The notes under the pieces: generated by a model
The model's input: the letters and a program-made list of their open reading frames with translations, nothing else
The model's database searches: none
What the model was told of the DNA's origin: nothing
Translations under genes and position numbers: made by a program
Part shown: one piece after another, positions 1 through 64,000 of the stretch
Numbering within the stretch: the first letter of the stretch is position 1
Layout of the letters: each line of letters opens with the position of its first letter
NCBI RefSeq assembly: GCF_000172155.1
Contig: NZ_ABIZ01000001.1
Span: 2,451,105 to 2,515,104, forward strand
Source: Verrucomicrobium spinosum DSM 4136 = JCM 18804
Lineage (GTDB): Bacteria > Verrucomicrobiota > Verrucomicrobiia > Verrucomicrobiales > Verrucomicrobiaceae
Reading direction: 5' to 3'
Length of the DNA stretch: 64,000 nt

Positions 1-367
1 CATAGAGACCGTCATCTCTGGCCTCCAGTTTCATCACCTTGCCGATCCGGCGTGGATCTGAGAAGCGCTCCGGCATCTGGGCGGGATGTCCCATGTACAC
101 CGGCACACCGCGGAACATGCGGCCCAGTTGGTCCACCGTGGAGTTGAACTCCGCCACCATCTTCCCGGCTTCATCCTTGCCGAAGACCTGCACCATCTCA
201 CCGTTGTTGGTGGGGTACTGGCCGTAAGGTGAGATCTGCATCCAGTCATCACCCTCTGCCACCGCCGCCCCGTTGTAGGCCAGACTCATCTCGCGGCTTG
301 CCTTGCCTGCATGGTTCACAGTCATAACCAAGCCTCTGAGGGCCTTCTTCTTGGAAATCAGTCTCAT
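1..367 (-). CDS. Mu gpI-like prohead protease/scaffold, 3' end outside window
   Basis: The first 122 residues of a protein starting MRLISKKKALRGL are visible; the gene runs off the left edge. The stretches WMQISPYGQYP (about residues 42-52) and VPVYMGHPAQMPERF (about 93-107) are typical of the N-terminal protease domain of Mu I-like proteins. In Mu the full-length product is the prohead protease and its C-terminal part the scaffold. It lies directly downstream of the portal gene, close to its place in Mu, although Mu has gp30 and G in between. The ATG at 367 is preceded by a repeat element and an A/T run rather than a Shine-Dalgarno sequence. Confidence 0.82.
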   Translation of the reverse strand, partial: MRLISKKKALRGLVMTVNHAGKASREMSLAYNGAAVAEGDDWMQISPYGQYPTNNGEMVQVFGKDEAGKMVAEFNSTVDQLGRMFRGVPVYMGHPAQMPERFSDPRRIGKVMKLEARDDGLY

Positions 368-373
368 AAAAAA

Positions 374-404
374 TTAGTGTTCCGTTAGTGTCAATCAGTG
401 GTTC
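374..404 (-). promoter_or_regulatory. 31-bp leader element, copy 1 (upstream of protease gene)
   Basis: On the plus strand it reads TTAGTGT-TCCG-TTAGTGT followed by CAATCAGTGGTTC. It has two 7-bp direct repeats 11 bp apart, one helical turn. The same element occurs at 8794-8824 and 16766-16796, each time a few bases before a minus-strand start codon. It sits between the portal stop and the protease ATG, where Mu has its late promoter PI. Whether it acts on transcription or translation is not known. Confidence 0.6.
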
Positions 405-422
405 AAAATCACTCCCACCCCC

Positions 423-1970
423 TCAGGCCGCTTCCTCCAGGCTTGCCGCCCCATCGAAGAAAGCCCCCAGCATGATCTTCTCCCAGGCGCTCTGTTGCGC
501 GGCATCCTGGCTGATCGCCGTGGGCAAGGTCTTGAGGAACCCTTTCAGCTCATTCTTCATCACACCATCATCCGTGATGGCCATGATGCGTTTCAGATCC
601 TTCACCAGCATCTCCCTGTCTTCTTTGCCCGCCTCATGAAGGAGACGTGTGGCTTGCGTGATGAAGTCCATGTCAGGAGCTGCTTCACCCTTGGCATTCA
701 CAGAGGTGCCAGTGCCAGACCCCAGACCCGCCGCCGCCGCATCCGCCAGGGCCTTGCGATCTGCCGCTGACTTGAGCAGCTCCGCCCCCTCCTTGGGTTT
801 GGCAAACCCGAACCGCTCCAGCACATCCGCGATTTCAATCGGAGCCCCCAGCTCGACAAACGCTTTGATGGCATCCAGCAGCAGCTTCATGTCCTCCTTC
901 ACCGGCACAAGGATTTTGAAATACGCTTTCGGCTTCACCCCCTTGCCGAAGTACCACTCCAGAACGTGGCGCTCGATCCCGTTCAGAGTCTCGCTCACGG
1001 TCACAGCGTCATCCAGGGCGAGGATGTCCGCCTCTCCGCCTTGCAGGCTGGCTCCGGAGCCCTCACCACTGCCCGCGCTCATCGTGCTCAGATCTGCCCC
1101 ACGATACAGGGCCGCAATCTTCCGGTCGGCCCTTTCAATGAGAGAGGGAAAGGGCAGGGTGCTGTTGTTAGCCTTGGCCTCCACCAGCTCGATCTTGCCG
1201 CTGCCGTCATCACCATAGATCACCGCGCTCCAGTCATTGCCGAAGGACTCCACCGCCTCCTTGAGGGCATTGCCCGCCTCACTGCCTTGAGCCGCCGCCG
1301 TCCGTCCCAGGGTGCCCGGCATGGCAAACTTGTCACTGAAGGCAAGCCAGTCATGATAAGAGAGCCGCTTGAACGTGTAGGCAATGGAACAGGCCATCAT
1401 CAGCCCTTGTCCCGTGTGCACCATCCATTCACCCCGCGGCATCTCCACCCCTTCCATGCTCACCCCATCCGGGATGAACCGCAGCTTGCCCGTCCGGTTC
1501 TCAAAGAAGTGCAAAGGCACAAACTCAAACTCCGCCGTCAGGTCATTGGCCCGTGGGGACCACACCAGATGGTGCGCCGCATACTTGTAGCTCACCGCGC
1601 TCATCATCTGCTTGATCAGACGGCTGATCCCACCCGTCTCATTGCGGTCAAAGGCATTGGTCGCCGTCGCCTGGGCCCAGAACCCATCCAGCACCTCCTT
1701 GTGCCGCTTCGCCTCCCGGCTGTCGTCCTTCGTCAGTACTTGCCAGTCGCGGTGGGCCGTGTCCGCCTCACGCTTGAATTTCACCCCAGGGATGGTGTCG
1801 TCACGTTCCGCGATGAACTCCCACAGCTGGGCCGCCTGACGCAGATCCCCGTAGATGAACGAATCCAACGCCTGGGCCAGCGTCTCCGGCGTGAGCATGC
1901 GCAGCGGATTGAACCGCATGCGCTTCTCGCGCTGGATCATGTCAGGGGTTGAAATCGGCTTCGTCTTCAT
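423..1970 (-). CDS. Phage portal protein, DUF935 family (Mu gp29-like)
   Basis: 515 residues. The sequence matches the DUF935 portal family (Mu gp29), which forms the dodecameric head-vertex ring through which DNA is packaged. Visible family features are the N-terminal FNPLRMLTPETLAQALDSF, the QLWEFIAERDD segment, WSPRANDLTAEFEFVPLHFF in the middle and a downstream GGEADILALDD stretch. I chose the ATG at 1970 (MKTKPISTPD); the eight codons upstream start with TTG and look non-coding. The usual next gene, the MuF-type minor head protein (gp30), is absent: the protease gene follows after only about 55 bp. Length is normal for the family. Confidence 0.9.
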   Translation of the reverse strand: MKTKPISTPDMIQREKRMRFNPLRMLTPETLAQALDSFIYGDLRQAAQLWEFIAERDDTIPGVKFKREADTAHRDWQVLTKDDSREAKRHKEVLDGFWAQATATNAFDRNETGGISRLIKQMMSAVSYKYAAHHLVWSPRANDLTAEFEFVPLHFFENRTGKLRFIPDGVSMEGVEMPRGEWMVHTGQGLMMACSIAYTFKRLSYHDWLAFSDKFAMPGTLGRTAAAQGSEAGNALKEAVESFGNDWSAVIYGDDGSGKIELVEAKANNSTLPFPSLIERADRKIAALYRGADLSTMSAGSGEGSGASLQGGEADILALDDAVTVSETLNGIERHVLEWYFGKGVKPKAYFKILVPVKEDMKLLLDAIKAFVELGAPIEIADVLERFGFAKPKEGAELLKSAADRKALADAAAAGLGSGTGTSVNAKGEAAPDMDFITQATRLLHEAGKEDREMLVKDLKRIMAITDDGVMKNELKGFLKTLPTAISQDAAQQSAWEKIMLGAFFDGAASLEEAA

Positions 1971-2000
1971 GCGGGTTTGCTGAAAATGGTGCAAACGGCG

Positions 2001-2017
2001 TGCACACTATTTGGCAT
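2001..2017. promoter_or_regulatory. Candidate operator half (repeat of 17680-17696)
   Basis: TGCACACTATTTG followed by G-CAT. It matches 16 of 17 bases with a site in the repressor/Ner intergenic region. It lies in the 163-bp gap between terminase and portal. It may be a second repressor or regulator site, but a chance match of this length is possible. Confidence 0.3.
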
Positions 2018-2133
2018 TGTCGATTTTGAGGCGGTTTAGGGGGTTGAAAACCCCTTGAGAATCCATTTGAAGCCCCCTTCACGGGTGTAGAGACGCCCAA
2101 AGCGCCAGAGGGCCGTTTCTGTGCAATTGGCGG

Positions 2134-3723
2134 TCATATTCCCCACCGCCCCTTTCTGCGGCCAGATCCACCCCCAGAACCCGTCGGCAAACGGGGGATG
2201 GAGTCATACCCAAAATCAGCCAGCACCCCGTTGTCCGCCTCAGAGGAAAGGGCACCGCTCCAGGCGATGTCGCAGTGACTGGCATCATTCCACTCATTGG
2301 CCGTCTCGGTGAACACCACCTTGCCGCCCTGGTGCACCTTCTGAAGCGCGTAGTAGTCGCCTGCAATATCTTGGTGTTCGTCCTTCTCACCAGCGGGGAT
2401 GATCTTCTGGTGGGCACTGAGCTGGTCCATCAAGCGCATCCCCATGGTCACTTTCAGCGTGCTGAAGTTGACCCCTCTGAACTTCGTGGGGAACTCCTGC
2501 TTCATGTCCCAGCAGATGTTCCGGCCCAGCCCGGTTTCATCACCGCACCCCATGATGGCGCTCAGGTTGGTCAGGAACCAACGGCATGCACACTTCATGA
2601 AATGCCAGTCCTCTGTCTGGGTGGTCAGCAGTCCGCGAAGCTTGAAAACATCACCCTCCTTGCCGTCCACGTAGAAACTGCCTAAGTCGCCATGGCCAGA
2701 GGCAGCGATATCGAAGCCCATGCGATACATCCGCAGCGTGGCCCGCAGCTCACCAAACACCTGTTCCATCCATTGATAGATGGCAGTCTCCCGGCGCTTC
2801 TCCGTCTCGCGGTTGTAGGTGCCAAACAACTCCACCACCATCTTCTGCTTCATGTGATGGCGGGCGATCTGGTACGCCTGCACACAGGCTTGCACCGTTG
2901 CCCAGGGCACGATGGCTTCCACATTGTCCTGAGGGTTGCACATGTACGCTTCTTCAAACACCCCAGGCAGCTTGGCCCGGCGTTTGCAGTCCTCCACGAA
3001 CCCCTCACGGGTAAACTTCGTTCCCCGAATCTCATTGATCTTCTCCACCAGCCCTTGAGCCACAGCATCCACAATGGTGGTGCGGTGGTGGCTCCATCCG
3101 CCTTTGCCAGCGCGGGCCTCTTTGGCAAACTGGTAGAAGAGGCTTTTGGTCCCCTTGTGGCTACCCCACACAGAGATATCATAGCCCCATGTCACACGGG
3201 CTTGAGCGACCGCCCATAGCTCCTCCCCGCGATCATGGCGGGGGAACTCATCCAATCCGACATCACCACCATAGACCAGCATGGCAGACGGGTTGCTGGT
3301 GAAAGCAATGATCCGGCTTTCGTTGTCGAACTTGATGTAGCCAATCTTCAGCTCCTCGGTGAACCCCGTGGCTTTGCCATCCTTCATCACTGGCACCTTG
3401 AGTACATCCTCACCGTGGGACACGATGCTGGCCGTGCGGTTGTACATGTCCACGAAAGTCTTGCACCCCTGCATGTATTCCAGCGCGCTGGGGTAGTCCT
3501 TGGTGCCAAAGAGGTAATCCCGCTTCTTGTGGTGCAGCCGCTTGCGCACGTTCTTGAAGCCATCTGCCCAGGTGGCCCCGATGCGGAACGACTTTTCCCA
3601 GAGAGTCATTTGAGCCTGATCCACAATCCAGTCCAGCTGGTAAGGCAGGAAATAATCCCGCTGGTTGGACGATGCCTCGCCCACCTTGTCCATGTCAGGG
3701 CCTGATTGGATGGTCACACTCAT
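2134..3723 (-). CDS. Phage terminase large subunit (Mu gp28-like)
   Basis: 529 residues, the ATPase/nuclease that packages DNA into proheads. FFLPYQLDWI-type entry (here YFLPYQLDWIVDQ, about residue 20) and EKSFRIGATWADGF, a degenerate Walker A region, are followed by the Walker B-like VYGGDVGLDEFPRHD. The C-terminal half has MGFDIAASGHGDLGSFYV, which resembles the start of the RNase H-like nuclease domain, and later acidic clusters near GCGDETGLGRN. The start MSVTIQSG at 3723 overlaps the stop of the small-subunit gene by four bases (ATGA), indicating translational coupling. An open frame extends far upstream but is only the antiphase of the neighbouring gene. Confidence 0.88.
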   Translation of the reverse strand: MSVTIQSGPDMDKVGEASSNQRDYFLPYQLDWIVDQAQMTLWEKSFRIGATWADGFKNVRKRLHHKKRDYLFGTKDYPSALEYMQGCKTFVDMYNRTASIVSHGEDVLKVPVMKDGKATGFTEELKIGYIKFDNESRIIAFTSNPSAMLVYGGDVGLDEFPRHDRGEELWAVAQARVTWGYDISVWGSHKGTKSLFYQFAKEARAGKGGWSHHRTTIVDAVAQGLVEKINEIRGTKFTREGFVEDCKRRAKLPGVFEEAYMCNPQDNVEAIVPWATVQACVQAYQIARHHMKQKMVVELFGTYNRETEKRRETAIYQWMEQVFGELRATLRMYRMGFDIAASGHGDLGSFYVDGKEGDVFKLRGLLTTQTEDWHFMKCACRWFLTNLSAIMGCGDETGLGRNICWDMKQEFPTKFRGVNFSTLKVTMGMRLMDQLSAHQKIIPAGEKDEHQDIAGDYYALQKVHQGGKVVFTETANEWNDASHCDIAWSGALSSEADNGVLADFGYDSIPRLPTGSGGGSGRRKGRWGI

Positions 3724-4259
3724 TTGCGGTTCGTGATGCCTAGGGATTCGTCCATGACTTGCAGCACCAGCTGCCGCTCTTCCGGAGTCAGCTCCGCACT
3801 GGGACGGCCCTTCGTTGCTTCCTTGATCTGATCGTAAACCTTCGCCTTCTCTTCCAGCAGCTTCACCCGCCGCTCTTCCACATCGATCTTCCGGTTTTGC
3901 ACCAGCACTCTCGCCATGGCCACGAAGGTCTTGGGATCGTTGTCCTTGGTGGCCTGGGCGAGAAACATCAGGTTGCCCAGGGCGGAGATCTGCTCCGCAC
4001 TCATGGCCATGTCGGACTCCTGCAACATCTGCTGGAAATCCTGCGTGACACTCTCCGTGGAGCGGAAGCGCCGGCGCATCTGAAACCACGAGTAAAACTC
4101 CGACAAGGCAGCTTGCGAGGTTTGCACGTCCCACTCCGCGGCGAGCCACTCGGCCACCTTCTTTTGTGTCCCCCCCTTGGCCTCCAGCCGGGCAATGATC
4201 TCCTCCTGCTGGTCTTCCGGCAGTGTCTTCAGGTTGGAGTCTCCTCTGTGCTTGCGCAT
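3720..4259 (-). CDS. Terminase small subunit-like, DUF3486 (Mu gp27-like)
   Basis: 179 residues. The N-terminal half reads as an HTH-type DNA-recognition region (LPEDQQEEIIARLEAKGGTQ...VAEWLAAEWD), followed by a long helical section with SAEQISALGNLMFLAQAT and a charged coiled coil (DVEERRVKLLEEKAKVYDQI). This is the layout of DUF3486 proteins such as Mu gp27, thought to be the small terminase subunit that recognises the packaging site. It sits directly before the large-subunit gene with an ATGA overlap. The start MRKHRGD at 4259 lies downstream of an AAGGAAAC sequence. A second in-register ATG two bases away belongs to another frame. Confidence 0.8.
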   Translation of the reverse strand: MRKHRGDSNLKTLPEDQQEEIIARLEAKGGTQKKVAEWLAAEWDVQTSQAALSEFYSWFQMRRRFRSTESVTQDFQQMLQESDMAMSAEQISALGNLMFLAQATKDNDPKTFVAMARVLVQNRKIDVEERRVKLLEEKAKVYDQIKEATKGRPSAELTPEERQLVLQVMDESLGITNRK

Positions 4260-4285
4260 ACATCGTTGTTTCCTTGCTCGTGTCG

Positions 4286-4579
4286 TTAGCTCGCTGCCTC
4301 ATGCTCCCGGCCCGCCTTGGTCAGGTACCACTCATCCTGCTCCAGCTCATCATTGTGTAGCCGTCCCACATGGCCCTGGTCATGGTTCCAGTTCACGGCA
4401 TCACGCACCTCATCGGCACTTGCCGCCACGGCCAGCAGCTCATTCACCAGATCCGTCAGGATCTTGAGCGTGATGCGTCTGCCCTGGGGCAGTGCCATCA
4501 GCGCTTCCCGCACCTTCTTGCGCAATTGCGGCCGTGCCACCGGGGCGGCCACCTTGATGGATGTCTTGCGTTTGCTCAT
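4286..4579 (-). CDS. Small phage protein, possible winged-helix fold
   Basis: 97 residues, not recognised. After a basic N-terminus (MSKRKTSIKVAAPVARPQLRKK) comes a helical section with ALPQGRRITLKILTDLVNELL. The C-terminal half (VNWNHDQGHVGRLHNDELEQDEWYLTKAGREH) resembles the last strand and wing of a winged-helix domain. It lies where Mu has gp25/gp26, between the gp27-like gene and a coiled-coil membrane protein, with a two-base gap to the latter. It may be a packaging or head-assembly accessory protein; no function can be assigned. Confidence 0.7.
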   Translation of the reverse strand: MSKRKTSIKVAAPVARPQLRKKVREALMALPQGRRITLKILTDLVNELLAVAASADEVRDAVNWNHDQGHVGRLHNDELEQDEWYLTKAGREHEAAS

Positions 4580-4581
4580 AC

Positions 4582-5025
4582 CTACTTCCTGCCTCCTCTG
4601 TTGAGGGCCTTGAGTGCGGCGATGTCTTCGCCGTGTTGGTTCATGCGGTCATTCCCAGCCGCCAGACGCTTTTCATATGTCGCATCCAGATTCTCGATCT
4701 GCTTTCCCATGCGGTCCCCCACAGAGCTGATGTGCTTGTGAAGCTGCTCAATGGAGCGGCCCCTCTCTTCCTGCAACTCATCGAAGCGCCGGTTCAGGTC
4801 CGCCTTCAGATCATCGAAGTCACGGCGCGTCACATATTCCACCTCGCCCTTCACCTTCAGTGGCTGATCCGCAATCTCCGTCTTCGGCTTGCGAAGAAAC
4901 GCGATGATCCCCATCCCCACCGCTGCCACCCAGCCCAGCACCGTGATGATGCTCTTGAAAAGCGCGGGCTCCACATCAGTGGGCACGGGCGGGACAGTCT
5001 GGGCAAGGATCGCAATCAAGGTCAT
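4582..5025 (-). CDS. Phage membrane-anchored coiled-coil protein
   Basis: 147 residues. One transmembrane helix near residues 25-45 (ALFKSIITVLGWVAAVGMGIIAFL) is followed by a cytoplasmic basic stretch and a long coiled coil (RDFDDLKADLNRRFDELQEERGRSIEQL and onward). This single-helix plus coiled-coil layout and its position suggest a counterpart of Mu gp25 (DUF2730) or a spanin-like lysis protein. Nothing in the sequence decides between them. It ends two bases before the next gene, and REP-like repeats lie just upstream of it. Confidence 0.7.
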   Translation of the reverse strand: MTLIAILAQTVPPVPTDVEPALFKSIITVLGWVAAVGMGIIAFLRKPKTEIADQPLKVKGEVEYVTRRDFDDLKADLNRRFDELQEERGRSIEQLHKHISSVGDRMGKQIENLDATYEKRLAAGNDRMNQHGEDIAALKALNRGGRK

Positions 5026-5048
5026 GAGTCGTCGTCTTGGGAGTATTG

Positions 5049-5106
5049 TAGGGCGACCGCTCCGGTTGCCTCAGTGTTGGAGTGCCGCCTTTAGGCGGAA
5101 TCAGTC
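5049..5106. repeat. REP-like repeat pair between prophage genes
   Basis: The first part (5049-5072, starting TAGGGCGACCGCTCCGG) recurs at 16214-16237. The second part contains the perfect palindrome CCGCCTTTAGGCGG (5085-5098), which recurs with flanks at 9599-9612 and 15048-15061. Both are typical of REP-type elements that fold into short hairpins. Confidence 0.75.
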
Positions 5107-5127
5107 AGATGCTCTGTCAGCGTTGTC

Positions 5128-5664
5128 TCATCGATCCTTGCTCAGCCAGAACAGGGAGGGCAGCACGGCGGCGAAGAAACAGGCACCCGTGAGAGCGCCA
5201 TAGATCGCCAGCCCAGGCGATGCCATCAGAGGCACATGGAAGAACACCAGCACCAGCAGCCCGTTCAGCAGATACATCACCGCTGAAGGTAGGCCGGGGT
5301 TGCGCTTGTAGCCCTGGGCCGTGGGGATCAGGTGGGAGAACGTGGCGTCACCCAGTTGCGCACCGATCAGGAGCCCAATGAAATAGGGCTTCACCTCCTC
5401 AATCCCGTGCCCAAACCCCAACCAGATCGCACCCAGTTGCAGCCCCAGTGCAGGGGCCACGAGGAAGAGGAAGCCATGCAACGGCCTCAGCCCGGCCACG
5501 AAGGAATTGCCGCTGATCTCGCCGAAGTGCACCCACAGCGCTCCGCCCGTTTCCTCAATCGCGTGAATGATCACCACGCCCGCAAGCCAGAACATGAGAG
5601 CATGCAGAGGGGAGAGCCCAAAGCCCTTGAGGGCCAGCATCAGAATGAGAAGGAGATAAGCCAT
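5128..5664 (-). CDS. Membrane protein, HXXEE-like
   Basis: 178 residues, strongly hydrophobic, with about five or six membrane segments. The signature HAIEE (about residue 36) and a second block HLIPTAQGYKRNPGLPSAV (about 112-130) resemble the HXXEE family, in which H and E residues form a conserved polar patch in the membrane. The function of that family is unknown. Its place next to the endolysin suggests a holin or other lysis accessory role, or a lysogenic-conversion gene. I chose the ATG at 5664; an in-frame TTG three codons upstream is less likely. Confidence 0.65.
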   Translation of the reverse strand: MAYLLLILMLALKGFGLSPLHALMFWLAGVVIIHAIEETGGALWVHFGEISGNSFVAGLRPLHGFLFLVAPALGLQLGAIWLGFGHGIEEVKPYFIGLLIGAQLGDATFSHLIPTAQGYKRNPGLPSAVMYLLNGLLVLVFFHVPLMASPGLAIYGALTGACFFAAVLPSLFWLSKDR

Positions 5665-5689
5665 GGTCGTCAAAAGGTTCGATCCTCAA

Positions 5690-5705
5690 ACACACACACA
5701 CACAC
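5690..5705. repeat. (CA)n dinucleotide tract
   Basis: Eight or so CA/AC units directly abut the stop codon of the endolysin gene and precede the HXXEE-like gene. On the coding strand it is a GT run. Such tracts are slippage-prone, but this one is outside both reading frames. Confidence 0.8.
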
Positions 5706-6161
5706 TCAGGCCTTGCCCGGCACATACCGGCGTACGCCAATGATCACCCCGGAGGAAAAGGCCGCGATACTCACCTTGTTGCCCTGGTTGCCGCCCAGCA
5801 GATACACCACATGGCCTTCCAGCCGGTCAAAGAGTGCCACATGATGCCCGCCGCTCCGCTGCGTAATCACCGTGTCACCCTGCACCGCCTGGGCCAGCGT
5901 CACCGCCTCACCCCATTCCATCCAGCGGCGGGCGCGGTAGTGCTCACGGGGCAGGCCCGTCATCGTCACATGCCCCACATAGCCACGGAAGAGCCCACAC
6001 CATGCCGTGGTGGAATCATCCTGATCCAGCCAGTCCGGAGCCAGGTCAAAGAACCGGGCAATCTCTGGATTCGTCTTGGGGCCAGGATACTCCGCCACCC
6101 CCAGCCACTTACTGGCCCATTCATAGATCCTCTGGTTGTGTGGCAGTGCGATGGCGCTCAT
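5706..6161 (-). CDS. Phage endolysin, TIGR02594/NlpC-like cysteine peptidase
   Basis: 151 residues. The order is a WASKWLGVAEYPGPKTNPEI segment, then DDSTTAWCGLF with the presumed catalytic Cys (about residue 51), RARRWMEWGEAV, then GDTVI and GGHHVALFDR with the presumed catalytic His, and YLLGGNQGNKVSI at the end. This is the pattern of TIGR02594-family cell-wall hydrolases (CHAP/NlpC-P60-like), which cut peptidoglycan stem or cross-bridge peptides for host lysis. The ATG at 6161 is preferred; the longer open frame upstream is Arg-rich and not conserved in character. It has no signal peptide, so export would need the holin. Confidence 0.85.
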   Translation of the reverse strand: MSAIALPHNQRIYEWASKWLGVAEYPGPKTNPEIARFFDLAPDWLDQDDSTTAWCGLFRGYVGHVTMTGLPREHYRARRWMEWGEAVTLAQAVQGDTVITQRSGGHHVALFDRLEGHVVYLLGGNQGNKVSIAAFSSGVIIGVRRYVPGKA

Positions 6162-6360
6162 GATCGTGATGGTTGGCGTTTGAAAACCTGCCGTCTCTCC
6201 GGCTGTCACGCATAGAGCCCGTTCCCGGGACCGCCCGCGTTCACGGCTCCTTCGTTGTATGTAGTATGGCCAGCACTGCGACACTCTCTTCACGCGACCC
6301 CAGGCAGCTTATGCCCCGACTGAGTTTCGACCCGCGCTACCGCTGGCACTTGAGAAATCC

Positions 6361-6795
6361 TTAAGGGGGTGTGATGGCATTCACGGCAGGCACAGCGCCG
6401 CTTTCCATTGCCTTGTTGGTGACGCTCGTCTTCGCTGCCAGCTCCGCAGCCTTCGTCCTTGCCTCAGCGTCGATCCTTGCAATCTCAGCCTTGGACAGTC
6501 CCGCCGCTTCCATCTGTTTGGTTGTCTCCTGCACCTTGATGGCCGCCCCCGCGAAGTAGGCTGTCGTCAACGTGTCCAGGAACTTCCCCGCAACATCCGC
6601 CCCTTTCTCAAAGGACTTGTGCATCTCGGAAACCACCGTCACCCGTTGCGTGCCATCAGGCTTGATCTCGTAGTCAGCGGCAATGTCTCCGCCAAACTGC
6701 TTGATGGGTGGCAGGCTCGGGTGAATCGGGATCTCGGCGCATGATACCATCAGGAGCGTGATCACCACGGACAAGAGGGAAGGGAGCGCTTTCAT
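6361..6795 (-). CDS. Small phage lipoprotein
   Basis: 144 residues with a lipoprotein signal: MKALPSLLSVVITLLMVSC, with the lipobox ending in Cys at about residue 19. The mature part is short and helical, ending in an Ala/Lys/Glu-rich stretch (ARIDAEARTKAAELAA). Its start overlaps the stop of the holin-like gene by ATGA, and the endolysin is downstream, so it belongs to the lysis cassette. A role like an outer-membrane spanin (Rz1-like) is possible but not shown. Confidence 0.72.
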   Translation of the reverse strand: MKALPSLLSVVITLLMVSCAEIPIHPSLPPIKQFGGDIAADYEIKPDGTQRVTVVSEMHKSFEKGADVAGKFLDTLTTAYFAGAAIKVQETTKQMEAAGLSKAEIARIDAEARTKAAELAAKTSVTNKAMESGAVPAVNAITPP

Positions 6796-7385
6796 TCCGC
6801 ATCACCTCCCACACGATTGTTGAGGCGGGCGCTCATCCGCTCAAAGATCTGAGCCTTGATGATGTCCAGCTCAGTGGTAGGGCGCGCTTCAGCCGCAGCC
6901 GCCTTTTTGGAAGGCATCATATCGCTGAAGGTGTTGCAGCTGCTCAGCATCATCAGAGCCAGCATAAGGAGAGCGATGCGCCCGGCCACCTCCGAGCCCG
7001 GACGCACCGCCCATTTGGCGACAGCAACCAAACTACCTGCCGCCAAAATCAGACCCGCGATCACCGCCACGCCCTGAGGACGCCAGTTTCGGCGGAGCTT
7101 CCCATATGCTGCCACCAGCAGGCCAATCGCGGGAGCAATCACCAGCTCCCAGTTGTCAGACGCCAGTTGCGCCAAATCCTTTGCCTCATCAGTGGGCACC
7201 TCCACACCCACCACCCCGGCGATCATGCCCACCACCGTGATGATCAAGCCCAGCTTGGTCATCTTCCCCTGAAGAATCTGCGGCTTGTCATAGACCGGGC
7301 GGGCCACCGGCGCTTGTTGGAGTTCCGCTTTCAGGCGGTCATGTCCATTGATGGACGCGGGCCGGGTATGTGGATCAGAGGGCAT
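6792..7385 (-). CDS. Holin-like membrane protein
   Basis: 197 residues from the ATG at 7385. It has a polar N-terminus, three hydrophobic segments (LGLIITVVGMIAGVVGV, LVIAPAIGLLVAAYG, VAVIAGLILAAGSLVAV) and another hydrophobic block IALLMLALMMLSSC that looks like a second lipobox inside the protein. Multiple helices and its place in the lysis block suggest a holin; the family is not recognised. The start is preceded by the A/C-rich leader AACCAACCAAAC. The sequence upstream to 7523 is also open but Trp/Cys-rich and unlike a signal region. Confidence 0.65.
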   Translation of the reverse strand: MPSDPHTRPASINGHDRLKAELQQAPVARPVYDKPQILQGKMTKLGLIITVVGMIAGVVGVEVPTDEAKDLAQLASDNWELVIAPAIGLLVAAYGKLRRNWRPQGVAVIAGLILAAGSLVAVAKWAVRPGSEVAGRIALLMLALMMLSSCNTFSDMMPSKKAAAAEARPTTELDIIKAQIFERMSARLNNRVGGDAE

Positions 7386-7627
7386 CAGTTTGGTTGGTTG
7401 AGTTGCATTCAACCCACTCCACCAGACTGGCCCGGCCCACCATGATGTACCGGGCCAGCCCTTGCAGTCGGAGACTGCGGAGTAGCAGGCACAGCGATCA
7501 TGCCCCAGCTTTCCCGATCCCAAACAATACCCGATACACTTCGGTTATTTCATCCACTTTCCCTCTCCGGGGGCGTGCCCGTCGTGGGGTAATGACGCAC
7601 GCGATCGCGCTTTTGCAACGATCCGCC

Positions 7628-7966
7628 TTAGACGCGCTGGTCCTGCTGGGCCAGCCACTTGGCTTTTAGGGCATACACGCTCGCCATGTTCACGCGATAC
7701 TTGCCGTTCTTGGCTCTCGCGTTTGGCTTCCATGCGTGAATCTCTTTCTCTTCAATCAGGAGGTACACCAGCTGCTTGTTGGGCAGGCCCAGTGCCTTTG
7801 CGGCATCGCTCACTGATCCTTCCACCAGCACCTTGCCCGGCGTCACCAGCACCCCGCCGCCCGGGTGCGGCGTCACCTTCACGGTGATAGACGAAGTGAA
7901 GCCCAGGAGGAGCTGCTTGCTCTCCTCCTGGGCCTTCTTCAACTTCGCTGGGGATTCGTAACCCAT
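7628..7966 (-). CDS. Small HTH protein, possible prophage regulator
   Basis: 112 residues. The middle has SVSDAAKALGLPNKQLVYLLIEEKEI followed by a basic KPNARAKNGKYRVNMAS wing, a layout like the MerR/excisionase-type winged HTH. It lies between the GemA-like gene and the lysis block, the position of the middle regulator Mor in Mu, but it shows no clear Mor/C similarity. A GTG codon directly upstream overlaps the previous stop; I prefer the ATG at 7966. A role in late-gene activation is inference from position only. Confidence 0.65.
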   Translation of the reverse strand: MGYESPAKLKKAQEESKQLLLGFTSSITVKVTPHPGGGVLVTPGKVLVEGSVSDAAKALGLPNKQLVYLLIEEKEIHAWKPNARAKNGKYRVNMASVYALKAKWLAQQDQRV

Positions 7967-7968
7967 CA

Positions 7969-8460
7969 CTACTTAGGGAACACAGTGGTAACAAATCGAT
8001 CTCTCCATGCGCGGACTTTTTCCTCTGTTAGATCGTCGGCATCGATGGTTTCGGATGGCCCCTTGAAGACGTTCTCAGGCGTGGAGATCTGAATCCCGAT
8101 GCTATTGGGGGCTTTTGCGTGGAATGCCAGATGACAATCCAGATGCCCATCCTCTTGAGACGCAATTGAGAGAGCCACATCCGCTTCCTTGTGAGGAGTT
8201 GGATCATCAAACAATGAAACGACATTCTCGGAGGTCGAATCAGCTGTTGCAGGAGTCTCCACGACCGCAAAGAATCCGTTGTCATTTAGTAATTTAGCTG
8301 TCTCCCCCAAGATGGGGAGCACCCTAGTTTGAATGAGGCTGTTCAGGACTTTGATCTGAGAGGCGCGATTGTTCATCTCAGCTGTCGCTTTTGCTTGCTT
8401 CTCCGACTGTGCAAGGTCGCGATCTGATCTGATGCCCTTGATGTAACTGTTAATATCCAT
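7969..8460 (-). CDS. Prophage protein of unknown function
   Basis: 163 residues, not recognised. Acidic, soluble, with a helical N-terminal half (SDRDLAQSEKQAKATAEMNNRASQIKVLNSL) and a more beta-rich C-terminal half. I chose the ATG at 8460 (MDINSYIKG), which follows an A/C-rich leader (AAACCAAACACAACCT); an earlier in-frame start at 8520 would add a basic tail. Base composition is lower in GC and less codon-biased than neighbouring genes, suggesting a recent arrival in the phage. Confidence 0.65.
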   Translation of the reverse strand: MDINSYIKGIRSDRDLAQSEKQAKATAEMNNRASQIKVLNSLIQTRVLPILGETAKLLNDNGFFAVVETPATADSTSENVVSLFDDPTPHKEADVALSIASQEDGHLDCHLAFHAKAPNSIGIQISTPENVFKGPSETIDADDLTEEKVRAWRDRFVTTVFPK

Positions 8461-8612
8461 AGGTTGTGTTTGGTTTCTCTTTGACACATCACATCTACCA
8501 CGAGTCTCCACTTTTCGCAAGCAACCCCGGGACGAAGCCCTAGAGCGGCAAACTCAGCTGGCCGCTCGCCGCTTCCAGTCGCGCCCTTCTGCGGGCCAGC
8601 CTGTCCTTTGCG

Positions 8613-8786
8613 TCATGCCTGTTGTGCCACCGTCAGCACCACCTTGCTCTTGGTGATGGGATGCGGCTCATGGTTCCTGCACCCGCACCACTCACAGCGA
8701 TTCCTCGCCCGGTAGAAGCGCACGAACTTAGACCGCAGTTTCCAATCCTTCGGATATCGGGCTTTGTTCTCAGGGAAGATGGGCAT
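8613..8786 (-). CDS. Small CxxC protein, truncated HNH-type
   Basis: 57 residues, MPIFPENKARYPKDW... The start, the RNRCEWCGCRNHEPHP zinc-binding CxxC and ITKSKVVLTVA match the N-terminal half of small HNH-type proteins common in Mu-like prophages. In those relatives the sequence continues with a VAHLDH histidine block and a second CxxC pair. Here it stops after TVAQQA, so the HNH active site is missing. It may be a remnant, or a short form that keeps only a zinc knuckle. It is preceded by the second copy of the 31-bp leader element. Confidence 0.72.
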   Translation of the reverse strand: MPIFPENKARYPKDWKLRSKFVRFYRARNRCEWCGCRNHEPHPITKSKVVLTVAQQA

Positions 8787-8793
8787 GGCTTTG

Positions 8794-8824
8794 TTAGTGT
8801 CTGGTTAGTGTCAGTCAGTGGTTC
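8794..8824 (-). promoter_or_regulatory. 31-bp leader element, copy 2
   Basis: TTAGTGT-CTGG-TTAGTGT followed by CAGTCAGTGGTTC on the plus strand, seven bases before the ATG of the CxxC gene. Its last part overlaps the stop codon of the GemA-like gene. Confidence 0.6.
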
Positions 8825-9249
8825 GCATTACTCCGCTTCTGTTGCGCACGCCTCCGCATCACCAGCGTGATCTTCAGCTGCTGGAGCTGCTCCTCATCCA
8901 GCCCCCGCCACTCAGCGGTGCCGAACTTGTCCATGGCCACTGCTTGCACATAAGGCTCAGGCCAGCCCACCAGCTCCACACCCTTCACGGCCCGTTTCAA
9001 CGGCCCTTCAACCGCCCGCTGTCCCACCTGGGGATTGGAGATAGCCAGGTATTTATCGAACGCATCAAGCACCCGGTCCAGGTCGGAGTTGGTAAAGTCC
9101 TTGCTGCTCTTGTCCTTGCCCAACGCCTCAGTGTGGATCTCATGCCTCATGGCCTCCGCCTCCTTGGCAGAGTATCCGCCCAGCTTCACCAGCACATCCT
9201 TCACCGCCAGCCACCGGCTGAGATACAGTTTTTGTTGTTTAGCGTTCAT
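8815..9249 (-). CDS. GemA-like protein (Mu gp16-like)
   Basis: 144 residues. The C-terminal part has the helical pattern FTNSDLDRVLDAFDKYL and LDEEQLQQLKITLVMRR, which resembles the DUF1018/GemA family. In Mu, GemA modulates host gene expression and replication. The N-terminal part (KLYLSRWLAVKDVLVKLGGYSAKEAEAMRHEIHTEALG) is compatible with that family but divergent. Position between the DUF2786-like gene and the regulator/lysis block fits gemA, which precedes mor and lys in Mu. Confidence 0.6.
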   Translation of the reverse strand: MNAKQQKLYLSRWLAVKDVLVKLGGYSAKEAEAMRHEIHTEALGKDKSSKDFTNSDLDRVLDAFDKYLAISNPQVGQRAVEGPLKRAVKGVELVGWPEPYVQAVAMDKFGTAEWRGLDEEQLQQLKITLVMRRRAQQKRSNANH

Positions 9250-9254
9250 GGCAA

Positions 9255-9563
9255 CTAGAGCTTGAACCTGTTGCCATTCCCAGGGCGAAGTGCGGACGAT
9301 CCACGAGAAAGCCGCTTGGTCGTGCCTGCGACTGGAATCGTCACAGGCTCTTCCTGCCCGCCCGGAGAGAGTTGAACAAACTTCGTTTTACTGGGCACAG
9401 AGAGCACCTCAAACTTTATCTCATCATCTCTGAGGGTGATCGTCTCCTTATACAGTCTGTCTTCCGCCTTCACGGCTTTGCTCATCAACTTCACCACCTT
9501 GGTGGCATCATCGATGTTGGGCAGCAGGAAGGCATCATATCCAATTTTCAGAATGGCTTTCAT
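9255..9563 (-). CDS. Prophage protein of unknown function
   Basis: 102 residues, not recognised. It starts MKAILKIGYDAFLLPN and continues as a small alpha/beta domain; the last 30 residues are basic and probably disordered. The ATG at 9563 follows the A/C-rich leader CCAACCAAACGACC. It ends five bases before the GemA-like gene, so it is in the same operon. Confidence 0.62.
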   Translation of the reverse strand: MKAILKIGYDAFLLPNIDDATKVVKLMSKAVKAEDRLYKETITLRDDEIKFEVLSVPSKTKFVQLSPGGQEEPVTIPVAGTTKRLSRGSSALRPGNGNRFKL

Positions 9564-9584
9564 GGTCGTTTGGTTGGTTCGCTA

Positions 9585-9618
9585 TCAGGGTTGGAGTACC
9601 GCCTTTAGGCGGAATCAG
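9585..9618. repeat. REP-like palindrome, copy 2
   Basis: GGTTGGAGTACCGCCTTTAG continuing into GCGG and AATCAGTC. The core palindrome CCGCCTTTAGGCGG lies at 9599-9612. It sits between the stop of the downstream gene and the gene at 9630. Confidence 0.7.
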
Positions 9619-9629
9619 TCCTCAGTTCA

Positions 9630-10337
9630 TCAGCTCAGCACAAGTCGCAGTTGTTCTTGTCCCTCGCCCACCTTCTTCGCCCGCTCCCAGGCATCACCCG
9701 TGAGTGATTTCCTGATCCTCTCGCGGCGGACGTACTCTTGAACTTCGCGCTCTGTCACCTTGCGTGACGTCGGGGCTTTGGCGGGCCGATCGCTCGGCTC
9801 AACGTCAGCATAAATCTTGTACTTCATCCAAAGCACCTCCAGCAGCTCCGCCTTGGTGGCGGCATTCTCCTTGAGCTTCGCTTCCAGCTCCTTCTCAATT
9901 TGCTTAATCTGCTCCTTGGCCATGGCCTTGGCTCGCTTCTCTCGGTCAGTGATGGCGTCAATCTGCTCCTCCATCATCTGGGCATAGTACGCAAAGCAAG
10001 CCCGCAGATCCGCCGCATCCAGTGGAGTCAGCAGAAACACCGCATGCTCCTTGGTCACGCTCATGACGGGCACCTTCACCTTGTTCATGATCCAGCTCGC
10101 ACACTGCAACATCAACTTGCGCCCCCACCGGCGCTTGCCCCACACCAGCACACTGGGCCCAGCAACATCACTGCTCACACTCTCCTCAGTCAGCCCATGC
10201 TTCTTGAGGATCTCATCATACCTCAGCCGGGCGCTCTCACGCTCACCCTCGGTTGCCCCAGGGCAATCAATCAGCGTCTTCAGTTTGGCCAGCTTTTCGC
10301 GGATCGTTTCGAGGTTGGTTGTTTGGTTGTCGTTCAT
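9630..10337 (-). CDS. DUF2786-like prophage protein
   Basis: 235 residues from the ATG at 10337. The N-terminal 45 residues (REKLAKLKTLIDCPGATEGE...RYDEILKKHGL) fit the DUF2786 pattern, a short helical domain common in phage and plasmid proteins. A middle alpha/beta region (ASWIMNKVKVPVMSV) is followed by a long charged coiled coil. The ATG overlaps the stop of the preceding gene by ATGA. Its first codons (MNDNQTTN) are themselves built from an ACCAAACAACCAAC tract, like the leaders of other genes here. Confidence 0.65.
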   Translation of the reverse strand: MNDNQTTNLETIREKLAKLKTLIDCPGATEGERESARLRYDEILKKHGLTEESVSSDVAGPSVLVWGKRRWGRKLMLQCASWIMNKVKVPVMSVTKEHAVFLLTPLDAADLRACFAYYAQMMEEQIDAITDREKRAKAMAKEQIKQIEKELEAKLKENAATKAELLEVLWMKYKIYADVEPSDRPAKAPTSRKVTEREVQEYVRRERIRKSLTGDAWERAKKVGEGQEQLRLVLS

Positions 10338-10564
10338 GGCATCAGGCACTTGGGACGGTGGAGGGTTTGACCTTTCATCTTGCGGCTCTCGCGCAGCGTG
10401 CGGGCGGTGAGGCGGTCCACATAGCGGCGGAATCGTTTCACCGCCGCCTCACCTCTGCGGATCTCACGGGCTGGATACCGCTGGCGATCCTTGGAAGCCC
10501 TCGCCTGGGCAAGCTCAGCCTCCGCCAACGCCAACACCAATTGATAGGCTTCCGTGGAGTTCAT
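10334..10564 (-). CDS. Small basic prophage protein
   Basis: 76 residues, not recognised, Arg-rich and largely helical (AYQLVLALAEAELAQARASK). Coupled to the next gene by an ATGA overlap and separated by three bases from the Gam-like gene. Most likely an early operon gene; no function can be assigned. Confidence 0.6.
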   Translation of the reverse strand: MNSTEAYQLVLALAEAELAQARASKDRQRYPAREIRRGEAAVKRFRRYVDRLTARTLRESRKMKGQTLHRPKCLMP

Positions 10565-10567
10565 CGC

Positions 10568-11200
10568 TTACTTGCTCTCCGGCTGAAGGTTCAAGTCGAT
10601 CACGAAGCTCTCCGCGCTTACCACCCTCGCGCCCAGTGTCGCCAGCTGGATGGTGGCAATCTGTGCCCGCTCAGCGGCCAGTGCTTTCGGATCTTCATCC
10701 TCCTCCAGGCCGTCCACTTCCTTCACCTCCTTGGCCTCGCGGAACCACTTGAGAACCGCCTCTTTGTCCGCCTCCTCAACGGTGCGCACAAAGCCCTCAG
10801 CCCAGCCACCAGATGCCTTACAAGCAATGATAAAACCTTCCTCCTTCTGCGTGCCGCTGCCGCCCGTGGGCTTGCACCACTTGACCGCTGGAGGGCTCGT
10901 CTGGAAGCCAATCTTGTGCCCGCCATAGACCTCCATCTTGCGGGCGTTGTCGCCTTCAAAGCTGGACTTGTTCTGCAACGCCCAGTTCTGCACGGTAAGC
11001 GCGTTCACCTCAAGGGTCGCCCGAAAGCTCTTGGAGTCCTTTTCCGCCTGGGCCTTCAGCTTCTCCACCGCCTGGGCAAACTCCGCCTCAATCCGGGCGA
11101 TCTCACAATGCGCCTCCACATACTTGGTGAGAGCCTTGCGCATCTGCGCCTCGGTCACTTCATCCGGAGTCACCGCCACTTTGGTTGTTCTCTTGCTCAT
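10568..11200 (-). CDS. gam: Gam-like host-nuclease inhibitor
   Basis: 210 residues. The helical coiled coil IARIEAEFAQAVEKLKAQAE, then ALTVQNWALQNKSSF and the strand pair VYGGHKIGFQTSPPAVKW match the Mu Gam/Ku-like fold. Mu Gam binds linear DNA ends and protects them from host exonucleases. In this protein the Gam core is followed by a second region with a TVEEADKEAVLKWFREAKEV helix and an acidic linker (GLEEDEDP). The core is near the usual Gam length. Its position after MuB and before the gemA-type genes agrees with early genes of Mu-like phages. Confidence 0.75.
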   Translation of the reverse strand: MSKRTTKVAVTPDEVTEAQMRKALTKYVEAHCEIARIEAEFAQAVEKLKAQAEKDSKSFRATLEVNALTVQNWALQNKSSFEGDNARKMEVYGGHKIGFQTSPPAVKWCKPTGGSGTQKEEGFIIACKASGGWAEGFVRTVEEADKEAVLKWFREAKEVKEVDGLEEDEDPKALAAERAQIATIQLATLGARVVSAESFVIDLNLQPESK

Positions 11201-11242
11201 AGGTAGTTTCCTTTCGTCTTGTGTGTTGCTTCACTGAAAATC

Positions 11243-11491
11243 TCACTCTCCCGCAGCGTGCTTCAGCCGGGCGATGATCTCTTTCCTCCGGGGCTCACGC
11301 TCCGCCCAGCGCTGTGTCTCCAGCACGCCCGCCATCTTGACCGCCCAGTTGCGATCAAAGGCATAGTCCCGACCATCCCCCAGCTTGATCGTGATCACCG
11401 TCTTACCTCGTCCCAGCTTGGTGATGTCCTTCGTGATCGTGACGTTGTTCAAGTCGTCACCCACCATCTTGATTTCACGCTTTACGCTCAT
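11243..11491 (-). CDS. Small prophage protein of unknown function
   Basis: 82 residues, MSVKREIKMVGDDLNN. A beta-rich stretch (TVITIKLGDGRDYAFDRNWAV) is followed by a basic helix. Not recognised. It lies between the MuB-like and Gam genes, with a 50-base gap to MuB, and probably belongs to the early operon. Confidence 0.62.
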   Translation of the reverse strand: MSVKREIKMVGDDLNNVTITKDITKLGRGKTVITIKLGDGRDYAFDRNWAVKMAGVLETQRWAEREPRRKEIIARLKHAAGE

Positions 11492-11543
11492 GGCTTCAGG
11501 TCTTCAGTCTTTCGTCTTCCAGTCTTCTGTCTCCGCGCAGCGG

Positions 11544-12521
11544 TCAGGCGGCCAGCTTGTAATCCACCACCTGCTTGGCCAAAGCCATGCGGAAGGCATC
11601 CTCAAACGTCCCGGCCCCGCGCTTGCCGTCGGCATACCAGCCCTTGGCCACGCTCACCACCTGACGCAGCGCCCGCAGCGCACCCGGGCGCTCCACCACC
11701 TCCGCCGCCAGCCCGGCCAGGTCCGCCACCGCTTCCGGCCAGGTCTTTTCCAGATACGCCTTGGCCACCTCCGCCGTGGTCCGCTTAAGGTCGCACTTCG
11801 TGGTCACACCGATCCGGCTGGGCCCGCGCTGCACCTTTCGCATGGTCGTGGCCAGCTCGCTGTTTCCCACCAGCACCACGGGGCACCCCGTGCCATCGTG
11901 AAATCCTAGAACCCACTCCAGCCCCTTCTCAGAGAGCAGGTGGGCGTTGTCGATGATCAGCAGCCGCCCCGTGCCCGTGAAGCGGTCCAGCAACCACTCA
12001 CCCTTGCTCTGCTCCTTGGGGGCAAAGCTGGCCGTGTTGATCCGCCTCCAGAACGCCCGGACCATCGCCGTAGGGGTGCCGCCACCCGTCACCGTGTTCA
12101 ACTCCAGTCTGATGGCCCACGGGTCCGCATCCGCGTACATCTTCAGAGCGCAGCTCTTGCCCAGCCCGGGCTCACCGATCACCATGCCCATCATGGCGTT
12201 GCGCTTGGCAATGTCACAAGTGTTGCTGATCTGCTTCACCACCAGCGTGTGGAACAGGCGCTTGTCCTCTTCCGGCATCTGGGCCCGCAACTCCGCATTG
12301 ATCACCAAATCCTCCAGCTTGGCCTCCAGCGCCTTCACGTCCCCCTCCGGTTTCCCGTTGAGATACTTGCTTATGGCAGCGGGGGAGTTGCCCAGCATCT
12401 TTTGCAGATCCGTCAGGGTCCATCCATGCTGCACCTTCACCGCCAGCAGCCGTGCATGCAGCTGCTCGTTGAAGGGCTTCACCTTTGCCGCCTGGGTGTT
12501 GGTTGTTGTTGTCGTGTCCAT
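11544..12521 (-). CDS. MuB-like AAA+ target-selection ATPase
   Basis: 325 residues. An N-terminal HTH (LARLLAVKVQHGW-type, TLTDLQKMLGNSPAAISKYL, about 33-55) is followed by an AAA+ domain with Walker A GEPGLGKS (116-123) and Walker B LLIIDNAH. The sensor-like segment is VVLVGNSEL. MuB binds DNA, captures the transposition target and delivers it to MuA. The ATG at 12521 is chosen because the protein then starts MDTTTTTNTQ and follows the leader AACAACCAAACACG. The gene is downstream of the transposase, as in Mu, separated by one small gene. Confidence 0.88.
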   Translation of the reverse strand: MDTTTTTNTQAAKVKPFNEQLHARLLAVKVQHGWTLTDLQKMLGNSPAAISKYLNGKPEGDVKALEAKLEDLVINAELRAQMPEEDKRLFHTLVVKQISNTCDIAKRNAMMGMVIGEPGLGKSCALKMYADADPWAIRLELNTVTGGGTPTAMVRAFWRRINTASFAPKEQSKGEWLLDRFTGTGRLLIIDNAHLLSEKGLEWVLGFHDGTGCPVVLVGNSELATTMRKVQRGPSRIGVTTKCDLKRTTAEVAKAYLEKTWPEAVADLAGLAAEVVERPGALRALRQVVSVAKGWYADGKRGAGTFEDAFRMALAKQVVDYKLAA

Positions 12522-12556
12522 CGTGTTTGGTTGTTGGAAATTGTCTTTGCCCGTCC

Positions 12557-12862
12557 TCACGCTTCGCCGCTCTGCATCGCCCTCGTTGCCTCGGCGATGT
12601 TCCTTTCAAGCCCGCTGATGCGCTGGCTCTCTTCCTGAAGGTGCTTCCCCAGCTTGGCCCTCTCGTGCCCGATCCAGAGCACCCCGGTGCGCACATGCTT
12701 TCCCGCCTCCGCCGTCCGCATCACCTCATCATGACGGGAAAGCAGCGCCTCCAGCTCAAGCTCCACAATCGCCAGCTTGCCGCTCTTCTCCTCCACCTCC
12801 CGCAACCGGGAGCGGGAAGAAACCAGCCTCTGTTCCAGTGCCATCAGTGCGTGATTGCTCAT
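12557..12862 (-). CDS. Coiled-coil prophage protein
   Basis: 101 residues, almost entirely helical with heptad-like spacing (ALEQRLVSSRSRLREVEEKSG, then KLGKHLQEESQRISGLERNI). Not recognised. It lies between the transposase and the target-selection ATPase, an unusual insertion between A and B genes. The start follows an A/C-rich leader with ACACAACCGAACACG. Confidence 0.6.
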   Translation of the reverse strand: MSNHALMALEQRLVSSRSRLREVEEKSGKLAIVELELEALLSRHDEVMRTAEAGKHVRTGVLWIGHERAKLGKHLQEESQRISGLERNIAEATRAMQSGEA

Positions 12863-12927
12863 ACTCTTATCGTGTTCGGTTGTGTTATTACCTTATCCCT
12901 TTTCCCTTGCCCCTTTGACCCTCTCTC

Positions 12928-15006
12928 TCACTCGTCCATCGGGTCCATGCCGTCCATTTGCCCCGCCGCCACTCCCAGCGGCTTCGCGCGCAGCCCTCGG
13001 CCCTTATCACTTGCCCCTCTTTCCGCCTCATCCATCACCCCCTCAGCCGCCCGCCCGGCCCGCGCATTCTTGCCCGCTGCCGTCACCTCCCGCTCCGTCA
13101 CCGGCTCCCCATCCATCACCGCCTGATTGTGCTCGATCATGTGCTGACGCTGCACCACCAGAGACTGTGCATGCGCCCGGGCCTCGCCCTCCAGCTCCAC
13201 GCGCAACTGCTCAATGCTGCCGTGCACCCTCATGGCTCCATCCGCATCCAGTACCCCAGACTTGGGCATCAGATTGACCAGCCCAATGGCGGCGTCTGAC
13301 TCATCGCAGACCAAGGCAGTGTCAGGGCTGAAAGGGTTGGCGTACACCCTCAGCTTGTCCCCAGGGCTCAGCACCTCAATGCGTCCATGCTTGTTCGTTG
13401 CCCGCGCCATATAGACCAGACTGCCGCCACCTGGGGCGCGGTCCTTGATCTTGATCGTGTGATTGTCCTGAACCTTGGTTGCTGTCGCGTATTCGTTGGG
13501 GAGGCACAGGTTCCACAAATGCCGATTGAGTTTGGTGAGCTGATGTTTCCCACCATTGAACACCTCACGAGGGGACAGTTTCCGCAGCCGTCCATGTCCC
13601 GGCATCGCCATCAGGCGCAGGGCAAATTCCTTGGCCCGCTCATCAGGCAGCCGCAAGACATCCTCGTAGCTCATCCACTCATCTCCCCGGAGATCCACGC
13701 GCACCTCATTGGCCACAAACCCGCACTCCTCCCAGCCCTCCAAATCGTGCCAGTCACGCTGGTTCATCATCTCCATCAGCGTGTGATTCACCTGTCCAAA
13801 CTCCTGCCAGGTCATCACTTCCTTGACCAGCAGAGCAGCCCGTTGCGGGGGCAGCTTCTCTGCCCATTTCAAGAGCTTGTCATTGTACTTGAGCAACGCG
13901 TAATTTTCCTCCGGAGCCGTGAGCCGTGTGCCTGTCGCGCCTTTGAGATGACTCATGATCGTGCGGACCAGTGCGAAGGAACTTTCAATGTGACTCTTGA
14001 AACGGAAGTTGCCCCGTGGCGCTCCCTTGAACGCGAGCCCCTCCAACATGGGCCCGCCCAGAATGCCGCTCGTGGCCACCTGCACCTTGCCATCCGTCAC
14101 CCGGGCCAATCCCTCAGCCAGGGCCGCACGAATCGCCGCCGTGCCTTTCTCCGCCATGAAGGTCGTGCCGACGTCCGCCCGATACCCGTGCTCAGTCAGC
14201 ACAAAAAGCACGAACCACGCGCAATCCTCCTCTGTCAGACGGGAACGTGATCCATCCTCAGGATTGTAGATCATCGGCTTGGCGCAATGGGCAAAGTGAC
14301 AGGCACTCAGCACCTCCAGCGCATTGAACCCACTAGGCCGCATCGCCCGGCGATTGATCCCCACAAGGTTCGTGTACACGTCGTAGTCCTGGTCATCGAT
14401 CTGGTACAAGGCACCAAACTCCAGCCCCACCCGCGTGCGGATGATGTTGGGGAGCATCTCCTTTGCCGCCATCGTCCCGCGGCGACGGGTGATCAGGCTG
14501 AACTTGCTCGGCTTGAGCCGGGAGAGATTCTCCTTGCTCCATCCCTCTGGCAGTCCCGTGTGCACCTGCGGCTCCGGTGGGCTGTCGTATCCAGGGATCT
14601 GCATCGTCACATCTCCCGCCCGCCACTTGCGCCACTGGGCCACCACCTTGCGGTGCACCTCCCGTCCAGTCTGGCCGCGCTGATGGGCAAAGTACATGGA
14701 CTGCACAAAGTCCCGGAAAGCAGGCGGCAACCCCGCCTCACGATGCACCGGCCACTTCGCCCGGTTGATCAGCTTTTCCCAGCCGTGATCCTGCCAGTCA
14801 AACCACTTTCGGTTAAAGGTGCTAACAGGAATGCCATTCGCTTTGGCCACGCTCTCCCGCGCCGCCACAATGCCCATGCCCGTGGCCACCGCCTGCTGCA
14901 CCTTGCAGAACATGGACAGCCAGCGCTCCACATCCTTCCGGCAATCATATTCCAGCTGGGACATCTCCAGATGTTCCTCAGGCTTAAGCGCAACGGTCAG
15001 GTTCAT
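12928..15006 (-). CDS. MuA-like DDE transposase
   Basis: 692 residues, the size of MuA (663). An N-terminal DNA-binding region is followed by the retroviral-integrase-like catalytic core. The first acidic residue lies in YQIDDQDYDV (about 204) and the terminal Glu in SHIESSFALVR (about 341). The middle acidic position falls in RADVGTTFMAEKGTAAI (about 280), where the usual DNG is replaced by AEKG. This marks a divergent MuA branch, and the exact catalytic residue there is uncertain. The C-terminal domain has a beta-barrel-like region and a low-complexity tail. MuA binds phage ends and carries out replicative transposition. Confidence 0.85.
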   Translation of the reverse strand: MNLTVALKPEEHLEMSQLEYDCRKDVERWLSMFCKVQQAVATGMGIVAARESVAKANGIPVSTFNRKWFDWQDHGWEKLINRAKWPVHREAGLPPAFRDFVQSMYFAHQRGQTGREVHRKVVAQWRKWRAGDVTMQIPGYDSPPEPQVHTGLPEGWSKENLSRLKPSKFSLITRRRGTMAAKEMLPNIIRTRVGLEFGALYQIDDQDYDVYTNLVGINRRAMRPSGFNALEVLSACHFAHCAKPMIYNPEDGSRSRLTEEDCAWFVLFVLTEHGYRADVGTTFMAEKGTAAIRAALAEGLARVTDGKVQVATSGILGGPMLEGLAFKGAPRGNFRFKSHIESSFALVRTIMSHLKGATGTRLTAPEENYALLKYNDKLLKWAEKLPPQRAALLVKEVMTWQEFGQVNHTLMEMMNQRDWHDLEGWEECGFVANEVRVDLRGDEWMSYEDVLRLPDERAKEFALRLMAMPGHGRLRKLSPREVFNGGKHQLTKLNRHLWNLCLPNEYATATKVQDNHTIKIKDRAPGGGSLVYMARATNKHGRIEVLSPGDKLRVYANPFSPDTALVCDESDAAIGLVNLMPKSGVLDADGAMRVHGSIEQLRVELEGEARAHAQSLVVQRQHMIEHNQAVMDGEPVTEREVTAAGKNARAGRAAEGVMDEAERGASDKGRGLRAKPLGVAAGQMDGMDPMDE

Positions 15007-15033
15007 AGGGTCTCTTGGTCGTGTCTATCGGGG

Positions 15034-15063
15034 TCAGTGTTGGAGTTCCGCCTTTAGGCGGTC
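15034..15063. repeat. REP-like palindrome, copy 3
   Basis: CAGTGTTGGAGTTCCGCC with core palindrome CCGCCTTTAGGCGG at 15048-15061. It overlaps the last codons and stop of the minus-strand gene ending at 15054, so the repeat provides that gene's C-terminus (LTA). Confidence 0.7.
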
Positions 15064-15371
15064 AGGTCCTGCGGTTTTGGCAGCAGGTGGGCAAAGAGCC
15101 CTTTGCCCGTTTCCGTGAGCGTCACGCTGGTCTGGTGATGGTTTGCACCTCGGGTCACGTTCACCCATCCAAACTTGGCAAAGCGGTAGATCGTAGCCTG
15201 CACACCCCGCTCATCCAGCCCCAGCTCCTTGGCTATCTGATAGGAGCCCTTGGCTGGCAGACAACACAGGATGGACAGTCCCGCGATGGTCATCTTGGTG
15301 TTGGTTTCCACCAGAGGCTTCAGCACCCGTCTAAAGCGCCTCAGCGCCTGCTTCAGTTCAACGTCTTCCAT
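15054..15371 (-). CDS. Winged-helix regulator of the early region
   Basis: 105 residues with a MarR-like winged-helix pattern: TIAGLSILCCLPAKGSYQIA, then KELGLDERGVQATIYRFAKF as recognition helix and a wing VTLTETGKGLF. Typical DNA-binding repressor size. It lies directly upstream of the transposase and could regulate early transcription; there is no direct evidence. Its stop codon lies inside a REP-like repeat. Confidence 0.65.
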   Translation of the reverse strand: MEDVELKQALRRFRRVLKPLVETNTKMTIAGLSILCCLPAKGSYQIAKELGLDERGVQATIYRFAKFGWVNVTRGANHHQTSVTLTETGKGLFAHLLPKPQDLTA

Positions 15372-15409
15372 AGTAGTTTCCTCACCTTCAGTTTCTGTGA
15401 TATCGCCCT

Positions 15410-16201
15410 CTACTCATCCAACGGGTCCGGCCTGCCTCTGCCACCCTTGCCCCTCTGGTGCTTGATGGCTTCCTCCACCATCCCCAGCGTCTTTTGCAGC
15501 TCCTGCTTGAGGAACTGCAACCCGGCTTGCTGCCCCTCGTTGGCATCCGCCACCATCGGCAGCGCGTAGATCATCGCCTCCACATTGGGCTGCATGTTCA
15601 GCTCTCCAATCGCCTCCAGCACCGGCCACACCTCCTTTTGCGCCAGCTCGTCCAGCGACAGCTTTCCGCCGCTCCCGGGCGTCCGACCATTCCCACCGCC
15701 CTGGGCTCCGTTCGCCTTTTTGCTGATTCCCCAATGGGCCATCAGACCCTTGACCGTGTTCCCGTCCGTCACCTTGGCCACCGCCTTCATGATCTCATCG
15801 CGGTCTTCGCTGGAGAGCTTCATGAGAGGAGTGTTCAGGAGATCCTTGCCTTGCAGCACCGGAATCCTCCGCTTCGCTTCCTCCGCCATGGCCATGCAAT
15901 AGCGGGCCTTGTCGTCCCCGAATCCCATTTCCTTCTGGACCAGTTCTCCCCAGGAGATGGAAATTCCCGAATCGTTTCGGGAATTTCCCGGACGACCTGC
16001 TTTCACCCCGTACACCTTGTGCAGGCGGAGCAGCTCCACCCCGCACAAGATCAGGCATCCCGCCATGGCCATCGCCGCCCGGCTCGCCGCCTCCATGTAC
16101 TCCCTCGCCTGGGCAAAGTCCTCCGAGACTTCGCGTGGCACACCCAGTTTCCCCGCCTTTGATTCCGGTGGCAGCACCGTCAATGTTCCTGTCTTGCTCA
16201 T
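15410..16201 (-). CDS. Prophage protein of unknown function, early operon
   Basis: 263 residues, not recognised. A helical N-terminal half (EDFAQAREYMEAASRAAMAMA) is followed by a SWGELVQKEMGFGDDKARYCM stretch and a GISKK-type basic linker. The C-terminal half is rich in Leu/Glu and ends in RGKGGRGRPDPLDE. The shape suggests a DNA-binding or replication-associated protein, but no domain can be named. Confidence 0.6.
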   Translation of the reverse strand: MSKTGTLTVLPPESKAGKLGVPREVSEDFAQAREYMEAASRAAMAMAGCLILCGVELLRLHKVYGVKAGRPGNSRNDSGISISWGELVQKEMGFGDDKARYCMAMAEEAKRRIPVLQGKDLLNTPLMKLSSEDRDEIMKAVAKVTDGNTVKGLMAHWGISKKANGAQGGGNGRTPGSGGKLSLDELAQKEVWPVLEAIGELNMQPNVEAMIYALPMVADANEGQQAGLQFLKQELQKTLGMVEEAIKHQRGKGGRGRPDPLDE

Positions 16202-16213
16202 AATTCAGTCTTG

Positions 16214-16237
16214 TAGGGCGACCGCTCCGGTTGCCTC
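16214..16237. repeat. REP-like repeat (second copy of 5049-5072)
   Basis: Contains TAGGGCGACCGCTCCGGTTG followed by CCTC, an exact copy of the sequence at 5049-5072. It lies upstream of the unknown gene at 15410-16201. Confidence 0.72.
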
Positions 16238-16253
16238 TCTTCGTTGTTAATTC

Positions 16254-16505
16254 CTAGTTGCTTCCAAAGTAAGCCTTCAGATCCGTGTCAGTCGGCTGCG
16301 ACCTCAGCTCCGCCAGCTGCCATGTGTCGTACAGGTCCGCATCCTCCCGCTTCTCCACACCCACACGCCACACCCTGATTTTGCCTTGCTGCATGCCCAG
16401 CACCCGGCCAAGCACCATCTGGTTCATGAGCCCGCCGATGTCCCAGGCCGTCACCTGCACCAGCTCCCCAGTCTTGGGAATGCGTTTCAATCCGATCCCT
16501 GGCAT
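16254..16505 (-). CDS. Small prophage protein of unknown function
   Basis: 83 residues, MPGIGLKRIPKTGELVQVTAW. A compact, probably beta-rich protein; the motif GKIRVWRVGVEKRED could be an SH3-like strand set. Not recognised. It is tightly packed with the next gene (two-base gap). Confidence 0.58.
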   Translation of the reverse strand: MPGIGLKRIPKTGELVQVTAWDIGGLMNQMVLGRVLGMQQGKIRVWRVGVEKREDADLYDTWQLAELRSQPTDTDLKAYFGSN

Positions 16506-16507
16506 GG

Positions 16508-16753
16508 CTACACCCCCTCCTTTCCAAGGATGGCCCGCAGCTCCCCGCGCATGACCGCTTCAGCGTACTTGAGCCCTGTGATCTCGCAGTGCAGTTGCCC
16601 CATACGATGCACGGCAATGGGATCACCGTCTTTCCGATAGCTTGCAGAGATCAGCTCCAGGCGCTTGATCTCCACCTTGACCCGGTGCCTCGCCCGCATC
16701 AGCGCTTGAGCTTCCAAAGGCACACGGGGGCGGCGTATAGAAGTGGCTTTCAT
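16508..16753 (-). CDS. Small basic prophage protein
   Basis: 81 residues, MKATSIRRPRVPLEAQALM, basic and helical. Not recognised. Its start is 12 bases beyond the third copy of the 31-bp leader element, so it is the first gene of its transcription or translation unit. Confidence 0.58.
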   Translation of the reverse strand: MKATSIRRPRVPLEAQALMRARHRVKVEIKRLELISASYRKDGDPIAVHRMGQLHCEITGLKYAEAVMRGELRAILGKEGV

Positions 16754-16765
16754 ATCTGCAAAAAA

Positions 16766-16796
16766 TTAGCGTTTCGTTAGCGTCAATCAGTGGTCC
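16766..16796 (-). promoter_or_regulatory. 31-bp leader element, copy 3
   Basis: TTAGCGT-TTCG-TTAGCGT followed by CAATCAGTGGTCC. Both 7-bp repeats carry the same T-to-C change relative to copies 1 and 2, so the repeat symmetry is preserved. It is just upstream of the gene at 16508-16753. Confidence 0.6.
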
Positions 16797-16805
16797 CCAT
16801 CCCAG

Positions 16806-17186
16806 TTACTTCCTTGAACGCACCCCTTGTTTGGAGTCCCCGAACTCGTCAAACGCGCTCATCTTGTCCTTCTGATCCTTGCTCAAGGACGCCAGGAACT
16901 GGGGAAACGTCCCGCCTCCCGTGGGGTCTGCCATCTCCTCCGTTTCATTGGCGATCACATACGGCACTGGGTCATCACTCTTGCCCAGGTGCAGCTCCAC
17001 GGCATCATCCCACCCGTCCCCATACCCTTCACCATTGCCCAGGGCATAGCAGATTACGGCCGCTGCAATCAGGGTGATGGCACACACAAGTGTCTCACCT
17101 GAACTCAAGCTCGCCCCGATCAGGATCTGTTGGAACCCAAAGGCAAGGATCACGGTCACAACGGCATTCCTCAATTCAGCTTTCAT
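16806..17186 (-). CDS. Small two-helix membrane protein
   Basis: 126 residues from the ATG at 17186. Two membrane helices (AVVTVILAFGFQQILIGASL and LVCAITLIAAAVICYAL) are followed by a polar, acidic C-terminal part. Not recognised. The start is preceded by the A/C-rich leader CCAACCAAACAACCACG. Upstream in-frame codons also read open to 17324, but their composition is unlike a signal region. Confidence 0.62.
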   Translation of the reverse strand: MKAELRNAVVTVILAFGFQQILIGASLSSGETLVCAITLIAAAVICYALGNGEGYGDGWDDAVELHLGKSDDPVPYVIANETEEMADPTGGGTFPQFLASLSKDQKDKMSAFDEFGDSKQGVRSRK

Positions 17187-17226
17187 CGTGGTTGTTTGGT
17201 TGGTTGGCGTTTGGCTGTCTGTTGTT

Positions 17227-17469
17227 TCACAAACCGGAGTCACTCCGGAAAAAGTCCTTGAACCGCAGTTGCAGCGATTCACTGGCGCGGAGCGATTCCG
17301 CATACCTCCGTGCATCCCGTGCAAGGGTGGGGTCCGCAGAGGCCATCACGTGAGCAATTGCGTCGTACACATCCGCCCGGTCAGCAGGCGGCATGGTCTC
17401 AGCAGCAAGTCCCGCGGCTCTCACCATCGGCTCCAGCATTGCCTTGCGAGTGGCCCGGTCCATCCTCAT
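17227..17469 (-). CDS. Small early prophage protein
   Basis: 80 residues, MRMDRATRKAMLEPMVRAAG, helical and mildly acidic. Not recognised. The first codon overlaps the stop of the Ner-like gene by ATGA, so it is translated with it. A role in lysogeny control or early regulation is inference from position. Confidence 0.6.
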   Translation of the reverse strand: MRMDRATRKAMLEPMVRAAGLAAETMPPADRADVYDAIAHVMASADPTLARDARRYAESLRASESLQLRFKDFFRSDSGL

Positions 17470-17642
17470 GGCAGGCGCAGCTCCTCCTTGATCATCTTCC
17501 GCAGCTTCGGGTGCACGGTGGGATGATTGATGACCCTACTGACCGCGTTTCTGGAGCGCTTCAGTTTCTTGGCCAAATCCGTCACAGACAGATGCCTGTC
17601 GATCAGGGCTTTTTTCACGGTGGTGGTGAAATCCGGTTGCAT
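17466..17642 (-). CDS. Ner/Cro-like HTH protein
   Basis: 58 residues from the ATG at 17642 (MQPDFTTTVKK). The HTH is in ALIDRHLSVTDLAKKLKRSRNAVSRVINHP, a size and placement like Mu Ner. Ner shuts down the repressor/early promoters and favours lytic growth. It is divergent from the S24 repressor, with an 80-base control region between them. A longer frame up to 17771 is open but overlaps the repressor promoter and its first part looks non-coding. Confidence 0.8.
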   Translation of the reverse strand: MQPDFTTTVKKALIDRHLSVTDLAKKLKRSRNAVSRVINHPTVHPKLRKMIKEELRLP

Positions 17643-17722
17643 CAGTGGGCACTTGTGGTTAGCAGTTGGTATTAGCAGATGCACACTATTTGTCATCTCG
17701 TGCCAACAGTGCAAGCCAAAAA
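17643..17722. promoter_or_regulatory. Divergent control region between Ner and repressor
   Basis: Eighty bases between the two start codons. It contains TTAGCAG repeated 14 bases apart (17660 and 17674 region) and TGCACACTATTTG at 17680-17692, which is repeated at 2001. These are candidate operator sites for the repressor or Ner; I cannot tell which protein binds. Confidence 0.5.
17680..17696. promoter_or_regulatory. Candidate repressor-region operator
   Basis: TGCACACTATTTGTCAT, upstream of the repressor ATG. A 16/17 match lies at 2001-2017. Confidence 0.35.
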
Positions 17723-18622
17723 ATGCCCAAAATGCAAAATATTGCCGAGAGGCTCCGAGTACTACGCACAAAATTAGGCATCACCCAGGAGCAGCTAGCC
17801 AACCTCCTCGGGCTGTCGAGGAACTATATTGGGCTCATGGAGAAGGGCCGCGAACCCTCCAAAGGCGTGCTCTCGCGCATTGAGCAGCTCGAAGCAGAGA
17901 TGAAAGAGGGCAACGAAGTCGTGATTCCAGATGACGGCCCAGCGGTGGACATCGGCAACGCCCGCCAACTGCTCAAGCAAGCCCGCTTGCGCAAGGCCCT
18001 CACCGTGGATCAGCTCGCCAAGTCCATCAGATACAGCACCGGATACCTGCAAGCTCTGGAAGAGGGGAGAGCCCCCGCCAGTGCCAAGGTCATCGCATTG
18101 CTGGAAAAGGCTCTCAATCTTGACCCCGGCACCCTCTACCGTGGCTCAGAACCCGGAGTCATCCGCGAAGACGGACTCACCGCCCCCTACGGCACCAAGC
18201 CCCAGGTGGAGACCACCAAAGGTGTGGGCCCAGCCCGTTACATCCCCCTCATCGGCTACTCACAGGCAGGCATAGGCAACTACGAAGATCTTTACGAGCA
18301 CGAATCAGTGATTGCATTTGGAACCACCGACAGCAAAGCCTTTGCCACCCGCTTGCGTGGCGACTCCATGGAGCCCAAATATTCAGAGGGAGACATCCTC
18401 TATGTCTCACCCAACGCCACGCCGAAAAACGGCGATATCGTGTTGGCAAAAGTGGACGAAGCCCATGGAGGAGACGTCATGTGCAAGCTCTACAGCAGCC
18501 GGGACGGCGGGAAAAACATCGTCCTCAGCAGCTACAATGCCGCCTATCCTCCCATGGAATTCTCACGTTCCATCATGCAGTTTGTCTATCCCGTTTCAGC
18601 AGTCCTCAAACCACTCCACTGA
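17723..18622 (+). CDS. Prophage repressor: two HTH domains plus S24 peptidase
   Basis: 299 residues from the ATG at 17723 (MPKMQNIAERL; the next Met is three codons later). Two Xre-type HTHs are visible: IAERLRVLRTKLGITQEQLA...NYIGLMEKG (about 6-45) and ARQLLKQARLRKALTVDQLA...GYLQALEEG (about 80-118). A LexA/CI-type S24 peptidase domain follows, with a likely self-cleavage Ala-Gly in YSQAGIGNYE, the Ser in LRGDSMEPKYSEGD and the Lys in GDIVLAKVDE. It should keep the prophage silent and be inactivated by RecA-stimulated self-cleavage. A second HTH is unusual for this class. It is transcribed away from all other phage genes. Confidence 0.88.
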   Translation: MPKMQNIAERLRVLRTKLGITQEQLANLLGLSRNYIGLMEKGREPSKGVLSRIEQLEAEMKEGNEVVIPDDGPAVDIGNARQLLKQARLRKALTVDQLAKSIRYSTGYLQALEEGRAPASAKVIALLEKALNLDPGTLYRGSEPGVIREDGLTAPYGTKPQVETTKGVGPARYIPLIGYSQAGIGNYEDLYEHESVIAFGTTDSKAFATRLRGDSMEPKYSEGDILYVSPNATPKNGDIVLAKVDEAHGGDVMCKLYSSRDGGKNIVLSSYNAAYPPMEFSRSIMQFVYPVSAVLKPLH

Positions 18623-18642
18623 ACCCCACACCTCACCCCATC

Positions 18643-19035
18643 ATGAGCACCATCACCCCGTCATTCTGGGTCCGCTACAACGGCGGCGGCACCGCTGGAC
18701 CATTCTCCAAACCCGAACTGATCCAGAAGATCCAGGCCGGAGAAATCCGCCCCACCAATGACATCATGGAGCAGGGCGGCACCTGGGCACCCCTCAGCTC
18801 CCGCCCCGACCTCACCCCCGCGCCCATCGCTGGCACCACCTCCCGCACCCAGGCCACGAGCAAGCCCGTCCTTCAAACCGACGTCACCAAGTACATCGGC
18901 TGGGCCCTCCTCATCACCGGCGGCGTCCTCATGGCCAGCCTCGCCACCGGCCTCGCCACACCCCTCCTGGGCATCATCGGCCTCGCCCTCGCCCTCGTCG
19001 GCCTCATCGTCCGCCTCATGGCCCCAAAATCATGA
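18643..19035 (+). CDS. GYF_2-domain membrane protein
   Basis: 130 residues from the ATG at 18643. The N-terminal 55 residues (FWVRYNGGGTAGPFSKPEL, then IQAGEIRPTNDIMEQGGTW) match the GYF_2 pattern of bacterial membrane proteins. Two hydrophobic segments follow near residues 85-125 (GWALLITGGVLMASL and GIIGLALALVGLIVRLM). It is transcribed with the repressor, only 20 bases after its stop. It may be a lysogenic-conversion gene or host sequence; the exact prophage end is unclear. Confidence 0.68.
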   Translation: MSTITPSFWVRYNGGGTAGPFSKPELIQKIQAGEIRPTNDIMEQGGTWAPLSSRPDLTPAPIAGTTSRTQATSKPVLQTDVTKYIGWALLITGGVLMASLATGLATPLLGIIGLALALVGLIVRLMAPKS

Positions 19036-19072
19036 GCCCTCGAAAGCCCGTTTCAAACCCCTTGAAAGCCCC

Positions 19073-19393
19073 ATGAATCCCCACGTCACCAAGCTTCCCA
19101 GCAACACCGCTCTGGTGATCAATGAAGCGCTCCACGAGATTGGGGACACGGAAGGTGCCGCCCTTTTCCTTGATGCCTTGGAAGTCACGGATAAGCGCCT
19201 TCGCTTCATCCCTCCCTGTTTCCTCCCTATCACCGTCACCCCACAGGTCACCCAGGCCGTGCTGTCGGTCGTCACTGCGGGCCAGCTGGATGCTTACGTG
19301 AACTCCGGAGTCGATTCACAGACCCTGCTCCTGCTGGTCACAGAGTGGCAAGCGGAGCTGTCCGGTCAGGTCTCAAGTTTACCAAACCATTGA
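19073..19393 (+). CDS. Small protein of unknown function behind repressor
   Basis: 106 residues from the ATG at 19073 (MNPHVTKLPSNTAL). Soluble, with a helical first half (ALVINEALHEIGDTEGAALFLD) and a second helical half (QLDAYVNSGVDSQTLLLLVTEWQAEL). Not recognised. It is the last gene transcribed with the repressor and therefore probably the last gene of the prophage on this side. Confidence 0.55.
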   Translation: MNPHVTKLPSNTALVINEALHEIGDTEGAALFLDALEVTDKRLRFIPPCFLPITVTPQVTQAVLSVVTAGQLDAYVNSGVDSQTLLLLVTEWQAELSGQVSSLPNH

Positions 19394-19497
19394 TAATTCC
19401 CCCGTGTCAGCCGGTTGCGCTGCTCAAACCTCCGCCAACGCCTGGCTGTCCGTTAGTCCACCGTAACCCGCTCACCCTCAGCGTTTATCAGGCTCCA
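19394..19497. other. Probable prophage end region
   Basis: No gene here. Two TTTATCA copies 20 bases apart (around 19483 and 19503) and a TGATAA near 19391 could belong to transposase end-binding sites, but no terminal TG or five-base target duplication can be seen with only one end in the window. Confidence 0.3.
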
Positions 19498-19812
19498 TCA
19501 GGGTTTATCAATCCCGCTGCAAGGAACGTGCGAAGGGCCGTCATTCGCCACCATCAACGGTAGATCAGCATGGAACCGCAGGCGGAACTGCTGTCCGCCG
19601 TGCTGGATGAGCAGGAGGGAGGGGCGATCCTGCCCTTCACCACTCCAGAAACAGTGGCGGATGGCATCCACCAACCCAGGGATCTTGCCCTGCCCGCGGT
19701 CCGGGAAGTGGCGTTTTGTTCCTTCGTGAAGCAATACCCACTCCTTACGCTCTGGGACGCTGCTGACGATGTAAACCAATTCTTGGGAAGTGGATTGGGT
19801 ATCGGATTTCAT
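19498..19812 (-). CDS. Small protein downstream of a LexA-like palindrome
   Basis: 104 residues, MKSDTQSTSQELVYIVSSVP. A strand-turn-strand with KEWVLLHEGTKRHFPDRGQG is followed by helical IPGLVDAIRHCF and strands LLLIQHGGQQFRLRFH. Not recognised, although the pattern of short strands resembles small DUF2188-like domains. The start codon abuts a perfect 16-bp palindrome. If that is a LexA box, the gene is part of the DNA-damage response; it resembles no known SOS gene. Confidence 0.62.
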   Translation of the reverse strand: MKSDTQSTSQELVYIVSSVPERKEWVLLHEGTKRHFPDRGQGKIPGLVDAIRHCFWSGEGQDRPSLLLIQHGGQQFRLRFHADLPLMVANDGPSHVPCSGIDKP

Positions 19813-19828
19813 GTGTTCATATGAACAC
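19813..19828. promoter_or_regulatory. Perfect palindrome matching a Verrucomicrobia-type LexA box
   Basis: GTGTTCATATGAACAC, a perfect 16-bp palindrome containing TGTTC-ATAT-GAACA. This fits the TGTTC-N4-GAACA motif I recall as the LexA site of Verrucomicrobia. It directly abuts the ATG of the minus-strand gene at 19812. Confidence 0.6.
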
Positions 19829-19999
19829 TTTCTCTGGAAATTGTCAATCGCGATTTTGGGCGAGGGGGGTGGGGTGTAGTGTGGGAGACGAAGGCTGTCC
19901 TACGAAGATGCTGCCTGCCGGTGAATTTCGTATGAAGGCGGGCGTCCACCCCGCCACCGTTCCGCCGGAGGTGTGCCATCTGATGCCCCCAACGGAGGC

Positions 20000-20563
20000 T
20001 CACTGGACCATCGAACCGGTTGCTTGCTGCATCACGCTCGTCACCGCCATCTTGTCTGCTCCAGAAGAGCGTGGGGAAACGCTGGCAATTGTGGCGTGGG
20101 GAATGATCTCCGGTGCATGAATTTCGCCGCGCCAAGCCTTGGGTGGGGTGCCGCGGGCTTCGATGAAATCCTTGAAGCACTGAAGGTCCCGGGCGATGCG
20201 CAGGGAAACGAGGCGGAGAAGGGCTCCGAGGTTCTCTACGACGCCTTCTGGGGTGTAAGCCATGCGCAGAGAGACCATCGTGGCGTCATCGGCCAAGGGC
20301 TCAAACGTCACCCGACCACTGCTGCGGGGGCCGTGGGTGCTTTGCCAGGCGATAAATTGATCCGGCACCTGCTCGATGATTTCAGCCTCCCAAGTCTTGA
20401 TGAATCCCCCCATCTCCACTTCCCAGTGAAGGTGGCTGTCATCGATTTGGCGGACTTCTTTGACCCCTTCCATGAAGTGGGGGAAGTCTTCAAACTGCGT
20501 CCACTGGTCGTAAACCACTTTGACCGGTCGTTCGATACGGATGGATTCTTCGACGGAGTTCAT
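20000..20563 (-). CDS. SRPBCC family cyclase/dehydrase-like protein
   Basis: 187 residues from the ATG at 20563. The N-terminal 145 residues have the START-like SRPBCC layout: EESIRIERPVKVVYDQWTQF, FPHFMEGVKEVRQID, HWEVEMGGFIKTWEAEII, and FEPLADDATMVSLRMAY. Members bind hydrophobic ligands such as polyketides or quinones; the ligand here is unknown. A long C-terminal helix (LLRLVSLRIARDLQCFKDFIEAR) closes the fold. The last 50 residues are additional and low in pattern. It is separated from the LexA-box gene by about 170 bases and is probably independently transcribed. Confidence 0.85.
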   Translation of the reverse strand: MNSVEESIRIERPVKVVYDQWTQFEDFPHFMEGVKEVRQIDDSHLHWEVEMGGFIKTWEAEIIEQVPDQFIAWQSTHGPRSSGRVTFEPLADDATMVSLRMAYTPEGVVENLGALLRLVSLRIARDLQCFKDFIEARGTPPKAWRGEIHAPEIIPHATIASVSPRSSGADKMAVTSVMQQATGSMVQ

Positions 20564-20995
20564 TGTCAAGGTGAAAGGAGTCAGTGCTTATATCGCCAAC
20601 AGAGGGAGTATTGGACGCTGCATACACCTTTGTTGAAGGACGAAGTTTCTGAGAACATCGCATTGGGAGGCTCGGAGGGACAAACCAACAATGCCCACAT
20701 TGGACACAGGATGTTAGGAATTGCTCACTTTCGGGAATTAACATCTGGCGCTTGTGGGGTTCGGCTAGAGCAGTCGAATTGTTCCATGGAGGGGGTGGGA
20801 ATGGTGTCGCGTCCTGTGCCCGGGTGGCGAGCAGTGCATTGAATTTTGGGCGATTGAGCGAGGTTTGGTAAAGAATGGGAAATCACAGCAGAGTGGGCTT
20901 TTCGTCGGCGAGTGGGCTATATAGAATCACCCGGCCGAAGAGACGTTTTCATCCGATTTGAGCGTTACCCATAACTAGACAGCTACAGCCAGAGC
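20564..20995. other. Intergenic region upstream of the large histidine kinase
   Basis: About 430 bases without a convincing gene. AT-rich patches near 20585-20600 and around 20830-20990 could hold promoters for the two flanking, divergently transcribed genes. No palindrome or repeat stands out. Confidence 0.5.
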
Positions 20996-23900
20996 ATGAC
21001 CTCCTTGCCGATGACTCCCCTCCAGGTATCAACCTTTCAGTGGCCTGAGGCAGGCGGTGAAATGGCGCGGCGTATGGCGGAACTCGATTGGACGGCGCAC
21101 CCGTTGGGGCCGCCCGAGGCCTGGCCGCAGAGTCTCCGCACCACGGTGAGCATCCTGCTGGCCTCGCGGTATGACATGTGGCTGGGCTGGGGGGCGGAGT
21201 TTTACTTTTTTTGCAACGACGCCTATCTTCCCACGCTAGGCTTGAAGAAGGACTGGGCACTGGGACGACCTGCTTCTGATGTGTGGGCCGAGGTGTGGAA
21301 CGACGCCGGGCCGAGGGCAGAGTCAGTGCTGCACACTGGGCGGGCGACCTGGGATGAATGTCTGTTGCTTTACCTTGAGCGGAACGGGTACCCGGAGGAG
21401 ACGTACCACACCTTCTCCTACAGTCCGGTGCCTGACGACGCCGGTGGTGTGGGGGGGATGTTGTGTGTGGTGACCGAAGAGACGGAGCGTGTGATCGGGG
21501 AGCGGCGGCTGGCGGTGTTGCAGGATCTAGCCGAGAGTCTGGCGGCCGTCAGCGGCAGTGACGCGCTGATGGAGGAGTTGGGGGGCTGTCTGCAGCGGCA
21601 CCGTGTGGATATGCCATTCAGCCTGGTTTATCTCTTTGACCAGCGCTCCTCCAATGGGGCTGGTCAGGCCGTGCTGCGAAGCCTGACGGGAATCCCCCGG
21701 GGGGCGCCGCTGGCACCGGCGACCCTTTCGTGCGGGCCGGACGATGAATGGGGGGGGAGTCCCTGGCCGGTGGCCCGGATGCTGGAGGAAGGCGAGCCCG
21801 TGGAGGTGTCCGTGGGACACCTGGAGGATCTGCCATCCGGCCCGCACAGCTCACCGCGCGCCGCAGTGGTGCTGCCGTTGTTTCCTCATGGCCAGGAGGA
21901 GCCGCCCGCTGGCTTTCTGGTGACGGGGGTGAACCCGTGCCGGCCGCTGGACGGTCCGTATCGTGGATTCCTCGAACTTGTGGCCGGGCAGATCAGTGCC
22001 GGGCTGGCCACAGCGGGGGCTTTTGAAATGGAGCGGGAGCGGGCGGAATCCCTTCTTGAACTGGACAGGGTGCGGCGGGAGTCCGCTGCGCAACTCCGGG
22101 AGAGCGAGGAAAGAACACGTCTGGCGGTGGAGGCGGGCAAGGTGGGGGTCTGGGACTGGAATCTGGCTGCGGGCACGGTGGGGTGGTCAGAGCTGACGCA
22201 CCGCATTTTCGGCGTGGAGCCAGGAGGCTTCGACGGCACGTTCGACGGCTTCCTGGGGCTGGTGCATCCAGTGGACCGTGTGCGGGTGGCAGCGGAGGTT
22301 AATCGGGCGCATGCGGGTGACGGGAGATTCAACTGTGAACTGCGCGCGCTGCCCCCTTCCGGAGAAGTGCGGTGGATTGAGTGCCATGGGCAGACTGCCT
22401 TCAGTCCGCAAGGGGGGCCGGAGCGCATGCATGGCACCGTGCTGGACATCACTGAACGCAAACGGGGGGAGGAACTGTTGCGTGAGGCCCGGCTGAGGCT
22501 GGAGACCACGCTCTTCGCTGCGGAGATTGGTACTTGGAACTGGGACATCCGCAATGACCAGGTGACCGCGGATGAGAACATGGCGCGACTTTTCTTCGTG
22601 GATGTGCGGGAGCAGGAGAGTCCGCCGATGGAAAGATTCATACAAATGATCCACAAGGATGATGTGGCGAGGGTGCGCCGGGCCATGGATGCTGCGCTGG
22701 TAGATCCTGCTGGGAACTTTGAGCAGGACTACCGAGTGGTCTCGCCCCAGGGACAGGTGCGATGGGTGACGGCCCGCGGCCGGGTGCAGCGGGATTCGAC
22801 CGGGAAGCCGGAGCGGTTTCCCGGGGTGATCATTGACATCACGGGCCGCAAGCAGGCGGAGGAGGACCTGGAGGGGAGTGAGCAGCGGCACCGGAAACTG
22901 CTCTCTCTGCTGCCGATGGCGTGCTACACGCTCAACGAGGACGGCTGGCTGACCTTCTATAACGATGCGGCGCGCGAGCTGTGGGGTCGGGCTCCGGAAT
23001 TGGGCCGGGTGCGGTGGTGCGGGAGCTATCGCATGTGGTCGCTGGACGGGCAGTTCATCCCACACGAGCAGAGCCCCATGGTGGCGGCATTGCAGGAGGC
23101 GAGGCCAGCCCGCGGGGCGGAGGTGGTGGTGGAGCGGCCGGACGGCACGCAGCGCTGGGTGGCGCTGTCCTCCGATCCGCTGCATGACGCGCGCGGCAAG
23201 TGTCGCGGGCTCATCAATGTGGCGCTGGATGTGAGCGACGAGCGGCGTACGCAGAAGGCGCTGGCTCAGAGTGAAGCCTTCCTGCAGAGCGTTATTTCAT
23301 CGACGGCGGACTGCATCATGGTGATGGATCCGCTAGGAGGTCTGCAGTGGACGAGTGCCAACGGCATCCGCATGCTGGAGATGGATGAGGCCAGTCTTCC
23401 TACGGGGCGCTCCTGGCTGGACATGTGGCAGGATGACACCTCCCAGCGGGTGGCCCAGGCAGCGCTGCGGCAGGCCAACGCAGGGCAGGTGGGTAGATTC
23501 CGTGGATTCTGCCCCACCTTCGCGGGCACGCCCAAATGGTGGGACGTGATGGTGACGCCAATCCCGGCCCGGGATGGCGGGGCGGCGCGCTTTCTGAGTG
23601 TGGCGCGGGATGTGACGGAGCGCACGAACGCCGAGCATGCGCTCAGCCGTCTGGCGGCCATTGTGGAGTCCTCCGATGACGCCATCATCAGCAACGATCT
23701 GGCGGGCCGCGTCCTGAGCTGGAACAAGGGGGCGGAGCGCCTCTTTGGCTACCAGGCGCGGGAGATTGTGGGACGGCCGATCATGACGCTGATTCCGGAT
23801 GACCGGTTCGAGGAGGAACAGGTGATTCTGGAAAACCTCCGCGGCGGCAGCCGGCTGGAGCACTATGAAACCGTGCGTCGTCGGAAGGATGGCACGCATG

Positions 23901-26347
23901 TGGATGTGTCCCTCACGGTTTCGCCCATCCGGAACGAACAGGGGGTGATCGTGGGGGCGTCCAAGATCGCGCGGGACATCACCCAGAAGAAGCAGGATGA
24001 GGCGGAGTTGCGCCGCAGTGAGCGGCTGTACCGGGCGATCGGGGAGTCGATGAACTTTGGCATCTGGATCTGCGATGCGGCGGGGCTCAACCAGTACGCG
24101 AGTGACTCCCTGCTCAAACTGGTGGGGATGACGCAGGCGGAATTCGCCGGGGAAGGCTGGATGAAGGCCCTGCACCCGGAAGATGCCGAGGCGGTGCGGC
24201 AGGCCTGGCGGCGGTGCGTGACGGGGCCGGACACCACCTTCTGGGAGAGTGAGCAGCGCTTCCGCGGGATGGATGGGGCCTGGCATCCCGTGCTGGCACG
24301 CGGCGTGCCGGTGAGGGATGAGTCCGGGCGGCTCCAGCAGTGGGTAGGGATCAACCTGGACATCTCTGAACTGAAGAAGACGGAGGAGGCGCTGCGCCGC
24401 AGTGAGGCGCACCTTACGGCTGTGTTTCAGCAGGCGGGCTCTGGCATTGCCCAGACCGATCTGGAGGGGCGGTATGTGATGGTGAATGACGCCTATTGCG
24501 AGATCACGGGGCGTACCAGGGAGGAGCTGCTGGGGCAGAAGGTTCATGAAATCACGCATCCGGATGACCGCGTGCACTATGGGGATGCCCATGAGGCGCT
24601 GGCGGGCGACGGCCCGGCATTCATCATGGAGAACCGTTTTGTGCGGGCAGACGGGGTGGAGGTGTGGGTGCGCAGCAGTGTGGTGGGGCTGCGGGATTCC
24701 CAGGAGCGGCTCTCGGGCACGCTGAGCATCACCCAGGACATCACGGAGAGCCGCCATGCCGAGGATGCGCTGATGGCGAGTGAGCAGCAGTTGCGGCTCG
24801 TGACGGACCACGCCCCAGTGTATCTGGCGCAGGTGGACCGGCACCAGTGCTACAAGTTTGCCAACCGGCCTTATGCGGCGCAGTACGAGCTGGAAGTGCC
24901 GCAGCTGGTGGGGCGGCCCATGCGTGAGGTGATGGGTGAGGCGGCGTATGAGGCGGCCCGTGGCTGTGTGGAGGCTGCACTGGCAGGAGAGCTGGTGGAG
25001 TTTGAAATGCAGATGCACTTCCCTTCCTCGCACGATGAACTGGGCGACCGGTGGATCCACTCCGTCTTTATGCCGGAGTGGCAGTCGGACCAGGCGGAGG
25101 TGACAGGCTTTGTGCTGGTGCAGACGGACGTCACAAACCGAAAGCAATCGGAGCTGGATCTGGAGCAGGCGCGTGATCAGGCGCTGGAAGCAGTGCGGGC
25201 CAAGGATGATTTCCTCGCCCGCCTCTCGCACGAGTTGCGTACGCCGCTGAGCCCGGTGTTGCTGCTGGCAAGTGAGGGGGCTTCCAATCCGGAGGTGCCG
25301 GAATCGGTTCAGGCGGACTTTGATACCATCCGCAAGAATGTCGATCTGGAGGCGCGTCTCATTGATGATCTCCTGGACCTGACGCGCATCACCCGGGGGA
25401 AACTGGCGATGGACCTCCAAGGTGTGGATGTCCATGTGGTGCTGCGTGATGCGCTGGACACGGTGCGCCAAGATGCGGAGGCAAAGAGCCTGGTGCTGAC
25501 CCTGGCTCTGCATGCGACCTCCCGGTTGGTTTGGGGGGACAAAGTCAGGCTTCAGCAAGTGTTCTGGAACCTGCTCAAGAATGCAGTGAAATTCACGCCT
25601 GAGTACGGGGCCATTGTGGTGTCCACAGCGCTCGGGCCGGAGCCGGGCACGGTGATGATCCGGGTCAGCGACAATGGCATGGGGATGACCCTGGAGGAGC
25701 AGCAGCGGGTGTTCGAGGCCTTTGCCCAGGGGGAGCATGCCATGCAGGGCGGCTCGCATCGCTATGGCGGACTCGGGTTGGGGTTGACCATCACGCGCAT
25801 GCTGGTGGAGCTGCATGAGGGGCGCATCCAGGCGATCAGCGAGGGACGTGGCCACGGGACAACGTTTGTGATCACGCTGCCTCTCATGAAGGCGGCAGCC
25901 GCTGCTGAGGGTGAGACCAATGGCATGGACGAGCGTGAGGCGGCTGCGGTCGGGCAGACGGGGAGCCCCATCTCTCCGGCAGTATGGCGGCGCATTCTGC
26001 TGGTGGAAGATCACGACGCCACGCGCGCAGCGCTGGGGGTGTTGTTGCGGCGGCGCGGGTATGAAGTATCCGCTGCGTGCAGTGTAGAGGAGGCCAGTCT
26101 CCTGGGGAATGAGGGGTCTTTTGATCTCGTGATCTCGGACATCGGCCTGCCGGATGGCTCGGGCTATGAAGTGATGCGCCACCTCAAAACGCTCCACCCC
26201 GAATTAAGGGGGATTGCTCTCAGCGGCTATGGCATGGAGCAGGATGTGGCGCACAGCCGTGAATCGGGTTTTACCTTGCACCTGACGAAGCCCGTCCGCG
26301 TGGAGGCGTTGGATCAGGCGATTGAGACGGTGTTCAGACAGGATTAA
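20996..26347 (+). CDS. Giant multi-PAS hybrid sensor histidine kinase
   Basis: 1783 residues. An N-terminal PAS-like region (WTAHPLGPPEAWPQSLRTTV, about 35-55) and a GAF-like region (about 175-345) precede eight consecutive PAS/PAC repeats starting near residues 373, 501, 633, 761, 887, 1012, 1140 and 1265, each closing with a DITERK/DVTERT-type linker. The HisKA phosphoacceptor is His1412 (LSHELRTP). The HATPase has NLLKNAVKF, DNGMGM and GLGLGLTI. A C-terminal receiver domain has Asp1715 (LVISDIGLP). No transmembrane helix or signal is visible, so it is probably cytosolic and senses small molecules or redox state. The receiver makes it hybrid, and no output regulator lies next to it. Confidence 0.95.
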   Translation: MTSLPMTPLQVSTFQWPEAGGEMARRMAELDWTAHPLGPPEAWPQSLRTTVSILLASRYDMWLGWGAEFYFFCNDAYLPTLGLKKDWALGRPASDVWAEVWNDAGPRAESVLHTGRATWDECLLLYLERNGYPEETYHTFSYSPVPDDAGGVGGMLCVVTEETERVIGERRLAVLQDLAESLAAVSGSDALMEELGGCLQRHRVDMPFSLVYLFDQRSSNGAGQAVLRSLTGIPRGAPLAPATLSCGPDDEWGGSPWPVARMLEEGEPVEVSVGHLEDLPSGPHSSPRAAVVLPLFPHGQEEPPAGFLVTGVNPCRPLDGPYRGFLELVAGQISAGLATAGAFEMERERAESLLELDRVRRESAAQLRESEERTRLAVEAGKVGVWDWNLAAGTVGWSELTHRIFGVEPGGFDGTFDGFLGLVHPVDRVRVAAEVNRAHAGDGRFNCELRALPPSGEVRWIECHGQTAFSPQGGPERMHGTVLDITERKRGEELLREARLRLETTLFAAEIGTWNWDIRNDQVTADENMARLFFVDVREQESPPMERFIQMIHKDDVARVRRAMDAALVDPAGNFEQDYRVVSPQGQVRWVTARGRVQRDSTGKPERFPGVIIDITGRKQAEEDLEGSEQRHRKLLSLLPMACYTLNEDGWLTFYNDAARELWGRAPELGRVRWCGSYRMWSLDGQFIPHEQSPMVAALQEARPARGAEVVVERPDGTQRWVALSSDPLHDARGKCRGLINVALDVSDERRTQKALAQSEAFLQSVISSTADCIMVMDPLGGLQWTSANGIRMLEMDEASLPTGRSWLDMWQDDTSQRVAQAALRQANAGQVGRFRGFCPTFAGTPKWWDVMVTPIPARDGGAARFLSVARDVTERTNAEHALSRLAAIVESSDDAIISNDLAGRVLSWNKGAERLFGYQAREIVGRPIMTLIPDDRFEEEQVILENLRGGSRLEHYETVRRRKDGTHVDVSLTVSPIRNEQGVIVGASKIARDITQKKQDEAELRRSERLYRAIGESMNFGIWICDAAGLNQYASDSLLKLVGMTQAEFAGEGWMKALHPEDAEAVRQAWRRCVTGPDTTFWESEQRFRGMDGAWHPVLARGVPVRDESGRLQQWVGINLDISELKKTEEALRRSEAHLTAVFQQAGSGIAQTDLEGRYVMVNDAYCEITGRTREELLGQKVHEITHPDDRVHYGDAHEALAGDGPAFIMENRFVRADGVEVWVRSSVVGLRDSQERLSGTLSITQDITESRHAEDALMASEQQLRLVTDHAPVYLAQVDRHQCYKFANRPYAAQYELEVPQLVGRPMREVMGEAAYEAARGCVEAALAGELVEFEMQMHFPSSHDELGDRWIHSVFMPEWQSDQAEVTGFVLVQTDVTNRKQSELDLEQARDQALEAVRAKDDFLARLSHELRTPLSPVLLLASEGASNPEVPESVQADFDTIRKNVDLEARLIDDLLDLTRITRGKLAMDLQGVDVHVVLRDALDTVRQDAEAKSLVLTLALHATSRLVWGDKVRLQQVFWNLLKNAVKFTPEYGAIVVSTALGPEPGTVMIRVSDNGMGMTLEEQQRVFEAFAQGEHAMQGGSHRYGGLGLGLTITRMLVELHEGRIQAISEGRGHGTTFVITLPLMKAAAAAEGETNGMDEREAAAVGQTGSPISPAVWRRILLVEDHDATRAALGVLLRRRGYEVSAACSVEEASLLGNEGSFDLVISDIGLPDGSGYEVMRHLKTLHPELRGIALSGYGMEQDVAHSRESGFTLHLTKPVRVEALDQAIETVFRQD

Positions 26348-26454
26348 CAAGATTTTTGAAGGATTAACAAGATGGGGAGTGGGGAGAGGTTCAGCGCCGC
26401 TTTTTGAAGTTTTGACATGTAATGTGTGAAATGCCATCGTTGCGGCCTGTTGTC

Positions 26455-27039
26455 ATGAATCAAGTCCCCCCGCCTCTGCCTCTCCTGTCGTCATGCTCAT
26501 CTGGCAATGAAGCTGGGAACTGGGAGTCCGCGTCGAGCTTTCTCACTTCGCTATTAAGAGCTGCTGCGGTGATTTTTCTGTTGTTTGGTATTCGAGACCT
26601 TGGTGGTATTCCATGGCTTTCGCTGGCCATCTCAATTGGGAAAGATGAGGTTTATGAGGGAATCATGGTCCGATCGGGCGCAGCCATTTTGGTTGGGATT
26701 GTCATGTATGTGTTAGGGACGGTCGTGGTTTGGAAACTGGCACCAAAGATTTCCTCGCATCTGAGCGGCAAACGGCGGGCTCAAGAGCCTGGTGGTGGAC
26801 CACTCGGTGCTAACGAGAGTTTTCTTTTCCTCGCGGGTATTTTTGCCGAGTTGTGGGCGGTGGCTCAAGTGATCGGTATCTTTTGCCCTCCGATGACGTT
26901 CGGGGTGCAGCGTGAGGATGTGTTGCCACAGAGTGTTGGAACGGCGCTCCTGACCCCCGCAATCGTCTTTGGGGCCGGGCTATGGCTCTCTCTGGGCTCT
27001 CATCGCATTCACATGTGGATGGTGAAGCGCCGACAATGA
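26455..27039 (+). CDS. Four-helix membrane protein of unknown function
   Basis: 194 residues from the ATG at 26455 (MNQVPPPLPLLSS). Four hydrophobic segments (LLRAAAVIFLLFGIRDL, AAILVGIVMYVLGTVVVW, FLFLAGIFAELWAVAQVIG, LTPAIVFGAGLWLSLGS) with polar loops. The proline-rich start MxxxPPPLP is common in small verrucomicrobial membrane proteins. Not recognised; it stands alone between the kinase and a convergent small gene. Confidence 0.65.
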   Translation: MNQVPPPLPLLSSCSSGNEAGNWESASSFLTSLLRAAAVIFLLFGIRDLGGIPWLSLAISIGKDEVYEGIMVRSGAAILVGIVMYVLGTVVVWKLAPKISSHLSGKRRAQEPGGGPLGANESFLFLAGIFAELWAVAQVIGIFCPPMTFGVQREDVLPQSVGTALLTPAIVFGAGLWLSLGSHRIHMWMVKRRQ

Positions 27040-27071
27040 CGAAGATGCGAAGACACCCCACGCAGCGGGCC

Positions 27072-27290
27072 TCACTGCGCGGGGCAGGGGCCGTCGGTCT
27101 GGTTGGCTTCGTCGAAGAGCGCCTGGGCTTCTTCGATGTTGGTGCCGAGACGACGCTGAATGTGCCATACGATTTCCTCCGAATGGGTGCCGGATGGCGG
27201 CAGGGCGTCGTCTTCCTTGAGGTCGGGATGCAGATCCTGCAGGCGGCGCTTGAGGGTGGCCCAGTCGGATTTGAAAGGTGTCTCGATCAT
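27072..27290 (-). CDS. CsbD-like small stress protein
   Basis: 72 residues. The pattern DWATLKRRLQDLHPDLKEDDAL followed by EEIVWHIQRRLGTNIEEAQALFDEA resembles the two-helix CsbD family (W..LK.K....L..DD....G........G...EEA). CsbD proteins are small general-stress proteins of unknown mechanism. The match is a pattern match only. It is convergent with the membrane protein on its left. Confidence 0.6.
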   Translation of the reverse strand: MIETPFKSDWATLKRRLQDLHPDLKEDDALPPSGTHSEEIVWHIQRRLGTNIEEAQALFDEANQTDGPCPAQ

Positions 27291-27380
27291 GACGCAGGGA
27301 GGAGTGTAATGAACGGAAGGGAATCGTTTGCAGGAGAGCGAACGAGGGGGGCAACTTTTGCAGACTTTCGCCCCCCACCC

Positions 27381-28493
27381 TCAAGCGTTAAGCCCCCCGC
27401 ACGATTTCCGCACGATCAACGGGCATTCCAGCAAGATATCGCGCACGGGCATGTCGGGGCGGGCCAGGCGGTCGAGCATGGCACTCATCGCGGCCTGGCC
27501 GATCTCACGGGCTGGCTGATGCAGGGTGGTGAGAGGGACAGGCAGGAGGCTGGCGTAGGCGATGTCATCAATGCCCACGATGCGAATATCCTGAGGAACG
27601 CGGTGGCCGAGTTGCATGAGGCTGTGCATGAGCTGGCCGGCGGTGCGGTCGTTCGCGCAGACGATGCCGTCGGGGGTGGCGCTGTGGAGGAGGGTTTGAA
27701 CCTGTTCCTGTGAGTCAGGGGCCAGGCGTTGCACATGCGCCTGGACCACCGGCAGGCTGTTGGTGTAGAGGGCTTCTCTGTAGCCTGCGATGCGCTCGTC
27801 AATGGTGGCTGCGGGTTCCGGGTAGGTGACGAAGGCGATGTGGCGGCAACCCAGTTCCACCAAGTGCTGGGTGGCGGCGAAGCCAGTGCGGCGGTTGTCG
27901 ATGCCCACCAGATCGTGTCGGCTGCGTTTGGGGTAGGGCAGAAAGTCGCGGTCCAGCAGTACTACGGTGATGCCAGCCTGATCCAGGGCAGTGACGATGC
28001 GGTGGTTCGTCTGGTCCTCATCGTAGGCGGCTTCCAGCGGAGCGAAGAAGACGCCGCTCACCCGGCGGCCGAGGTAGCTCTGGCAGATCTCCCATGCTTG
28101 AGCGGCGCGGGAGAGTGAGGGGTCCCGCGAGAGGGAGCTGGACCAGAGCAGGGCATGGCCCAGGGCCTGCGGGGACTCTGCCATGCCCTGGCACATCGGT
28201 TCGAAGATCTCTGTGCGCCCCCGGTCTGGAATGAGCAGGCCAAAGGTGAGACCTTGTTCGGGTACGCCCATCTCAGCAGGGGGCAGGCGGACATAGGTGC
28301 CAGACCCGGCGCGGCGTTCCACGAGCCCGGAGCGATGCAAATCACGCACAGCCCGGCCCACGGTGATGCGTGAGGCCCCAAATCGTGTGACGAGGGCAGC
28401 TTCGCTGGGGATCTTCTGTCCTGGCTGATACTTGCCGTGAAGAATCTCCAGGCGCAAGGTGTCGTGGATTTGGCGGTGTTTAGAGATTTTCAA
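27381..28493 (-). CDS. GntR/LacI-type transcriptional regulator
   Basis: 370 residues. The N-terminal GntR winged helix (QIHDTLRLEILHGKYQPGQK, LVTRFGASRITVGRAVRDL, GTYVRLP) is joined to a LacI-type periplasmic-binding-like effector domain with GVFFAPLEA, DNRRTGFAATQHLVELGCRHIAF and the DNA-affinity-linked ...IAYASLLPVPLTTLHQP at the end. This fusion is like AraR and usually senses sugars. It is divergent from the HAD phosphatase and MFS genes and a palindrome lies between them, so it probably controls both. The reading frame starts with a TTG codon; no closer ATG fits. Confidence 0.85.
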   Translation of the reverse strand: MKISKHRQIHDTLRLEILHGKYQPGQKIPSEAALVTRFGASRITVGRAVRDLHRSGLVERRAGSGTYVRLPPAEMGVPEQGLTFGLLIPDRGRTEIFEPMCQGMAESPQALGHALLWSSSLSRDPSLSRAAQAWEICQSYLGRRVSGVFFAPLEAAYDEDQTNHRIVTALDQAGITVVLLDRDFLPYPKRSRHDLVGIDNRRTGFAATQHLVELGCRHIAFVTYPEPAATIDERIAGYREALYTNSLPVVQAHVQRLAPDSQEQVQTLLHSATPDGIVCANDRTAGQLMHSLMQLGHRVPQDIRIVGIDDIAYASLLPVPLTTLHQPAREIGQAAMSAMLDRLARPDMPVRDILLECPLIVRKSCGGLNA

Positions 28494-28545
28494 AGGGAGC
28501 GGGGGCGATGTTGGGGCAGGCAGGTGGTGGGAGGGTAAAGGCTTA

Positions 28546-28563
28546 AAGTTGTTACATCAACTT
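28546..28563. promoter_or_regulatory. Candidate operator dyad between regulator and HAD gene
   Basis: AAGTTG-TTACAT-CAACTT, a dyad with six-base arms in the 257-bp divergent intergenic region. Its spacing is of the LacI-operator type. The regulator may bind here, but this is inference from position. Confidence 0.35.
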
Positions 28564-28750
28564 GGAAACATCGACTCTATAAGGAGGGGCCCCCTTAAGG
28601 CGGGAGGACTTCATCTTTTCGAAAGACTTCGCAAGGCGTAGTGACCTTGCGGAGAGCATGGAGCATGCTTTCTTTAGCTGGAGTTAAGTCAGCTTGGCAA
28701 GAGCTGTTATAACCAAACATCAATCTATGACCACACGAAAGGAGACGACC

Positions 28751-29599
28751 ATGAGGACCACTGAATTTGAGACCTCCGGCGAGCGACGCTTTCTGGTCGC
28801 GAGCGACTTTGACAAGACATTGAGTTTCAATGACTCGGGATATGTGCTGGCGGAACTGTTGGGCGTACCAGGCTTTGAGGAGAAGGTCGCAGGACTGGCG
28901 AGAACCCACCTCGTGCAGCAAGGCGCGGAACTGGCGTATCTGCTGCGGCATGATCCCGCCTTCCGAGGCGTGCGGCGTGAGCATCTGGTGGCGGCGGGCA
29001 AGAAAGTGCGGTTGAAGCACCAGGTGGATCTGTTGAGCAGGGTGCTGGCCCAGGGGTTGCCGGGCTATGAGTTCCCCTTTTACGTGATCTCTGCCGGTCC
29101 GGCTGAGGTGGTGCGCTCGGCGTTGGAGGGCATTGTGCCTCCCGATCGGGTGTATGGCACGGAGTTCGACTTTGACCCCGCCACCGGGGAGATCGCCAGC
29201 GTGACTCGTACCCCGGCAGGTTACGGCAAAGTGACGGTGCTGGAAGGCATCGAGGCCGCGCTGCGCGTGAGTCCCGACCGTACCATCTACATGGGCGACG
29301 GCAGTTCTGACCTTTATGTAATGCACCATGTGAACAGCCGGGATGGGCATACGATTGCCGTCTCGGAAACGAAGGCGGTGGGCCGTATCGCGCAGCGCAC
29401 GGTGATCAGTGACAACGCGCTGAGTGTGCTGGTGCCGATCCTGGAGGAGGTGCTGCTCTGGAACTCCACGCAGATCCGGGCACTCTTTGCCAGCCACGGC
29501 ATGGCGTTGCAAGACTGGGACAAGATCCACACGGACTGGGTGAGCTTTCATCCCATGGGGGCACGGCATGATGCCACGCACCTCGCGCTGCTGGGCTGA
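28751..29599 (+). CDS. HAD-IB family phosphatase
   Basis: 282 residues from the ATG at 28751, six bases behind AAAGGAG. Motif I is VASDFDKTLSFND and motif III/IV is YMGDGSSDLYVMHHV, as in HAD phosphatases of subfamily IB. The cap region is helical. The substrate is probably a small phosphorylated metabolite; the context, a divergent GntR/LacI regulator and an MFS transporter 35 bases downstream, points to uptake and handling of a carbohydrate or related compound. Confidence 0.85.
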   Translation: MRTTEFETSGERRFLVASDFDKTLSFNDSGYVLAELLGVPGFEEKVAGLARTHLVQQGAELAYLLRHDPAFRGVRREHLVAAGKKVRLKHQVDLLSRVLAQGLPGYEFPFYVISAGPAEVVRSALEGIVPPDRVYGTEFDFDPATGEIASVTRTPAGYGKVTVLEGIEAALRVSPDRTIYMGDGSSDLYVMHHVNSRDGHTIAVSETKAVGRIAQRTVISDNALSVLVPILEEVLLWNSTQIRALFASHGMALQDWDKIHTDWVSFHPMGARHDATHLALLG

Positions 29600-29634
29600 A
29601 GGCCCGCATTCATTCTTCTCCTGATTGCCCCCTG

Positions 29635-30912
29635 ATGAGTGAGCTATTGCAAAGAACCCCAGCACCCGCCGCCCTGGCAGCCCGGCGGGCGGTATCGTGG
29701 CTCTTCCTGCTGAACGGTATGCTGTTTGGCACCTGGGTGTCCCGCATTCCGATGGTGCAGGAGCGTCACGAGTTGACGCACGGAGCGCTGGGGGTGGCGC
29801 TGCTGGGCATGGCTCTGGGGGCGTTGGTGGCCATGCCGTTGTCTGGCTGGGCCTCTGCCCGGCTGGGAAGCCGGCGGGTGGCGGCCTTCTGGACGTTGGT
29901 GTATGCCAGCATGCTGCCCAGTCTGGCCTTTGCGCCCGGGGTTCACTGGCTGAAGGCAGGCCTCTTTCTTTTTGGTGCTGGTCATGGTGGCCTGGATGTG
30001 GCCATGAATGGCCAGGCCGTGCTGGTGGAGCGGCGTTACCACAGGCCCATCATGTCATCCTTCCACGCGCTTTTCAGCGCTGGTGGTCTGGCGGGTGCGG
30101 CATTGGGCGCCGGGATGGCCTGGCTGGCAGTGCCGGTGGAGACGCATTTCGTGACGGTGGCCACCCTGCTGGGTGGGACGGTCGTGTTGATTGCGCTTCG
30201 CCCCCTGCTGCCGGATGATCCGGTGGATCGCAGGAGTGAAAATAAAGTTTCCTCGAACGGAGGGCGGCTTCAGGCCAGCGGTTCCGGGAAGAGCGGCCTG
30301 GCCGCCATCTCCGCAGCGGATCTGCGGAGGCTCATCGCGCTGGGAGCACTGGCCTTTTGCATCATGATGGGGGAGGGGGCGATGGCTGACTGGAGCGGTC
30401 TGTTTCTCAAACAGGTCACTGGTGCTGGCGATGGTCTGGCTTCGGCCGGGTACGCGGCTTTCTCCCTGGCGATGATGCTGGGGCGCATCGCGGGAGATTC
30501 TTTGACCTTGCGTCTGGGGCCGGAGTGCCTCGTGCGCGGCAGTGGGGTCCTGGCTGCGGCTGGTTTGCTGTTGGCCCTCGTCACGGCCCATCCGTACGCG
30601 GCGGTGCTGGGCTTTGCGGCCGTGGGGGCTGGATTTGCCACGGTGATCCCTCAAGTCTTCAGCGCCGCCGGGAGGGTGAAGGAGATCTCCCCAGGGCTGG
30701 CTCTGGCGACGGTGACAACGCTTGGGTACGGAGGCTTTTTGTTGGGTCCGCCCCTGATTGGATTTGTGGCTGAAGGAATCGGCCTGCGGGGTGCGCTGGG
30801 GCTGGTGGTGCTTACCAGTGCGTGTGCAGTGACGCTGGCGGCAGCGTTGCGGACCCGGAGGAGCGATGAAATCACATCACAAGTCCAGGCGTCTCAGCGG
30901 TTGAGCGTTTAA
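29635..30912 (+). CDS. MFS transporter
   Basis: 425 residues with twelve predicted helices. The N-terminal half has NGMLFGTWVSRIPMVQ, an MFS loop GWASARLGSRRVAA between helices 2 and 3 and GHGGLDVAMNGQAV. The C-terminal half has GEGAMADWSGLFLKQVTG, typical of sugar-type MFS members. Function is uptake or efflux of an unknown solute. It follows the HAD gene with a 35-base gap and is probably in the same operon under the GntR/LacI regulator. Confidence 0.85.
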   Translation: MSELLQRTPAPAALAARRAVSWLFLLNGMLFGTWVSRIPMVQERHELTHGALGVALLGMALGALVAMPLSGWASARLGSRRVAAFWTLVYASMLPSLAFAPGVHWLKAGLFLFGAGHGGLDVAMNGQAVLVERRYHRPIMSSFHALFSAGGLAGAALGAGMAWLAVPVETHFVTVATLLGGTVVLIALRPLLPDDPVDRRSENKVSSNGGRLQASGSGKSGLAAISAADLRRLIALGALAFCIMMGEGAMADWSGLFLKQVTGAGDGLASAGYAAFSLAMMLGRIAGDSLTLRLGPECLVRGSGVLAAAGLLLALVTAHPYAAVLGFAAVGAGFATVIPQVFSAAGRVKEISPGLALATVTTLGYGGFLLGPPLIGFVAEGIGLRGALGLVVLTSACAVTLAAALRTRRSDEITSQVQASQRLSV

Positions 30913-30944
30913 GCCGGGGAGCCGAAACTAACTTTGATTGAATT

Positions 30945-31112
30945 ATGAAGACAGAAACGACAAAAGTAAACTTGATGACAGAACAAGAACGCCAGCAGGT
31001 GCGTCTGGAACGTGCGCAGCTGGTGGAGGATGGCGTCAAGGGGGCTGCGCCGGTAAAGCGTGCGCTGCCCAAAGGACTGCGGCTGTGGGTGTATGCGCCG
31101 CTGATGCCCTGA
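30945..31112 (+). CDS. Small helical basic protein of 55 residues
   Basis: ATG at 30945 opens a 55-residue frame (MKTETTKVNLMTEQERQQVR) that is helical with a coiled-coil-like middle (LERAQLVEDG) and a basic end with VKRALPKGLRLWVYAP. No relatives are recognised. It lies between two operons and has no Shine-Dalgarno match. It may be a real small protein or chance. Confidence 0.35.
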   Translation: MKTETTKVNLMTEQERQQVRLERAQLVEDGVKGAAPVKRALPKGLRLWVYAPLMP

Positions 31113-31299
31113 TGGCCTCAAGCGGAATACTCGCATACGAAGGACCCGATTTGTCGGCGGAGCACGCATCCTCCCCAAGGATGGGCCAGCCAGAACCTGT
31201 GGAGCAATCGTATCTTATGTCCAGGCCAGATTGCAGGGAGCGGGAAGCACCGCCCCCTGCCTGGACGATCAAATCAACTGACCGGCAAGCGACTTCCTT

Positions 31300-32289
<990 letters not shown>

Positions 32290-32401
32290 CGCGGAATGAT
32301 AAATGATGAATTAGGAATTAGGAATGACTGAGAGAGGCTACCGTGTCCTATGAAAGTCATTACCTTTCACTTTTTACTCTCAACTTTTCACTCTTCTCCC
32401 C

Positions 32402-33094
32402 ATGTCCCCTCTCTCTGTTGCTCCTCCTTCCTTCCTCTTCGATCTCGATGGCACGCTGGTGGACAGTGTGTATCAGCATGTGCTGGCGTGGCGGGAGGCG
32501 TTGGAGTCGGAGGGGATACAGCTTTCCGTCTGGCGCATTCACCGGCGCATCGGGATGAGCGGGGGCTTGTTCGTCAATGCCCTCATACAGGAGACAGGGC
32601 TGGAGCTGCCGCCTGAGGTGGCGCAGCGTCTGCAGCGTCGCCATGCCGAGAGCTATGCACGCCAGCGCTCTCAGGTGAAGCCCCTGCCTGGGGCCAAGAA
32701 GCTCTTGGAGGCGCTGACCCAGTGGGACGTGCCCTGGGCCATCGCCACCAGTGGAAAAATCGAGAGTGCTGGTCCGGTGCTGGAAATGCTGGAGGTGCCC
32801 AAACACGTGCCGATCGTGACACGTGATCAGGTTTCCTATGCGAAACCGAATCCGGATCTGTTTCTCGCTGCTGCCGCCAAACTGGGCGCGGACATCACGA
32901 AGTGCATTGTAGTAGGAGACAGCATCTGGGACATGCTCGCGGCCCGTCGCGCGGGAGCGTTGGGCGTGGGGTTGCTCTCTGGCGGGTATGGTCAGGAGGA
33001 GTTGGAGAAGTCGGGCGCGTACCGGGTGTATGCGGATCCTGATGACTTGCTGAAGCATGTGTACGAGGTGGGGATCCGCGGGGAAGAAGGCTAG
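32402..33094 (+). CDS. HAD-IA family phosphatase (beta-phosphoglucomutase/phosphatase type)
   Basis: 230 residues. Motif I FLFDLDGTLVDSV, motif II WAIATSGKIES, motif III AKPNPDLF and motif IV VVGDSIWDMLAARRAGA are all present, with a four-helix cap typical of HAD-IA. Likely a phosphatase on small phosphorylated sugars or nucleotides; the exact substrate cannot be seen. Stand-alone gene. Confidence 0.92.
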   Translation: MSPLSVAPPSFLFDLDGTLVDSVYQHVLAWREALESEGIQLSVWRIHRRIGMSGGLFVNALIQETGLELPPEVAQRLQRRHAESYARQRSQVKPLPGAKKLLEALTQWDVPWAIATSGKIESAGPVLEMLEVPKHVPIVTRDQVSYAKPNPDLFLAAAAKLGADITKCIVVGDSIWDMLAARRAGALGVGLLSGGYGQEELEKSGAYRVYADPDDLLKHVYEVGIRGEEG

Positions 33095-33222
33095 ACAGGA
33101 TTAACAAGATTTAGGAAAGATTCACAAGCTGGGAAAGGGGTGGATCGAGCGGCGTTGAGGTTTGACGTTTGGTGTTTGAAGTTTGGATTTTCCCTGTGGT
33201 TAACCAATTTATTCTCTATCTC

Positions 33223-33735
33223 ATGGATGCCTCCGCTGCCGTTCCTTTGACCCAAAGTCCCTTTGCGGTGCTGACGTTTATCGTCGCGCCGGCGTTGCTG
33301 ACAAATGCGACCAGCATGCTGGCGCAGAGTACGATCAATCGCTTGTTGCGGACGCGGGAGCGAATGGCGCAGTTCCTGGCGAAGTCTGAGAAGGGGGTGG
33401 AGTCGGATGAGGCGGGAGAGTTGCTCTTGCAACAGGTGGATCGTGCGGAGGCCCAGGCGGCTCTGCTCATGCGGGCGTTGTTCTCCATCTATCTGGCGCT
33501 GGCGGCGTTTGCTGGTGCCACCTTCATCACCCTGCTGGGGGTGGTGCTGGCGTCGTTGCAGCAGGGGTTTTGGCTGAAGGGGCTGGTGCTGGTGGGGCTG
33601 GGTCTGGGGTTTATAGGCTTTGGCGGATTGATCTGGGGTAGTGCGTGTTTGTTCCGAGCCACGGCGCTTTCGCTGTTGAACATCCATCAGGAAGCGGAGA
33701 TCATACGGGGGAGAGAGAGGGTGCGTCGTCGTTAA
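33223..33735 (+). CDS. DUF2721 membrane protein
   Basis: 170 residues from the ATG at 33223 (MDASAAVPLTQSP). One helix (FAVLTFIVAPALLTNATSML), a cytosolic linker with an ARTRERMAQFLAKS-like stretch, then helices ALLMRALFSIYLALAAFAG, FITLLGVVLASL and LVGLGLGFIGFGGLIWGS. This is the DUF2721 layout. Function unknown. The upstream in-frame 18 codons are probably not used. Confidence 0.75.
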   Translation: MDASAAVPLTQSPFAVLTFIVAPALLTNATSMLAQSTINRLLRTRERMAQFLAKSEKGVESDEAGELLLQQVDRAEAQAALLMRALFSIYLALAAFAGATFITLLGVVLASLQQGFWLKGLVLVGLGLGFIGFGGLIWGSACLFRATALSLLNIHQEAEIIRGRERVRRR

Positions 33736-33796
33736 GAGATGAGCGTTAGACCGAGGATCTGGGGCGCGGGCGTGACGACTGGCATATCCGGCGGAT

Positions 33797-33937
33797 TTGT
33801 CCAAGGAGCTTCGGATAGTTGGTTCGATCACGGCCATCTTCTTTGTCCTCGGGAACATGGTGATCTATCTAAAGTGGCGGAAGGGCCGAAAAGAACGCGA
33901 AGCAGTTGAGCCGCAACCAGACTCCGGAGGACTCTGA
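33797..33937 (+). CDS. Possible small single-helix membrane protein or remnant
   Basis: An open frame with a TTG start reads MSKELRIVGSITAIFFVLG, then NMVIYLKWRKGRKEREAVEP and ends after 46 residues. One clear membrane helix is followed by a charged tail, a shape common among real small proteins. No ATG start exists upstream before a stop. It could be a degraded gene. Confidence 0.3.
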   Translation: MSKELRIVGSITAIFFVLGNMVIYLKWRKGRKEREAVEPQPDSGGL

Positions 33938-34085
33938 TGCGGATCGCATCATGTTTTCGGGTGCGCGGTACCCTTTTTTGGCAGGCGTCGTTGCCATTGA
34001 GGGTTTGACGACAGGTCGGAGATGTTTCAAAGATGCGCGCGACAGTATTCAACTCAACAAAACACACCCCTCTGCGCCCACTCCC

Positions 34086-34424
34086 ATGGCCATCACCAAT
34101 GAAAACCTTAGCTCGTACTCCTTTGTCAAAGAAATGTACGAGGACGACTACTTCCCGACCTTTCTCGTGGACAAGTGCCGCAACATTCTCATCGCGCTCT
34201 GTGAAGAGATCGAACGCGTCAATCCGGCCAAGGACTCCGACCTGCTCGAACTGACGCATGCGGCGACCGAGGAGATCAATGAACTGGTCTCAGAGTTCGA
34301 AGACAACGATAGTGAGCTGGAAACCAACGCGCGGGAGATCCTCGCTGCAGACTTCGATTTCATTGTCAAAGCGTATGGCTTCGACCTGGATATTGAAGAG
34401 GTCATTGCGCCACGCGACTGGTAG
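34086..34424 (+). CDS. DUF5713 family protein
   Basis: 112 residues from the ATG at 34086 (MAITNENLSSYSFVKEMYED). The pattern YSFVKEMYEDDYFPTFLVDK, then RNILIALCEEIERVNP and an acidic helical end matches DUF5713, a small soluble family of unknown function. Acidic overall. A start further upstream (33906) is open, but the protein then begins with a run unlike this family. Confidence 0.75.
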   Translation: MAITNENLSSYSFVKEMYEDDYFPTFLVDKCRNILIALCEEIERVNPAKDSDLLELTHAATEEINELVSEFEDNDSELETNAREILAADFDFIVKAYGFDLDIEEVIAPRDW

Positions 34425-34481
34425 CACGTTTTTTTTGGAGGTTGCCCCCGGCAAACGCCGATTTTTACACCACCAGTTGTC

Positions 34482-34889
34482 ATGGGCATTTTGAGTTTCT
34501 TCCAACGTAAAAAAAGCAAAGAGCCGCCAACATTTTTTGAAACCCTGGCGGCGATGAGCAAGATGCAGAATGTCAGGGAGTGCTCCCCGGAATTCTATCA
34601 GCAGCATCGCGATGCGATTGACATGACCATGGGTTTTCTTGGCTTTCTACGGCAGCAGCATCCCGCATTCGGACAAATCTTCACGTGGACCAACGCACCC
34701 CTTCCTGACATTGCTGCCGCGCTGGAGCAGGCCATTCCGCGCATGGGGCTGGACCAAGGCACCGTCGACTTTGTCGATTCAACCATGACGACCGTGATGA
34801 GCAGGCTTTGCGATGTGGTGACCGTACCGGAGCTGCCACCCTATTTGGCGGAATGTGTGTGGCCCATCATCGGGGCGTTTGAGTCCTGA
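34482..34889 (+). CDS. Small protein of unknown function
   Basis: 135 residues, MGILSFFQRKKSKEPPTFFE. The start resembles small Gly-Ile-Phe-type proteins anchored near the membrane, but the rest is a mixed helical domain (RDAIDMTMGFLGFLRQQHP). Not recognised. It lies 57 bases behind the DUF5713 gene and may be cotranscribed. Confidence 0.6.
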   Translation: MGILSFFQRKKSKEPPTFFETLAAMSKMQNVRECSPEFYQQHRDAIDMTMGFLGFLRQQHPAFGQIFTWTNAPLPDIAAALEQAIPRMGLDQGTVDFVDSTMTTVMSRLCDVVTVPELPPYLAECVWPIIGAFES

Positions 34890-35033
34890 GGGGGCACTTG
34901 TCGGGATGGGCCGGTTTGGTCCACCCCTGGCGTCCTCTGATGAGGCAAGGGGCGAGGTCTGGCGTTGCAATCCGGGATGGTTCTGCGAGGTTTTCAGGCG
35001 TTGTTGGCTGGAATTTCTGCACTGGATTTTGTC

Positions 35034-35813
35034 ATGGCAAAAGAACTGGAAAACAAGGTTGCCATCGTCACTGGCGGTGGCCAGGGGATTGGGCGCGGCA
35101 TTGTGATGAAACTGTTGGCTCGCGGCATGCGGGTGGTGATTGCGGACAAGGATGATGACGCGGCGGCGGAGGCGGCGGATGAACTGGGGGAGAGCGCCCC
35201 GGATCGTGTTTTTGGCATCCAGACGGATGTGGCAGATGAGACGTCTGTGCGGGATATGGTGGCCGAGACGTTTGCCACTTACGGCCAGATCGATCTGCTC
35301 GTGAACAATGCGGGCCACGGGACCAAGGAGCCCACCCCGGTGGAGGAACTGACGCTGGAGGATTGGAACCGGGTGTTGGGAACCAACCTCACTGGGACCT
35401 TCCTGTGCAGCAAGCATACGGTGCCGCACTTGCGCAAGCAGCGGGGGGCCATCGTCAATATTGCCTCGACCCGGGCACTGCAATCGGAAGTGGACACAGA
35501 GGCATATGCCGCCAGCAAAGGTGGCATTGTGGCCATCACCCATGCGCTGGCCATCAGTCTCGGGCCGGACGTGCGGGTGAACTGCATCAGCCCCGGATGG
35601 ATCGTGGTGGATGAGTGGCAGAAGCGCAGTGAGCGCAAGGCACCACAGTTGCGCCCGCAAGATCATGCCCAACATCCAGCCGGTCGGGTGGGGCATCCAG
35701 AAGATATCGCCGAGATGGTGGCCTATCTGGGATCAGCTCGAGCCGGATTTATCACCGGGCAGAACTTCGTGATCGATGGTGGGATGACGAAGAAGATGAG
35801 TTATTTTGGGTAA
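35034..35813 (+). CDS. Short-chain dehydrogenase/reductase (SDR)
   Basis: 259 residues from the ATG at 35034. The classical SDR signatures are seen: nucleotide-binding VTGGGQGIGRGI, NNAGHGTKEP, and the catalytic Ser/Tyr/Lys of IASTRALQSEVDTEAYAASKG. NAD(P)-dependent oxidoreductase; the C-terminal half has a helix typical of SDR type A. The upstream in-frame codons (from 34965) appear not to be used. The substrate is unknown. Confidence 0.9.
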   Translation: MAKELENKVAIVTGGGQGIGRGIVMKLLARGMRVVIADKDDDAAAEAADELGESAPDRVFGIQTDVADETSVRDMVAETFATYGQIDLLVNNAGHGTKEPTPVEELTLEDWNRVLGTNLTGTFLCSKHTVPHLRKQRGAIVNIASTRALQSEVDTEAYAASKGGIVAITHALAISLGPDVRVNCISPGWIVVDEWQKRSERKAPQLRPQDHAQHPAGRVGHPEDIAEMVAYLGSARAGFITGQNFVIDGGMTKKMSYFG

Positions 35814-35844
35814 GAAGGGAAAAGGGGTGAGGATGCAAAGAGGG

Positions 35845-36019
35845 CTGAGAACCTGTTTGGATAAAAACATCTGAATCTGCCCCTCTGGGTTGCGGCCCTT
35901 TTGAGCCTGGACGGCGTTGCTCATCGGTTGTGAATCACGATTCACCCCCTCTTAGTGCCTTGTCCAGACTCAAAACGCCTCGCAACACACCCAGCGCTTT
36001 TATCCACACAGGTTCTGAG
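35845..36019. repeat. 175-bp MITE-like inverted-repeat element
   Basis: The two ends are imperfect inverted copies: CTGAGAACCTGT...GGATAAAA at the left and the reverse complement ending ACAGGTTCTGAG at the right. Inside, TTTTGAGCCTGGAC (about 35899-35912) pairs with GTCCAGACTCAAAA (about 35962-35975), and the centre GTGAATC-AC-GATTCAC is another dyad. The whole can fold into one long hairpin with interruptions. It sits between the stop of the SDR gene and the stop of the glycosyltransferase gene, so it may also terminate both. Confidence 0.7.
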
Positions 36020-36026
36020 AGGGGCG

Positions 36027-36779
36027 CTATCGTTCGTTCACGTAGCTGGGCCGGTCGTTCTGGTGCCGGGTGAAGAAGTGGGAGGTGGTCCACATTTCGA
36101 GCTCAGGCATGGCAGGGAGTTTGTCTGCGAGGAGAGAGTGTTGGATGAGACGGGCACCGTGGGCGCAGCAGAGGATCTGAAGATCGACGGGCAGGTACAT
36201 CTCCGCCATGATGGCGAGGGCTTTGCGGGCTCCCTGCTGGGTGACGATATAGGCCTCGGTGCCGCATCCGGGGGCGAGAGGGATGTAGGGATGCGCGGCC
36301 AGGTGGGCATCCAGTTTGTCGGTGCTCTGGATGTGTTGAGGTATCAGGCCCGGTACGCGATTGCTGAGAAAAATGAAGTCGGCGGTGGCGGGCCAGGGCT
36401 GGTGCCACCAGGGGCGCACGATTTGGGCGTCATCCTCAAAAATGCACGCATGGGGAAGCTCCTCTGCCACGACCTTCTGCCAAAGAGTCATGTGGGAGAG
36501 AGCGCAGGCGATGTGTCCGAGATGGAGGGAAAGCTTCCCTGCCCGGTCGGGGATGTTGCACAGGCGGATGCCAAGGTCGTCGCGGTGCAGTACCACCTTG
36601 TGCGTGGGGCTGCTCTCAGCAACCTTCAGGTCACGGCGGTCAATGGCATTGAAGATCGCGACTTCCCATCCGTGATCCTGGCTGCCCACCTCAAATTCGG
36701 CCAGCCGCTCGGTGGCCCGGGCAAGATTGATGACGAATGTCGGGAGAGCCACCGAGGTGGGCCCTTTCTCTTTAGACAT
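36027..36779 (-). CDS. Glycosyltransferase family 25 (LOS/LPS type)
   Basis: 250 residues from the ATG at 36779 (MSKEKGP). The GT25 start TFVINLARATERL, HLGHIACALSHMTLWQKV and the acidic CIFEDDAQIV are clear, followed by GCGTEAYIVTQQGARKAL. It transfers a sugar to an envelope glycan, most likely lipo-oligosaccharide or another surface polymer. A longer start at 36866 or 36875 exists with a low-pattern extension of about 30 residues; the SD-like AAAGAGG before 36779 favours the shorter form. The gene stands alone. Confidence 0.85.
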   Translation of the reverse strand: MSKEKGPTSVALPTFVINLARATERLAEFEVGSQDHGWEVAIFNAIDRRDLKVAESSPTHKVVLHRDDLGIRLCNIPDRAGKLSLHLGHIACALSHMTLWQKVVAEELPHACIFEDDAQIVRPWWHQPWPATADFIFLSNRVPGLIPQHIQSTDKLDAHLAAHPYIPLAPGCGTEAYIVTQQGARKALAIMAEMYLPVDLQILCCAHGARLIQHSLLADKLPAMPELEMWTTSHFFTRHQNDRPSYVNER

Positions 36780-37058
36780 TGTCGCAGGCGCCTCTTTGCG
36801 GCGGATCAACTTTAACTCATGAACCGGCCCCGAGAGGGGGGTGGTGGCTGTGGTGGGGAGCTCCATGTTAGTCAAAGGGGGCGTGATTCAGAGGGAGACC
36901 GTCCTCGGTGGCGGTGAGTGAGTTTTGGGACCTGTCGAAATGGTCTTATGATGATGGAGTATTACATCGCCCCATATACTTTCATTGTGGAATGAGTCTG
37001 ACAGAGAAGTGGATCAAGTTTTGAAATCGCATCCGGCGCAGGGGTGGGGGAAACGAAA

Positions 37059-37091
37059 AAGGTCGAAGCCCTGGGAAGGGACATCGACCTT
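37059..37091 (-). terminator. Rho-independent terminator
   Basis: On the minus strand an eight-base stem AAGGTCGA/TCGACCTT is followed by a T run. It lies 35 bases downstream of the AT-hook gene. Confidence 0.7.
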
Positions 37092-37124
37092 GGAGTGAGT
37101 GAGATGAAAGGGCGAGGAGCGCGT

Positions 37125-37553
37125 TTACGCACCGGAGGATTTTTTGGCAGCGGCGACCGCAGCCCAGCGTTTTTTCTGCGCTTCAATGATGCGGCGACGG
37201 CCTTCCTCAGACATCTTGCGCTTGCCGCCTGCCGATTTGGCATTGACTTTGTTCTTGCTCGCCGGTGGGCGGCCGGGGCCCCGACCACGCTTAGGCGCTT
37301 CTTCAGCAGGTTTGCGCCCGCGCTTGCCTGTGGCTTTGGTGGTGACGGTGGCGACGGCGCGGGTGGCAGCGGCCAGGAATGCATTAATATCGAGAGGGCC
37401 ATTGCTGCTCGGGCGGCCACGGCGCCCCGGTGCGGGAGGGGTGGACGAACGGATGACGGTGGCGAGATCGGTCTGCAGACGCTGAATTTTCTCTGCAATG
37501 ACCAGAGCTTGCTTGAGTTGATCAAGCGAGGGGAGAGAGATGGTTTGAGCCAT
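37125..37553 (-). CDS. AT-hook, nucleoid-associated-type protein
   Basis: 142 residues. Three basic AT-hook-like segments (GRRGRP, GKRGRKP, KRGRGPGRPP) occupy the middle, and the C-terminus has KRKMSEEGRRRIIEAQKKRW, a motif repeated in many verrucomicrobial DNA-binding proteins. The N-terminus is a short helical, leucine-rich region (LPSLDQLKQALVIAEKIQRL). Probably binds AT-rich DNA in the minor groove and acts as a chromatin architecture factor or regulator. Very basic throughout. Confidence 0.72.
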   Translation of the reverse strand: MAQTISLPSLDQLKQALVIAEKIQRLQTDLATVIRSSTPPAPGRRGRPSSNGPLDINAFLAAATRAVATVTTKATGKRGRKPAEEAPKRGRGPGRPPASKNKVNAKSAGGKRKMSEEGRRRIIEAQKKRWAAVAAAKKSSGA

Positions 37554-38488
37554 GCGAGGATGTTAGCGAGATATGGCGCGACTCAAAGGAGAAAATTCAG
37601 TTACGGCTACAGGGAATTGACGACAAAGGATAAGATGGAGGGGTTTTACAGGGAACACAGTGGTTTTTTCAGGTGCCCAATGTTGAAAGAGATGTTCTTT
37701 TTTTCATGGTGCACCGCAGATAATGCCATCACGCAAGTCCACCTTGAGCATCTTTTCCTTCAACTCTGCCTCGGTGGCAAAGTTGTGATCACGAGTGATT
37801 TCCCCTGAGGGCTGGCAGGCCCGCGTCAGGCGATCCACCTGACGATGGAGTTGATCCATGTTGCCCGGGAGTCGCTCCGGTTTGAATCGATGCCGGCTCT
37901 CCCTCTGGCTCAAGCGCGCTGGGGGACCTCCGTTTGTGGTCGAGCGGCCTGGGTCGAAGGGGCATGGTCTCGCCTGCGCGTGGCGGTTGTAGTGGGTATG
38001 AGTCTGTCGTGATCCGAGATAGCTCTGAGTTAGTTCATGAACTCGTGGGAGGTGGGATTCGAACGTCCGATGGTTGACTGATGTCACTGTCCGCGCTGCC
38101 CATTACTGCTGTCCTTTAGGATTGATCTGGCAGCCATGGCGATCGGAGCGGCGGCCTATGTCGGGGTGCTGCTGGCCTTTTTCATGGGGATTGAGTGGCT
38201 CATCCAGCGGGGGAAGGGGTGTCATCCTCGTCAGGCCCGCTCCGTCTGCCAGCCAGTTTTCGGGCCGCAGTGCATGGTGACACCTGGGAGAAGTTGAGAT
38301 CCGCACAAGTGGTTGGCGACGAATCTTTTTTAGGAATGACGAAACAGTCGTGCAGTTTCCGGGTTGTGGCGACAATGACCATACAAGGACGGGTATCCTG
38401 ATGGGGCGGTGCCGGAGCGGTACGGCGGAGGGATCATGGTACCGGAACTGTTTCGCGATTTCGGTCTCTTTCCACGACTCCTTTTGCC
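37554..38488. other. Long intergenic region with a possible gene remnant
   Basis: About 930 bases without a firm gene. A minus-strand open frame of 127 residues (37704-38087, starting MTSVNHRTFE) contains a long basic low-complexity section and no recognisable motif. A tRNA T-loop-like GTTCGAATCCCAC is seen on the minus strand near 38057, but no cloverleaf can be built. The region may hold decayed mobile DNA. Confidence 0.4.
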
Positions 38489-40969
38489 ATGATTTCTGAC
38501 GCCTCATTGCCCAAGGTGGTGCCCCTATCTGCCCTCCCCTCAGGGGCAGCGGGGTGCCTTGCTGCTCTGAATCCAGGCCGGATGGGGCCGTCGAGGCGAA
38601 GATTCTGGGCGGTGAGAGTTACTCTTGCTCTGGTTTGCCTGTGGCTGGGGGCGGGACGGGTCAATGCGGCGACCTACACCTACACTAATACGACCACCGG
38701 TACGACCACCCAGTGGGCGGCAGGGACCAACTGGGATGTCGTGCCCGTCAGTGCGAGTGACACCGCTCTGGTGTTTGGGGCGGGGGCGGGGTTGGTGAAC
38801 ACCAACGTGCTGACTGCGAACAATGATGTGGCGGATCCGTTCGTGCTCAACTCGCTTACCATGAGCTATGCGGGGACAGGGACGGGGACAAACTTCGCCA
38901 AAGTGACCATCTCGGGGGGCACCCTCAATTTCGTGAGCAATGGAGGTATCGGCCCGACGCTGGCTTTGAACGCCACCGGCAGCACCGGAGCCGGTCTCAA
39001 CACCATCCCTCAGATCAGCATCGACGCGAATGTGTCATTGTCCGATGCGTTGACGGTGACAGGCAACTCCTCTGCCATCATCAATGGCATCGTCAGTGGA
39101 AGCGTGGGGATCACGAAGAACGCCGGTTCCTCCGGCATCCTCGCGTTGGCTGGAGCCAACACCTACACTGGGGTCACCACCATCAGCAACGGGTCCATCA
39201 GTGTGCGTCACAATCAGGGGCTGGGGACCACCGATGGGGCGACAGTGGTTACCGCAGGAGGTGCCTTGTTGATGTCCGGCGGTGTGACTGTGACGGGAGA
39301 ATCTCTCGCCATCGACGGGGACGGCGCGGCAACTGCGGGGGCCCTGCGCAATGAATCCGGCAACAACACCTGGGCAGGCGACATTACGGTGGGGGGCTCC
39401 GCCACCACGCGGGTCGTCTCCACTTCAGGAACGTTGACGATCAGTGGAAACGTCGCCGTCAGCTCCGATGTGACTGACCAGTTTGTGCTGCAGGGGGATG
39501 GCAACGGGGTGATCTCTGGAAACATCAGCGGTGCGGGAAGGGTGACCAAAAGCACCACCGGAACAGGGCGGTGGATCTTAAGCGGCGTGAATACCTACAC
39601 GGGGATCACGACGATAAGTGGTGGAATACTCCAGTTTGCGAAGAGGGTTTCCCTCTACAACGCGGATACCAGCAAGTGGACTTCAGCCAATATCACGGCA
39701 GCGGCGGCCGGGGCTCTTGCTCTGAATGTGGGAGGAACAGACGAGTTTACCCTGGCGGATGTGCTCCTCCTCCAAAATATGGGCTTTGTTGCCGGCAGTG
39801 GATTGGGACTGGACACCACTAATGCTGCGGGGGGCACCTTTGACCTGAGCACAGGGCTCACCAACACCAACTTGAGGCTGATCAAGCTCGGGACTGGGAT
39901 CCTGACTTTGTCCGTCGCGAACGCGTACACCGGAGTCACGACTGTCTCGGGCGGCACCGTGCGGGTGTTGAATGACCAGAGCATGGGGACTCCTACAGGC
40001 GGGGCAACGGTGGCCTCCGGTGCCACGCTGGAGCTGGTCGGGGGCAGAACGATCACTGAGACAGGTGCCACATCCGCTATCTCTGGAAGCGGCGTGGGCA
40101 GTGTGGGGGCGCTTTATAGCAGCAGTGGAAACAACGTGTGGAATGGGAACATCGACGCCGATACCACGCAAATTACTCGGATTGGCGTCGAGGGCGTGAG
40201 CAGTCTCACCATCAACGGCAACATCAAGACCACCGGTACTGCGGCGAACGGGCTGGTGTTTCAGGGCGTTGGTTCCACCACGGTCAACGGCGTCATCAGC
40301 GGCAACGGCCAACTCACTCGCAGCAGCAATGGCGCCGGAGTACTCGTATTAACGGGCGCAAATACCTACACGGGGAACACCATCATCAGCAATGGCACGA
40401 TACAGGTGGGGGTGGCAGGGGTGGGATCGCTGGGGGCCACAAATGTGGCCATTGGATTCTCCAGCAGTACCGTCAAAGGCACGCTCGCTGGGACGGGTTC
40501 AGTGGGGGGCTTGGTGACGGTGGCCAGTGGAGCCATCATTTCGCCCGGTGACAGCGCCGGTGCTGGCACGGGGTCTTTGACGCTGGCGGGTGGGCTGACG
40601 CTGAATGCAGGCGGCGGTGCGGTACTGAATTACAATCTCGGAACGACTGCTGCATCGGACAAGATCGTGATGACGGGTGGAACCTTCACCTCCAACACCA
40701 CGGGCAGCACGACTTTTGCCATCACTCCCGGAGTGGGCTACGACAACGGCATTTACGACCTCATCGACTGGACGAATCTGGCCGTGACTGCGACGGGTGT
40801 GGACTTGACTGACTTCGCCGTCACTGGTCTGGGGGCGGGTAAGATCGGGACGTTCCAGTTCGATATCACAGGACGAATTTTGCAATTGAACGTCACCCCG
40901 GAACCCGGTAGGGCGATGTTGTTGATGCTGGGGTTGGTGGCTGTTGCAGGGCGGAGGAGAAGGAGGTAA
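38489..40969 (+). CDS. PEP-CTERM-anchored autotransporter-type beta-strand-repeat protein
   Basis: 826 residues with a long signal peptide ending near residue 60 (TLALVCLWLGAGRVNA) and then a Gly/Thr/Asn/Ser-rich chain of beta-strand repeats. At least four autotransporter-associated repeats are visible: GILALAGANTYTGVTTISNG, WILSGVNTYTGITTISGG, ILTLSVANAYTGVTTVSGG and LVLTGANTYTGNTIISNG. The C-terminus is a PEP-CTERM tail PEPGRAMLLMLGLVAVAGRR with a basic end. It is exported and sorted to the outer surface by an exosortase-type system. No porin-like barrel is present, so the beta repeats do not form a true autotransporter. Confidence 0.88.
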   Translation: MISDASLPKVVPLSALPSGAAGCLAALNPGRMGPSRRRFWAVRVTLALVCLWLGAGRVNAATYTYTNTTTGTTTQWAAGTNWDVVPVSASDTALVFGAGAGLVNTNVLTANNDVADPFVLNSLTMSYAGTGTGTNFAKVTISGGTLNFVSNGGIGPTLALNATGSTGAGLNTIPQISIDANVSLSDALTVTGNSSAIINGIVSGSVGITKNAGSSGILALAGANTYTGVTTISNGSISVRHNQGLGTTDGATVVTAGGALLMSGGVTVTGESLAIDGDGAATAGALRNESGNNTWAGDITVGGSATTRVVSTSGTLTISGNVAVSSDVTDQFVLQGDGNGVISGNISGAGRVTKSTTGTGRWILSGVNTYTGITTISGGILQFAKRVSLYNADTSKWTSANITAAAAGALALNVGGTDEFTLADVLLLQNMGFVAGSGLGLDTTNAAGGTFDLSTGLTNTNLRLIKLGTGILTLSVANAYTGVTTVSGGTVRVLNDQSMGTPTGGATVASGATLELVGGRTITETGATSAISGSGVGSVGALYSSSGNNVWNGNIDADTTQITRIGVEGVSSLTINGNIKTTGTAANGLVFQGVGSTTVNGVISGNGQLTRSSNGAGVLVLTGANTYTGNTIISNGTIQVGVAGVGSLGATNVAIGFSSSTVKGTLAGTGSVGGLVTVASGAIISPGDSAGAGTGSLTLAGGLTLNAGGGAVLNYNLGTTAASDKIVMTGGTFTSNTTGSTTFAITPGVGYDNGIYDLIDWTNLAVTATGVDLTDFAVTGLGAGKIGTFQFDITGRILQLNVTPEPGRAMLLMLGLVAVAGRRRRR

Positions 40970-41252
40970 GAGGTTCTTTTGTTCGGTGTTATGTCATGAA
41001 CCCGGAGGGTTCGGGATGAAAAGGGTGCCGCGCCGGTGCAAATCCTTGACCTGACCTGTCGAGCACGCGCACTGCGGTTCCCCCTGTCACAATCTTTTGG
41101 CTTTTGACATGCAGGATGTGGTCTCGTGTCAGTGCCTGGAGACAGGGTGTTTTTCACCCAAGAACCGGGGTGCTGATGCGTGATGCCCGGCGGGAGTTGG
41201 CTCTTTGGATCCGCTCTTTGCGCCAGTCGCTCTACTTGAACCCCCTTTTGCC

Positions 41253-44200
41253 ATGCATCCTCTCGTTCGCCCTTCTTCACTATGGATGAAGCCGTTGCTT
41301 CTAGCGCTTTTGACCATTCTGTCGGTTGAGACCGCCACCTGGGCGCAAAGCAAGAGGGATGGCTTGCCGCCGCGCCCCAACCGTCCCATCACCCGGTTGC
41401 CGCAGGTGGAGGATGAGCACCTTCTGGGGCACCGGCCACCGGTCATCTGGGTGGATCCTCAACAGGGCAGGCTCAAGGGCATGACTGTCCAGGAGGTGAA
41501 GGTGGAAATTCGCGTCCAGGGACATCTGGCCACCACCACTATGGAGATGGCCTTCTACAATCCCAATAATCGGGTGCTGGAGGGGGAGCTGATCTTCCCT
41601 CTGGGGGTGGGGCAGACCGTGGCGGTTTATGCGCTGGAGGTGGAGGGAAAGATGCGCCAGGCAGTGGTGGTGGAGAAGGAGAAGGGACGCGAAATTTTTG
41701 AAGAGGTGGTGCGACGTGGCATTGATCCCGGTCTGGCTGAGTTGACCAAGGGCAATGTCTTCCGTACCCGGGTGTATCCCATCCCGGCCCAAGGAACGAA
41801 GCGGGTGTCGGTGACCTTTGAGCAGGAATTGCAATCGCAGGTGGGTGAGGGGGGTGCCGAGAGCTTTCGCTACCATCTGCCCATGGCCTTCGGTGAAAAG
41901 GTGGGGCGTTTTCACGCCCGGGCGGAGGTGGTGAAGCAGGAACTGTCACCCGTGACGGACAAGCAGGACTCTGCGGTGCTCTCTTTTGAGAAGTGGCGGG
42001 ACAGCTATGTGGCAGAACTGACGCTGGAGAATGTGCGGCTGGAAAAGCCTTTGAGTTTCCTCGTTCCCCATGGTGGAGAGCGGAGCGGTGCGCACGCTCT
42101 GATGGTGGCGGATGCGCTGGAGCCGTCGATGGGGTATTTTCATGCCCGGGTGGAGCTGGAGGTGCCAGAAATGACGCCGGTGGCGAAGCCGGGTCGCATC
42201 GCTCTGTTTTATGATGCCTCTGGCAGTGCGGCAAAACGGGACCGGGACCTGGAGTGGCGGTTCCTGGATTCCTGGCTCAAGAGCCTGAGCTCGGTGGAGG
42301 TGGATCTGATCGCGTTCCGCAATGATGCGGATGCTCCGCGGCGTTTTGTCATTCAGAACGGTCAGACGGCAGCCCTGAAGGAAGCCATAGACGACCTGCC
42401 GCTGGATGGCGGGACTTCGCAGGGGGCAGTGGATCTGCTCAGTGTGATGGAGTCAGATGTGGCGCTGCTGGTATCGGACGGGTTCTTCAACTTTGACACT
42501 TCCAACCCGGGGCGGGCACGCAAGGACGGGCGGCCGGTGCAACTGCATGCAGTGCACGCTGCGGCGATGGTGGATCAGGTAAGGCTGCAGCAGATGGCGG
42601 CCGCGACTGGAGGACAGGTTGTGAACCTGCTGACGACGGGAGTAGAGGACGCGGTGAAGTCGCTCAGTGCAGTGCCGTTCCAATTCCTCGGTGCGAGGGT
42701 GGTCTCCGGAAAGGTGACGGAGGTGAGCCCCAGCCGTCCGGAGGCGGTGGGGAGGGTGTTCTCCCTGGCCGGACGGGTGGAGGGGCGCAGTGAGGTGGAA
42801 CTCATGTTCGGTCAAAGGGGCAGGGTGACGATGACGCGGAAGATCACGCTCGATCCCAAGCAGGCACTGGTCGCAGATCGTGGGGATTTTATCCGTCGGG
42901 CCTGGGCGCAGAAGCGGGTCGCGGAACTCTCCTTGGAGCCGGACAGTGATGCGGCCATTGTTGCCTTGGGCAAGGCCCACCGTCTGGTGACGGAGGGGAC
43001 GTCTTTGATCGTGCTGGACCGGATGGAGGACTACGTGCGTCATGGGATCGAACCGGCGGAGCCGGAGTTGAGGGATGAATACCTGGCACTGTTGAAAAAA
43101 CAGCCCAAGGACTCGCGCAAGAAGGATGAGGCCGAGCATCTGGCGGCAGTAGCGAAGGCGTGGAAGGAGTTCAACGAATGGCATGACAAGCGCCATCCCT
43201 GGCTGGAGACGGTGTTGAAGCCAGCAGCCGAACGTGAGGCGGCACTGTATGCGGCACTCTCTGTTGAGAACCAGCCGGGAGGGAAGGCTGTGGGGCAAGC
43301 TGGAAAGCGCGGCGTTTTGAGCCAGGAAGACTCGGCGGCTGCCGCTGCTCTGAAAGAGAAGGCGCGTGATCTGGACGCCAGATGGAAGAGGGAAGGGCGT
43401 GAGACGGCGAGCCGGAACCAGTGGATCGAGGAAGCAACCAAGGTGATGCTGGCAGTGGATGCGCTGCGTCAGCGCAGGCTTGAAATGCTGCCTGGATCTG
43501 ACGATCAACTCAAGCAGGAGACCGAGGGGGAAGCGAGGGGCAGCTACGGGGCTGCTGGCGGAGCAGCTCCGCCACCGCCCCGCCCGGCGACCGCGGCCCA
43601 GCCCATGGCCGTGATGCCGATGTCCCCAGCTTCTCCCGCTCCCGCTGAGCTGTCACGGAGTCGCGCCAGCGCCAAATCGGTCGTGGGTGAGAGTGGCGAT
43701 GCTTCCCCACCTGCCATGACGAGTCAGATTGAAGTGAAAGCCTGGGATCCCAACACCCCTTACCTGAAGAAGCTGCGCAAGGCGGAGGATGCCTATGCGG
43801 CGTATCTGAAGGAGCGCCCGGCCAACGCCAGCAGTTCCGCTTTTTTCCTGGATTGTGCGGACTTCTTCCGTGAGGAAAAGAAGGATGAACGTCTGGCGTT
43901 GCGTGTGCTCTCGAACCTGGCGGAGATGGAGCTGGAGAGTGCGCCCCTGCTGCGCATCCTGGCCTATCGCCTGCAGCAGCTTGAGAGGCTTGACCTGGCG
44001 GTGCCTTTGTTTGAGGCGGTGCTGAAGATGCGCGGCGAGGAGCCACAGAGCCGGCGTGATCTGGCACTGTGTCTGGCGGAGAGTAAGGAGCCAGACTATG
44101 CCCGGGCGGCGTGGTTGCTCTCAGAGGTGGTGAGGAAACAGTGGGATGGCCGCTTCCGTGATGTGGAGGTGATCGCGCTGCACGAACTCAATGACCTGCT

Positions 44201-44660
44201 GAAAAAGGTGCCGGCGGACTGCCCGGCCAACCGGAGGCCGGATGTGGAGTCGTTGGGGATCCCGGCCGCGTTGCTGGAGGGCGTGCCCGTGGATCTGCGG
44301 GTAGTGCTGACTTGGGACGCGGACAACACGGACATGGACCTGTGGGTGATCGACCCCACCGGGGAGATCTGCATCTACAATCACAACCGCACCAAGACCG
44401 GTGGATACATGAGCGCAGACTGTACGCGGGGCTACGGTCCGGAAGTCTTCACCGTGCGCCGTCCGCTTCCGGGCACCTATACGGTGAAGGTGAATTACTT
44501 TGGCAACACCCAGCAGAAGCTGGCGGGGGCTACAACGGTGCAGGTGGAGTTCCAGACGGCTTTCGATCAAGAAGGGAAGGTGCGTCGTGACGCCGTGACA
44601 CGGCGGCTGGAGGACAAGAAGGAAGTGATTGAGATCGGCAAGTTCTTGGTCGGCCAGTGA
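41253..44660 (+). CDS. Exported VIT/VWA-domain protein with DUF2135
   Basis: 1135 residues from the ATG at 41253. A signal peptide (MKPLLLALLTILSVETATWA in its core) is followed by a VIT domain with KGMTVQEVKVEIRVQGHLAT and LEGELIFPLGVGQTVAVYAL, then a VWA domain with the MIDAS motif DASGS (about 321) and SLVSDGFF-like LLVSDGFFNFD. A charged helical middle is followed by a tetratricopeptide-like region and a C-terminal DUF2135 domain (VVLTWDADNTDMDLWVIDP, about 1019). VIT/VWA proteins mediate adhesion or matrix interactions; it probably acts in the periplasm or on the surface. A further start at 41205 is open. Confidence 0.87.
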   Translation: MHPLVRPSSLWMKPLLLALLTILSVETATWAQSKRDGLPPRPNRPITRLPQVEDEHLLGHRPPVIWVDPQQGRLKGMTVQEVKVEIRVQGHLATTTMEMAFYNPNNRVLEGELIFPLGVGQTVAVYALEVEGKMRQAVVVEKEKGREIFEEVVRRGIDPGLAELTKGNVFRTRVYPIPAQGTKRVSVTFEQELQSQVGEGGAESFRYHLPMAFGEKVGRFHARAEVVKQELSPVTDKQDSAVLSFEKWRDSYVAELTLENVRLEKPLSFLVPHGGERSGAHALMVADALEPSMGYFHARVELEVPEMTPVAKPGRIALFYDASGSAAKRDRDLEWRFLDSWLKSLSSVEVDLIAFRNDADAPRRFVIQNGQTAALKEAIDDLPLDGGTSQGAVDLLSVMESDVALLVSDGFFNFDTSNPGRARKDGRPVQLHAVHAAAMVDQVRLQQMAAATGGQVVNLLTTGVEDAVKSLSAVPFQFLGARVVSGKVTEVSPSRPEAVGRVFSLAGRVEGRSEVELMFGQRGRVTMTRKITLDPKQALVADRGDFIRRAWAQKRVAELSLEPDSDAAIVALGKAHRLVTEGTSLIVLDRMEDYVRHGIEPAEPELRDEYLALLKKQPKDSRKKDEAEHLAAVAKAWKEFNEWHDKRHPWLETVLKPAAEREAALYAALSVENQPGGKAVGQAGKRGVLSQEDSAAAAALKEKARDLDARWKREGRETASRNQWIEEATKVMLAVDALRQRRLEMLPGSDDQLKQETEGEARGSYGAAGGAAPPPPRPATAAQPMAVMPMSPASPAPAELSRSRASAKSVVGESGDASPPAMTSQIEVKAWDPNTPYLKKLRKAEDAYAAYLKERPANASSSAFFLDCADFFREEKKDERLALRVLSNLAEMELESAPLLRILAYRLQQLERLDLAVPLFEAVLKMRGEEPQSRRDLALCLAESKEPDYARAAWLLSEVVRKQWDGRFRDVEVIALHELNDLLKKVPADCPANRRPDVESLGIPAALLEGVPVDLRVVLTWDADNTDMDLWVIDPTGEICIYNHNRTKTGGYMSADCTRGYGPEVFTVRRPLPGTYTVKVNYFGNTQQKLAGATTVQVEFQTAFDQEGKVRRDAVTRRLEDKKEVIEIGKFLVGQ

Positions 44661-44918
44661 CCCGGTACGTCAGTATATCGGTGACTCTGTAATTCGGTAG
44701 AACAGTAGTTCATCGGTGAGGGGGAAGTGTGGAAGGGGAAATTGGCCGTTTAGCCGTCAGAAATGGGCGGCTCCACCTGCCAGATGCATCAGGGCACAGC
44801 AACGATGTGATGTGGCGGTGTCACAAGCAGCAGGAGATTCACATGCATGAGGCAGAACCGCACCGTGAGTGACCGTCCTACGACGGTCGCCTGGTGCTCA
44901 GCCTGAAGATTGATTGTT

Positions 44919-45629
44919 ATGAATGCCCCTGCCGAACTCACGTATGATTTGTCTGAACTGAAGTCGTGGCGCGGACTGCGGCCGGGAATGACTCGCAAGG
45001 AGGTGGAGGCACTGCTGAATGCAGAGGGCGTGGACACTTCCGATTGGGAGGAGGATGAAGAATGTTTTTTGGTGACCTCTGGATGGGATCTGGAACTGGT
45101 GTTCGACAAGCATCAGCGCCTCTACCAGATCTCTCTGGAAGACTCAGACAAGTACCGCTGGGCGGGCAAACCCATTATTGATGTGCCGCTGCACGAGGCC
45201 TTGTTGGCCATGCAGCCGATCATCTCCGGCGCGGGATGGCGCAAGGAAGACGCGGTGACAGACCCTTTCCAGGAGTCGGAAGTGATCTCTCCTTCGCAAG
45301 CGGCCAATCCCACAGGAGACGCCGCGCTGTTGTATGAAGGTACCCTGTGGCTGCCCGGAGCGGGCCTGGGGCTGATGATGTGCGCAGGCTATGTTTGTGA
45401 GATCACCTGGCGTCAGCCGAAGGATGTTCCCAATCCATTCCTGAGTGAAGTGACGATGTCGCAGTTGGAGCTCTCTCAGCAACCGGGACTGGATGATCAT
45501 CTGCGCAGCATCATGACCCGTGAACATCGCGAGGCTGCTGCTGCCAATGGCAATCCGGTCATGGCGTTGGTCATCTGGCTGGCTCTTGCCGCGCTGGTGG
45601 GAGCGACGGTGGTCTTTGTGTTGAAGTGA
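44919..45629 (+). CDS. C-terminally anchored protein of unknown function
   Basis: 236 residues from the ATG at 44919 (MNAPAELTYDLSELK). A soluble mixed domain rich in acidic residues fills the first 205 residues. The only hydrophobic segment is at the very C-terminus (VMALVIWLALAALVGATVVFVLK), giving a tail-anchored layout. RPGMTRKEVEALL in the first 40 residues resembles a SmpA/BamE-like turn, but only weakly. Not recognised. Confidence 0.62.
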   Translation: MNAPAELTYDLSELKSWRGLRPGMTRKEVEALLNAEGVDTSDWEEDEECFLVTSGWDLELVFDKHQRLYQISLEDSDKYRWAGKPIIDVPLHEALLAMQPIISGAGWRKEDAVTDPFQESEVISPSQAANPTGDAALLYEGTLWLPGAGLGLMMCAGYVCEITWRQPKDVPNPFLSEVTMSQLELSQQPGLDDHLRSIMTREHREAAAANGNPVMALVIWLALAALVGATVVFVLK

Positions 45630-45716
45630 GAGCCGCTGCGCGGGGAGACACAAGACTGCAAGACGCAAAACGCTGGAGAGCGCGCAACTCGCCTGGCATA
45701 GATTCCGCGCGCGCCA

Positions 45717-45753
45717 GTGTCTTGGAGTGTCGGTGGCTTGACACCGCTTTCGC
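45717..45753. repeat. Host REP-like repeat, copy A
   Basis: Contains GGAGTGTCGGTGGCTTGACA and CCGCTTTCGCC. The same sequence occurs in inverted orientation at 46104-46140 and again at 51582-51619. Confidence 0.65.
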
Positions 45754-46006
45754 CTGCCGGATGCGTTTTGGCTTATCCCGTGCCTCCGCCAGCATGTCTG
45801 TTGGCATTGTGCTGCCAGTGGTCTGACGAGGCGCCTGGGCGGGCAAACGTGGTCCGGCAGTTTTTCAAAATGACCTACGCATGGGAAGCTCGGGGAGCGC
45901 ACGCAGCACATGACACCGCATCCATCTGACGTGGAGGCGTTCATGGCGGTGGGGAGAAAGTGGATGCAGTTGGCCGCCCCACCTGATCATCTCTCTCCGG
46001 AGGTTC

Positions 46007-46044
46007 CCAGGGTTTGACTCGCTTGAGGCTCGTCCAACCACTGG
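46007..46044. repeat. Palindromic intergenic repeat of another type
   Basis: CCCAGGGTTTGAC and GTCCAACCACTGGG form imperfect inverted arms around a short loop, followed by GCTGTGGTAGATATCCCC. It resembles REP elements abundant in this bacterial group. Confidence 0.55.
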
Positions 46045-46103
46045 GCTGTGGTAGATATCCCCTTCGGGGAAAGCTACAGACTGAATAGGTAATGGCAAGA
46101 GCC

Positions 46104-46140
46104 GCGAAAGCGGTGTCGAGCCACCGGCACTCCAGGACGC
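46104..46140. repeat. Host REP-like repeat, copy B (inverted)
   Basis: GCGAAAGCGGTGTCGAGCCA followed by CCGGCACTCC is the reverse complement of copy A with few changes. Confidence 0.65.
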
Positions 46141-46195
46141 TTCGCGACTCTTGTTCGCGTTGGAGTTGTTGAGCCCTGTCTGATGGTTTGTGAAA

Positions 46196-46230
46196 ACAAA
46201 AAAGCGGGCCGCAGTTTCCTGCGACCCGCT
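46196..46230 (-). terminator. groEL rho-independent terminator
   Basis: A twelve-base stem AGCGGGTCGCAG/CTGCGGCCCGCT with a GAAA loop is followed by a T run on the minus strand. It lies 51 bases after the groEL stop. Confidence 0.85.
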
Positions 46231-46280
46231 GATGCTTGGGTTATTGGTTCACCGTTTTACCGGCTTACCGAACCACTGAA

Positions 46281-47924
<1,644 letters not shown>

Positions 47925-47949
47925 TTAAGTGGAGAGGATCCGCCCGCAA

Positions 47950-48240
47950 TCAGGCGATGATGCCGAGGATGTCGGTTTCGTTGATGATGAGCACGTCGTC
48001 GCCGTCGAGCTTCACTTCCGTGCCGCCGTACTTGGAGATGAGCACCTTGTTGCCGACTGCAACCGTGAAAGTCACGTCCTTGCCTTCGTCATCCTTGCCG
48101 GTGCCGAGAGCGAGAACTTCAGCCTCTTGGGGCTTTTCCTTGGCGGTGTCGGGCAGAAAGATGCCGCCCGCGGTCTTTTCCTCGCTCGTAACGCGCTTAA
48201 CAAGGACGCGGCGGCCCAGAGGTGTGATTTTGGTAGCCAT
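47950..48240 (-). CDS. groES: Co-chaperonin GroES
   Basis: 96 residues, [20 protein letters not shown]. The mobile-loop region [18 protein letters not shown] and the C-terminal [13 protein letters not shown] fit GroES. It caps the GroEL ring. The ATG is preceded by an A/C-rich leader with CAAACCAAAACACAACAG and CATACCAACC, without a Shine-Dalgarno sequence. A dyad lies upstream of the leader. Confidence 0.96.
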
Positions 48241-48298
48241 GGTTGGTATGCTGTATGCTTTTCGGGTTTCTGTTGTGTTTTGGTTTGGTTCACCCAGT

Positions 48299-48338
48299 CG
48301 GTAGCGCGCCGTTTTTCAAAAATGCGGTGTCGCTACCG
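48299..48338. promoter_or_regulatory. Inverted repeat between dnaK and groES
   Basis: CGGTAGCG and CGCTACCG form an eight-base perfect stem around a 24-base loop with the inner stem CCG/CGG and a TTTTTCAAAAA centre. It is upstream of groES and downstream of dnaK. It could be an operator or an attenuator. It is not CIRCE. Confidence 0.5.
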
Positions 48339-48460
48339 GCTGTGGGGAAATCTCTGTCGGTCACTGAATCCACGTCGGAAGCGGGACGCGGAAAGCGGTT
48401 GAAGCACGGGATCGGACCCGTTTTTAGAGGGGGGATGCCGCGTGCTTCAAAGGGGGAGTC

Positions 48461-50401
<1,941 letters not shown>

Positions 50402-50424
50402 GATGTTGGTAAAGTTCCTTTCGT

Positions 50425-50469
50425 ACCCGGAGTCGGTCCGGGTGAGAGTAGTAGGGCACGAGACGTGCC
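50425..50469 (-). promoter_or_regulatory. Two hairpins in the dnaK leader
   Basis: ACCCGGA-loop-TCCGGGT (50425-50443, five-base loop) and GGCACG-AGA-CGTGCC (50455-50469) are perfect short stems lying just upstream of the GAAAGGAAC ribosome-binding region. They could act in heat-shock control of dnaK, for example as a temperature-sensitive structure. No CIRCE repeat is visible. Confidence 0.5.
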
Positions 50470-50641
50470 ATCAGGGTTTATTTTGAGTTAATGTGTTTAA
50501 AGTGAGTGAGTTATAGAGGTGAGTGGGTGAATGGGGTGGAGTGGGCTTGGGTAAAATGGTGACAAAGTGGCGCAATAGAGCGTGACTTTTTGGCCAGATT
50601 GACGCAGGGGGTGGCGTTTTCTAACGCACTGAAGTGCTGGC

Positions 50642-51451
50642 CTACTTTGCTCTGCGATGGCGGTGGGTGAGCAGGAGGACGCCGCCCAGCATCAACAGCA
50701 CAGCCCGGGAGGGCTCGGGGGTGGCGACGATCTGGAAGCCCGCCACTTTGTTGCGCTCTACACCGGTGGAACCATCAGCGGCGAACAGAGAGAGAATCTG
50801 GCTGGAGCCGGTGAGGTTGCTGAACCGCACATAGTTCCCCTGGTCCACGGAACTGTCGGTACCGTCGATGATGGTGGTGTCGGTGGAGAGGACGTAGCCT
50901 GAGCCGTCGGTGCCGGGGATGTTGTCGCTGGCGACGCCGGTGCCACGGGCATAGTACGTCGTGCCGCCGATGGTGAAGCCGCCGATCCGGTTGGCGCCAT
51001 CGTTGCGCATGTAAACGTAGATGTCGTAGGTCTCGAAAGGGATGTTGCTAAAGGCGGCCGTACTGGCAGTGGCGCTGTACACGTCCACCACGCCGTTGAA
51101 CATCTGGGGGTCGTTGGTGGTGTTGCTCGTCCGGTTCGTCAGGAGCCCCTGGCTGGCGGGGATATTGAACGTCATGGTGAAGCTGCCACCCACGAGGGTG
51201 CCGTCGTCATAGCGCATGCTGTCGGCGGCATCCAACACGAGGTTGGATTCATTAAAATTGTTCCAATAGCCCACTCGCACGCCGGGCGCACCAGCCAGAT
51301 AGGTGGTGGTCATGAGGCCACCTGTGGAAGCTTGGGGGTTAAAGCTGATGATGGTGCCTGCAAGTGCCACCGAGGGCATGGCCCATGCGGTGGCCAGAAA
51401 GGTCAGGGCGAATAGAGCGAGATGTTGAATTTTCGAGCGGGAGGGCAGCAT
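50642..51451 (-). CDS. PEP-CTERM-sorted exported protein
   Basis: 269 residues. A signal peptide (LALFALTFLATAWAMPSVALA) is followed by a beta-rich secreted domain with SFNPQ and repeated FNxx motifs (VGYWNNFNESNLVLDAAD), then the tail TPEPSRAVLLMLGGVLLLTH with a basic end (RHRRAK). This is the same sorting tail as at 38489-40969. It should be anchored to the envelope. The function of the domain is unknown. Confidence 0.87.
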   Translation of the reverse strand: MLPSRSKIQHLALFALTFLATAWAMPSVALAGTIISFNPQASTGGLMTTTYLAGAPGVRVGYWNNFNESNLVLDAADSMRYDDGTLVGGSFTMTFNIPASQGLLTNRTSNTTNDPQMFNGVVDVYSATASTAAFSNIPFETYDIYVYMRNDGANRIGGFTIGGTTYYARGTGVASDNIPGTDGSGYVLSTDTTIIDGTDSSVDQGNYVRFSNLTGSSQILSLFAADGSTGVERNKVAGFQIVATPEPSRAVLLMLGGVLLLTHRHRRAK

Positions 51452-51581
51452 GGGTTGGCAGGAAGTGGGCGCAGACTACAGCGCTGGGGAGGGGAACCTT
51501 TCAAGCAGTTGGCACCATGGGGCGCGCGGCGGGATGGCTTGCTTAAATTGGCGGCAGGCTCGTGTTCTCCGTCGTCCCAAA

Positions 51582-51619
51582 GCGTCTTTGGAGGACGGTG
51601 GCGCGACACCGCTTTCCGC
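51582..51619. repeat. Host REP-like repeat, copy C
   Basis: GCGTCTTTGGAGGACGGTGG followed by CGCGACACCGCTTTCC, matching copies A and B with small changes. Confidence 0.62.
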
Positions 51620-51770
51620 CGCGACAAAGCGCGACTGAAGACAACTCCTTTGTTCGAGCGTCCAACTCCCTTACGAATATACTCGTCTTGCCGCGGCCCG
51701 CAGGTCAGTCGCTCGGCAACCCATGCCGATCGCCAATTTGCGCCAGGTTGTCGAAGGCGCACCTTCAAAC

Positions 51771-51802
51771 AAAAAGCGCCCCGGTCGTGAAACCGGGGCG
51801 CT
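51771..51802 (-). terminator. Rho-independent terminator
   Basis: An eleven-base perfect stem AGCGCCCCGGT/ACCGGGGCGCT followed by a T run on the minus strand, 50 bases after the 813-residue gene. Confidence 0.85.
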
Positions 51803-51852
51803 CAGGATCAGGTCTTCTGTCTTGAAGTCTTCTGTCTTCGATTTCGTGGGCC

Positions 51853-54294
51853 CTACTCGTACAAGAACGTTGCGCTTGCCGTGGTGTCCTTGTCAGACAC
51901 GACGCGCACCCAGTAGGCGGTGAAGGCGGCAGGGAACTCGTGCACGACCGGATTGTCAGCGACCACCTCGAAGGTGCGGTAGGCAGCCCAGTCGCCGGAA
52001 CCGGTGAGATCCACTTCCACCTTCAGGTTCACGGTGCCTTTGCCGCTGTGGCTCAGGGTGACCTTCTTCTTGTCGTACGCCGTCATGAGGTAGGGCTCGG
52101 AGGGGGCGTTCGCCTTCACGGCAGAGTCCTTCCAGGGTCCGCCTTCGCCGCGGGGTTTGCCGAGTTTCCAGATGTCATCGACGGCACCGGCCCAGAGGGA
52201 GGCTTTGCCGTCATCGCTGCGGATGATGTGCGGGTTGCCTTTGCCTGCCTCGGCATCGTTGGAGAGACCGGTGAGGATGAAGAGACCGCGATAGGAACAG
52301 TAGTCGTGGATGCGGAGCTGGCTCGTGGCCACGGGACGGATCTTCGAGAGGCCGCCTGCATTGTCGGCGGGCAGTTCATAGAAAGAACCTTGCGCGGTAA
52401 AGAGGTCGCGCTCGGTGGCCACTTCACGGCAGACGCGGGAGTCGCCCAGCGGTCCGGCCTTTTCAAAGGCGGCGTCACCCTTCGGCAGGCGCCAGCGCTT
52501 GCCGGCGTCGTCGGTGAAGATGACGGAGGCGGCATCACTGCTCAGCACGCCTGCGGGGATCGCGGCGTTCTTCTTCGTATGCTCCAGCAGCACTTCATCC
52601 GCCACGGCCTTGAGCTTCAGCTCGGCATCCAGCTCATAGTAGCCGATGTCCTTGCCGCCAGGAGCCTGGGCAGCGAAGGCGAGCGTGCGTTTGTTCTGTG
52701 CATGGGCACGGATGACGCCGCCTGCAACATTGTCATCGCTCACCTTGGCCACCCCGGCGAAGATCGCATCCGTCGTGGTGTTGCGTTTGTCGTCGTTGCG
52801 GTATTGGAAATAAGCCGTGGCTTTCTCCAGTGCGGCACTCGAGGTCAGACGGATCCAGGTGCCCTTGACGTTGCTGAGGTCGACCCACTGATAGCCGGTT
52901 TTTGCCTCAATCTCGCTGGCCTTGGACCATGTGCCATTTCCAGCTTCGTCCACTTCCACCGTGATCCTGGCGGGGCCGGGAGCGGTCACGTTCAAATGCA
53001 GCCCCTTGTGATCATAGCCGCTAAAGAGGTAGGGCTCGGAGGCCTCGCCTGCTTTCACGGGCTCATTCATCCACACCGCACCACGTCCGATGACTGGACC
53101 CAGGTGGTCCAGTTGTTTGGGCTCCACGAACCAGAGGTTCGACTGGGACTGCGGCGCGGCGACTTTGCCCTTGGCCTTGCGCTTGTTGAGGAACTCCGCG
53201 TGGGCGGTGTCATCGCAGCCAAAGACCACGCGGTCCTTCCAGAGCGCGAAGTCGCCGATGACCTTGAGGTAATTGGAGCGGGGGGCGATGCCGGCTGAGT
53301 TCCTGGAGGAGAAGGTTTTAGGAAATTTCCAGAGCGCTCCGTGCATGGTCATCAGCAGGGAGTCGCCTTCACCGATCTCGCGGATGCGGGGCCACTCCGT
53401 GTTCCAGCCGTGGGCGCCGTCATAGCTGTGGCTGGACTTGGGCAGGCGGTACACGTGCCATTTGCCCTCCTCCAGCACCTGGAGAATGAGGGAGCGGAAG
53501 TCCCACCCGATGGTCCAGATGGGGTCTTTTTCCGGATGCTCGTTGCCATAGATGCCGCCAGGGCCAGTGACTTCCGTGAACTGGTTGCGGCGGATGAGGG
53601 TCCACTTGTCTGCCTTGCCATCCCATTCAACGAGGGCACCGGAGGGGACGGTGGGGTCAGTGAGGACCTTCTTGTCGCGGTCGCCGTTGTTGGCATAAAC
53701 CAGTCGACCCTGGGTGGAGTACAGGCCTTTGCCATGATAGCCCGGGAAGTCGGCCTTGCGGTCGGTGGTCTTCTTGGCTTCGTCGGCCCAGAGTTCGGTG
53801 ACCTCCAGAGATTTCACATCCACCTCATAGATGCCTTCCTCCATGGTGGCGTAGTAGATCTTGCCAGCGGGATCTGTCAGGTGGCGGGCATTGCCAGTGT
53901 GGCGGCCAAACATCACCGTGGGGGGGATGACGCGCACTTTGCGCTCCGCATCGATCGCATATGGCCCAATGAAGAGCTGATTCGACTCACGGTGGATCAT
54001 CCGGTTCGCCGGCGTGCCGCCCACGCTCTCCGGCCGCACGATCTGCTGGAAGTCCGGCGTGATCTCGTAAAGTTTGTCCGAGGAGCCGTTAGGCGAGTGC
54101 GGCGCATAGGTGATCGCCCACAGACGGTCGGCCCAGGGGACCACGGCACCTGTGCCGCATTCGCGCTCATTGTTGAACATGGCCAGTCCCGGGTAAATGC
54201 CGGAGATCTGGGGAGGGGCGGCTTGGGTCAGGCGTGCCGTGAAAGGCAAGGTGGCCGCAGCGAGGAAAGCAAAGGAAGGTAGGGTCAGACGCAT
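51853..54294 (-). CDS. Large exported protein with duplicated C-terminal module
   Basis: 813 residues with a signal peptide (SFAFLAAATLPFTARLTQA). The first 320 residues look like a beta-propeller (repeated WxIxYAPHxPN, YAIDAERKVRVIPP, IYYATMEEGIYEVD). The rest contains two copies of a module: EPYLFSGYDHKGLHLNVTAP...YFQYRN near 420-500 and EPYLMTAYDKKKVTLSHSG...TATA.FLYE at the end, each with a VEVD strand and a WIRL/WVRV core. Not recognised. It probably acts outside the cell, perhaps in polysaccharide or surface binding. Confidence 0.72.
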   Translation of the reverse strand: MRLTLPSFAFLAAATLPFTARLTQAAPPQISGIYPGLAMFNNERECGTGAVVPWADRLWAITYAPHSPNGSSDKLYEITPDFQQIVRPESVGGTPANRMIHRESNQLFIGPYAIDAERKVRVIPPTVMFGRHTGNARHLTDPAGKIYYATMEEGIYEVDVKSLEVTELWADEAKKTTDRKADFPGYHGKGLYSTQGRLVYANNGDRDKKVLTDPTVPSGALVEWDGKADKWTLIRRNQFTEVTGPGGIYGNEHPEKDPIWTIGWDFRSLILQVLEEGKWHVYRLPKSSHSYDGAHGWNTEWPRIREIGEGDSLLMTMHGALWKFPKTFSSRNSAGIAPRSNYLKVIGDFALWKDRVVFGCDDTAHAEFLNKRKAKGKVAAPQSQSNLWFVEPKQLDHLGPVIGRGAVWMNEPVKAGEASEPYLFSGYDHKGLHLNVTAPGPARITVEVDEAGNGTWSKASEIEAKTGYQWVDLSNVKGTWIRLTSSAALEKATAYFQYRNDDKRNTTTDAIFAGVAKVSDDNVAGGVIRAHAQNKRTLAFAAQAPGGKDIGYYELDAELKLKAVADEVLLEHTKKNAAIPAGVLSSDAASVIFTDDAGKRWRLPKGDAAFEKAGPLGDSRVCREVATERDLFTAQGSFYELPADNAGGLSKIRPVATSQLRIHDYCSYRGLFILTGLSNDAEAGKGNPHIIRSDDGKASLWAGAVDDIWKLGKPRGEGGPWKDSAVKANAPSEPYLMTAYDKKKVTLSHSGKGTVNLKVEVDLTGSGDWAAYRTFEVVADNPVVHEFPAAFTAYWVRVVSDKDTTASATFLYE

Positions 54295-54414
54295 GGCTGT
54301 GACGGGGATAGTCCCGCCACAGCCTTTTTGGACAATGAATTATTGCGTCTTCTACAGGACTGGTTTTTTTGGTCTGTATCCTGCGGATTAAAGTAGGTAA
54401 CTGAGCAATGAACT

Positions 54415-54564
54415 CTAGGGCTTCGTGATGAGCGCCAACACCTTGGAGATTTTGATTCCCAGGCGGATGGCGATCATGTCCGGCGCTTTTCCATTCGCGT
54501 GGAGCCGGTTCACTTCTTTTTGCAAAGGGGCAACGGTCTTGGATGGGGTTTGGTTCGATTTCAT
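54415..54564 (-). CDS. Very small HTH-like protein
   Basis: 49 residues from the ATG at 54564. KEVNRLHANGKAPDMIAIRL and GIKISKVLALI look like a short helix-turn-helix. Upstream in-frame sequence to 54732 is basic and not conserved in character. Low GC compared with neighbours. Function unknown. Confidence 0.45.
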   Translation of the reverse strand: MKSNQTPSKTVAPLQKEVNRLHANGKAPDMIAIRLGIKISKVLALITKP

Positions 54565-54745
54565 AGATGTCAGCCTTCGTCGTGCCATTTTTTGCACGGC
54601 GTCCTTTTCTTTAGAGACATCGCAATTCGTCCGCCGTTCAGCGTGAGGTGGTGGTGAAAACGCATTTGCATGGTTTTTTTGGGAAAAGCGCACCTTTTTA
54701 CTTGCTCTTTTTCCGGTTATAGGCATACTCACTGCCCCGCATCCT

Positions 54746-54820
54746 GCGGGTGTAGCTCAGTGGTAGAGCACTTCCTTGCCAAGGAAGATGTCGCGCGTTC
54801 GAATCGCGTCACCCGCTCCA
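54746..54820 (+). tRNA. tRNA-Gly(GCC)
   Basis: A complete cloverleaf with acceptor stem GCGGGTG/CACCCGC, D arm GCTCAGTGGTAGAGC, anticodon loop TTGCCAA (anticodon GCC), T arm with GTTCGAATC and an encoded CCA. It is followed by a terminator. Genomic islands often insert at such genes, and the AlbA_2/ParA pair lies just to the right. Confidence 0.97.
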
Positions 54821-54829
54821 TTTTTATGG

Positions 54830-54855
54830 AACCCGCACGCAAGGCGGGTTTTTTT
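54830..54855 (+). terminator. tRNA-Gly terminator
   Basis: AACCCGC/GCGGGTT stem followed by seven T, directly behind the tRNA. Confidence 0.85.
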
Positions 54856-55039
54856 GTTTCTGGAGGACGCAAAAGCATGTCTGTCTGAAATTGGTCGGTT
54901 GAGTTCATCCGGGACAAGCGCCTTATTGGGGATCGAGAGATGTCGGCCCAGAACATGCGCGTAGCTTCAAAGGAGGCAGAGCCATCGGACGCACAGATTC
55001 TCATGAATTCTGAATCCCCGGTACCCTTCGAATCGATCT

Positions 55040-56233
55040 ATGACGCCAGATAGCCTAAAATTGCTGATTGATGCGGGAGAGGCGGACCGCGTTGAGCGGA
55101 CAAGATCAACGACGGACACGAACAAGTTTAGAGAGGCGATTTGTGCATTCTCCAATGACCTTCCTGGCTATGGCAAGCCGGGTTATCTGTTGATTGGCGT
55201 AGAGGATGCTGGAGCGCCATCCGGGTTGGCAGTCACCGATGGATTGCTGAAGCAGTTCGCCTCCTACAGAGATGACGGACAGATTCTGCCTCAACCTGTC
55301 GTGAATGTTTCGAGTTTGGCCCACCCAGAAGGAGGGGGAGAGGTCATCGTGGTAGAGGTGTTCCCGCATCCGCTGCCCCCGGTGAGGTTTAAGGGGCGCA
55401 CTCACATTCGGGTCGGGCCCAGGAAGGGCACCGCAAGCGAGGCAGAGGAGCGAGTCCTCATGGAGCGCCGCAGTTCGAACTTTCCCACCTTTGATGTTAC
55501 CCCATGCCCGGAAGGTCACATCGAGCGCTTTGACCTAGAGACGTTTCGCCAAGTTTACCGCCCCGCCGCAGTCGCCCCTGAGGTTATTGAAGAAAATCAT
55601 CGCAGCCTTGAAGAACAACTCGCTGCGCTGAGGTTTTACAGTCTTAAGCGAACGTGCCCTACGAATGCAGGCATGCTGGTGTTTGCGATCGATCCTCTGG
55701 ACCTGTTTCCTGGGGCAAAACTCCAGTTTGTGCAGTTCGACGGCCTGGATCTGGCGGATGAAGTGATTTCGGAGAAGGTATTTACCGGAAACCTGATCAC
55801 CCTCCTTGCCGAACTGGACATCTTCCTGAAGGGTAGGTTCACCCAGAAGCCTGTCCCTATTTCGGACCTGCGCGAGCAACTGATATACGACTTCCCGCCG
55901 GAGGCTGTGCGTGAGTTGCTGATGAACGCGATCGCGCACCGCGACTATCAGTCCACAAGCCCCATTCGGCTCTACCAGTTTGCGGACAGGATTGAAATCC
56001 AGAACCCCGGTGGCCTCTATGGGGATGCTTCCCCTGAGAATTTCCCAAAAGTAAATGCGTACAGAAATCCAGTCATCACCGAGGCGATGCATGTGCTTGG
56101 ATACGTGAATCGTTTCGGGCGCGGTATTGCCCGGGCCCGGCGAGCTCTGGTGGAGAATGGAAGCGCGGAACCTTCCTTCGACTTCGAATCCAGTCATTTT
56201 TTGGCCACTATTCCGAAGCACCCCTTGCGATGA
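55040..56233 (+). CDS. AlbA_2 (Schlafen-type) plus HATPase-like protein of a two-gene cassette
   Basis: 397 residues. The N-terminal AlbA_2 domain (KFREAICAFSNDLPGYGKPGYLLIGVEDAGA, with HIRVGPRKGTASEAEERVLMERR) belongs to the Schlafen-type nucleic-acid/ATP-binding group. The C-terminal half has a HATPase_c_4-like fold: VRELLMNAIAHRDYQ, DRIEIQNPGGLYG and NRFGRGIARARRAL, the layout of RecG-like and transcriptional ATP-binding proteins. Its stop overlaps the ParA start by ATGA. It is the first gene of a cassette between tRNA-Gly and an intergenic gap, with GC somewhat lower than the neighbours. Confidence 0.8.
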   Translation: MTPDSLKLLIDAGEADRVERTRSTTDTNKFREAICAFSNDLPGYGKPGYLLIGVEDAGAPSGLAVTDGLLKQFASYRDDGQILPQPVVNVSSLAHPEGGGEVIVVEVFPHPLPPVRFKGRTHIRVGPRKGTASEAEERVLMERRSSNFPTFDVTPCPEGHIERFDLETFRQVYRPAAVAPEVIEENHRSLEEQLAALRFYSLKRTCPTNAGMLVFAIDPLDLFPGAKLQFVQFDGLDLADEVISEKVFTGNLITLLAELDIFLKGRFTQKPVPISDLREQLIYDFPPEAVRELLMNAIAHRDYQSTSPIRLYQFADRIEIQNPGGLYGDASPENFPKVNAYRNPVITEAMHVLGYVNRFGRGIARARRALVENGSAEPSFDFESSHFLATIPKHPLR

Positions 56234-57216
56234 GAACGCTCGCCTTCTTCAACAACAAGGGCGGGGTTGGAAAGACGACTCTCCTCTATCACCTCGCATG
56301 GATGTTTTCCGAGCTGGGCAGGCGAGTTGTGGTCGCCGACTTTGATCCTCAGGCCAACCTGACATCAATGTTTCTTCCTGAGTCGCAGTTGGAAAAACTT
56401 TGGGACCCCGACATCCTGACACTCCAGAGCATTATGGCTCCCCTGAGTCCTATCATCAGGGGCATTGGAGACATTGGTTCTCCTCCGATGATCGCCGTTT
56501 CGCCAATGATCAGATTGATTCCAGGGGACCTCAACCTTTCGAATTTCGAGGCAAATCTGTCGGAAGCGTGGGGAAAGTGTCTTGACGGGAGTGAACCCGC
56601 ATTTCGAACCACCAGTAGTCTCCATCGACTTGTCCAGGCCGCCGCAGCTGACTTTGACTCCGATCTGGTTCTGATTGACGTTGGGCCCAACTTTGGGGCG
56701 ATCAACCGTGCAGCGCTGATTTGTGCAGACGCAGTTGTGGTGCCACTGGCTCCCGATCTCTTTTCAATTCAAGGCCTGCGGAATCTGGGCCCCACGCTAA
56801 AAAAATGGCGTGGTGAATGGCAGAAACGTCTTGTTGAGAATCCGGCGCCGGAGCTTGCCCTGCCCAGCGCCGCGATGGTGCCCATTGGATACGTTGTCGT
56901 ACAATTTGGGATTAGGGACAGTCGGCCTGTGGCCGCATACGACAAATGGGCAAGGCGGATACCAGCGACCTATTCTGAGAAAGTGGTGGGAAATGCACCT
57001 GTGTCCGTCACAACTGAGAGTGATCCCAACTGTCTCGGGTTGCTCAAACACTACCGTAGCCTTATGCCCATGGCAATGGAGGCGCACAAGCCCATCTTCA
57101 AACTAAGGCCAGCTGACGGGGCGATTGGTGCCCACTCTCAAGGTGTCCGAGACTGTGAACGCGATTTCAACCTTCTCGCGAAGCGAATCTTGGAAGCCTT
57201 GGGACTGAGCGACTGA
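56230..57216 (+). CDS. ParA/MinD-type ATPase of the cassette
   Basis: 328 residues. The deviant Walker A is FNNKGGVGKTTLLYHLAW with the signature Lys at residue 10 and the P-loop Lys at residue 15. Walker A' DFDPQANLTSM and the Walker B-type LVLIDVGPNFGAINRAAL follow. This is a ParA-type partition/positioning ATPase, here without a ParB gene beside it. It is translationally coupled to the AlbA_2 gene, which makes co-assembly likely. I infer a role in DNA segregation or in a defence-like system, but nothing in the sequence shows which. Confidence 0.85.
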   Translation: MRTLAFFNNKGGVGKTTLLYHLAWMFSELGRRVVVADFDPQANLTSMFLPESQLEKLWDPDILTLQSIMAPLSPIIRGIGDIGSPPMIAVSPMIRLIPGDLNLSNFEANLSEAWGKCLDGSEPAFRTTSSLHRLVQAAAADFDSDLVLIDVGPNFGAINRAALICADAVVVPLAPDLFSIQGLRNLGPTLKKWRGEWQKRLVENPAPELALPSAAMVPIGYVVVQFGIRDSRPVAAYDKWARRIPATYSEKVVGNAPVSVTTESDPNCLGLLKHYRSLMPMAMEAHKPIFKLRPADGAIGAHSQGVRDCERDFNLLAKRILEALGLSD

Positions 57217-57680
57217 TCAGAGCTTGGGAGGCTACTTCTCTCGCAGCTATTCTCCCTACCGGTGTGAATCGACTTCTTTTAACATTTACAAAGGAGCGAA
57301 ATCGGTGTTCCGCCACCGCAAACATTCAACGATGTGAGCAGGATGAATAGGGCTCTCATTGCTTGTTTAAAGTAATTTGCGACGATTTTTGACAACACCT
57401 GCTGACTCGCTCGGGGTTGCACCCGAATCACGAAATTGAGGTGGTGTCCGCTTGCGCATTGAAACGGCCATTTCAGAGCTGGTTCGTGTGCCTCGATCAT
57501 TCGTACGCGCATTTCGCCATGGAAGCTCGTCGCAGATCCTCATATACGACACCCATCAATGTCGCCGCCGCCTCGCGGACTGCCAGCGGCGGGGTGTCGC
57601 AGTCAGCGTGTGCGTAAGGATGTCACCTTTCTGCTCCAAAACGCCATGGAATCATGGCAGGATGAATTTCGGCGCATTGC
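57217..57680. other. Gap after the AlbA_2/ParA cassette
   Basis: About 460 bases without a convincing gene. No direct repeat of the tRNA-Gly 3' end is visible, so an integration site cannot be demonstrated. The region may contain the promoter of the sigma factor gene. Confidence 0.5.
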
Positions 57681-58436
57681 ATGACTCAGAACGAGAACCC
57701 CCAATCAGCTTCCAAACCGCACGTGCCCGCTGATTTTTACACGACACGGTGGACGCGGGTGAACTTGGCCAAGGCGGACTCTGAAGATGGGCGGCGGGCG
57801 CTGGCGGATCTCTGTGATGCCTACTATGAGCCAGTGGTGGCGTACTTGGGCAGTGTGTTGCGTGATGCGGACACAGCGCGAGAGATGAGTCACGCTTTTT
57901 TTGCGGATGTGTTGGAGGGCGGGGCGATAGGCGCGGCAGATCCAGAGCGAGGGCGCTTTCGATTTTATCTGTTGGGGGCGGTGAAGCACTTTCTCTCGCA
58001 TCATCGCGAGGCGGCGCTCCGGCAGAAGCGCGGAGGTGGGGTGGCAACGCTCTCACTGGATGCTGACCTGCCGGATACGCTGCCTTTGGAAGTGACCGCC
58101 AGTGACCGGTTGTCACCCGATGCGGTCTATGACCGACAGTGGGCCATCACGGTGCTGGCGAGAGCGATGGGTGCGCTCACGGCAGAATGCGAGGCGGGTG
58201 GGAAGGTGGCGTTGTTGGAGGCACTGCGCCCCTCGCTCCTGGGGGAGGCGGAGCATGGGGACCAAAGTGCGGCCGCTGCGGAGCTCGGCATGAGCGCGGC
58301 CGCGGTGAAAGTAGCGGTGCACCGGCTCAGGCAGCGGTTTCGCCAGTGTGTGAAGGAAGAGATCGCGGGGACCCTCTCCGATCCAGGAGCGGTGGAAGAT
58401 GAAATGCGCTCCTTGTTCCTGGCACTGGGTGGATAA
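57681..58436 (+). CDS. ECF-type RNA polymerase sigma factor
   Basis: 251 residues. Region 2 reads ALADLCDAYYEPVVAYLGSV...DAREMSHAFFADVLEGGAIG-like, and region 4 is ALLEALRPSLLGEAEHGDQSAAAAELGMSAAAVKVAVHRLRQRFR with the HTH. Members of the ECF group known from Planctomycetes and Verrucomicrobia have this longer form. It lies 57 bases before the Ser/Thr kinase gene and is very likely its regulatory partner. Confidence 0.85.
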   Translation: MTQNENPQSASKPHVPADFYTTRWTRVNLAKADSEDGRRALADLCDAYYEPVVAYLGSVLRDADTAREMSHAFFADVLEGGAIGAADPERGRFRFYLLGAVKHFLSHHREAALRQKRGGGVATLSLDADLPDTLPLEVTASDRLSPDAVYDRQWAITVLARAMGALTAECEAGGKVALLEALRPSLLGEAEHGDQSAAAAELGMSAAAVKVAVHRLRQRFRQCVKEEIAGTLSDPGAVEDEMRSLFLALGG

Positions 58437-58493
58437 AAAAGAAAATGTGTGCAATGCGTGTAACCATTCCCCGGCAAAACGCCACGGTGAAGC

Positions 58494-60341
58494 ATGAGCC
58501 CATCTTCTTCTGCCACGGAATCGACCTGTCCACGCTGTGGCGAAGCCCTGCCTGCTGACGCGGTGGGTGGGCTCTGCCCGCGCTGCCTCATGGCTGCGGC
58601 AATGCTGCCCACGCAGGTGGAAGATGATTTGGCGGCCGTGCCTCCTCCCAAGCCAGAAGATCTGGCTCCGCACTTCCCGCAATTGGAGATCATCGAGTGT
58701 CTGGGCCGGGGCGGCATGGGGGTGGTGTACAAGGCCCGCCAAAAGTCCCTGAATCGACTGGTGGCTCTGAAGTTGCTGGCTCCGGAGCGGGCGGGGGATG
58801 CACAGTTTTCCGCGCATTTTGAGAAAGAGGCCCGGGCACTGGCGGCGCTCAATCATCCGCACATCGTGGATGTCTATGACTTTGGCGAGAGCGGTGGGTA
58901 CTACTACCTGCTCATGGAGTTTGTGGATGGGGTGAATCTGCGGCAGCTCTTGCAAACGAAGAGACTGACTCCCGAGGAAGCCCTGACCATCGTGCCGCCC
59001 GTGTGCGACGCCCTGCAATGCGCGCACGATCACCATATCGTGCACTGCGACATCAAGCCGGAGAACGTGCTGGTGAACAAGGCCGGGGTGGTGAAGATCG
59101 CGGACTTTGGCATTGCCAGAATCGTTGAACCCAAGACTGGGGTGTTTGAGGAGGCTTCTGGTTGCACGAGTCTGGCGGGCACGCCGGACTACGCAGCTCC
59201 GGAGCAGGCCACTGGAAGAGCCGATCACAGAGCCGACATCTACAGCCTGGGCGTGGTGCTTTACGAGATGCTCACAGGTGAGCGGCCCAAGGGAAAGATT
59301 GAAGCTCCCTCCCGGCATGTGCAGGTGGATATCCGCATTGATGAGATCGTGTTGCGGGCGCTGGAGAAACAGCCCGAACTGCGCTTCCCCACGGCTGGCG
59401 CGTTGCGGACGTCCATTGAGGCCGTGATTGCCTCGGCGGCACCCTCTGCTGGGGCAGCCAGGCCCGCGGTAGCGATATCGGCACCTGTATCACGCCGAAA
59501 GAGGAGGAAACTCGTGTTGGCGGTCGTTGTCGCCGGCCTTTTGATCGCGGGGGCGGGTGTTTACATCTATGACCTGACGGGCAGGCCGAAGCCCAAGCGG
59601 CCCGGGACGGATGTGGTGGACTTCGACTCTGGCAAGCTTACGGATTACTTCGCTGAGAACATCCTCTTTGGCCGGAGCGGTTATGCCAACACCATTCATG
59701 GCGTGGCGAAGACGCAGGGCTTGGTGCTGGCGCAGAACATGAGTACGGAGGGGACGCTGGTGTACAGCCGCAAATCGTATGATCTCACACGACTGTCGTT
59801 TCTGGAGGTGTCGTGTTGTTTCCAGCGCCAGGACATCGGTGCGGCGTCCAATGCGCTGGCGCTAGGGCTCATTGCGAGCAGCGAGGGGCACCTGAGCGGT
59901 GTGTCTGGAGCGCCCTTTGTGGCCCTCCGACTCACGCCAGAGGATGAGTCGCTGCAGTTTCAGTTCATGAGCAAGCCTGCGGAGACAAAGGCTCCGAGAT
60001 CTTGGATCGGAAAGAACAAGTTTGAGACGGAAGTGGGTCAATGGTACCGGCTACAAGTCGTCTTCATCCGGATGGCCGCTGACCGGCTCCGGGTGAAAGG
60101 GGCGGTGTACGAAGTACGGCGCAACGGGGAGAATGGTGCCCGGGTTGGCGTGTTTCATGACCGCGATTTCATGGTGGCGGATTTCCATATGGGTGAGGTC
60201 ATGGAAGGGCCGGTGTGGGTGGCTTTGCGGGCTTGCGGACCTGGAGGGGTGGCGCTGGTGGATGACTTTGAAATTCTGGCCCGCCCCCTGCCGACACCGT
60301 TGGCAGTGGCGGGACCGGAGGTGAATCAGGTGGTGCGTTGA
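58494..60341 (+). CDS. Transmembrane Ser/Thr kinase paired with ECF sigma
   Basis: 615 residues. An N-terminal zinc-ribbon (CPRCGEALPADAVGGLCPRC) precedes the kinase: GRGGMGVVYKARQ, ALKLL, HCDIKPENV (in place of HRDxxPEN), KIADFGIA and GTPDYAAPEQ. One membrane helix near residues 340-360 (LVLAVVVAGLLIAGAGVYIY) separates it from an exported C-terminal sensor region. The HCD variant is common in bacterial Hanks-type kinases. The ECF-Ser/Thr kinase pair suggests activation of the sigma factor by phosphorylation in response to an outside signal. Confidence 0.9.
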   Translation: MSPSSSATESTCPRCGEALPADAVGGLCPRCLMAAAMLPTQVEDDLAAVPPPKPEDLAPHFPQLEIIECLGRGGMGVVYKARQKSLNRLVALKLLAPERAGDAQFSAHFEKEARALAALNHPHIVDVYDFGESGGYYYLLMEFVDGVNLRQLLQTKRLTPEEALTIVPPVCDALQCAHDHHIVHCDIKPENVLVNKAGVVKIADFGIARIVEPKTGVFEEASGCTSLAGTPDYAAPEQATGRADHRADIYSLGVVLYEMLTGERPKGKIEAPSRHVQVDIRIDEIVLRALEKQPELRFPTAGALRTSIEAVIASAAPSAGAARPAVAISAPVSRRKRRKLVLAVVVAGLLIAGAGVYIYDLTGRPKPKRPGTDVVDFDSGKLTDYFAENILFGRSGYANTIHGVAKTQGLVLAQNMSTEGTLVYSRKSYDLTRLSFLEVSCCFQRQDIGAASNALALGLIASSEGHLSGVSGAPFVALRLTPEDESLQFQFMSKPAETKAPRSWIGKNKFETEVGQWYRLQVVFIRMAADRLRVKGAVYEVRRNGENGARVGVFHDRDFMVADFHMGEVMEGPVWVALRACGPGGVALVDDFEILARPLPTPLAVAGPEVNQVVR

Positions 60342-60364
60342 AATAACTGTGCGAATTTGATGCC

Positions 60365-60793
60365 ATGAAACACAGCGTCACGGAGCTGCCGTTCAACCGC
60401 TTCATGGGCATCGAGTCGTGCAGGGACGGGGAACTGTTGCTCCGACTTCCTGCGGGAGATCAATACCTCAATCACTTGGGGACGGTGCATGCGAGTGCTC
60501 TCCTCTCCCTTGCTGAGGCGGCGAGTGGGGAGTGCCTGTTGCAGCAGTTCGGCACGAGTGATGGCCTGGTGCCGGTCGTCCGCCGGTTGGAGGCGAAGTT
60601 CCGCAAGCCGGCGAATGGTGTGGTGGGTGCCAAGGCATCACTCAGTGAGGAGCAGGTGACGCAATTGAAGGGAAACCTGGCGGCAAAGGGACGGGCGATG
60701 GTGCTGGTGCAAGTAGAGCTGTATGACGCGACGGGCGAGCACGTGTTGAGCGCGACGGTAGAGTGGTTTGTTGTGGCGCGGGGTGGGCGGTGA
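60365..60793 (+). CDS. Hotdog-fold thioesterase-like protein
   Basis: 142 residues. The pattern PFNRFMGIESCRDGEL, NHLGTVHASALLSLAEAASGE and the strand series VRRLEAKFRKPANG...ATVEWFVVAR fits the YiiD_C/PaaI-like hotdog thioesterases. It probably hydrolyses an acyl-CoA or acyl-ACP. A Glu in AEAASGE and the HLGTVHA segment are in the catalytic region. Small gene 24 bases behind the kinase; may be cotranscribed. Confidence 0.75.
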   Translation: MKHSVTELPFNRFMGIESCRDGELLLRLPAGDQYLNHLGTVHASALLSLAEAASGECLLQQFGTSDGLVPVVRRLEAKFRKPANGVVGAKASLSEEQVTQLKGNLAAKGRAMVLVQVELYDATGEHVLSATVEWFVVARGGR

Positions 60794-60908
60794 GAGGCTC
60801 TTGGCGGCCAAAAGCAGGAATGGGCAAGAGGTAGTCGTCAGGGGCTGCATGCGCGGGGAGGTAAAATGCTCCCCCCCTGGGGGCGGGCTGCTTCCTGCAT
60901 GGCGGTTG

Positions 60909-62114
60909 TCACGAGTCTGAATGTTGCTCTTGTCGCGGGGGGCGCAGATGATCCATTGCTTCCTGCAAATGAGTGCCAGCTTTGGTTAGTCCCAATTGGG
61001 TGCCGCGTTTCACCCATACGGAGCGCGCGGCGGATTCCACCTTCTTTTCTGCCTGAGCTATGGCCTGGCGGGCGGCTTTCAGTTTCCGACGCCCGTCCGC
61101 CTGTCGTTCTCTGAGGCCGTCACACTGACTTCGCAGCGCAGTTGCGACCCCCAGGGCCTCATCGAGTGACTTCTGTTTGGCGGAAGCGGTGGACTTCCAT
61201 TCGTTCAACGTCTGGCCGGCCGCGCGGCTTAGCCGGGCGACGAGTGGGAAAATCAGATCACAGGGGAGGTGGGCTCCAACTGGAGCCTGAAGATGCTGGG
61301 GCATCCACTCCTTGGCCCGCCCCTGAAAATGCAGAGTGGCGTACCGGATGACCTCCCCGCTCCCAGGGCACAAACCGTAGGGTTGTCCTTGGCGGTATTC
61401 GATACGCTTGTGTCCATCAGCCAGTCTGGTTCTGGTCTCGATGTCATAGTTGAAATTTGAATCAAACTCAGGCTGTCCATGCTGGCCATAGCCAATCTTG
61501 AGTTGGGATGTGAAAGAGAAGGCAGCCAGATGATACATGTCGCCAATATTATAGATCCCGCCTTTGGCCCGGTGCCCGGCCACCCGGTTTTCAAAGAAAG
61601 CGATCCTGGCGGGGTCAGCATAGGTGGACTCCACGAATGAGCAGAACTCTTCCAGGGCGCGGAGATTGAAGTAAGAGCTGTGTCCAGAGGAGTCGGGGAA
61701 ACTCAGGAGAGAGGGGCGGCTCAGAGTCAGGTCGCATTCCTCGAACTGCTGGCCAGCGGTTTCGACATCGTCATAGAGCAGCACATCGCTGTCGAGATGC
61801 AGGATGCGCTGAAGGGCGCGCTCCCGTACAAAATTGCGCATGATGAACCAGCGCTCGATGTTGAAACGGGTGTATTCGGGCTGGTTGACGCTGAAATGGA
61901 CATAGTGGCGGCGGAAGCTCTCAGCTGCCGTGTGGTAGTTCTCCAAAGGAATCACTTCGACGCCGGGCGCTGCCAGGACGGTGCGTGCGGCAGCATCGGC
62001 CAGCACAAAGATCTCTGAATGAGGGTTCCACAGCCGGGCTTGAAGCAAGGCGAGCTGGAGGTCCAGGCATTCCTGCGCCTTTCCCCAGTGGAGAAAGATG
62101 ATGGCCGTTCTCAT
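60909..62114 (-). CDS. GT-A glycosyltransferase with C-terminal coiled coil
   Basis: 401 residues. MRTAIIFLHWGKAQECLDLQ opens an alpha/beta fold; the metal-binding DxD is in ILHLDSDVLLYDD (about 118-130). FSYFNLRALEEFCSF-like SSYFNLRALEEF and the later GGIYNIGDMYHLAAF are typical of donor/acceptor sites of this class. The C-terminal 90 residues form a coiled coil with ARQAIAQAEKKVESAARSV. It probably transfers a sugar to a surface polysaccharide. It is on the opposite strand to the neighbouring genes. Confidence 0.75.
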   Translation of the reverse strand: MRTAIIFLHWGKAQECLDLQLALLQARLWNPHSEIFVLADAAARTVLAAPGVEVIPLENYHTAAESFRRHYVHFSVNQPEYTRFNIERWFIMRNFVRERALQRILHLDSDVLLYDDVETAGQQFEECDLTLSRPSLLSFPDSSGHSSYFNLRALEEFCSFVESTYADPARIAFFENRVAGHRAKGGIYNIGDMYHLAAFSFTSQLKIGYGQHGQPEFDSNFNYDIETRTRLADGHKRIEYRQGQPYGLCPGSGEVIRYATLHFQGRAKEWMPQHLQAPVGAHLPCDLIFPLVARLSRAAGQTLNEWKSTASAKQKSLDEALGVATALRSQCDGLRERQADGRRKLKAARQAIAQAEKKVESAARSVWVKRGTQLGLTKAGTHLQEAMDHLRPPRQEQHSDS

Positions 62115-62373
62115 GGCTCGCCTTGGATCACCGGAAGGCTGCCGCCCCAGAACAGCTTCCTATCGGCTGGAGCATGGTGCAACAAGCGCTGGTCCGGGGG
62201 ACGCGTTCCTCGGGATTTTCTCCATGGCGGCATGAATCCGAGACGGAGTGAAGCCGGGTGGATCTGGCTGCTTACGGCCGAGGCAAAACTGATGAAAGCG
62301 GGCAAGTGCACGGGGTGCTAAATGCACCGAGAGACAACCAATTGCAACGGTAGATGTTCCGGCAGGGGAGACA

Positions 62374-62400
62374 AAAAAGGGAGCCAATTTTGATTGGCTC
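62374..62400 (-). terminator. tRNA-Asn terminator
   Basis: GAGCCAAT-TTTG-ATTGGCTC forms an eight-base stem on either strand and is followed by a T run on the minus strand, overlapping the tRNA 3' end. Confidence 0.75.
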
Positions 62401-62469
62401 CTGAGGTAGGGTTCGAACCTACGACCTAGTGGTTAACAGCCACCCGCTCTACCGCTGAGCTACTCAGGA
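62395..62469 (-). tRNA. tRNA-Asn(GTT)
   Basis: The complete cloverleaf on the minus strand has acceptor TCCTGAG/CTCAGGA, D arm GCTCAGCGGTAGAGC, anticodon loop CTGTTAA (GTT) and T arm GTAGGTTCGAACCTAC. CCA is encoded at 62395-62397. Confidence 0.96.
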
Positions 62470-62609
62470 ATTCCGTGAGGGCCGTTATCTTACCCAGCCT
62501 CTGATCTTTGCAACTGAATTTGCAAAGTTCCTGCCGCTTTTTTCGATTTTTTTTGGGCTTGTCGTAAAGTTCCCCGGTGTCGGATCATGGATGTTCGACT
62601 TTTTGCCAC

Positions 62610-64000
62610 ATGAATCTCATTATGAAGACGTCACTCCTGTCTCAAGCTCGTCTCGGCAATGCCGGTGGGGGCAGGGGATGGGTGGGGCTGATTGCGCTGC
62701 TGATCGTCGGTCTGGGGATGGCCGCACCGGGATCCGCGTGGGCCTTGGGACTGCTGGTGCTGAAGGGGGCGAATGCCAGCCCGGAGTTTGCCAAGGTGGT
62801 GACGTTTTCCCGCTGTGAGGAATTCGCGGTGAACTACAAGGTCCAGGTGACGGGCGGCGGGGAGAAAGTGTATTTGATCAGTGAGGTCTTCGGGATGGTG
62901 GAGTACGATCCCGTGCTGCTGGCGGTGGATCTGGTGGATCTACAGGACTATGCGCCTCTGTTGGAGGTGGTGGATCGGACACGGAGGCTGGAGGCTCGGT
63001 ACCCGGCGGTGCGGCAGGAGTCGCCTCGCTTCTTGAAGCCCATCCTTGAGGTGATGCTGCTCCGCGATCAGGGCTTGGTGCAATATGAAGGGCGCTGGAT
63101 GACGCGGGCCTCCTACGACCGGGTCAAAGAAGAGCAGCGGCAAAAGGTAAAGGACACCCGTGCCATGACAGAAGCGCTGGAACGGACCCGCAAGCTGGAG
63201 ATACAGCGCCAGGAGGAGGAGGCCAAGGCCATGTTGAAAGCCGCGGCGAACCGCGTGAAGGCGGAGGAACAGGCGCGGATGGAGGAGGAAGAGCGGCGTC
63301 GGGCTGCCCAGAGAAAGATGGAGGAAGAGCAGGAGAAAGAAGCCCGGCTTCTGGCGGAAAAGCGGGCGCAAGAGGAAAAAGAACAGTCGCGACTGCGTGT
63401 GAACTGGAACCGTCTGGGTGGTGGCCCGACGGCGGCGCTGTTGAAGGCGGAATGGGAAACGCTTCAGAACTGGCATCGGGCAGGGCGGGAGACATTTCCG
63501 GGCATGGAACTACCCGGTGCTGCAGAGGCTCTGCTGATGCAGCAGCACTTTGCCAAGGGGGGGACGGATTTGCCGGCGGCGATGGGGAGCACTCAACCTG
63601 CCACCTGGGTGGAGTCTGCGGATGGGCGCAGTCTGATGATTCGCGTGGTTCGGACGGCGGAGGCGGGAGCCTCTGCGTCAGGCGTGCCTCGCTCGGGGCT
63701 GCTCATGGCATTCCAGGTGCCTACGGATGCGAAAGGTGGACCGGTGGCAGGGGAGGAACTGCGAGGTCTGACCACTGTGGTGGGAGACGTGAGTCGCGAG
63801 CTGCAACGGGCCCTTCCGCGCGCCATGACGGTGGCGCTCACCTCACTGCCAGAGGCAGGAGCGCTTTCCCTGCGGGTGCCTTTGGGAGTGGGAGAGCCTT
63901 CTGGCTACCTCACTGTGAGTCGTCCCCTTTTGGGGGAGGATGGGAGCTATCATCTGATCTTGCTGGTGGCATTGGGGCTGACGGATGGCCGGGCTGCTGC
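62610..64000 (+). CDS. Exported coiled-coil protein, 3' end outside window
   Basis: The frame is open from the ATG at 62610 (or 62622) to the end of the window, 463 codons. A signal-like hydrophobic segment (GWVGLIALLIVGLGMAAPGS) is followed by a small beta domain and a charged coiled coil (ERTRKLEIQRQEEEAKAMLK, RMEEEERRRAAQRKMEEEQE). The last part is again globular. Not recognised; a periplasmic structural or regulatory protein is likely. Confidence 0.75.
   Translation, partial: MNLIMKTSLLSQARLGNAGGGRGWVGLIALLIVGLGMAAPGSAWALGLLVLKGANASPEFAKVVTFSRCEEFAVNYKVQVTGGGEKVYLISEVFGMVEYDPVLLAVDLVDLQDYAPLLEVVDRTRRLEARYPAVRQESPRFLKPILEVMLLRDQGLVQYEGRWMTRASYDRVKEEQRQKVKDTRAMTEALERTRKLEIQRQEEEAKAMLKAAANRVKAEEQARMEEEERRRAAQRKMEEEQEKEARLLAEKRAQEEKEQSRLRVNWNRLGGGPTAALLKAEWETLQNWHRAGRETFPGMELPGAAEALLMQQHFAKGGTDLPAAMGSTQPATWVESADGRSLMIRVVRTAEAGASASGVPRSGLLMAFQVPTDAKGGPVAGEELRGLTTVVGDVSRELQRALPRAMTVALTSLPEAGALSLRVPLGVGEPSGYLTVSRPLLGEDGSYHLILLVALGLTDGRAA

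Follow-up and report, generated by a model that had tools for sequence, protein, structure and literature searches.

A probable LexA operator before an orphan gene-dinB operon split by a Mu-like prophage in Verrucomicrobium spinosum

The perfect palindrome GTGTTCATATGAACAC is very probably the LexA operator of an SOS operon that consists of an orphan gene and dinB, the gene for DNA polymerase IV (Pol IV), and that has been split in this strain by a Mu-like prophage. The palindrome lies in the window, that is, the whole stretch of 64,000 nucleotides analysed here (G000:C1:2451105-2515104, G000 being the window's own genome). The operon is uninterrupted in two congeners, G001 and G003. On this reading, the probable SOS network of a phylum that has been little studied would gain an orphan gene, with DNA polymerase IV as its partner. 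Coordinates of the features are collected in Table 1.

Table 1. Features of the window and perfect TGTTC-N4-GAACA sites of the genome (window coordinates unless a G000:C1 position is given)
Feature	Position	Strand	Remarks
Portal protein-like	423..1994	-	phrog_113, E 2.4e-36
Terminase large subunit-like	2134..4302	-	phrog_5909, E 2e-13
Transposition protein B-like	11544..12560	-	phrog_296, E 1.5e-44
Transposase A-like	12928..15006	-	phrog_310 transposase, E 9.1e-8
Small HTH gene divergent from repressor, ner-like by position	17466..17771	-	weak PHROG HTH matches, best E 0.00015
Prophage repressor, HTH domains and S24 peptidase domain	17666..18622	+	Peptidase_S24, E 2.2e-18; phrog_4 repressor, E 6.5e-36
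Mu-like prophage, right-hand part	1..19529	.	whole element G000:C1:2435317-2470633, 35,317 bp
End-located repeat TTGATAAA, possible transposase site	19504..19511	-	3 copies in the whole prophage, each within ~45 bp of an end
Out-of-place 3' tail of ORF (rest of codon 95 to stop)	19498..19529	-	encoded by prophage end; homology to relatives ends at 19530
5-bp target-site duplication (TTCGC on minus strand)	19530..19534	.	second copy G000:C1:2435312-2435316, outside window
Orphan gene, host part (codons 1-94 and first base of codon 95)	19530..19812	-	86% (G001) and 83% (G003) identical
Palindrome, probable LexA operator	19813..19828	.	GTGTTCATATGAACAC; core TGTTCATATGAACA at 19814-19827
-10-like TCATAT	19819..19824	-	within palindrome, 6 bp before ATG; TCAYAT at same place in three species
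-35-like TTGACA	19842..19847	-	17 bp upstream of -10-like hexamer; position and spacing equal in G000, G001, G003
Perfect site L001			beside ImuA-like RecA relative; NCBIfam ImuA 27.9 bits, cut-off 150
Perfect site L002			beside Y-family polymerase
Perfect site L003			orphan gene at 19498-19812
Perfect site L005			SRAP gene, start 424 bp away
Perfect site L009			beside recQ
Perfect site L010	G000:C1:7996535 (1501-1514)		globin gene, then apparent second recQ (recQ read by eye)
Perfect site L011			beside recA

Results

The palindrome is 16 bp long, and its edge abuts the minus-strand ATG (19812-19810) of the open reading frame (ORF) at 19498-19812. The original prediction, made from the letters of the window, had named a perfect LexA-type palindrome directly at the start codon of this gene, and both points were confirmed; it is also the sole perfect copy of TGTTC-N4-GAACA in the window. 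This form, shared by the window palindrome, is reportedly that of the LexA-binding motif of Verrucomicrobia. From base composition, 0.033 perfect sites would be expected per 64-kb window and 4.2 per genome; the genome (a single contig of 8,220,857 bases) holds 11, and a control with the reversed pattern gave 2. The motif is enriched genome-wide, and part of the 11 sites may be chance occurrences because of that expectation and the control count. Sites with up to 2 mismatches number 17 in the window versus 23.1 in shuffles, so the degenerate matches there carry no meaning.

ORFs were called around all 11 perfect sites, and 10 chosen ORFs were scanned against Pfam. A comparison with recA had been proposed as a check, and its outcome agrees with the prediction: the same perfect motif stands at recA, and also at an ImuA-like gene, a Y-family polymerase and recQ. 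Genes of these kinds (recA, ImuA-type, Y-family polymerase, recQ), together with dinB, are classical SOS genes. At four of the 11 sites (L004, L006, L007 and L008) no repair gene was in view among the neighbouring ORFs. Flanks were compared with the loci of 16 of the 24 sites in G001 and G003; six of the 11 (L001, L002, L003, L006, L007, L008) matched and the other five found no match among those 16. The recA-type site sequence TGTTCAATCGAACA was found in both congeners, at a site outside the 16 compared loci. Two observations on single sites may be added. L006 (1501-1514; G000:C1:4784650) and L007 (1501-1514; G000:C1:5923277) are perfect boxes that both congeners match, with no recognised repair gene adjoining. 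A bacterial globin gene begins 18 bp after the L010 box; globin and the apparent recQ helicase form a possible SOS operon.

The lexA gene of G000 was identified with a score over the curated cut-off. Its promoter carries TGCACAACCGAACA, of the form TGCAC-N4-GAACA, with 2 mismatches to the motif. The same form, with one spacer base differing, is found at lexA of G001 and G003, so that all three congeners stand at 2 mismatches; before lexA of two sister-genus genomes there is no TGTTC-N4-GAACA site with 2 mismatches or fewer. In the comparison with lexA, proposed alongside that with recA, the perfect motif was absent from the lexA promoter. In the three congeners this promoter reads TTGACT-17-TCACAT-6-ATG, which is the arrangement seen at the orphan gene. 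Another element, GAACAGTGTTC, with half-sites facing outwards, stands before lexA in five genomes of two genera (L012, L078, L079, L080, L081), and at lexA it is better kept across those genomes than any TGTTC-N4-GAACA form.

The palindrome might instead serve another host regulator, one that binds TGTTC-N4-GAACA. Such a regulator would fit the degenerate form at lexA's own promoter and those of the 11 sites with no repair gene in view, but the motif recurs at recA, the ImuA-like gene, the Y-family polymerase and recQ, and it stands directly before dinB in a sister genus. We consider this very unlikely, and LexA is retained as the probable ligand.

In G000, G001 and G003 alike, TTGACA starts 35 bp before the ATG of the orphan gene and 17 bp before TCAYAT. 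The hexamer TCATAT weakly resembles TATAAT and is here taken as the putative -10 element. If TCAYAT has this role, transcription would start at the ATG or right beside it (a leaderless start), and bound LexA would cover the -10 region of that promoter.

The orphan gene is carried by three of the 57 nearest genomes, namely G000, G001 and G003, and a separate contig scan again gave G001 and G003 as the relatives that possess it. In a phylum sample of 387 genomes there were three matches: G000, G001 and a marginal one (E 9e-4) inside a frame of 1855 residues. All three genomes possessing the gene have a perfect box before it, with spacers ATAT and ACAT (gene strand) in the G001 and G003 orthologues. 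Nucleotide changes by codon position were 8, 0 and 16 between G000 and G001 (dN/dS 0.122), 15, 5 and 29 between G000 and G003 (0.149), and 12, 7 and 35 between G001 and G003 (0.137). Since the changes fall mostly in third positions, with dN/dS of 0.12-0.15, the ORF is coding and constrained by purifying selection.

The protein had no Pfam or NCBIfam match over cut-off; a weak hemP match (E 0.08-0.11) was below its cut-off. AlphaFold, run on three sequences, gave a mean pLDDT of 54 and placed strands and a single helix in residues 12-80, along with a tail of low confidence; a Foldseek search of the PDB returned 0 matches at E <= 0.001. A likeness to DUF2188, noticed by eye, was dropped when hhalign against seven members from relatives returned a probability of 0.2% over 15 columns, a weak test in that the query profile held three close sequences. 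Upstream of the box, on the same strand, lies a polyketide cyclase/SRPBCC-like gene (window 20000-20569, minus strand), and the DNA on this side of the box is common to G001, not G003. Beyond it, a plus-strand ORF of 1783 residues (window 20996-26347) looks by eye like a hybrid sensor kinase with multiple PAS domains and a receiver at the C terminus.

The intact form of the gene in G001 and G003 is 122 codons long, and dinB, coding for Pol IV, begins 56 bp past its stop. Against NF002677 (DNA polymerase IV; cut-off 256) the G001 dinB protein reaches 351 bits. A point absent from the original prediction is that in these relatives the orphan gene probably heads an operon with dinB. Two genomes of the sister genus g2 were examined, and in each a perfect box immediately precedes dinB; the distance from its first base to the ATG is 34 bp in one and 44 bp in the other. 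Thirty polymerase loci were fetched in all; the gene was located in 22 of them and the other 8, with the start word unmatched, were dropped. A site with 0 or 1 mismatch lies upstream in five of the 22 readable loci (G001, G003, G004, G014 and G042) and in none of the other 17. In the simplest history, dinB would have been under control of the box first, with the small gene interposed later.

The operon DNA of G001 matches G000 in two parts, 2470634-2470694 (window 19530-19590) and 2433436-2435316, and the query ranges of the two matches overlap by 5 bases. It can be seen that TTCGC stands at both prophage junctions in G000 and is single at the G001 site. A profile of the orphan protein finds residues 94-122 at 2435229-2435315, beyond the prophage, and when the flanks are joined in silico an uninterrupted ORF of 122 codons is restored, with dinB 55 bp behind. 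These results indicate that the prophage was inserted in codon 95 of the orphan gene and left the remainder of that gene, together with dinB, on its far side, outside the window. The dinB copy of G000 is an intact ORF with an IMS domain match at G000:C1:2434682-2435143 and no box with 0 or 1 mismatch within 1.5 kb upstream. An ORF of 104 residues does start directly at the box, as had been proposed, but it is not an intact gene: codons 1-94 belong to the host, and the rest is supplied by the prophage end. Similarly, the gene had been placed close to a prophage with a self-cleaving repressor. An S24-type repressor does adjoin it; the gene is, however, cut by the prophage and not merely situated at its edge.

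Besides the genes of Table 1, the prophage has matches to a head protease and a major head protein and a weak one to a tape-measure protein. Most of its long ORFs are on the minus strand, the strand of the operon; the repressor, which lies at the small-gene end, is encoded on the plus strand. The order is thus SOS promoter, head of the small gene, repressor end of the phage, early and late genes, tail of the small gene, and dinB. Like other Mu-like transposable prophages, the element has A-like and B-like transposition genes, a 5-bp target duplication and end-located repeats, and its repressor gene, located at one end, runs in the opposite direction to most of the others. It differs from Mu in that its repressor has an S24 peptidase domain, which the c repressor of Mu is not known to have. 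Its transposase A is remote from the known Mu-type family (phrog_310, E as in Table 1).

A phage origin of the palindrome was also considered, as operator of the prophage repressor or of another phage regulator, with the small gene as a phage accessory gene. It lies 284 bp from the end of a prophage that has an S24-type repressor. Against this, box and gene are also found in G001 and G003, where dinB follows directly and no prophage intervenes, a relative of the phage transposase was found in neither genome, the whole prophage contains no TGTTC-N4-GAACA with 0 or 1 mismatch, and both box and gene lie outside the target duplication; the relatives' loci and the box scan led us to reject a reading that is scarcely credible. 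A plus-strand transcription terminator is just as implausible and was rejected on shuffle counts: the scan does list 19813-19828 with the tail TTTCTCTGGA as terminator-like, but there are 7 such sites versus 4.5 (sd 2.0) in shuffles, the plus-strand ORF ending there (19570-19824; best Pfam match DUF5635, E 0.028, below cut-off) is antisense to the conserved gene, and the core letters of the palindrome are kept in other species.

Discussion

Several points favour a LexA operator at the head of the orphan gene-dinB operon: the box is perfect in three of three genomes, its motif is that of repair genes, the -35 element and its spacing are conserved, and boxes stand at dinB in the sister genus. 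The points against are the mismatches at lexA, the roughly four sites expected by chance, the 4 of 11 sites without a repair gene, the poor -10 hexamer, and the 17 of 22 polymerase loci without a box. As in the LexA-controlled dinB of the bacterial SOS response, a palindrome of the repair-gene motif precedes an operon ending in the Pol IV gene. In contrast to that system, the operon begins with an orphan gene (carried by 3 of 57 near relatives), and in G000 it is cut.

In the intact operon, cleavage of LexA after DNA damage would free transcription of the orphan gene and dinB, which would be co-transcribed. In G000 the Mu-like prophage has landed in codon 95, co-directionally with the operon and with duplication of the 5-bp target. 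The SOS promoter would now yield a truncated protein of 104 residues, made of the conserved core and a tail from the phage end. This short protein may still work, because the retained residues 1-94 include the best-conserved part and the only part modelled with moderate confidence. The putative promoter points into the repressor end of the prophage, and dinB lies behind the far end with no LexA box before it. Judging from this arrangement, dinB in G000 has most likely lost LexA control.

Co-induction of the gene with the prophage would be plausible. It would need the prophage's own operators or read-through as its route, because the prophage holds no box with 0 or 1 mismatch. A more elaborate possibility, which we regard as unlikely, is that the prophage, having landed co-directionally behind the host SOS promoter, is tied to it at both ends: damage would, through release of LexA, cause antisense transcription through the repressor toward the early genes and so aid induction, and dinB would be read from the late operon of the phage in place of LexA control. 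If true, translesion synthesis would be linked to prophage induction, and the site at which the prophage sits would have altered the wiring of part of the SOS response in the host. Among minus-strand terminators that might stop SOS read-through there were weak candidates only, in counts near those of shuffles; between the phage end and dinB the scan found no terminator on the minus strand.

The split operon amounts to a natural experiment, in which one strain has its mutagenic polymerase cut from the damage switch and two relatives keep the operon intact. Comparison of these strains would bear on the worth of SOS control of Pol IV and on the push that a host SOS promoter may give to a neighbouring prophage. 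The kinds of element concerned (SOS box, dinB, Mu-like insertion) are known; this gene and the split operon appear to be undescribed in the literature searched. At the level of titles and abstracts the search gave no paper on the orphan gene-dinB operon or on the prophage insertion; the box itself may have been reported in Erill et al. 2016 (Front Mol Biosci 3:33), to which the LexA-binding motif of Verrucomicrobia is attributed. That work is cited in PMC8565304 for SOS control of a Verrucomicrobia uracil-DNA glycosylase system, and dinB is named there among the well-documented SOS genes.

Two more related transposases are present in G000, 38% and 37% identical to that of the window. It was considered whether this type of phage targets SOS genes; both related transposases lie more than 100 kb from all 11 perfect boxes, and one of three beside a box reads as chance. 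They point to two further Mu-like elements, at G000:C1:6057478-6062785 and 7342131-7348064, each with an S24-type protein within ~5 kb.
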